This document shows positions 1-23,340 of a stretch of 23,340 nucleotides of DNA, one piece after another. The notes beneath the pieces are model-generated. The model did not search any database. It was not told the DNA's origin and worked only from the letters and a program-made list of their open reading frames with translations. This stretch comes from a virus. The position numbers and the translations under genes are program-made. Each line of letters starts with the position of its first letter. Position 1 is the first letter of the stretch. The stretch is taken from the IMG/VR virus record IMGVR_UViG_3300030117_006109, positions 1 through 23,340 of that record; one strand, given 5' to 3'.

Positions 1-720
1 AAGTTTCTTTTCTACGTTTTCGCAGTGCTCGTAGATGTCACTGAAAGTAAAGGATTTTCCCTCTTGAAGAAAATTTAGACGTTTTGCGACCGATGGCAGC
101 CCGATGCCCCTAATACCTGCTAGGTTGTCACTTGGGTCTCCAACCATCGCTCGTGCCATGGCAAAATTAGTTGGGTGAATGCCATACTCCTCAACAACCC
201 TAATGCGATTTAGGAACTGCTTCTGAATCGGGCGGTACAGGACTACATCATCAGAGCCAAGAAGCTGAATAAAGTCCTTGTCGGAGGAGATAATCACCTT
301 TTGCCAACCGTCGTAGATTGGCGCCTGGGCCACCGCGCTGATAACGTCGTCGGCTTCAACCTCGGGAAACATGAACTGAATAACAGGCATGTTGTTGAGA
401 AGCTCAAAAAGCTCCGTCTGTTGCCAGACCTTGTTCTCCATCTCTTCGTCAAGCGACATATTTCGGACGCTGCGATTCAGGCGGATGGGCTTTCGTCCGG
501 ACTTGTAGTTCTTGTTTTGTGCTCGGCGCTTATTACTGCCTCCAGCCCCATCCCAACAGATGACTACCTGGTCGGGCTTCATCTCTCGACACATCTTCTG
601 TAGAATCTTGATGAATCCCTTGATGCCACCAATCGGTTCTCCATTAGTAGAGATGCTGGGGTCCACGATATAAGCCCTGAAATACATGTTTAGGGCGTCG
701 ATAATCATAACTCGCTTCAT
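1..720 (-). CDS. 5'-3' exonuclease (FEN / T4 RNase H family), C-terminus cut off by window edge
   Basis: Cuts 5' flaps and RNA primers during lagging-strand synthesis. I translated 240 codons from the ATG at 720 to the left edge with no stop, so the C-terminus lies outside the window. Visible motifs follow the FEN/PIN order: an N-terminal metal-binding Asp in MIIDALN (5-11), the acidic cluster EVEADDVI (120-127), SSDKDF (145-150), and the hallmark GDPSDN (194-199), followed by the helix-hairpin-helix stretch GIRGIGLPSVAKRL (202-215). Its start overlaps the stop of the deaminase gene by four bases (ATGA), so the two are translationally coupled and share the promoter upstream of the deaminase. 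The T4 counterpart is rnh, but the protein could equally be named after the exonuclease domain of DNA polymerase I; the choice of name is inference. Confidence 0.9.
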   Translation of the reverse strand, partial: MKRVMIIDALNMYFRAYIVDPSISTNGEPIGGIKGFIKILQKMCREMKPDQVVICWDGAGGSNKRRAQNKNYKSGRKPIRLNRSVRNMSLDEEMENKVWQQTELFELLNNMPVIQFMFPEVEADDVISAVAQAPIYDGWQKVIISSDKDFIQLLGSDDVVLYRPIQKQFLNRIRVVEEYGIHPTNFAMARAMVGDPSDNLAGIRGIGLPSVAKRLNFLQEGKSFTFSDIYEHCENVEKKL

Positions 721-1112
721 AGCTTCATTCTTTCTACTTCTTCGTCGTTGATTGTGTAGATGACTTCTTTAATGCCAACGTGTCGCATGGCTGATTCGCA
801 CATCGGACACGGCTTCGAGAGACGCGCGGCGCCGTTCTTGCCGACGCGCGCCACATACACAGTCGCACCCTGAGTGAGGGATCTATCCACACCCAGGATG
901 CAACCGAGTTCTGCGTGATGCGTGGCATGCCCTTGGTCTCGATGACGAAACCTCTGACCCCACGACTTATAGCTGTTCTTGTTGGCGCTGACGTTAATTA
1001 CGCTCTTGCCACGAGCGAGTACAGCGCCGTGGCGGTACTCATTAAAATCCGAATTATTTGCAATACGCTTCGCCAGATCAAGGTGGCGGCGATGACGCTT
1101 AGTAATAACCAT
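717..1112 (-). CDS. CMP/dCMP deaminase-like zinc protein
   Basis: A 131-aa member of the cytidine/deoxycytidylate deaminase fold. The zinc site is complete: HAE at 66-68 (His ligand and catalytic Glu) and PCPMC at 101-105 (two Cys ligands), followed by the family's usual strand and turn HVGIKEVIYTIND (111-123). In phages such enzymes usually supply dUMP for dTMP synthesis by deaminating dCMP. At 131 aa it is shorter than T4 dCMP deaminase (about 190 aa) and I see no separate allosteric insertion, so the exact substrate (free nucleotide, nucleoside or a base in nucleic acid) is open. The ATG at 1112 is preceded by GAGGAG, and a strong promoter sits directly upstream. It is the first gene of a two-gene unit with the exonuclease. 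Confidence 0.8.
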   Translation of the reverse strand: MVITKRHRRHLDLAKRIANNSDFNEYRHGAVLARGKSVINVSANKNSYKSWGQRFRHRDQGHATHHAELGCILGVDRSLTQGATVYVARVGKNGAARLSKPCPMCESAMRHVGIKEVIYTINDEEVERMKL

Positions 1113-1132
1113 GGGGGCTCCTCAGTATCTAA

Positions 1133-1161
1133 ATAATACAACACTGTCCCCAAAAAGTCAA
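1133..1161 (-). promoter_or_regulatory. sigma70-type promoter for deaminase and exonuclease
   Basis: On the minus strand TTGACT (1161-1156) and TATTAT (1138-1133) are separated by exactly 17 bases. Each box matches the bacterial consensus at five of six positions. The expected start of transcription near 1126 leaves a leader of only about 14 bases that contains the GAGGAG ribosome site (1123-1118) of the deaminase. The -35 box lies in the short gap just after the recombinase stop codon. Confidence 0.75.
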
Positions 1162-1163
1162 GA

Positions 1164-2276
1164 CTAATCGTTATCAGGGTCGTAAAAGTCTGAAGCATTG
1201 CCCTGCCTTTGGTCAAACCTGAAGATTACCTCTTCATCCATCACTTGAAGCACACGAGTCTTGAATTTCTCATCTGCCATGTACTCCATCCATCGCGATG
1301 CCTGAAACTTCTGAGAAGTTCCATCGCCCATATCAAGCTCATACCAGGCACCTCGCTGCGAGATGTGAGATGAACCCTTAATGGCGTCAAACAGGCTCTC
1401 ATCATCCTGAATACCAATTTGGTCACCCCAAAGAATCTTGAAGTTACACTGACGGCCCTGGGTGCCAAAGCGAGACTTTTCTAGCTTTACCTTAACCTCG
1501 GAGCCAATGCGAAAGCCATTCTCATCCGTGACGAAAGAAGCCTTCGCCTTACGCCCTGTGAGCCACACGCGGAGCGAATACGCATAGATCATCGCTTTTC
1601 CGCCCGGTGTCACGTAGGGGGTGGTCATAGCCTCCGCTGGCATACGTGTGATGTTAGTCTTCAGCTGGTTGAGGACCAGGAATGTAGATTGCGTATTGGC
1701 AATAGGCTGCGTGAGCTTGGACATCCCCTTGGCAAGGATGCGCGCCTTGACAGCCATTGACGACTGTGGGTTGAAGTCGCCCTCTACATCAGAGATAGCG
1801 GGAGTTAGTGCGAGAGAATCCCAGATAAATAAAACTCTGTTATCTGTTGCTCCAAGGATTTCTTCAATGGTCTCTAGCACGAATTCTACAGAAGCAGCCT
1901 GAACATACAAGAGGCTTTCTAGATCACACCCAGCCTTCACAAGGAAGGTTGGGTCAATGGCAGACTCTGAATCAAAGTATACCACGTCCATACCCATCTT
2001 CTGGGCATTGCCAGCAATCTGAGCTGCCATATAGGACTTGCCTGTAGCCTCTAGGCCGGCGATCTCTACGACCTTGCCGACAGGGATGCCGCCGAGCTTG
2101 CCTCGGCAGATGATGGAGTCCAGCCAACGTGAGCCAGTCGGAATCCAGTCCTTCACTTCGGTTGGGTTTTCTTCTGTTAGGTCGTGGGCAACATTCATGC
2201 CCGCCTTCTTGTTAATAAGATTTCTCATATCCGCCAGAGACAGCTTTCCTGTCTTGGCTTTTGAAACTCTAGCCAT
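1164..2276 (-). CDS. RecA/UvsX-type recombinase
   Basis: Strand-exchange ATPase that forms filaments on single-stranded DNA and drives recombination-dependent replication and repair. The 370-aa protein has a Walker A motif GLEATGKS (74-81), the following acidic segment FDSESAID (101-108), and a Walker B strand VLFIWDS (148-154). The region after Walker B has the polar and basic loop stretches expected of the DNA-binding loops, including NQLKTNITRMP. The C-terminus is acidic, as in RecA and UvsX. Length is close to both E. coli RecA (about 350) and T4 UvsX (about 390). The ATG at 2276 follows AAGGAG at good spacing. It sits 17 bases after the AIPR-like gene, so the two are probably co-transcribed, and near the gp32-like gene whose product it would displace on DNA. 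Confidence 0.92.
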   Translation of the reverse strand: MARVSKAKTGKLSLADMRNLINKKAGMNVAHDLTEENPTEVKDWIPTGSRWLDSIICRGKLGGIPVGKVVEIAGLEATGKSYMAAQIAGNAQKMGMDVVYFDSESAIDPTFLVKAGCDLESLLYVQAASVEFVLETIEEILGATDNRVLFIWDSLALTPAISDVEGDFNPQSSMAVKARILAKGMSKLTQPIANTQSTFLVLNQLKTNITRMPAEAMTTPYVTPGGKAMIYAYSLRVWLTGRKAKASFVTDENGFRIGSEVKVKLEKSRFGTQGRQCNFKILWGDQIGIQDDESLFDAIKGSSHISQRGAWYELDMGDGTSQKFQASRWMEYMADEKFKTRVLQVMDEEVIFRFDQRQGNASDFYDPDND

Positions 2277-2293
2277 TATTTCTCCTTATTCTT

Positions 2294-3619
2294 TCATGCT
2301 GCCGGGTCGAGCTTGATATTAAGCAAGCCCTTCCAGCTCTTATTGTAGTAGGCTTCTATCACAACACTCTCAACTTCGGTCCACATCGTGATGTCCAGCA
2401 CAAAATCGGACCAACGCGACTTATACGTGCCGGCAAAGCTGTACTTAAACCGATCGTTGATGACACCAAGGACATCCTTGCCGCAAGTTAGCCAGAGAGC
2501 CTTCATCTCCTCCATAGTTAGCCTGGGGCTGAAGGCATTTTTTGATCGATCATATCGATTGTAAGACGCCTTTATCATGGCATAGCACAGCATAGGAAGA
2601 AGATCTTTGTGCAGCCCATATTCAACAGAGCGGCCCCCGTCAAACAGTTCGCACTTGAAGGCCTTTCGTTCAGAAACGGTTGTCTTGCCAAGTTCAGCCT
2701 TTGTGGTCATCCGAACTAGGGCACATGTATCAAAGTCGCCATCCAGAACAGTTTGTGTGTTTTCTCGAATGTAGTCGGCCATGGCCAAAACTGCGTCCAC
2801 ATGAGGAATCGCTGCTTCAAATACGCCCGACCAATCCTCATGACGAAGAGCCTTGAGAACTTGCTCCCCATTCTTTGGAAACCGAGCGATGTCGGCCACG
2901 CTCTTGGTGTGGGTGAGCGGGGCGAACGCAGCCAGCATGGCAACGACCTGAGTCGCTGAACGTTCGGAGCGAATCTTGTTTCCACTGGTGTCTTTTTGAT
3001 TTTGAGCCCATAGGATGTCTTGTGTTTGGCAATAGCTGATATTATTCTTTAGGTCCTCAAACACCCCAGCGATATCAAGCTCACTCATTGCCTTTTGTTG
3101 GCTCCGACAATTCACAGCCTTTGCTACTCCTCGTATATCACTTAAGCTGTCAAAAACAGATCGTGGAACAAGAGAGACCATTAAGTGCTGTTCGTGCTCA
3201 ACGGGCCTCTTCGTATCTGCCACGGCCTGATCGACGGCGTTCATTGTGTGCTGGCCATCGTAATGACCTGTATACTCTTCAGAGCAAGTAAACTCTATAT
3301 ACGATTTTCCGTCCTCTTCTTCAACATTTAAGGATTCATCATCATAGATAACGTGCACCCCTCCACTCTTAACCCCAAAAACTGGGTCCGTGGCGTAGGC
3401 TTCGCGAATCTCCCTAGAGAGGCGGTTTGTGGCATCGAGATATCGAGGGTTAGGCCCCTTCGGAATCTGGGATAACGCATGTTCCTCAGTGGGGCTCACC
3501 AGAGCGATTACCCGCCAATTGACGATGTCGCCATCCCCACTCAGGGGAGCGCGTGCAATCGCATCAGCGCCCGAGCCACACAAGGGTAGTCGGATTTTTC
3601 TAATTGTGTCTGTATTCAT
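2294..3619 (-). CDS. AIPR/DGQHR-like protein (abortive-infection family resemblance)
   Basis: A 441-aa protein whose N-terminal half resembles the AIPR (abortive infection phage resistance) family and the related DGQHR/DndB-like group. The features appear in the family's order: NPRYL (57-61), the strand SGGVHVIYDD (85-94) where AIPR proteins have their 'NNGI' strand, the signature HYDGQHTMNAV (119-129) matching 'NGxQT' or 'DGQHR', and then IRGVAKAVNCRSQQ (162-175), like the 'IAxAxNxQ' helix. The C-terminal 200 residues are unfamiliar to me. The ATG at 3619 follows AAGAAGG. It lies between the single-stranded DNA-binding protein and the recombinase and is transcribed with them, which suggests a DNA-related role. 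Function is unknown: it could counter or mimic a host defence, or exclude rival phages. The family link is by eye only. Confidence 0.6.
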   Translation of the reverse strand: MNTDTIRKIRLPLCGSGADAIARAPLSGDGDIVNWRVIALVSPTEEHALSQIPKGPNPRYLDATNRLSREIREAYATDPVFGVKSGGVHVIYDDESLNVEEEDGKSYIEFTCSEEYTGHYDGQHTMNAVDQAVADTKRPVEHEQHLMVSLVPRSVFDSLSDIRGVAKAVNCRSQQKAMSELDIAGVFEDLKNNISYCQTQDILWAQNQKDTSGNKIRSERSATQVVAMLAAFAPLTHTKSVADIARFPKNGEQVLKALRHEDWSGVFEAAIPHVDAVLAMADYIRENTQTVLDGDFDTCALVRMTTKAELGKTTVSERKAFKCELFDGGRSVEYGLHKDLLPMLCYAMIKASYNRYDRSKNAFSPRLTMEEMKALWLTCGKDVLGVINDRFKYSFAGTYKSRWSDFVLDITMWTEVESVVIEAYYNKSWKGLLNIKLDPAA

Positions 3620-3689
3620 TTTTACCTTCTTTCTTTGTTAATGCCACATCTGAGCGATCTGCTCGTGGCTGTATTAAATGAAAATCTAA

Positions 3690-3720
3690 CAAGGCGGGGC
3701 ACCTGTAAACCCGTGCCCCC
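3690..3720 (-). terminator. possible weak terminator after the single-stranded DNA-binding protein gene
   Basis: GGGGCAC (3696-3702) pairs perfectly with GTGCCCC (3713-3719) around a 10-base loop, giving a 7-bp GC-rich stem within 40 bases of the gp32-like stop codon. On the minus strand it is followed by a T-rich but interrupted stretch (GCCTTGTTAGATTTTC), so termination would be partial. It would make the abundant SSB transcript separable from the AIPR-like and recombinase genes. A role as an RNA 3'-end stabiliser is also possible. Confidence 0.45.
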
Positions 3721-3735
3721 CTGCGGTATTTTGTT

Positions 3736-4491
3736 TTAAGCGTTCATCAGCTCATTGAACGCATTGTCCACTGAGTCGGTGTTCTTGTTCGCATACTGTA
3801 CGGTCTCCGTAGAGTTACCTTCTGCGTCCACGCCACCGGAGATGAACTCCTCTAGAAGCTTCTCAACTTCAGCAGAAGTCTTACGCTCAAAAAGTTCCAT
3901 GATATCCTGAATAGAGTTCAGGTGCATTGTCGTCGTATCCGCATCCTCAGAGAGGGGAGACGGCCGTCGACGAGGCTGCAACTTTGTCTGCGGGAAGGAG
4001 GCGCCAGGAGGCTTACCATAATTAAGCACCAGGTCAGTCCCCTCCTCGGTATCAGTAATATCACCATAATCTGGGTTAAGAACTAGATTTAGCAGACTCT
4101 CATAAGCGGTCTTTCCATAACCCCACCAGCGAACACCGTCAGTCTCCTCGCCACGGACAAGAACCGGGCTAAAGAAGCGCTGTCGCACGAAGAGGCTCTT
4201 TGCCATCTTCTTGGAGGACTCATCATTCTTGTCTGCTCCTTCGCGCCATAGATTGGAAGCGAAGTCGCAGATGGGACAGGAGTCCCCGAAATTGCGCTTA
4301 GGGCATAGAATGCCCCCCTTAGTTACATTATAGTGAAAATAGACCTCCTTGAAGGGGTCGCCGTCTGCGGTAGGCACCACGCGAATTGTCTGGTTGCCAT
4401 CGTTTGGGCGCCAAAAGGCACTCTTGGAGCTATCTCCATTGTTCTGAACTGCAGCGAGCTTTGCTCGCATCTTTTCTAGATTGATTCCCAT
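3736..4491 (-). CDS. single-stranded DNA-binding protein, T4 gp32-like
   Basis: Coats single-stranded DNA at forks and recombination intermediates. The 251-aa protein has the gp32 layout: a short basic N-terminus, an OB-fold core beginning around FWRPNDGNQTIRVVP (26-40), and an inserted zinc site with His53, Cys63, Cys72 and Cys75 (H-x9-C-x8-C-x2-C, very close to the spacing in T4 gp32). This is followed by a low-complexity acidic tail (about 180-251) of the kind that recruits partner proteins. It is somewhat shorter than T4 gp32 (301 aa). The ATG at 4491 follows AAAGGA. A perfect-consensus promoter and a hairpin leader precede it, fitting high and autoregulated expression. The name gp32-like rests on zinc spacing and architecture. 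Confidence 0.88.
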   Translation of the reverse strand: MGINLEKMRAKLAAVQNNGDSSKSAFWRPNDGNQTIRVVPTADGDPFKEVYFHYNVTKGGILCPKRNFGDSCPICDFASNLWREGADKNDESSKKMAKSLFVRQRFFSPVLVRGEETDGVRWWGYGKTAYESLLNLVLNPDYGDITDTEEGTDLVLNYGKPPGASFPQTKLQPRRRPSPLSEDADTTTMHLNSIQDIMELFERKTSAEVEKLLEEFISGGVDAEGNSTETVQYANKNTDSVDNAFNELMNA

Positions 4492-4521
4492 ATTATTTTT
4501 TCCTTTATTGGTTATAGTAAA

Positions 4522-4539
4522 TCGGGCAAATCTTCCCGA
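4522..4539 (-). promoter_or_regulatory. hairpin in the leader of the gp32-like gene (possible translational operator)
   Basis: On the minus strand TCGGG pairs with CCCGA around an 8-base loop. An outer G-U pair could add one more base pair. The hairpin lies between the predicted transcription start and the ribosome site and is followed by about 30 A/U-rich bases that run through AAAGGA to the ATG. T4 gene 32 has the same general plan: a structured element followed by an unstructured A/U-rich stretch bound by gp32 to shut off its own translation. I see no convincing pseudoknot partner for the loop here. Confidence 0.4.
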
Positions 4540-4551
4540 CTTCTACCATTG

Positions 4552-4580
4552 ATTATATCAAAATTTGGGTGTAATGTCAA
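4552..4580 (-). promoter_or_regulatory. perfect-consensus sigma70 promoter for the gp32-like gene
   Basis: On the minus strand TTGACA (4580-4575) and TATAAT (4557-4552) match the bacterial consensus at all twelve positions and are separated by the optimal 17 bases. The predicted start near 4545 gives a leader of about 54 bases. The -35 box overlaps the last codons of the tubulin-like gene. This is the best promoter in the window. Confidence 0.9.
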
Positions 4581-5413
4581 GAACTATTTTCTTGAATTAG
4601 TGAGCTGTAGGCTACGCAATAAACATAGTCTTTGTCGTACTGAGTAGGGTATATCCCATACGTGGTTTTAGTGTTTTTGGCGTTTTCTTTAACCTGTGCT
4701 ATGACCTTTTTATGAATCCCACTCTGCTCTCTTAATTTCTCTTCATTGATAGCATAATAATACACTTTTTCTCGCACGTTGTCAAGGTTAAAAAACAACT
4801 TTTCTTCGCCCGTATCGAAATTCACCAAACCATAAGAGACAATGCGACTAACCTGATGAGGGGGAGAAATATTATCCATAATACTATGGGTGTGGCGCAA
4901 CACATTGACCATATGCATAGTAGGGACCACTAATTCATTTAGTTGGTCATAAAATCCAATTATGGGGACATCACCAAGTATTTCTTCAAGCCTAAAATTG
5001 TCGATTAAAATGCAACTTTGAAATGCTCCGGAGCGCGCATATTCTTGAAAAACGTTAAAAGTTAGCCTTTGTTGAAGCCTGGCTGTCTCTCCGAGCAGTT
5101 CCGGGTCAGAATACACATACAACACATGTATACTGCACTTTTTTAGCTGCTCCAAAATGCGAAGAGAGGCTCCGCTTATCGTTCCTGAACCTCCAACAAT
5201 AAAAAGCAGCTCCCCATTCACATCTTTAAAGAACCGCTTTAAACTGCCTAGGGACTCTTCATAGTCTTCTGGGCGTGGCCCACCTTTAATCCCATAATTT
5301 CGTGGATTGCGCTTAAGCCCAACATCCATTTTGTAAACATCGTACTGAGGGTATTTAGCAAACCTCTCGGCGATCGCACAGCCGGCGCGGCCAAGGCCAA
5401 TTATTGTTTCCAT
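4577..5413 (-). CDS. tubulin/FtsZ-like GTPase-fold protein (divergent)
   Basis: A 278-aa protein that I read as a divergent tubulin/FtsZ relative. In order: IIGLGRAGCAIAERF (4-18) like the FtsZ T1 loop and helix; FIVGGSGTISGAS (71-83), where GSGTISG parallels the tubulin signature GGGTGSG; LIDNFRLEEI (136-145) like FtsZ 'IPNDRLLEI'; FYDQLNELVV (154-163) at the guanine-contacting helix H7; and a C-terminal strand pair TTYGIYPTQYDKDYVYCVAY (250-269) like the FtsZ end 'IIFG...VTVIATG'. The expected catalytic T7 loop region (about 180-195, NISPPHQVSR) lacks clear acidic residues, so GTP hydrolysis or polymerisation may be altered. It overlaps the polymerase end by 13 bases with only a weak ribosome site (GAGAG), so translation is probably coupled. 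An NAD-binding Rossmann protein is the main alternative. Confidence 0.55.
   Translation of the reverse strand: METIIGLGRAGCAIAERFAKYPQYDVYKMDVGLKRNPRNYGIKGGPRPEDYEESLGSLKRFFKDVNGELLFIVGGSGTISGASLRILEQLKKCSIHVLYVYSDPELLGETARLQQRLTFNVFQEYARSGAFQSCILIDNFRLEEILGDVPIIGFYDQLNELVVPTMHMVNVLRHTHSIMDNISPPHQVSRIVSYGLVNFDTGEEKLFFNLDNVREKVYYYAINEEKLREQSGIHKKVIAQVKENAKNTKTTYGIYPTQYDKDYVYCVAYSSLIQENSS
4757..4785 (-). promoter_or_regulatory. second sigma70 promoter, inside the tubulin-like gene, reading toward the gp32-like gene
   Basis: On the minus strand TTGACA (4785-4780) and TATTAT (4762-4757) are 17 bases apart; the -10 box matches at five of six positions. It lies inside the 3' part of the tubulin-like coding region and would give a second, longer transcript for the single-stranded DNA-binding protein. 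Because it overlaps coding sequence the match could be chance, but the perfect -35 box with 17-base spacing makes that less likely. Confidence 0.55.
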
Positions 5414-6588
5414 TCTCTCATATCCCCATAGTTCTTCCCATATTTTACATTAACTCCAAACTTTCCTAAAGGAGTATTTGAAAAATGTTCAACCAAGGAG
5501 TTGATTAAAAGGCACTCCTCGTCTGTAACGTCAAGCACAACCTCATCGTGTACACAGAATGCAACATGTGAGTTCTTATCGTGAAGATAGTTGTCAAGCT
5601 TGATCATCTGACGCAGAACAATATCAGAGCAGGTGCTCTGGATAAGGTAACTCATTGCGTGATGCTCATCGGCAGAGATTGTGCGGCCAAATGGGTTCGT
5701 GATGGCGTTGTCATACCAATATTTTTCCATCACAGCGCTCTTGTCATAAACATAATCTGTCACACTATCGCGAGAACGAGGGTTATATAGCCACGCAAAA
5801 AACCTCTCTTTAACTTCCTCGCGAGTGCCCACCCCCTTGTATACATTTTGACGATTCCACTCGTGGACGTCGAAGTCGGGCTGCTCCATATCACTCAAAG
5901 CCAGGAAAGTCCGAAGCTCTGCCCCGTTAAAATCAAACGAAACAAACCATCCATTAGTGGGCACCACAACCTTTCTAAACTTCTTATCCATCGTCAGAAT
6001 CGGAAAACTATTCTTCTTTGTCGTGAGGCGTCCTGTTTTTGTGCCAAAGATGTTATAGTCGCAACAAAGTGAAATCTGATTTAACTTTTGTGTAAACTGG
6101 CGCGCGCGCTTTTCGTGCATAATGTCTCGAAGTGCCCATGGGTCAACCTGGATCTTTCGATGCTTAATGTCGTAAAGGACCTTGGTCAAGTCAACAAGGA
6201 AATCATAGTTTTCCGGCTGATAATGTGTGCTGAGAACATACTCGGTAATTTTGTTTCTCATCTCACAATATTCTCGCAGGAAGCGTGCGTTCACGAGGTC
6301 AAAAAAACAGTTTTGAGTAAGGTCTATTTTGGCCGCCGTAAAGGCACGCAGGAAAGCCTTCATTCTTCCATTGATGGTTTCCCACTCTACAGCGAGGTGG
6401 GGCGGACAGGCCTCTTCCAGAGGCTTCTGGGCGTATAAGAAGGCATACTCTACGTTGGCCCTATTTCGCAGAAACGCAGAATAGCTCCAGGTGCGAGTTA
6501 AGTCTTGCGGAATGGTGTCAAAATGCAACTCACCGTTACAGTAAACTCCGACACATTCACTTTTGTCGTCAAGTGCTTGGAATAACAT
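5401..6588 (-). CDS. compact family A DNA polymerase, polymerase domain only
   Basis: Template-directed DNA synthesis, presumably the phage replicase. The 395-aa protein keeps the family A landmarks: TGRL (185-188) before the palm; motif A FDFNGAELR (218-226, metal Asp219, steric-gate Glu224), corresponding to DYSQIELR; motif B with Arg256, Lys260, Phe264 and Tyr268, matching E. coli Pol I Arg754, Lys758, Phe762 and Tyr766; the LIQSTCSDIV helix (315-324), like 'PIQGTAADI'; and motif C VHDEV (346-350, metal Asp348). The distance between the two metal Asp residues is 129, against 177 in E. coli Pol I, so fingers and palm are shortened. No 3'-5' exonuclease motifs are visible in residues 1-150. 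The start codon shares one base with the stop of the upstream 401-aa gene (TAATG). Confidence 0.88.
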   Translation of the reverse strand: MLFQALDDKSECVGVYCNGELHFDTIPQDLTRTWSYSAFLRNRANVEYAFLYAQKPLEEACPPHLAVEWETINGRMKAFLRAFTAAKIDLTQNCFFDLVNARFLREYCEMRNKITEYVLSTHYQPENYDFLVDLTKVLYDIKHRKIQVDPWALRDIMHEKRARQFTQKLNQISLCCDYNIFGTKTGRLTTKKNSFPILTMDKKFRKVVVPTNGWFVSFDFNGAELRTFLALSDMEQPDFDVHEWNRQNVYKGVGTREEVKERFFAWLYNPRSRDSVTDYVYDKSAVMEKYWYDNAITNPFGRTISADEHHAMSYLIQSTCSDIVLRQMIKLDNYLHDKNSHVAFCVHDEVVLDVTDEECLLINSLVEHFSNTPLGKFGVNVKYGKNYGDMREWKQ

Positions 6589-7793
6589 TAATACTTGGGA
6601 ACACGTTTGGGGGCGCCGAGGGTAACTTGGCGTTGGAGGCTTTTTCGAGCGAAGGATCCTTTAAAATTATCGAACCCGTTCAACACATCGTTGATGTTCT
6701 TTAAAGATTGGGCTAGGCCCCTAGTGGCAATCAGGGAAGGTTGTTGCTTTTTAAGTGTCACTAGCTCTCCGTGGCTAACTGGTTCTTTCTGTTCAATATA
6801 CCTGATGTTAATGTATTTGTCAACCCAAAAGTTTACTGAATAGTCTTCGTCAATCTGGGCCATAACGACCGGAGCCCTACACACCCTTTTGCCTCCTATT
6901 TTAACATATTTTCTTGTCTCTACCAAGGCATTATAACAAACTAAGGCTATATTTTTTAAATTATCAATATCACTACCGCCGGCGCGCTGATAATAGGTGT
7001 TTAGTATTTGCGTTTCCGTTTGCAAGTCATATTGATTGGCATAAGCGAGCATAAAAGGACTAGCGATATCTGCTGTCAATTCCCATGGCCGCTGCTTGTT
7101 AATAGAAAACCCCTGCTTTTTAGCAATTTTTGTATAATAGATAAAATTTGGACTATCCAGAAAAGCCTGTTTCTGAGCATCATCGGAAGGGTCTGCGTCA
7201 GACAACATTATGGTTAAACCAGAAATTCTTGAATTGCAAAAATTGCTGGTGATGAAAGCGGGTTTTGTAATAGGCCCCGAAGATGCAACATATTCTGCAA
7301 ATTCTAAGAACACGGGCAGAAAAGTTTTAAAATTGCGTATTCTTTGGTCACGAGACTTATCAACAAATGTTAAAAAAATATCTGCGAGGCCGTTTAGATA
7401 ATTAGTAAAAAATACATCGGGACGCTGGTAGGCGCCGTAAGCTTCGATGGTGGACAATACGGGATCTGACATGTCCAGTTTACCGTATGCCTGGGCTTTT
7501 TCGAATTCCAACACAAAGGCCTCGAATGCATCCACCACAAAATTTACAGCGCTTAAAGTCTTAACTCCCGCGTTAACAGAGGTTATTTGTTTTAAATTGG
7601 CAGCGTTGAGCACAATGGGGTTGTGACCCTTGTTTACTCTTCCATAAAAAGCTTTCTCAGCAAACTGAAAGTCCCTCACGGGCTTTAAATAGAGCGCGTC
7701 CGGATCACGGGGATAGGCATTATAGGAATAGTTCAACCTCTCATAGAACTTCTCCGCTGTGTTTAGGTCGTTTTTTCCTTTAAAATCTGCCAT
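6588..7793 (-). CDS. conserved phage protein of unknown function, probably virion-associated
   Basis: A 401-aa soluble protein without signal peptide or membrane segment that I cannot assign. It is rich in aromatic residues, with a central stretch (about 150-260) that includes FLPVFLEFAEYVASSGPITK, ISGLTIMLSDADPSDD and PWELTADIASPFMLAY. The C-terminus is basic (RQVTLGAPKRVPKY), which could contact nucleic acid or protein. It sits nine bases downstream of the baseplate hub gene and touches the polymerase start codon, so it is the hinge between the structural and replication modules. Position suggests a baseplate or tail-associated component, but an early function cannot be excluded. Two promoter-like sites lie inside it and point to the polymerase. 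The start at 7793 is an ATG preceded by GGGGAC. Confidence 0.6.
   Translation of the reverse strand: MADFKGKNDLNTAEKFYERLNYSYNAYPRDPDALYLKPVRDFQFAEKAFYGRVNKGHNPIVLNAANLKQITSVNAGVKTLSAVNFVVDAFEAFVLEFEKAQAYGKLDMSDPVLSTIEAYGAYQRPDVFFTNYLNGLADIFLTFVDKSRDQRIRNFKTFLPVFLEFAEYVASSGPITKPAFITSNFCNSRISGLTIMLSDADPSDDAQKQAFLDSPNFIYYTKIAKKQGFSINKQRPWELTADIASPFMLAYANQYDLQTETQILNTYYQRAGGSDIDNLKNIALVCYNALVETRKYVKIGGKRVCRAPVVMAQIDEDYSVNFWVDKYINIRYIEQKEPVSHGELVTLKKQQPSLIATRGLAQSLKNINDVLNGFDNFKGSFARKSLQRQVTLGAPKRVPKY
6795..6823 (-). promoter_or_regulatory. internal sigma70 promoter for polymerase and tubulin-like gene
   Basis: On the minus strand TTGACA (6823-6818) and TATATT (6800-6795) are 17 bases apart, with a perfect -35 box and a -10 box matching at five of six positions. 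It lies inside the 401-aa gene about 200 bases before the polymerase ATG. It would allow polymerase and the tubulin-like protein to be made early, independently of the tail genes upstream. Confidence 0.65.
7051..7079 (-). promoter_or_regulatory. weaker promoter-like site inside the 401-aa gene
   Basis: On the minus strand TTGACA (7079-7074) and TTTTAT (7056-7051) are 17 bases apart. The -35 box is perfect but the -10 box matches at only four of six positions. It points the same way as the stronger site about 250 bases downstream and may be an accessory promoter or a chance match in coding sequence. Confidence 0.25.
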
Positions 7794-7802
7794 TGTTGTC
7801 CC

Positions 7803-10800
7803 CTATGTGCTCGATCCCTGTGCGGCATCCTGCGTTGCCGTTGTAGAGGACATGATGTCTTGCGACTCTATTCGGTCAGGGCATATGTTATTTGCATCCT
7901 CTTCGGTGGTTGGTACAAAACCTAGCGCGCCATGACTTCCGGCGCCCTCAAAGATCGCCTTGACTGTAGTCTCATATCTTCCCCTTTCAATGTAAGATTG
8001 GACCTCTGTTATGATATGATAACCACCTATTCCCAACTCTTGAGCTGGTGTCAGGCCTGCTGCAGGGCCGGCCGAGCCCAACAGTGGGCTAAGACCCGCA
8101 GGGTCCAGATAAACCTTCATTCCGGGTATAAACATGGTGTTTCCCACCATCTTTAAGTCAATATTGTACACATTCTTAAGGATTGTTAGGCCCGTGGCGC
8201 TTTCTTCAATGTCGCGGGCAATACGAGCCTCTCTGAGGCCAGGGATGCCGCTCTTAGAAAAGGAAACTGTCTTGAAAAGACCCCTGTCTTTTCCGATACC
8301 AAAATGATATATTCCCCTTTCTCGATCCCTGTCATAGTCTCCATCCAAGCGTTGTGTTGTTCCCGTATTAATTGCATAGAGTATCATATAATTATAGGCT
8401 TTTTCTCCAGTGTTTGGTGGGCGCAGGATTTGGGCAACCTTGGCTTTTTGAATATCAAGCTCAGTTCGTGTAAAATCGCCACTAACGGGTGATTGAAGAA
8501 TATTTCTTGCATCCTCCATGGGATCCTGATTCCTGTTCACGGCTGCAGCTGTAAAAAAGTTGGTCCTTAGTTGTAAATTCTGTCTCGCAATATTTGTTAA
8601 CCCGTGCGCTTGATCTCGAAGGACACTCGTAAGAAGCTGGCCGGCCAATTCTCTTATAAAGGTAAGTATGGGGTATGAATCACGCTGACGTGCAACTATG
8701 GTTCGCAGAAACCACTCTGAAAAGTAATGCACAGATATTGGAATGTCTGCCAAATTGACATTGTGAAATAATTGCGTTCGTGGGGTGCCACCTCCAGGAG
8801 GCGTCACGGTTCTTCCGTAGGAAACTGGACCAAGCAAGATTCTTAGGTTCTTCTCCAGTTTGCCACGAACTTGACCGCTACCACTTGTGGTTGATGTGGA
8901 TATGTTGTCAAGTGCAACCTTTATTAAATCCCCAAAATAGAAGAATTGAACATTTACATTGCCACTATTGGCGGGATCATATGAAAGGTTTTGTAATTTC
9001 TGTAATACTTCCTCGCGCTCCAAATCTTCAACATTTATATTTAGAGCACTTGCTAACGAACTTGGGGCTGTGGTGGCGGGACTAGACAAGTTAACCCCGT
9101 TAGCTGGGTTACTTCTTGTGCTTTGGTTAAAAATAGCATTTATGCCTCGGGTGTTTACCCCCTGCTCTCCATAATTTATATAAGATTGTAAAATACCCAC
9201 GTCAACCGGAACAAAGAAAATTCTTTGTTGACTGTATAGTTCATTTAATATTCTTTGAAAAGACTCGTAGCGCTGCTGGCGAATTATTTTCTTGTAATCT
9301 TCGAGAATCTTCGCGCGGGCATCAGCATCGCAGTTCTTTCGAGCTGCCTCCAGGCCAATGCGGCGATCCAAGCGAGCCTTTAAGATATCTTCGGTCGCCA
9401 AGATATCCGCATCTTGGTCTAAATATGAGGACTCTTGATAAGCTAAATATTGTATGCTCATCGTGACAGTCCCTTCATCGCCGATATCGATGGAATGATC
9501 ATTGGCTGTCAAATACATTACTGTTTTGGAATTTTGAATTGCATGCAGCTTGGCGCGGCGTTCGGCGGCATTACCTGTAAAGATATTGTCGCTCTCTGGG
9601 TCGGCCCACCCTACTTCTATTCTTATTTTGTAATAATCCGGGTTCCAAGACCCGTTTGCTGCATATTTGACCGCATTAGGGCCTAGATTTACCAAATCAA
9701 TATATCTAAAAGTGCCCATCGCTTCTGCGATTTGGTCATCGTCAGGATCAGTTGTCCAGGCGCCCGCATTGGTAATGCGCCGAGGGCGCAATATTTCATC
9801 AAAACTTTGAAAGAAGAGTTTAAGCTCTGCCTGGATCACGCGGGTCGCTGTGAATGGGTCTGTTCCTTGTAATCTCCAATCAAAGCTTTTAAGGGCGGCG
9901 CCTCTACCGCGATCAAACGCATTTGTAAGCATAGATTCAATCTCTTCTTGCTGGACATAATTAAAGAACGGCACCTCATATTCAATCTTGCTGGTTTCTG
10001 TGGGCTTTGTTTCTTTATATATTCGTATTTGAGGCACCAAGCCTGCAATCTCAGAGGGCCTCAAAATATCCATGTTTTCTAATGCTGGATTGTACAGCAA
10101 CTTGTTCATTATGGTGTCAGTGTGGCCATGCACCATCCAAAAGCGTTTTTCGTATTCCTCGGCGCGGCTCTGTTGGTTTAGGATGGCAAATTCAGGCAAA
10201 AAGTCAGTCAAGAAGGCTTGCTCAGAAAGGCGGCGTAACTGCGCCTGTTCGGCTGCTCCAGGCCGGCCTGATTCGGGGACGAGGGCTGTGCGACTTTGTC
10301 TAGCTGCGCGGGCTCTGAGGAACTCCCGCCCCTCAGCAGTATATTCTCCGTTTTGAACCAAAGCTGCACCGGAGGCTCCCGTAAGGCCCTGATCTATCTC
10401 TTCTTGCAAGGCAGCGTCTGCCTCCAGTAGCAGCTTCCTGATTCTTATTTCTAGAAACAACCCTACGAGGCCCGAATTTGCATCTCCCAGATCTATTAGA
10501 TTGTAGACGCTTGCATAAGAAACCGAAGCAGCAGACACTGAATTGTTTCTGATATATTCATTATAATACGTCCATATAAAGTTTTGCTTAGCTCTGTATA
10601 AAACCCCCTCTTCGGTGGTTGGATCAGCAGCGGCACCCCAATTACGCCCCAAGAACCTAGTTACGCTAACATTAAAATCAGAGTCCTCCACAGCGCCCAA
10701 ATTAGCGTTGCGTACACGTCTTTGAAATTCTTCTTTTATCGCGTTTTCGAGGCCATCATTACCAGCTATTTTACGGACCACATTGTTGCGCTGACTCTCT

Positions 10801-11165
10801 TGAGCCAAAGGTGGTACCACATTTCGAGCTGATTGTGGGATAGTGGCCAAGTTGTTATTGCGTATGGCTGCCTGGACTGCTGGAGATGCGCTATTGAATA
10901 TGTAACTATTTTGGGCGCGGCCGTAGAATTCGTTAATGTTTTGCAGCGCGCTGTCGGATGCTACCGCAGAGGGGTTAACCTGGGTCAAAGACGGCCACGA
11001 GTCGTTTCTAACCGATGAGGCAAAATATTCACTTGACGGAACACGACCTATTCGTGAAGCCCTTAACGAGTCAAATAGAGAGGTGGAGTTGGTATCAATA
11101 CTTCCTGTAGTATATCGACCCCCAAACGCCGCATAAATGCGTTGTTCCTGTGCGTGATCAGCCAT
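7803..11165 (-). CDS. large baseplate hub protein
   Basis: A 1120-aa protein, the largest gene in the window, placed after the tape measure, probable tube initiator and LysM genes, where contractile tails encode the hub. The C-terminal region (about 940-1080) reads like the hub fold of gp27/gp44/late-control-D proteins: a segment with GIYHFGIGKDRGLFKTVSFS, then NTMFIPGMKVYLDP, then GYHIITEVQSYIERGRYETT before a final strand. This strand order (membrane-independent beta barrel followed by 'Y.V..V.....G...T...') is typical of hub domains. The N-terminal 550 residues are low in recognisable motifs and rich in Asn, Ala and Arg. A helical, charged stretch lies around 590-670. It is nearly three times the length of T4 gp27, so it may merge several hub functions. 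The ATG at 11165 follows AGAGGAG. Confidence 0.6.
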   Translation of the reverse strand: MADHAQEQRIYAAFGGRYTTGSIDTNSTSLFDSLRASRIGRVPSSEYFASSVRNDSWPSLTQVNPSAVASDSALQNINEFYGRAQNSYIFNSASPAVQAAIRNNNLATIPQSARNVVPPLAQESQRNNVVRKIAGNDGLENAIKEEFQRRVRNANLGAVEDSDFNVSVTRFLGRNWGAAADPTTEEGVLYRAKQNFIWTYYNEYIRNNSVSAASVSYASVYNLIDLGDANSGLVGLFLEIRIRKLLLEADAALQEEIDQGLTGASGAALVQNGEYTAEGREFLRARAARQSRTALVPESGRPGAAEQAQLRRLSEQAFLTDFLPEFAILNQQSRAEEYEKRFWMVHGHTDTIMNKLLYNPALENMDILRPSEIAGLVPQIRIYKETKPTETSKIEYEVPFFNYVQQEEIESMLTNAFDRGRGAALKSFDWRLQGTDPFTATRVIQAELKLFFQSFDEILRPRRITNAGAWTTDPDDDQIAEAMGTFRYIDLVNLGPNAVKYAANGSWNPDYYKIRIEVGWADPESDNIFTGNAAERRAKLHAIQNSKTVMYLTANDHSIDIGDEGTVTMSIQYLAYQESSYLDQDADILATEDILKARLDRRIGLEAARKNCDADARAKILEDYKKIIRQQRYESFQRILNELYSQQRIFFVPVDVGILQSYINYGEQGVNTRGINAIFNQSTRSNPANGVNLSSPATTAPSSLASALNINVEDLEREEVLQKLQNLSYDPANSGNVNVQFFYFGDLIKVALDNISTSTTSGSGQVRGKLEKNLRILLGPVSYGRTVTPPGGGTPRTQLFHNVNLADIPISVHYFSEWFLRTIVARQRDSYPILTFIRELAGQLLTSVLRDQAHGLTNIARQNLQLRTNFFTAAAVNRNQDPMEDARNILQSPVSGDFTRTELDIQKAKVAQILRPPNTGEKAYNYMILYAINTGTTQRLDGDYDRDRERGIYHFGIGKDRGLFKTVSFSKSGIPGLREARIARDIEESATGLTILKNVYNIDLKMVGNTMFIPGMKVYLDPAGLSPLLGSAGPAAGLTPAQELGIGGYHIITEVQSYIERGRYETTVKAIFEGAGSHGALGFVPTTEEDANNICPDRIESQDIMSSTTATQDAAQGSST

Positions 11166-11166
11166 T

Positions 11167-11508
11167 CTATCTCCTCTGCAGTATGGCCAAGACTCTGTCT
11201 AGAGGGAGGGGGATATAAACAACAGTTCCTGGTTTAAAGTGTGCTTCGGTGGGCTTCATGTTATACCACGCTATGACCCACCATAATGTGGGGTCTCCAT
11301 AGTGCTTGGCCGCTAACTTATATAATTTTGACCCCAAACCCCACACATGCTTAACGGTGTTTAGGCGAGACCGGTCCTTTACGGTTGGATGTGAAAGTCT
11401 GCCAGTTCTAAACTGGCGGATATAATTAACATCCCTGTCCTCAAAGAAGTCTTCATATAATTCCTCGTTGTTGATAAACGGGGAAGCGTTACTATACCTG
11501 CTTGCCAT
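11167..11508 (-). CDS. LysM-domain baseplate wedge protein, T4 gp53-like
   Basis: A 113-aa protein with an N-terminal Asp/Glu-rich arm (residues 1-45) and a LysM-type module at about 56-103. The module has the hallmarks GLGSKLYKLAAKHYGDPTLW (57-76), a WWVIAWYN helix, and the closing FKPGTVVYIPLP (91-102). In T4, gp53 carries such a module and clamps neighbouring baseplate wedges together; P2 gpX is a similar LysM tail protein. The stop codon lies one base before the hub start and the gene is five bases downstream of the tube-initiator candidate, so all three are translated from one message. The ATG at 11508 follows GGAG. Confidence 0.75.
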   Translation of the reverse strand: MASRYSNASPFINNEELYEDFFEDRDVNYIRQFRTGRLSHPTVKDRSRLNTVKHVWGLGSKLYKLAAKHYGDPTLWWVIAWYNMKPTEAHFKPGTVVYIPLPLDRVLAILQRR

Positions 11509-11513
11509 AATTA

Positions 11514-12380
11514 CTACTCCGTACTACTGATGCCGGCGCCAGAATATGTGGGTTGATCGCCGAACAGCACTCGGGCCTCGCCAACGGCAATACTGTCGGT
11601 CGGATCGTCGGGAGACACCTGGGTGCCATCCGTCTCGAACAGGGCGTCCCCAACGCGCATAATACTTGCATCTGCCTCAGCCAAAACAAGATCAAACTCT
11701 TCTTCAGTCAAAACCGTATAAGGCGGAACTGGGGTCACTTCAACGGGTGGCGGCGTTGACAAAGCAACCCCTTGGAAGGGGAAACTCACCGATTCTGGTG
11801 TATTGAACCCAATGTTCTCTCCCCACCCCAAATCGTGTTCGTGAAGGGGCACATAATCAAAGCTCAAGTTTATCAGCTTAGGATAAAGAGTCTGCTGGCC
11901 AGGGTCGAAAAACCCCACCCCATCAAAAGAGGGAGTAATAGTTAGCGCTGTCATAAACCCCAGCAATCCTCGTCCATCGGGTGTACCGATCAAGTTGGCG
12001 AACTGAACCCTCAAAAGAGGCGGCTTTGACATTGTATTGGCGCGGTTGGCTCGCTGATAGGCGGGGTAGGTAAACTGAGCTAAGCGGTTACATTTTGCTA
12101 GGTTCTCTTGGGCTTCCTCAAAGCTGCCGGCTGGCAAGTCGAGTCCGACCGAGATTCTGCGCGTCGTGCCTTTAAACGTAGCAATGGGGTCGTTTCGACC
12201 AAACACAAACTCTTGAGACCAATCTGGCGAGAAAGTCTCATTATAAGTCGTTACAAATGCCTTAAGAAATACCTCAAGCTGACTTGGGAGGTGAAACACG
12301 CTCAAAAACAACTGCTTTTCAGTTGCATAGGCGTCACTCCCATCAAAGCCAGGAGCGTTGGTATCGAAAACCACAGTCAT
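11514..12380 (-). CDS. baseplate/tail-tube initiator-like structural protein
   Basis: A 288-aa protein between the tape measure and gp53-like genes, where T4-type phages have gp48/gp54-like tube initiators. A compact beta-rich core (about 30-200) contains FVFGRNDPIATFKGTTRRIS (58-77), LLRVQFANLIG, GFMTALTITPSFDGVGFF and LYPKLINLSFDYVPLHEHDL. The pattern suggests a tail-tube-fold protein. The last 80 residues form a Pro/Asp/Glu-rich, probably disordered extension. I cannot tell gp48-like from gp54-like, nor exclude another baseplate role. The ATG at 12380 follows GGAGGG with a rather long 12-base spacer. Confidence 0.5.
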   Translation of the reverse strand: MTVVFDTNAPGFDGSDAYATEKQLFLSVFHLPSQLEVFLKAFVTTYNETFSPDWSQEFVFGRNDPIATFKGTTRRISVGLDLPAGSFEEAQENLAKCNRLAQFTYPAYQRANRANTMSKPPLLRVQFANLIGTPDGRGLLGFMTALTITPSFDGVGFFDPGQQTLYPKLINLSFDYVPLHEHDLGWGENIGFNTPESVSFPFQGVALSTPPPVEVTPVPPYTVLTEEEFDLVLAEADASIMRVGDALFETDGTQVSPDDPTDSIAVGEARVLFGDQPTYSGAGISSTE

Positions 12381-12407
12381 AACTATAACTATCCCTCCGT
12401 TAGGTTT

Positions 12408-15110
12408 TTATGCAAAACTGGATCCCAGAACGCGATTATCTATCATTGGGATAACGGCTTGACCAAGCTCCCTCTTGTCCAACACTACCTTCACCACAAT
12501 ATTCTTGCCCTCCTTGTCGGTTGGAGATATGACGTCAATCAGTTGATCAAATTTGCCCATTAGCTTATCAAGGGGGATAATAGCTTCTTGAGGGTGAACA
12601 TTGAGAAGACCCTCTGTGGTGGTTATTCCGCCCTTTTGTGCGCTACCTGGAGACTGTCCTTGGGCTATGTTATCTTCTAATCCGAAGGCACCTATAACTG
12701 CCTTACCAATTGGCTGGCCGCCTATACCGCCCAACATTCCGCCCAACTTGCGGCCCATTATATCGCCGGCGAGGGCACCTCCCATGCTGGCAAAGAGCAA
12801 GGAGGCGCCTCCGGTGAAGGGCGCCAATGCAGTTGCCAGAGCAAAGCCCCCCATTCCGCCAAGAACTCCGCCGAGGCCGGTCAAAATGTGAGTGCCGACT
12901 TGCCTTTCTATATCTTCAGTGGGGGCTCCAGAAGCAATTGACTGTCGAATATTACCAAGCTGCATCACTGATTCAAAGAGAAGTGGAATTACCGGGATTG
13001 CTTTCAAAAATCTACCCAGTTTTCCAGCTCCAGCAATTTTAGGGCCTAGTTCAGTGAACATTCCCGATATTCGCTGCCTAATGGAGGCGGCAGCGCCACG
13101 GCCGCGCCCCAGAAGACCTGCGGCGCCGGCGCGCATACGACTCAACCTTCCCGGGGCAGCGGGCGTGGGTCCGATGGGGGCCGGTCCTGCAGGGGGTGGA
13201 GTCGGAGACACGCGGGTATCAGTAGGATTGACAAGTCCCGATTCGGTGAACAGTGAAGTGTTCGGCGCGGGTCCACCAGTGGGGGCAGTGCGGTAGGAGA
13301 GTGAGCTAGCGCCACCACCGCCGGAGGCGCCCATGCCGCCGCCCATGGCGCCCATTCCGCCCATGCTGCCGCCTGCGCGGGCCATACGTGCCGCATTGTT
13401 TCTCGTCAAGGCAGCAGTATTCAAGTTTAAAGCGCCTGTTTCAGCATTTATCGCGGTACTGGAGGCGACAAGGGCTCTTGTTTTCTGGCCCAATGCTGTA
13501 GCAGCTGCCCTAATGGGCCTTAAAATAGTCTTGGATATAGCCACATACCCACCAATCACGAGGACCAAGGAAGTAATAAGCTTACCAATGGGATGAAGCG
13601 TAGTTGTGAAGTCTGCAAGCGTGCCAACTACGACCACCAGCCTGTCCACTAGCGGTTCCAACATAACGCCGAAAGATTTAAGAGCAAATGATAGTTTATC
13701 CATAACATCTCGGGACGCCTGGGAGCGCTCCTCAAGCTCGGCAGTAGTCATTGAAAGGGAGCCAACCTGTAACGCCACTTGAGAGCCCGTATTTCCAAAA
13801 ATCTTGGCTGCCTCGTTAACATCGCTGATACCTGCCGCGTTCGCTAAGGCGATCCTTTGAAATCTTGACAAATTTTGAAAATCAACGCCGGCCATGGCAA
13901 GTCGCTCACGCATAATTTCCATGCGCTCTGCTTCGGTAGCCATGAGTAGCTCGGTAGAATTAAACAAATCAGTGCCCAAGACAGCATTTAGCTTGCCTGC
14001 AGCGGTGGCTGAACCCTCAAACGTGTTAAACTGGTCCCCAAAGACCCCAATTAGTCCTGAAACGGTGGTTCCGGTCTCGCGAGCTGCAATAGTTAGCTCC
14101 CTAAAGACATCTGTGGCTCTAGATCCGTATACTTGAAGTTTTGGGAGTGCCTGTATAAAGTCCTTATTTATAGTCTCTGCCGGAATTCCCAAAGATATTC
14201 CCAATTTCGTAATATCTCGCCTCGAAGCCCTAGCCTCCGCTGTAGTCATTCCCAAGCCCTTTGTTAATTCGTTCAACATTTGAGCAGAAGTGGACGAACT
14301 CAGTCCGATCTTTTCTAAGAGGACCGACTCCTCGCGAAGCGATTGCTGAACATCGGGTGAAAGGGCGATGAATTCTGTAAAACCGGATGTCAAAGCTAAA
14401 GTAGATTTACTTATCTCCTCCAAAGTTAAACCAAGCTCTAGATTATCCTTATAAATGTCCCCTAGGCTATCTCGAAGGTGGCCGATGATACCTGACTGTC
14501 GGGTAAACGCAGCTGTTACCTTATCTGTGGCCATAGCAAGATTAAGACTTTCCTTGGTCATCGCCTGGAGGCCGGCGGCGCCGATGCGCACTGCTGTGGT
14601 GCCGAGGATACGCATTGCGGTGGCACCCTTTTCGAGGCCCCTAAGAAGGCCCGTTTGTTTATTAAAGAAGCCTTCCGACAAGTCGCTTGAAAATCCACCT
14701 GCCTTTGCTAAGCTCTCCGCTAACTTGTCAGCACCATTTTGAGGAATCTTTAATGAAGTACCCAACTTACCAGCAAAAGTGGTCCCCTTTTGAAGAAGTT
14801 CGTTTCGGGCAGTCAGGGCTTCCAGTTCCGCCTGGGCAGCTACAGCTTCGTCTTCGCTGAGTTTTCCAAATTCTTGCAGATACGTAAGCCTCTGGCGCTC
14901 AAGCTCGGCTGCAGCCTGAGCAGTTTTAAGAATTTCACCTTCTACGGCGGCCTCCTTGATGGTGGCCTTAAGACGCGCTTCAGCTGCAGCTAGACGGTCC
15001 TTTTCGAGCTTGGCCAGCCCACCTCGGGCCTCAATCTCTTCTTCGATGAGCCGTTGTTGTTTAGCTTCCTCTGCCTGCCTTTGCTCCGGGGTTTTTTCGT
15101 CTTCTGCCAT
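12408..15110 (-). CDS. tail tape measure protein
   Basis: A 900-aa protein that sets tail length and is ejected with the DNA. The N-terminus (1-110) is a highly charged coiled coil rich in Ala, Glu and Gln. Residues about 110-500 are helical and Leu/Ala-rich, typical of tape measures. Hydrophobic segments follow around 510-530 (LITSLVLVIGGYVAI) and 755-805. Between them is a Gly/Met-rich stretch (about 570-600) and a Pro-rich stretch (about 630-655), both probably flexible. The end carries GITTTEGLLNVHPQEAIIPL, the 'G...TG...HPQE-IIPL' ending common to many phage tape measures. By the usual rule of about 1.5 angstrom per residue the tail would be near 135 nm. A terminator lies upstream, between it and the chaperone genes. 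Confidence 0.9.
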   Translation of the reverse strand: MAEDEKTPEQRQAEEAKQQRLIEEEIEARGGLAKLEKDRLAAAEARLKATIKEAAVEGEILKTAQAAAELERQRLTYLQEFGKLSEDEAVAAQAELEALTARNELLQKGTTFAGKLGTSLKIPQNGADKLAESLAKAGGFSSDLSEGFFNKQTGLLRGLEKGATAMRILGTTAVRIGAAGLQAMTKESLNLAMATDKVTAAFTRQSGIIGHLRDSLGDIYKDNLELGLTLEEISKSTLALTSGFTEFIALSPDVQQSLREESVLLEKIGLSSSTSAQMLNELTKGLGMTTAEARASRRDITKLGISLGIPAETINKDFIQALPKLQVYGSRATDVFRELTIAARETGTTVSGLIGVFGDQFNTFEGSATAAGKLNAVLGTDLFNSTELLMATEAERMEIMRERLAMAGVDFQNLSRFQRIALANAAGISDVNEAAKIFGNTGSQVALQVGSLSMTTAELEERSQASRDVMDKLSFALKSFGVMLEPLVDRLVVVVGTLADFTTTLHPIGKLITSLVLVIGGYVAISKTILRPIRAAATALGQKTRALVASSTAINAETGALNLNTAALTRNNAARMARAGGSMGGMGAMGGGMGASGGGGASSLSYRTAPTGGPAPNTSLFTESGLVNPTDTRVSPTPPPAGPAPIGPTPAAPGRLSRMRAGAAGLLGRGRGAAASIRQRISGMFTELGPKIAGAGKLGRFLKAIPVIPLLFESVMQLGNIRQSIASGAPTEDIERQVGTHILTGLGGVLGGMGGFALATALAPFTGGASLLFASMGGALAGDIMGRKLGGMLGGIGGQPIGKAVIGAFGLEDNIAQGQSPGSAQKGGITTTEGLLNVHPQEAIIPLDKLMGKFDQLIDVISPTDKEGKNIVVKVVLDKRELGQAVIPMIDNRVLGSSFA

Positions 15111-15154
15111 TAAGTCAATGTCCCTATAAGGTATGTGTATCCAAAATAATTAGT

Positions 15155-15190
15155 TTTTAAAACAAAAAAGCCGGGATTCCTTCCGGCTTA
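15155..15190 (-). terminator. Rho-independent terminator between tail chaperone and tape measure genes
   Basis: AGCCGGGA (15169-15176) pairs with TTCCGGCT (15181-15188), an 8-bp stem with one G-U pair and a TTCC loop. On the minus strand it is followed by TTTTTTGTTTT. The stem overlaps the stop codon of the small chaperone partner gene. It would reduce tape measure expression relative to the tube and sheath genes upstream, matching the low copy number of a tape measure per virion. Confidence 0.85.
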
Positions 15191-15406
15191 AAGTCGAGGG
15201 GGTTTTGTATTGGGCCCAAGCGTGTGAGTAGTTTTGGATCCTTGGGATGAGGAGGCCTGCTCCTGGGCTTCTTGTTCATCTTTCTTTTGCTTTATTAAGC
15301 GCTCCATAAACCACTTTCTCAACCCAATGGGAAGAGAATAAGCTTGTTGAAAATCCCATCGGCCATAGTACATGAGCGCAAAGAATTGCTCATACACATT
15401 CTCCAT
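15188..15406 (-). CDS. small tail-assembly protein (overlapping-frame partner of the gp26-like gene)
   Basis: From the ATG at 15406 this is a 72-aa protein beginning MENVYEQFFALMYYGRWDFQ, with SLPIGLRKWFMERLIKQKKD in the middle and a polar, low-complexity tail. The 'LPI-LR-W' helix is common in small chaperone partners of T4-type baseplate proteins. The start lies four bases after the gp26-like stop codon (TAA-ATAC-ATG) without a visible ribosome site, so translation must come by coupling or frameshift. The same frame stays open upstream to a GTG at 15472 (94 aa), overlapping the gp26-like gene across a run of seven T. Its place just before the tape measure gene matches the tail assembly chaperone position of other tailed phages. 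The choice of start is uncertain. Confidence 0.6.
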   Translation of the reverse strand: MENVYEQFFALMYYGRWDFQQAYSLPIGLRKWFMERLIKQKKDEQEAQEQASSSQGSKTTHTLGPNTKPPRL

Positions 15407-15410
15407 GTAT

Positions 15411-16268
15411 TTACCGGTCAGGCCAAAAAAAGTCCGCAGTAAGCGGTACCTCCATATCCTCGGTATAACCACAACTAGGACACTCGAATTCCTGACTCAA
15501 ATCAACATTGGGGGTTACAGAATTAAGTGCGTTACGCAGGTGTCGATTATCTTGCGCAGGCATCATTAGCGCAAACTTCCGAATAATGTCGCGGTCATCC
15601 TCATCATTTAAAGACACAATGGCACGAGCAAACTGACTGCTCAGTGTACCATCAATGGTGTTCTTGGTGCGCAACTTCTGGACAGCCTTGGAAATGGCCA
15701 TCTCATCAGCACCAGTCAGAAGGCGAAACTCTGCAGTAACCGTCGTCAGTGGCAGCTGGACTGTAAAGGTGCCATCTTCTGTGGCCTTTACTCCCAGCTC
15801 CTCCTGGGTCTCGGTGCGCTTTTCAAGAGTTTCTAGGCTCGTCAAGTCAAAAGAGTGCTCGGCCGCCTCACCGCACGACGGGCAGCCAATCTTTGTGGTG
15901 TAATGTGGGCCATAGCCCGTAATTCGAGACGCAACCAAGATTGCGTTCCTGTCGCCAATAAGCAGCGTTGAAGGTCGAATAGACTTGTCCACCAAAACAT
16001 TCTGAATAAGCTTCTCAAGTGCCAGGCCCTTCTTGAGGAGAGTGGCGTTGGTGAGAATATCTTCGTCCTTCGCTGTCATATAGCGAATTTCGACTGTTTC
16101 CTTGTTATGTAGGGGATGACTTTCATCATAAAAACGGCCGCCACTTGGCAACTCCACAAAGTCTGTGGGTGTTACGAAGTCCAGGACGGACGTGACGGGA
16201 GCAGGGGAGGCCTTGGTGGCCTCCTTCTTTGGCGTGCTCCCGGTACGCCTTGAGTTATTTCTTGGCAA
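15411..16268 (-). CDS. T4-type baseplate protein (gp26 family), likely tail assembly chaperone
   Basis: A 285-aa protein of the 'T4 baseplate protein' family. Recognisable in order: VELPSGGRFYDESHPLHNKE (38-57), EIRYMTAKDEDILTN (60-74), LLKKGLALEKLIQNVLVD (77-94), and LLIGDRNAILVASRITGYGP (102-121). Two CPSC pairs at 129-132 and 263-266 probably form a zinc ribbon. Members of this family help assemble the baseplate hub. The first residues are basic and Thr/Ser/Pro-rich. The start is a TTG at 16268, chosen because AGAGAGGTGA precedes it at correct spacing. The gene lies between tail tube and tape measure, where other phages place the tail assembly chaperone G, and its end overlaps the reading frame of the next small gene. 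Confidence 0.82.
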   Translation of the reverse strand: MPRNNSRRTGSTPKKEATKASPAPVTSVLDFVTPTDFVELPSGGRFYDESHPLHNKETVEIRYMTAKDEDILTNATLLKKGLALEKLIQNVLVDKSIRPSTLLIGDRNAILVASRITGYGPHYTTKIGCPSCGEAAEHSFDLTSLETLEKRTETQEELGVKATEDGTFTVQLPLTTVTAEFRLLTGADEMAISKAVQKLRTKNTIDGTLSSQFARAIVSLNDEDDRDIIRKFALMMPAQDNRHLRNALNSVTPNVDLSQEFECPSCGYTEDMEVPLTADFFWPDR

Positions 16269-16326
16269 TTTTCACCTCTCTATTAAGAGTATTATAGTCT
16301 ATTTAAGTCCCAGTGTTAAGAGAAAC

Positions 16327-16983
16327 TTAGCCTGATGGTTGGGCCAGCTCAATGAGATTGCCGTCGACGGTGTCCTCACCCTCTATGTTGTAGAGGTTAA
16401 CAATCGGGGAAATAGTGTCTGCCGGCGCGGCGGTCGCAATGCCTTCTTGGTTAGTATAACTAGCCCAATCGTAGCGAAGCTCAACGTCGACCGTAGATAG
16501 GTCCTCAGAACCATAGTCGTAATCGTTGAAACTAATTCCAACTATAAAAGCACTATTAAGCTGCCACTGTTCGACTGTTTCACCAGCAGCGTTGAGGCCC
16601 TGTACTGTTATCTCCCCAAGGGCTGCAACAGAGTTCTTTTTGGCTAGAGTCTGAAAATCCCTGGTATCGAAGTTGGCAGTACCCGGTTCACCACCGGGGA
16701 CTCGGTAGCCGGCTTCGGTGAGCTTTGTAAGAAGCTGTGCTGTGGTATCGGGGTTGACAGGATCAACAAAGGAGATTGTTACGGTGTTCCAGGTAACAGA
16801 ACCGGGATAGTAAAACGTATGATTAAGGAACTTATGCTCAGAAGTGCTCACCGTAAATGTTGGCTTTGTTGCACTCCTCGCGTACCAGCCGCCACCGGCC
16901 GCCAGCTCAGGGATGTTCACCTTAAATCTAAATTGTCTTTTTGGCTCGGGCCCTTGGGCGCCGACGTCTGTCCAGAATGGCAT
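16327..16983 (-). CDS. tail tube protein, T4 gp19-like
   Basis: A 218-aa subunit of the inner tail tube through which DNA passes. The N-terminus has the tube-protein pattern PKRQFRFKVNIPEL (14-27), followed by a loop with ATKPTFTVS. A central strand pair includes NTVTISFVDP and a C-terminal strand set contains ITVQGLNAAGETVEQWQLN and VDVELRYDWASY. The length is slightly above T4 gp19 (163 aa), with a polar C-terminal extension of about 35 residues. It directly follows the sheath gene, as in T4 (18 then 19). The ATG at 16983 is preceded by AAAGGAG, a strong ribosome site, consistent with a protein needed in hundreds of copies. Confidence 0.88.
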   Translation of the reverse strand: MPFWTDVGAQGPEPKRQFRFKVNIPELAAGGGWYARSATKPTFTVSTSEHKFLNHTFYYPGSVTWNTVTISFVDPVNPDTTAQLLTKLTEAGYRVPGGEPGTANFDTRDFQTLAKKNSVAALGEITVQGLNAAGETVEQWQLNSAFIVGISFNDYDYGSEDLSTVDVELRYDWASYTNQEGIATAAPADTISPIVNLYNIEGEDTVDGNLIELAQPSG

Positions 16984-17024
16984 TTTACTTTTTCTCCTTT
17001 ATTTTAAATAGTCCCTTGAAGATT

Positions 17025-20000
17025 TTAATCATCGAAAGAAGCACCCTGTCTGGTAATAATGAAGTCTAGGGCAATAAATTCAATAGCCTTGGTGGGCTTA
17101 AGGTAAATCTTAGCATACATGATGTTTCGATCAACCAAGTCGTCAGTAGTGGTTGTCTTGTCCAGAACAACCTTGAACTCTGATAGACCGAAGCGTGCCT
17201 TGACACTTCCCAAGAAGGGGTTAACCTTGGAGGTGAAGCGTGACCATGTAACGCTAACGTTAGGATCGAACAACACAGTGGCAGCCATCTTCGAGATCTC
17301 CTTTTTGATGAAGATCATGAGGCGACGAACATTGATCCTATCCAACGCCGACCTTGTAATCTGAAGGGTCTTTTGGCCGAAGATCACGATTCCCTCATTC
17401 GGGAACTGGGCGATCGGGTTAATGTTAGCGGCGTAAAGGGTGTCGCGCTCCTTCGCGGTCAAGCGATAGCTCACGCCCGTTACCGGAAGTCCTGCAGCGC
17501 CGTTTGAGAGCCCTCCGCGCACGAAGCCTGCGGGGGCGAACCAAAGCTCAGTGCGGGCCTGTGAGGACGCGAACGTTCCCAAAGCAGCTACTGAGGGCGG
17601 CATCTCAATGGTGGCGCCGGTGCCCGGGTCTACAATGTGAACCCAGGGGAAATAAGTGCATGCGTAGCTAGAGTTGATTTCCCGGGCTCGGAGCTTTGTA
17701 ACCGATCCAGTAACACTAGGTCTGCGTTGCTCGGGCGTTGAAAGAGCCGTACCCTCGGTAGCAGGCGGTGTTCCTGCATCCTCGATATCAATGAGAGCGA
17801 GAGCATCGCCGCGATTCTCGCATGTGCTAATAACGTCATCAGTGACCTGCTTGCGCCACACGCCGGGAACTGTGATTAGGTTTGTAACCACGCGCTCGGG
17901 GTCAGATACGGCCTTAATAGACCTCTGAAGCGTTGCAAGAGAATAGCTCGTGCGTGATGTGGAGGTGTCATTCCACTGAGAGTTGCGGAAGGGCTCGCGC
18001 TCGGAGATGTCTAGGCCATCGAATCCACCATGAACCGGAACGGTAAACTTATCAATCCCGGCCTCTAGAAGGCTACGGAAAGAATTGGCTGTCGCAGAGG
18101 TGTATGCCTCATTCTTGACATGGGATCCAGATTGGTAGTACCACCCTGTGGAGGCAGAAACAACATTGTCTAGGCTGAAGACAAATCCTCTCTCTAGGTT
18201 CTGACCGGTGTTGCTAAACGAACTAAGGTTGCCGTTGGGGCCAAAGGGCATTGGGCGGCAAATGTCATAATAACTGGGATCAAACTGATCGATGAAGATC
18301 ATTGAGCCAGTCGGCGTTGTGGCAGTAAGGTCAGTCTTGTTGGTTTGAATACCGAAGTACGCAGTTTCAACATTTAGTCCACCATCGCTAGCGCTAACGC
18401 GCGTATGGAAGGTCGGGAACTGAAAGCGTCCGAAGAAGGCACCGGTGTTGCCGCCGGCCACAGTGGCGTTCTCGCACATAACCTGAATGCGCGTGTCCGC
18501 TGGGCCGATGGCGTTCGAGCCGGCGGAGAGGCAGGGGCCGAAGCCGATAGCATTACTACCAGTCGCCAGGGGTGTGGCTTTTTGCTCGGGGAAGCCAGCG
18601 CCATCGGGGCCGGTACTTCCTGAAGCATCGAAGGAGCCGAACTCAAGGGAACCGGAACCAAACGAGAAGCCCTTATAGCGAAGAGGACCGAGGTACCCGG
18701 CAGGAAGCAGGGACGCAATGCTAGCGGCGCCGGCTTCGACTTGTGCGTTAATAACGACGCGGAAGTAGTTCGACAGATTGGGGTAAGTTCCATAGTAGCG
18801 CCAGCGGCCCTCAGTGGAGTCCCAAGTCTTATACATGTCACCAATCTTCTTACCAATATAATTCGGCGAAAGAGGGTTAAGGTTACACTCATCAAAGCGC
18901 TCGATGATCTCGGGGGCCGCATCCCTGTCGCTTGAAGCTCTTACGAGAACTGAGAACGTTCCGTAGGGGTCGAGTGCCGGATAGGGGGCTGCCGAGATGT
19001 TGGCAATAGAAATTTTGTGACGGTGAGCGGACTCTCCTTGCTCTAGAGAAACAAATTTGAACAGCTCCTGCTGGTTGGCCTCTACAAACTTGTTGCTCCC
19101 TTCCTCAGTCTGCGCAAAGATATAAGGGGTCTCGGCGTTAACATAGGGGCTGTTCATATCCGCCTTGTTAACAGAGAGGCCGGCGACAGAGGATGATTCC
19201 ATAGCAAGAATAACCCCGAGCGTGGCGCCATCGCCAGATCCCGAAACTCGTGAATTAAGGAACTGGTCATAAGTTTCACCAAGCCAGTAGGTGTAGTAAC
19301 TGGGTGAGCCGGTGCTCACTAGATCCGAATTTGTCTGCGCGGCGTTAGTATTGAAGACCTTGCGAATGTATAAGTCACTGTTAGGATCAAAGTTGAAGCA
19401 CGTCTCCTCCACAACTGCACCAGCGTTGTCGAATATTGTGGCACGGAATTGGTTGCTAGCGCCTTCCGACCTCATCAGCGTAGCGGCGGAGGCAGTTTGT
19501 GCAGTGTTGCTGTTCATGAAAGAGCCACTCAAGCCAATACCGCCACTTTGGAGGTACCAGACCGCAGCCAGGGAGCCGGTACGTGCGTTCGGGAATGGGC
19601 CCTGCCCATGCGCAGTCGGGAAGGCTGAGCCACTTACCGAACCGGTGTCAATAAGGAATAGTCCATAAGCTGCGCCGTTCTGTTCCTTGTCGGCACTGAA
19701 GGTTGACTTGTCAGTTATCCAGCCAGCAGCATTGCCAGCGGTGCTACCGTCTCTCAGGGGATCTTCCGCACCCAAAAGTCGGACGAAGTTAATAGGAGAT
19801 TGCTGGCTTCTAAGCCATGCTTGGGCGGCATATCCACCATAAGTGGGCCCGTCAAAATCGTTGTTGCGCCAGTTATCACCGTTCTCGGCGCCTGGGTCGG
19901 GTGCGCCGAACACTTGCACAAAATCATCATAAGAATCGATGACAGTCGGCGTAAGGCCGGGGCCCATGCGAGTACGCCCAATAATGGTGGGGCCCGGGTC

Positions 20001-20093
20001 AACTCCCGGATCAGCCGGCAACTTTGATTCATCAACCTCGTTGATGAAGATACCGGGTGAAATAAACTTAAACTTGCTAGCTCCACTTGCCAT
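17025..20093 (-). CDS. tail sheath protein, T4 gp18-like, unusually long
   Basis: Forms the contractile outer sheath that drives the tube into the host. The 1022-aa protein begins with the typical FKFISPGIFINEVDES (8-23), followed by IIGRTRMGPGLTP and a DYDDFVQVFG strand. It ends with the conserved C-terminal sheath domain: RRLMIFIKKEISKMAATVLF, a 'FL...KA..GL..FKV' segment, and the last strand IKLxPTKAIEFI-type (KPTKAIEFIALDFIITRQ), which exchanges strands with neighbours. T4 gp18 has 659 residues; the extra 360 here fall in the middle, which is Ser/Gly/Asn-rich and probably forms surface domains. The ATG at 20093 follows AAGGAGAT. A 94-base gap upstream carries the recurring ACTATTTA motif. 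Confidence 0.92.
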   Translation of the reverse strand: MASGASKFKFISPGIFINEVDESKLPADPGVDPGPTIIGRTRMGPGLTPTVIDSYDDFVQVFGAPDPGAENGDNWRNNDFDGPTYGGYAAQAWLRSQQSPINFVRLLGAEDPLRDGSTAGNAAGWITDKSTFSADKEQNGAAYGLFLIDTGSVSGSAFPTAHGQGPFPNARTGSLAAVWYLQSGGIGLSGSFMNSNTAQTASAATLMRSEGASNQFRATIFDNAGAVVEETCFNFDPNSDLYIRKVFNTNAAQTNSDLVSTGSPSYYTYWLGETYDQFLNSRVSGSGDGATLGVILAMESSSVAGLSVNKADMNSPYVNAETPYIFAQTEEGSNKFVEANQQELFKFVSLEQGESAHRHKISIANISAAPYPALDPYGTFSVLVRASSDRDAAPEIIERFDECNLNPLSPNYIGKKIGDMYKTWDSTEGRWRYYGTYPNLSNYFRVVINAQVEAGAASIASLLPAGYLGPLRYKGFSFGSGSLEFGSFDASGSTGPDGAGFPEQKATPLATGSNAIGFGPCLSAGSNAIGPADTRIQVMCENATVAGGNTGAFFGRFQFPTFHTRVSASDGGLNVETAYFGIQTNKTDLTATTPTGSMIFIDQFDPSYYDICRPMPFGPNGNLSSFSNTGQNLERGFVFSLDNVVSASTGWYYQSGSHVKNEAYTSATANSFRSLLEAGIDKFTVPVHGGFDGLDISEREPFRNSQWNDTSTSRTSYSLATLQRSIKAVSDPERVVTNLITVPGVWRKQVTDDVISTCENRGDALALIDIEDAGTPPATEGTALSTPEQRRPSVTGSVTKLRAREINSSYACTYFPWVHIVDPGTGATIEMPPSVAALGTFASSQARTELWFAPAGFVRGGLSNGAAGLPVTGVSYRLTAKERDTLYAANINPIAQFPNEGIVIFGQKTLQITRSALDRINVRRLMIFIKKEISKMAATVLFDPNVSVTWSRFTSKVNPFLGSVKARFGLSEFKVVLDKTTTTDDLVDRNIMYAKIYLKPTKAIEFIALDFIITRQGASFDD

Positions 20094-20187
20094 GGTTAAA
20101 TATCTCCTTGCTTATTTTCGACACCATAGTATTTACTACTTAGGACTTCTCGTAATAAATAGTAACGGGCAACGCTAAAGTCCATAT

Positions 20188-21066
20188 TTACTCGCGATAA
20201 AAGGCTCCGGAGATTGTTGTCGGGATATCTCCAAATATTACACGCTCTCTAGGAATACGAACTTCCACCGCATTTTCATGATATGCAATCTTGGGTTGCG
20301 TATCGTTCTTGCCCGCGCCTTGTAAGTATCCTAAGATTCTAATGTCCAGGGTGGTCTCAAAAGCGCGCTCATCGTCTCCAAGATTTGCCACATTGTTGTT
20401 TTGTGCAAAGTCTTGTGGAAGAAAGCCTTCAAAGCGGTGGCCATCAGCCTGTATTACAAAGCCATTAATTTGTCCCGTATTGGTAATAAAGGGTGTCAGC
20501 ATTTCATTAATCTGTTGAAAATATTCCCCCTTAAGGGTTACACTATATGAGACGTTTACGTAAACTGGTAGTGGCATATATAGAGTTTCGTAAACAATCT
20601 TTTTGTTCTTGTAAGGGAAGTTCTGCTGACCAAAGCCGCTCCCTTGGGATTGAAAGCGCGCCGTAGTTCGATAGGCGTCTGCGTTTGCAAAATCTCCAGT
20701 TTTGGTCTGATTTATGCGCCTGGTATAAGCAATAGTTCCGCCCTCTGGACCCGGTAAGGGGAATACGTTAGCCTGGTAGCTTCCTTTTCGAGTGGGGTCT
20801 TTTACAATGGATTTCCTCTCGATACTGATCAGGGGGAGCTTCAAAACTCCATAATCGTCCCTCAAATCTTTATTGTGCTTGACTTGATAGGAGCGCTCGG
20901 CCGAGACCCAGATCAGGGGAACCTTGTTCCATCCCCTGTTGGTAGTTACTGAAATATTTAATGTCTCATCAAGCCAACTGTAGAACGCCTGGTCTATAGT
21001 CTCCAAAGTGGAGGGCATAAACTGAAATTCTGTTTGCTTTGCAGATGGGTTTTCTCTATTGGCCAT
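20188..21066 (-). CDS. proximal tail sheath stabiliser / tail terminator, T4 gp15-like
   Basis: Caps the head-proximal end of the sheath and joins it to the neck. The 292-aa protein (T4 gp15 has 272) shares the order of gp15 features. KVPLIWVSAERSYQVK (48-63) matches the gp15 'VPITYASKEHFMMK' strand and LPLISIERKS (77-86) matches 'LPRINLHLVD'. MPLPVYVNVSYSVTLKGEYF (164-183) with QQINEMLTPFI matches 'PIKMIYELSIFTRYEDDMFQ'. The gene overlaps the gp14-like stop by 11 bases and has an internal ribosome site GGGAG. The order gp13, gp14, gp15, then sheath is that of T4 except that the terminase genes 16 and 17 are missing from between. Confidence 0.8.
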   Translation of the reverse strand: MANRENPSAKQTEFQFMPSTLETIDQAFYSWLDETLNISVTTNRGWNKVPLIWVSAERSYQVKHNKDLRDDYGVLKLPLISIERKSIVKDPTRKGSYQANVFPLPGPEGGTIAYTRRINQTKTGDFANADAYRTTARFQSQGSGFGQQNFPYKNKKIVYETLYMPLPVYVNVSYSVTLKGEYFQQINEMLTPFITNTGQINGFVIQADGHRFEGFLPQDFAQNNNVANLGDDERAFETTLDIRILGYLQGAGKNDTQPKIAYHENAVEVRIPRERVIFGDIPTTISGAFYRE

Positions 21067-21544
21067 CGAACACTCCCGGGCGTGCGCGGACGCACTTAGC
21101 TGAAACCTCTATGCTGTGATTGACTTGGCCGTAGATCTTTCTCGGCTCAGACCAATTAACAATTTCATAATATATACCGCCGTACAATACAAAGTCGCCT
21201 GCGCGGACATAAAGATCCTGGTCTTCCTGCAGGCGCCTCTCGTGAAAGTGAACAGTGATCTCAACACGCTGATCGACACCAATATTCTGAGTATATTCCG
21301 TCCCGTAGGCGTTCCATTCGATAAGCGCATAAACACGCACAGGGGGCAAGAAAGTCTTTTCAATGGCCTCGCCGTATAGAGGGTGAAAATTTGTGGCCTC
21401 CACATCAATTGGGTAGTACAATATTTGCTGACCAACTACGCGCTCGATAAGCTCATCGTTGACTTGCTTAATCAGGTCTCGCTCTTTCTCACCTATAAAA
21501 AGAGGGGGCGGCGGGCTATCTGGCTGCTTCCATTTATTAGACAT
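21056..21544 (-). CDS. neck protein, T4 gp14-like
   Basis: Part of the head-to-tail connecting neck that completes filled heads. At 162 aa it is shorter than T4 gp14 (256 aa) but keeps its core: a helix RDLIKQVNDELIERVVG (22-38), then ILYYPIDVEATNFHPLYGEA (41-60), matching gp14 'CYYVPREYV...LIFGED', then NIGVDQRVEITVHF, and AGDFVLYGGIYYEIVNW, matching '[21 protein letters not shown]'. What is missing is the long C-terminal tail of T4 gp14. The N-terminus has a run of prolines (PPPP, 11-14). It starts 12 bases after the gp13-like gene and overlaps the gp15-like gene, so the three neck proteins are made as one coupled set. Confidence 0.72.
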   Translation of the reverse strand: MSNKWKQPDSPPPPLFIGEKERDLIKQVNDELIERVVGQQILYYPIDVEATNFHPLYGEAIEKTFLPPVRVYALIEWNAYGTEYTQNIGVDQRVEITVHFHERRLQEDQDLYVRAGDFVLYGGIYYEIVNWSEPRKIYGQVNHSIEVSAKCVRARPGVFDGQ

Positions 21545-21555
21545 GCGCTAACCCC

Positions 21556-22830
21556 TTACCCCTGATATATAGGCAATGGTGCCTGCTGTTTTAGAGTGCT
21601 GACACTGGTGGCGGTGGCGGCGTCTTTCTCAGCCAATGCCGAATATGCCATTTCATCCAAGACAGTTTTTAGCTCATCTCGAAGGGCAGCTTGCTCTGTC
21701 TGGGCCTGGCTTAGCAAATCAGAGGCATTGAGAGTTAGGTTCTCTCCTGGAATTGGAATTGTGGTGAACTTTCCTCTGATTTGTCCTAAAGTTTCCTTAG
21801 AAAGAGATAGGGCAAAGCGCCTAATCCACTGCTTGCCAATTGAGTTTATATTTTCATAAGGAATGTTAGCAAAAGGAATAGTATTCATATTGTTAATGCC
21901 GCTAATTCCATCCTGCTTTGTATCATCTTGTGTCCACGCATCATTCATGACTTGAAAAGTAAACCACATTTTGTCTATTTCGTTACTCATGGGCTGCGGG
22001 AATATCCTAAGCTTATTGTCACGAAGTTCAAATGAAAATTGTGAAGTTCTAGTGTATATCATATCTTCGAAGTTCATCGCCTGTAGCTTATTCTGCCAAA
22101 CTGGTATTACCTCGAATGTGGAATCATCAGCATATTGCCCATATGTGGCCAGGTTGCCTACAACATTGAGGCCACCATAATAACCATAAAACCTCCACAT
22201 GGAGCGGGGAGTTTTATAGAAAACTCGATTAACTATGATTCTCTTACTGGTGTCAATATTGGCGTATGGTAAGGAAGAGTCGGCGGCGACATTATCAACT
22301 ATCGTAGCTTGCAAATCATAATCCTGTTTGTCCTGAACAATGTCAAAGGATGCAGAATATTCAGGAATAGTGCCCCCCAAGCCCGCGTCGAGGGCCATGG
22401 CCTGGCCAAAACGCCGACCATATTCAAAGCGCAGGTTAGGGTATTTAAGCTCGACGCGCTCGCCGCCTAGGCTTGATGATAGAGAATCGCCGGCCTTTAA
22501 TTCACCCTGCCAGTTAAATGATCCCGTCGCATTTCCCAGAATGCTTGACAGAACGTTTTTAGCCTGATGTGTGTTAACAATATAAGAATATTCTAAAACC
22601 GCCTCTTCAAAGTTGGCGTACACGTTTGCTGCGTTCAGCTCAATGTCTAAGACATCCCCACCAAGCTTCTTATATGTGTACGCCACTTGGGTGGCAGCCC
22701 CAGATAAAAAGTCAATAGATCCTGTGTAGATACCAAACGGTACAGCGCTAGCCACATTACCAGGTGTGCCCGTGGCCGGTAACACCACGGCACTGGTCTG
22801 GCTTTTGGGGGTTAAAGTAGGGACAGCCAT
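21556..22830 (-). CDS. neck protein, T4 gp13-like
   Basis: Head-completion/neck protein that binds the portal after DNA packaging. The 424-aa protein (T4 gp13 has 309) carries the clearest family signature near its C-terminus: WIRRFALSLSKETLGQIRGK followed by IPIPGENLTLNASDLL. The first 100 residues are Ala/Ser/Thr-rich and contain YKKLGGDVLDIELNAANVYA and FEEAVLEYSYIVNTHQ, which resemble the gp13 N-terminal helical region. The middle (about 170-300) has aromatic strands such as MWRFYGYYGGLNVVG. The ATG at 22830 follows GAGGAG. It lies 49 bases after the basic protein gene and is the first of the neck set. Confidence 0.83.
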   Translation of the reverse strand: MAVPTLTPKSQTSAVVLPATGTPGNVASAVPFGIYTGSIDFLSGAATQVAYTYKKLGGDVLDIELNAANVYANFEEAVLEYSYIVNTHQAKNVLSSILGNATGSFNWQGELKAGDSLSSSLGGERVELKYPNLRFEYGRRFGQAMALDAGLGGTIPEYSASFDIVQDKQDYDLQATIVDNVAADSSLPYANIDTSKRIIVNRVFYKTPRSMWRFYGYYGGLNVVGNLATYGQYADDSTFEVIPVWQNKLQAMNFEDMIYTRTSQFSFELRDNKLRIFPQPMSNEIDKMWFTFQVMNDAWTQDDTKQDGISGINNMNTIPFANIPYENINSIGKQWIRRFALSLSKETLGQIRGKFTTIPIPGENLTLNASDLLSQAQTEQAALRDELKTVLDEMAYSALAEKDAATATSVSTLKQQAPLPIYQG

Positions 22831-22879
22831 GCTTAGAGTTCTCCTCTATCTAATTAGTGAGAAGAATTAGAAAGCGCGA

Positions 22880-23221
22880 CTAGGTTGTTGTTTTTGCCTT
22901 GGTGGTTCTTTTTCTTGTCGTCTTACGCGCAGTTGTTGTTTTTTTCCTTGGGGCGCGCTTCTTTTTTGTGGGAGCCTTCGTCTCAATAGCCTCAATGGTG
23001 GGATCTGCGCTGATGGTTGGCGACTCTGAATTGGGTGCCGCAAGAGTTGGCGGCGATTTTACGTCGGTGTCGACCGCAGCCACAATGATTGGCTCAGGGG
23101 TTGTTGTCTCCTCTATTAACGTAGTCTCCTGGGTCTCAGTGTCTTCACCCAAACTATACTTGTTGGCGTACTTTCTGCCAAACTTCTGTTGAAACCTTCT
23201 ATATCTTCTTTTCTTGCCCAT
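22880..23221 (-). CDS. small basic protein with histone-H1-like tail, unknown function
   Basis: A 113-aa protein of striking composition. Residues 1-22 (MGKKRRYRRFQQKFGRKYAN) are strongly basic, 26-80 are acidic and Thr/Pro/Ser-rich, and 83-113 form a Lys/Arg/Thr/Ala tail with repeated KKTT, RKTT and KAKTTT units, like histone H1 or AlgP tails. No fold is recognisable. The coding is supported by a strong ribosome site GGAGGAC six bases before the ATG at 23221 and by its position between a terminator and the gp13-like gene. It may bind DNA or RNA in the head or bridge negatively charged surfaces during assembly. I do not recognise the family. Confidence 0.65.
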   Translation of the reverse strand: MGKKRRYRRFQQKFGRKYANKYSLGEDTETQETTLIEETTTPEPIIVAAVDTDVKSPPTLAAPNSESPTISADPTIEAIETKAPTKKKRAPRKKTTTARKTTRKRTTKAKTTT

Positions 23222-23253
23222 AGGGTCCTCCGTAATATAGTAAATAGTTGTTT

Positions 23254-23284
23254 ACAAAAGAAAACCCCCTCCGGTGGGAGGGGG
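23254..23284 (-). terminator. strong Rho-independent terminator for a gene beyond the right edge
   Basis: CCCCCTCC (23265-23272) pairs with GGAGGGGG (23277-23284), a perfect 8-bp stem with a GGTG loop. On the minus strand it is followed by TTTTCTTTTGT. It ends the transcript of the gene lying to the right and insulates the neck, sheath and tube genes from it. A strongly expressed gene such as the major capsid protein would be a typical upstream neighbour, but that is inference. Confidence 0.9.
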
Positions 23285-23315
23285 CAAAAGTCTAGCTAAG
23301 TTAGGAAATTAACTA

Positions 23316-23339
23316 CTAAGAGGTAACCCAGAAGGTACT
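23316..23339 (-). CDS. possible C-terminal end of a gene extending beyond the right edge
   Basis: One minus-strand frame ends STFWVTS followed by TAG at 23318-23316, about 30 bases before the terminator stem. This is where the last codons of the terminated gene should be. Another frame also reaches a stop after a few codons, so the choice rests only on plausibility and spacing, and the product cannot be identified from seven residues. Confidence 0.25.
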   Translation of the reverse strand, partial: STFWVTS

Positions 23340-23340
23340 A

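Follow-up and report, generated by a model that had tools for sequence, protein, structure and literature searches.

AIPR genes have been reported in restriction-modification operons in the available portions of two papers (PMC2292703, PMC3506569), and the latter portion also states that AIPR proteins have an N-terminal HEPN domain and assigns the N-terminal domain of DndB to the AbiU1/AIPR family. DndB itself is described as a regulator, an ATP-dependent repressor, in a literature that includes the accessible text of PMC12704722; the same text lists Noc and ParB as proteins of the ParB/Srx fold, and the GmrS domain is given this fold in the accessible text of PMC4619093. A further compact system, PD-lambda-5, is called a "compacted prophage version of an RM+Abi system" in the available part of PMC9519451. 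Among the papers covered by our literature search, only a few of them subscription papers, the portions available held no account of AIPR genes in phage replication modules. Here, we analysed an IMG/VR virus record of 23,340 bases (the window), in which an AIPR-like gene lies between the genes for a single-stranded DNA-binding protein (SSB) and the RecA recombinase. The features of the locus are listed in Table 1.

Table 1. Features of the AIPR-like locus in the window.
Feature	Coordinates	Strand	Details
RecA/UvsX recombinase, downstream neighbour	1164..2276	(-)	PF00154, E 4.3e-36
Exchangeable cassette	2290..3794	(-)	homology to L002 (sister phage) breaks off at 3794 and returns at 2290
AIPR-family gene, divergent phage branch	2294..3619	(-)	441 aa, intact ORF
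Predicted domains of the AIPR-like protein			model: ParB/Srx-like N-terminal domain, about residues 36-175; helical C-terminal part
HYDGQHT codons (residues 119-125)	3245..3265	(-)	AIPR-named plasmid proteins have [DN]GGHT at the equivalent place
NPRYL codons (residues 57-61)	3437..3451	(-)	N57, P58 and R59 invariant in 28/28 rows
Weak terminator-like hairpin, gap between SSB and AIPR-like gene	3692..3704	(-)	possible attenuation
gp32-like SSB, upstream neighbour	3736..4491	(-)	PF08804 gp32, E 1e-17
Sigma-70-like promoter before SSB	4552..4580	(-)	perfect 12/12, TTGACA-17-TATAAT, extended -10

The AIPR-like gene starts with ATG, and an AGAAGG-type Shine-Dalgarno stretch stands before the start. 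Its product carries NPRYL (residues 57-61), SGGVHVI (85-91), DGQHT (121-125) and AKAVNCRSQQ (166-175), so all the motifs named in the preliminary description are present and in the order given there; the Pfam matches of both neighbours likewise agree with the position between SSB and RecA that it had assigned. It had also called the phage lytic-type, a label that the record, a 23-kb fragment, does not bear out. Genes for a family A DNA polymerase, a 5'-3' exonuclease and a dCMP deaminase lie nearby on the same strand. Because the promoter scan of the window listed no promoter-like site between the SSB gene and the AIPR-like gene, we infer that the latter is transcribed by read-through from the SSB promoter. 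The G+C content of the AIPR-like gene (0.498) is like that of its neighbours (SSB, 0.511; RecA, 0.503). In five of six pairs of close homologues dN/dS was 0.14-0.21, and in the sixth it was 0.45 at a dS of only 0.011, which shows that the gene is under purifying selection.

Two other genes of the same region deserve mention. Between the SSB and DNA polymerase genes lies a gene for a tubulin/FtsZ-like protein (4577-5413, (-)), which has the motif GGSGTISGAS and is kept in relatives at 30-51% identity (ten aligned); its PF00091 match (E 0.0086) is below the cut-off, and a PDB sequence search with an 11-sequence profile returned no tubulin. The family A DNA polymerase is very short (395 aa), Pfam reported no 3'-5' exonuclease domain in it, and the 5'-3' exonuclease is encoded by a separate gene (5401-6588 and 1-720, respectively, both (-)).

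The window protein had no match in Pfam, NCBIfam or PADLOC at E<=10 or by tblastn in 50,697 phage records (INPHARED) at E<=0.01, and its PHROGs matches were noise only (E 0.17). Since the protein had no database matches, RecA was used to find phage relatives. Among the best 80 IMG/VR loci of a longer list of RecA relatives, only L073 has an AIPR-like homologue (40% identity), and a profile search of the whole records found the gene absent from 79 of these 80 (0/40 and 1/40 in two sets). Searching with a two-sequence alignment led to 39 viral loci, and a 22-sequence alignment brought the total to 40. These 40 further IMG/VR contigs, whose homologues are 24-44% identical to the window protein where aligned (the closest being L082, 44%), show that the AIPR-like gene is more than a chance reading frame. 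The contigs are probably of marine origin. A collection of bacterial and archaeal genomes yielded no relative of either the AIPR-like protein or the window RecA in peptide-pattern scans, a method limited to close relatives; tblastn found no match for the homologue L088 in the INPHARED phages or for the homologue L114 in plasmids. The preliminary description had asked whether homologues in other phages also neighbour these two genes, and they do: of the 41 loci, window included, 33 have the gene between SSB and RecA, 2 have it after RecA, and in 6 SSB or RecA is out of view. Two other phage records also contain AIPR genes, namely Bacillus phage Goe8 (161,583 bases, L153:8947-9975) and an IMG/VR record of 239,374 bases (L168:5001-5519).

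We compared the phage proteins with the AIPR family at the level of profiles. PF10592 matched 3 of the 22 aligned members of alignment A2 at E<=1 (best 8.2e-6), and in a six-frame search it matched 5 of 23 records at E<=10, of which 2 passed the cut-off; most homologues are below it, and L088 is above it (26.1 bits against 25). The homologue L114 matched the "putative AIPR protein" of Bacillus phage Goe8 weakly (E 0.1), and the Goe8 protein in turn led to 47 plasmid records, with most of the 30 listed named "AIPR family protein". Ten of these plasmid proteins and the Goe8 protein made up alignment A5 (11 sequences, 342-496 aa), which represents the nearer part of AIPR because it was built through similarity to one member of the phage group. 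In hhalign, the 22 phage sequences aligned with A5 at 99.4% probability (E 1.2e-21, 348 columns, 13% identity); in the controls, the probability did not exceed 0.9% for 20 column-shuffled profiles and was 0.1% for the reversed one. The motifs NPR, N.GI, [DN]GGHT (here GHYDGQH[TS]), A.N, S and F..K are common to both groups. PDB sequence searches with A2 and A5 gave no relevant match. The profile-profile alignment, the one homologue over the cut-off and the predicted fold described below support placing the window protein in the AIPR family, within a new and divergent branch from phages.

The DndB/DGQHR family was rejected. At E<=10, PF14072 matched none of 24 records, compared with 3 of 14 control genomes, and the NCBIfam models, TIGR03187 among them, gave no match to the window protein. 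In ParB-type proteins the arginine that follows DGQH binds nucleotide (NTP). In the 28-row homologue alignment, where N57, P58, R59, G118-G122, H124, R163 and N170 are invariant, position 125 is T in 16 rows, S in 10, A in 1 and N in 1, and never R. The AIPR-named proteins of A5 also have T or S after the motif histidine, and therefore the missing arginine is a trait of the family. Thus, of the AIPR/DGQHR reading in the preliminary description, the AIPR part is supported, through L088, the profile-profile alignment and the fold although the window protein itself has no Pfam match, and the DGQHR/DndB part is not: the link of the AIPR-like protein to that family is at the level of the ParB/Srx superfamily only.

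An AlphaFold model of the window protein built with 28 sequences had a mean pLDDT of 90.2 and a pTM of 0.87; a single-sequence fold was poor (pLDDT 34.6) and was discarded. The best BFVD match of the model was A0A8S5R496, an "AIPR protein" of Podoviridae sp. ct8nN1 (E 6e-7, probability 1.00, TM 0.44/0.51), and GmrSD N-terminal domains appeared further down. Foldseek against the PDB returned nothing at E<=0.001. When the first 1000 Foldseek entries were aligned with VIA-align, seven had Z>=2, namely two of Noc (the first with Z 6.1 and an rmsd of 3.3 across 94 aligned residues), two of BrxU (5.4), one of ParB-N (4.6) and two of SspE (4.1), all of them ParB/Srx-fold proteins. Since all Z values are below 8, a ParB/Srx fold of the N-terminal domain is likely, not proven. 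Canonical ParB membership was rejected, as the ParB_N profile (PF02195) matched 0 of 26 records at E<=10 versus 11 of 14 controls. The model places strands at the N-terminus and the helices towards the C-terminus; no HEPN match was listed, which excludes nothing.

Several known systems resemble the phage protein in part. The short AIPR (PF10592) members of plasmids and phages (e.g. vB_BmeM-Goe8 YP_009850102.1) share the motif order NPR - N.GI - [DN]GGHT - A.N - S - F..K, whereas the phage branch has GHYDGQH for GGH, the location between SSB and RecA, and the coupling to a methyltransferase described below. In Goe8 and the ten plasmids, the AIPR genes have other annotated neighbours, among which no recA or SSB is named. 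In two cyanobacterial plasmids (L159, L163), an AIPR gene is near partition genes, ParB in one and ParM in the other. GmrS/DUF262 proteins such as BrxU are similar in the predicted N-terminal domain, with BrxU aligned over 252 residues, most of the model, at an rmsd of 11.8; a DGQQR-type motif at a similar place is described in PMC4619093. The predicted ParB/Srx-type N-terminal domain also resembles SspE. Unlike BrxU and SspE, however, the phage protein lacks the motif arginine, and an HNH (GmrD-type) domain was not recognised in it. DndB/DGQHR proteins (PF14072, TIGR03187) share the DGQH core of the motif and differ in the absence of a profile match and of the arginine, and phosphorothioation genes were not seen in the window. 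Some relatives have a compact gene pair with a D12-type methyltransferase, as do PD-lambda-5 and type II restriction-modification systems, and the methyltransferase of L098 matched PD-Lambda-5_B in PADLOC (E 9.2e-20), although a type II methyltransferase model matched it better (E 1.5e-50). Unlike in PD-lambda-5, the window protein, L088 and L109 had no PADLOC match and thus none to PD-Lambda-5_A (a search of the window record with PD-Lambda-5_A alone is uninformative, as the controls gave no match either), and unlike in type II systems, the window record has no recognised methyltransferase.

The place between SSB and RecA is an exchangeable slot. In the sister phage L002, whose RecA is 97% identical, the slot holds a D12 adenine methyltransferase gene (PF02086, E 2.2e-29), and its flanks are 85% and 87% identical to those of the window. 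Alleles are exchanged as well: in L090 and L103, RecA is 93.4% and SSB 92.2% identical, while the AIPR-like proteins are only 27.6% identical. Across 17 loci, left after dereplication of the 25 in which all three genes are nearly complete, the Mantel correlation was 0.37 for AIPR and RecA versus 0.75 for SSB and RecA. On a RecA tree of 108 rows, which were selected for similarity to RecA or AIPR and are thus a biased sample, the slot is empty in 51, holds AIPR in 18, AIPR and methyltransferase in 11, methyltransferase in 8 and other genes in 19, and is unknown in 1; AIPR presence changes at least eight times, with L092 inside an otherwise empty-slot clade. We also surveyed 114 loci with SSB and RecA, of which two reversed duplicates (L121, L125) were set aside to leave 112. 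An empty slot, defined as an SSB-RecA distance of <200 nt without any ORF of >=50 aa, was present in 52 of the 112, including L082, where the AIPR-like gene follows RecA. When the slot ORFs were clustered, two families dominated, AIPR-like (33 ORFs) and D12 methyltransferase (26 ORFs); a Pfam check of five of these 26 (L002, L013, L098, L099, L114) gave PF02086 for all at E<=1e-24. The best reading of the gene is that of an accessory, exchangeable cassette in a large group of uncultured tailed phages.

Other proteins also occupy the slot. A protein of 147-186 aa (cluster 2), FKBP-type prolyl isomerase-like by eye, occurs in nine loci (L028, L035, L037, L047, L049, L054, L057, L062 and L065). 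ParB-like motifs (DGCTR, LGHHR, GHTR) were seen by eye in three proteins in or near the slot (L013:1369-2505, L034:1850-3025, L082:4760-5485), two of which adjoin a D12-type methyltransferase; their ParB-like reading was not confirmed by Pfam (L013, L034), PDB (L013, L034) or PF02195.

Relatives of the window gene are linked to DNA methyltransferases. A D12 methyltransferase gene lies directly downstream of the AIPR-like gene in 18 of the 41 loci, of which 37 have a visible downstream side; in the other 19 of the 37, the window included, it does not. Start codons (ATG, GTG or TTG) were assigned mechanically. On that basis the two genes abut, or share up to 4 nt, at 11 of the 12 junctions with coordinates, and only in L086 are they separated, by 32 nt; at two additional junctions, the genes overlap in L096 and stand a few nt apart in L109. 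In L082 the methyltransferase is one small ORF past the AIPR-like gene. Counted by contig, a slot methyltransferase is present in 18 of 37 AIPR loci versus 8 of 78 non-AIPR loci (Fisher p 1.9e-5), but phylogenetically independent pairs, of which there were five and hence too few, did not support the association (median p 1). The D12, N6_N4 and C5 methyltransferase profiles (PF02086, PF01555, PF00145) matched nothing in the window record and nothing in the further AIPR-only records that the search covered (<=83.6 kb, all of them possibly fragments). An obligatory methyltransferase partner is thus unsupported.

In some loci the slot methyltransferase is followed by a possible restriction endonuclease gene (L077:4820-5929, L064:4380-5345, L075:3240-4382, L108:3887-4933, L038:1262-2017, L080:1640-2752). 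The L077 gene gave the only PADLOC REase_II match, a weak one (E 0.0022); Pfam found none for L077 and L108 and nothing relevant for L064 and L075, and PDB sequence searches with L108 and L077 gave nothing relevant.

A role in modification-linked conflict, as an effector or in counter-defence, is the most likely one for the AIPR-like gene. The explanation that we favour, at about even confidence, is that the gene is an exchangeable accessory cassette that takes part in DNA-modification-linked conflict and not in core replication. The slot otherwise holds a D12 methyltransferase alone, an AIPR-like gene together with a methyltransferase, or a methyltransferase with a possible restriction endonuclease, and the AIPR-like gene would be transcribed together with SSB and RecA from the strong promoter. 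Its product may recognise DNA, probably by modification state, through a ParB/Srx-type pocket that would consist of the [DN]GxH[TS] motif and the invariant N57-P58-R59, R163 and N170. It could then be an effector directed against competing or host DNA, which it would attack or silence, or one that triggers a nucleotide-dependent shut-down, with self DNA presumably spared through methylation or timing, and it may act in this way in the window phage. Against this explanation stand the absence of the NTP-binding arginine from the motif, the loci that have no methyltransferase directly downstream together with the unsupportive independent pairs, the window and other AIPR-only records in which the methyltransferase profiles matched nothing, and the restriction footprint of the window, where no 4-base palindrome was clearly avoided. 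A more specific version, which we consider speculative and rather doubtful, is that these phages carry minimal weapons of a restriction-modification type in the replication operon: AIPR would stand in for the restriction enzyme and be paired with a Dam-type methyltransferase by translational coupling, AIPR genes on their own, such as that of the window, would be streamlined forms that use another mark, and allele swapping would reflect a phage-versus-phage battlefield.

Counter-defence is the strongest of the alternatives, a possible explanation to which we give clearly less weight than to the effector cassette. Here, the protein would shield phage DNA from, or neutralise, a modification-dependent or AIPR-containing host defence, acting as a shield, decoy or nucleotide sink, and the AIPR-like and D12 methyltransferase genes would replace each other because the methyltransferase does the same job chemically. 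In L002 a lone methyltransferase takes exactly the place of the AIPR-like gene, and the gene itself is located among early replication genes behind a strong promoter; both are consistent with such a role, and the accessible text of a 2025 survey describes phage ParB-fold proteins fused to DNA methyltransferases, for which anti-defence is suggested (PMC12704722). However, the two genes occur together in 18 of the 37 visible loci and so are not simple alternatives, and the invariance of NPR, GHYDGxH, R163 and N170 suggests a kept active site and not an inert decoy. Superinfection exclusion and anti-defence, both raised in the preliminary description, would fit the genomic context.

Far less probable is that the protein assists SSB or RecA as an accessory factor in replication or recombination, and a core replication role is unlikely. 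The recurrent position beside these genes, between them in most loci and after RecA in two more, the shared strand and the similar G+C content would fit such a factor, but the gene is absent from most relatives and is replaced or missing in near-identical backgrounds, its divergence tracks SSB and RecA poorly, and the annotated AIPR neighbourhoods of one phage and ten plasmids name neither gene. The ancestral role in replication or recombination that had been raised in the preliminary description is not supported by the same data: the gene is missing from nearly all nearest-RecA records, a methyltransferase takes its place in L002, and the alleles swap independently of the neighbouring genes. 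Equally improbable is a DndB- or ParB-like role in regulation or DNA maintenance, in which the protein would control the operon or the organisation of the genome and take no part in conflict; this would suit the predicted ParB/Srx-type domain and the two cyanobacterial plasmids but not the absence of ParB_N and DndB profile matches or the allele swapping and alternation with methyltransferase genes, which are more typical of conflict cassettes.

AIPR proteins have long been tied to restriction-modification loci, and the literature searched, in the portions available, gives no mechanism for them. The compact AIPR-methyltransferase pair, swapped between near-identical phages at one fixed site, provides natural test pairs (with the gene, without it, with a methyltransferase and with both), through which a role of AIPR in DNA-modification conflict can be tested directly. 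In this uncultured phage group, the SSB-RecA junction is also a place in which to seek conflict genes.

Follow-up and report, generated by a model that had tools for sequence, protein, structure and literature searches.

A predicted tubulin-fold protein encoded beside a family-A DNA polymerase in uncultured phages

Known phage tubulins are mainly PhuZ of nucleus-forming jumbo phages and TubZ of phage and plasmid partition, all of which are dynamic GTPases. In a 23,340-nucleotide stretch of viral DNA (IMG/VR record IMGVR_UViG_3300030117_006109; the whole stretch is called the window here), an earlier note had pointed to a tubulin/FtsZ-like protein whose gene overlaps that of a DNA polymerase. 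This locus raises two questions: whether the protein has a tubulin fold, and what such a protein might do next to a polymerase.

Gene and predicted fold

The gene is located at 4577..5413 (-) and encodes 278 amino acids from an ATG at 5413, as supported by ORF call, AlphaFold2, fold searches and relatives. The end of the PolA ORF (5401-6588, -) contains this ATG, and the two ORFs overlap by 13 nt; the earlier note had already described them as an overlapping unit. Codon differences among relatives number 17-26 at position 2 versus 124-149 at position 3, a sign of strong purifying selection on the gene. Since the differences are mostly at third codon positions, the gene is real. No Rfam family or tRNA was found in the window.

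The AlphaFold2 model, built from an alignment of 21 family members (A1), has a pLDDT of 92.8 and a pTM of 0.91, with a nucleotide-binding domain and helix H7 in residues 1-173 and a C-terminal domain in residues 191-278. By VIA-align the top match is CetZ (Z 24.7, 257 residues, 3.0 A), followed by TubZ, FtsZ and tubulin, and all of the top matches listed belong to these four groups. Foldseek against PDB gave S. aureus FtsZ as the best match (1.6e-13; TM on query at most 0.74), and the 50 matches listed are FtsZ except one TubZ and one microtubule chain. Among viral predicted structures, an uncultured Caudovirales phage “FtsZ” (4.6e-13, TM 0.80) and PhuZ proteins were found. A separate model of a relative (L026; 38% identical to the window protein) reached a pLDDT of 92.7 and a pTM of 0.90 and also matched CetZ, FtsZ and TubZ, with Z 25.5. 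The tubulin/FtsZ fold proposed in the earlier note is thus borne out by two models, and it is nearly certain, as predicted, over both domains of the 278-aa protein; prediction alone can hardly decide the question more firmly.

At the sequence level, Pfam PF00091 (Tubulin) aligns in register with the window protein at 16.8 bits (E=0.0086), where the curated cut-off is 33 bits, and matches at E<0.1 in 2 of 21 family members. TrkA_N matches occur in 3 of 21 members and are best read as a glycine loop in common. A sequence profile against PDB chains returned only dehydrogenase glycine-loop coincidences, which are outweighed by the structure search, and a Rossmann/NAD-binding identity was rejected, the PDB matches listed being FtsZ, TubZ, CetZ or tubulin throughout. 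Neither a Rossmann or other fold nor a non-tubulin family at high probability, the two outcomes that the earlier note had set against its own assignment, turned up when both were tested.

Comparison with known proteins places the family apart from each of them. Archaeal CetZ (PDB 3zid, 4b45) gives the highest structural scores (Z 24.7 and 25.5), over about 255 residues and both domains, but CetZ proteins are cellular, longer and only 13-14% identical, while the phage family has no T7 loop or helix H8 and is tied to PolA. FtsZ matches over the full length of the fold (Foldseek 1.6e-13), and its T4, T6 and H7 elements are in register by sequence; however, identity is 11-15%, and the T7 motif, H8 and C-terminal tail of FtsZ are missing from the phage family. 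The closest viral predicted structure, A0A6J5RW92 (BFVD; an uncultured Caudovirales “FtsZ cell division GTPase”; TM 0.80 on query), is 452 aa long and 14% identical, the comparison being one of predicted structures. FtsZl1 (Makarova and Koonin 2010, PMC2875224) is similar in being a branch of the superfamily where filament elements could not be recognised. In FtsZl1, however, T6-H7 was not confidently identified and the C-terminal region is different (PMC2875224), whereas the phage family has a clear T6, H7 and C-terminal domain and lacks the T7-H8 step alone.

A retained nucleotide pocket and a lost T7 loop

The motifs cited in the earlier note (GLGRAG, GGSGTISG, LIDN, FYDQLNE and a C-terminal strand pair, in the right order) fall where they should in the predicted structure and are kept in 100 relatives, an agreement that, together with the fold matches and the in-register Pfam alignment, goes well past what chance would give. 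The T1 loop IGLGRAG (residues 5-11; 5381..5401, -) has its GLGRAG between S1 (2-7) and H1 (8-18), and G6, G8 and G11 are conserved at 97%, 100% and 98%. The T4 loop GGSGTISG (residues 74-81; 5171..5194, -), equivalent to GGGTGTG of FtsZ according to model, alignment and hhalign, lies between S4 (68-74) and H4 (78-88). LIDN, the T6 element (residues 136-139; 4997..5008, -), closes S6 (133-138), and its N139 (96% conserved) is paired by hhalign with the guanine-contact Asn of the FtsZ IPN. FYDQLNE (residues 154-160; 4934..4954, -), placed by the same three lines of evidence as T4, opens H7 (154-173); its Y155 and N159 correspond to the tubulin Y-x-x-x-N that stacks on and contacts guanine. The last strand pair is 249-257 / 263-270.

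In the 100 aligned relatives, the conserved pocket positions are G6, G8 and G11 (T1), D30 (end of S2, the T2 position), E49 and E52 (T3/H3), G75, G77 and S80 (T4), N139 (T6), and Y154/155 and N159 (H7). An hhalign comparison of the 100-relative alignment with seven FtsZ sequences is weak overall (P 0.0086), and it independently pairs GSGTISGAS with GGGTGTGAAP, LIDN with TIPN, and YDQLNELV with the FtsZ H7 Asn region. Judged by these residues, the family retains the pattern of a guanine-nucleotide pocket and is predicted to bind GTP.

In FtsZ and tubulin, the T7 loop and helix H8 form the lower subunit contact and trigger GTP hydrolysis. Alignment and two models show a short segment in their place (residues 171-190; 4844..4903, -). 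NxDxx[DE] was found there in none of the 100 relatives, and the stretch N170-G195, which joins the end of H7 to S7, has a constant length of exactly 26 residues in each of them. H8 is absent from the AlphaFold2 models of both the window protein and L026, and helix H2 is absent from the model as well. The earlier note had called the T7 loop degenerate, which was correct and can be put more strongly, as a missing motif and a segment of fixed length. The two catalytic aspartates of the FtsZ T7 loop act on the GTP of the neighbouring subunit, and H2 is part of the contact with T7 (PMC8936486); TubZ of phiKZ also relies on a T7 aspartate (PMC3678025). With the T7 catalytic motif gone, the family would not be expected to hydrolyse GTP in trans in the canonical way.

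Apart from the pocket residues, conservation peaks in V-x-Q-x-Y-A-R-S (121-128), a motif at the C-terminal end of H5. It includes the family-specific QEYARS (residues 123-128; 5030..5047, -), in which Q123, R127 and S128 are invariant in 100 relatives. H167, M168 and N170 at the end of H7 are also conserved in these relatives, and the topology would place both sets of residues on the opposite face from the nucleotide. The chain stops at residue 278, 8 residues past the last strand (263-270), with no C-terminal tail. Protein lengths are 272-299 aa in 99 of 100 relatives, leaving no room for an FtsZ-type linker and tail peptide for FtsA/ZipA.

A near-obligate pairing with PolA in uncultured phages

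A scan of IMG/VR with the single sequence gave 28 relatives (36-83% identity), the A1-based scan found at least 566 stretches that encode a relative, and a query set headed by divergent members brought 580 matches. In GTDB genomes, 32 pattern matches contained no relative. Three members (window, L026, L019) used as tblastn queries had no match among 50,697 phage records, the family was not found in PHROGs or NCBIfam, and PADLOC gave no defence match. PF00091 gave one sub-threshold match only in 9 related large contigs, and no second canonical tubulin was seen there. The family looks virus-only and uncultured. It is new and unnamed, and no report of it was found in the literature searched, outside which lie most subscription papers and preprints.

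Tail sheath and UvsX put the window near the Far-T4 phages Rhodothermus phage RM378, Flavobacterium immuto and Microcystis Mel-JY01, which are among the closest cultured relatives by tail sheath; the “T4-related virus” of the earlier note is more precisely a Far-T4-like phage. The tubulin profile has no match in any of these three phages, and tubulin or FtsZ is not mentioned in the Far-T4 paper (PMC4360716). RM378 also carries short PolA-type genes. The tail sheath protein of the window (17025-20093, -) is very long (1022 aa); its C-terminal third alone matches known sheath families, and the N-terminal two thirds are extra.

PolA (5401..6588, -) is a minimal family-A DNA polymerase of 395 aa, in which the polymerase domain is the sole Pfam match (PF00476, 1.3e-16) and no 3'-5' exonuclease domain was detected by Pfam. 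D219, R256, K260, Y268, R302, H347 and D348 are invariant across 14 relatives and fit the Pol I pattern of motif A, O-helix spacing and motif C, so PolA is predicted to be active and without its own proofreading. Related contigs reach 160-204 kb, and each of the 18 larger ones tested encodes a DnaE-type Pol III alpha. It is a full-size protein of about 1150 aa with a PHP domain, which to our knowledge is unusual for tailed phages, and was confirmed in detail in one related phage, G001 (L117:4030-7476; PF07733, 3.8e-52). Because DnaE is also encoded in these contigs, DnaE is probably the main replicase and PolA the second polymerase. Thus the polymerase partner of the earlier note holds as an overlapping gene, but as a minimal, exonuclease-less family-A enzyme that is probably not the main replicase. 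G001 also has a short adenylosuccinate synthase (330 aa), an IMP dehydrogenase and a GroEL-type chaperonin (L117:8057-9046, 10103-11131 and 14978-16546). For its PurA-like gene, an identity as PurZ of the 2-aminoadenine pathway was below all cut-offs and was rejected, PurA models being better (284 vs 141 bits).

The prevailing gene order in 102 loci is a 401-aa protein, PolA, the tubulin-fold gene, gp32 SSB and, further on, UvsX. In the window, the 401-aa protein (6588..7793, -), to which no function is assigned and whose cluster counts 77 members among the loci studied, lies upstream of PolA. A gp32-type single-strand DNA-binding protein (3736..4491, -; Pfam, synteny) is the next gene downstream of the tubulin-fold gene, and a UvsX/RecA-type recombinase (1164..2276, -; profile matches, synteny) belongs to the same module. 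Between gp32 and UvsX, a 441-aa protein (2294-3619, -) is without match in Pfam, PHROGs (E<0.01), NCBIfam and PDB sequences. A look at the local sequence (3500-7900) for the TubR-like partner and tubC iterons of a TubZRC system found no array of iteron or centromere repeats near the tubulin-fold gene, whose neighbours are PolA and gp32.

In PolA-anchored loci with room, the tubulin-fold gene lies downstream in 76 of 76, at 250 nt or less in 59, and overlaps of the two genes are commonly 13, 4 or 1 nt. The DnaE-anchored larger contigs (n=17) contain both genes in 13 and neither in the same 4, which probably end near the expected place. The pairing is near-obligate in these loci, which are the best-matching 80 per scan, so that distant relatives are under-sampled. 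A perfect sigma-70-type promoter (TTGACA-17-TATAAT; 4552..4580, -) is located between the tubulin-fold gene and gp32, and sites matching 11-12 of 12 positions are the best sigma-70 sites in 44 of 93 related tubulin-gp32 gaps versus 0 of 93 shuffled ones. Since gp32 has its own, often conserved promoter, PolA and the tubulin-fold gene form the unit, of which the latter is the last gene.

Some 14 loci contain, between PolA and the tubulin-fold gene, a small gene (about 100 aa) of the YNKLVRDxIP type, whose plasmid relatives are annotated as nucleoside triphosphate pyrophosphohydrolase. In one case (L089:779-1954), the pyrophosphohydrolase-like domain (residues 1-117) is fused in frame to the tubulin-fold protein. 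No PolA-tubulin fusion occurs among 254 tubulin and 238 PolA ORFs, and in a mirror-tree test PolA did not stand out as a co-evolving partner (distance r=0.73 for tubulin-PolA vs 0.73 for PolA-gp32).

Possible roles beside the polymerase

The fold, the pocket pattern, the loss of T7 and H8, the pairing with PolA and searches that found no cellular relatives are all computational observations. Our best explanation of them, held tentatively and at a little under even confidence, is that the tubulin-fold protein is a GTP-liganded, non-hydrolysing partner that works with PolA in replication. Having kept the guanine-nucleotide pocket and lost the T7 loop and H8, it would be made together with the proofreading-less PolA through overlapping stop and start codons, with gp32 under a separate promoter. 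From the residue pattern it would bind GTP or GDP, and canonical in-trans hydrolysis would be absent. It might then serve, through a putative contact with PolA, as a nucleotide-liganded partner or scaffold of this polymerase in phage replication or repair, for example by tethering PolA to a site or by making its activity dependent on GTP, and it would not be a dynamic cytomotive filament. The pyrophosphohydrolase-like neighbour and the L089 fusion fit nucleotide or replication work. Phage gene order is often kept by descent, and the linkage to PolA therefore need not mean physical interaction.

An unlikely, though still serious, alternative is a stable filament of the replication factory, in which non-dynamic polymers assembled with GTP would hold the replicating phage genome in place or surround it, much as a static PhuZ might. 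The fold matches filament-forming relatives, phage tubulins so far act on DNA position (PMC4244570, PMC8314001), and crystals of FtsZ with a truncated T7 still contain filaments (PMC8936486). Outside the pocket, conservation is highest where H5 and H7 reach their C-terminal ends, and assembly would proceed through a rebuilt lower face carrying the conserved QxYARS and HMxN of these ends. However, the canonical lower longitudinal contact is made by T7 and H8, both of which every aligned relative lacks, H2 is absent from the model, and there is no C-terminal tail like H11 of PhuZ/TubZ. PhuZ and phiKZ TubZ of nucleus-forming jumbo phages resemble the family as phage-encoded tubulin folds, PhuZ being among the viral fold matches, but PhuZ keeps both the catalytic T7 aspartate and the C-terminal H11 tail (PMC3678025), neither of which the window family has. 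Profile A1 finds nothing in phiKZ, which belongs to another phage lineage with another gene context.

The earlier note had suggested a binder of host FtsZ that blocks division, and such a pseudo-subunit, capping or poisoning host FtsZ filaments, now appears improbable. Loss of the catalytic lower face with retention of the nucleotide-bearing upper face is what a chain-terminating subunit would be expected to have, and FtsZ is targeted by unrelated phage proteins (T7 Gp0.4, lambda Kil and T5 Hdi; PMC13423816, PMC3961180, PMC10714956). Yet the known FtsZ inhibitors are not look-alikes of FtsZ, identity to FtsZ is only 11-15%, and H2, which in FtsZ is part of the contact with T7, is missing from the model. 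The suggestion is without direct support, as the linkage is specifically to PolA, and it leaves this strict pairing unexplained. We regard as still less probable a protein of nucleotide metabolism or sensing, that is, a GTP/dGTP sensor or an enzyme that acts on nucleotide pools, with a role independent of any contact with the polymerase. The NTP-pyrophosphohydrolase-like neighbour with its one fusion and the IMPDH, adenylosuccinate synthase and ribonucleotide reductase genes nearby in the related phage G001 point this way, but most loci lack the neighbour, and the protein shows none of the catalytic signatures of known nucleotide enzymes.

Returning to a partner of PolA, the fullest version of this reading is rather doubtful: a tubulin fold turned into a part of the DNA-replication machine, namely a GTP-bound, non-hydrolysing accessory subunit of PolA that is core to a widespread, uncultured lineage of DnaE-carrying phages.

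In summary, compared with the known phage tubulins, the proteins described here have the same predicted fold but form another family in another gene context and have lost the defining catalytic element. With at least 566 IMG/VR matches, this is a separate, large phage tubulin-fold family, adjacent to PolA in essentially every checkable genome and invisible to sequence libraries (PHROGs, NCBIfam, the Pfam cut-off). If static filaments are formed, the family would show what T7-free tubulins can do. If the protein works with PolA, the tubulin fold would be used outside the cytoskeleton, in what would be the first polymerase partner of the tubulin superfamily as far as the literature and databases searched show. 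The kept pocket pattern, the lost hydrolysis loop and the adjacency to a polymerase hint that a cytoskeleton fold has been put to a new use connected with DNA replication.
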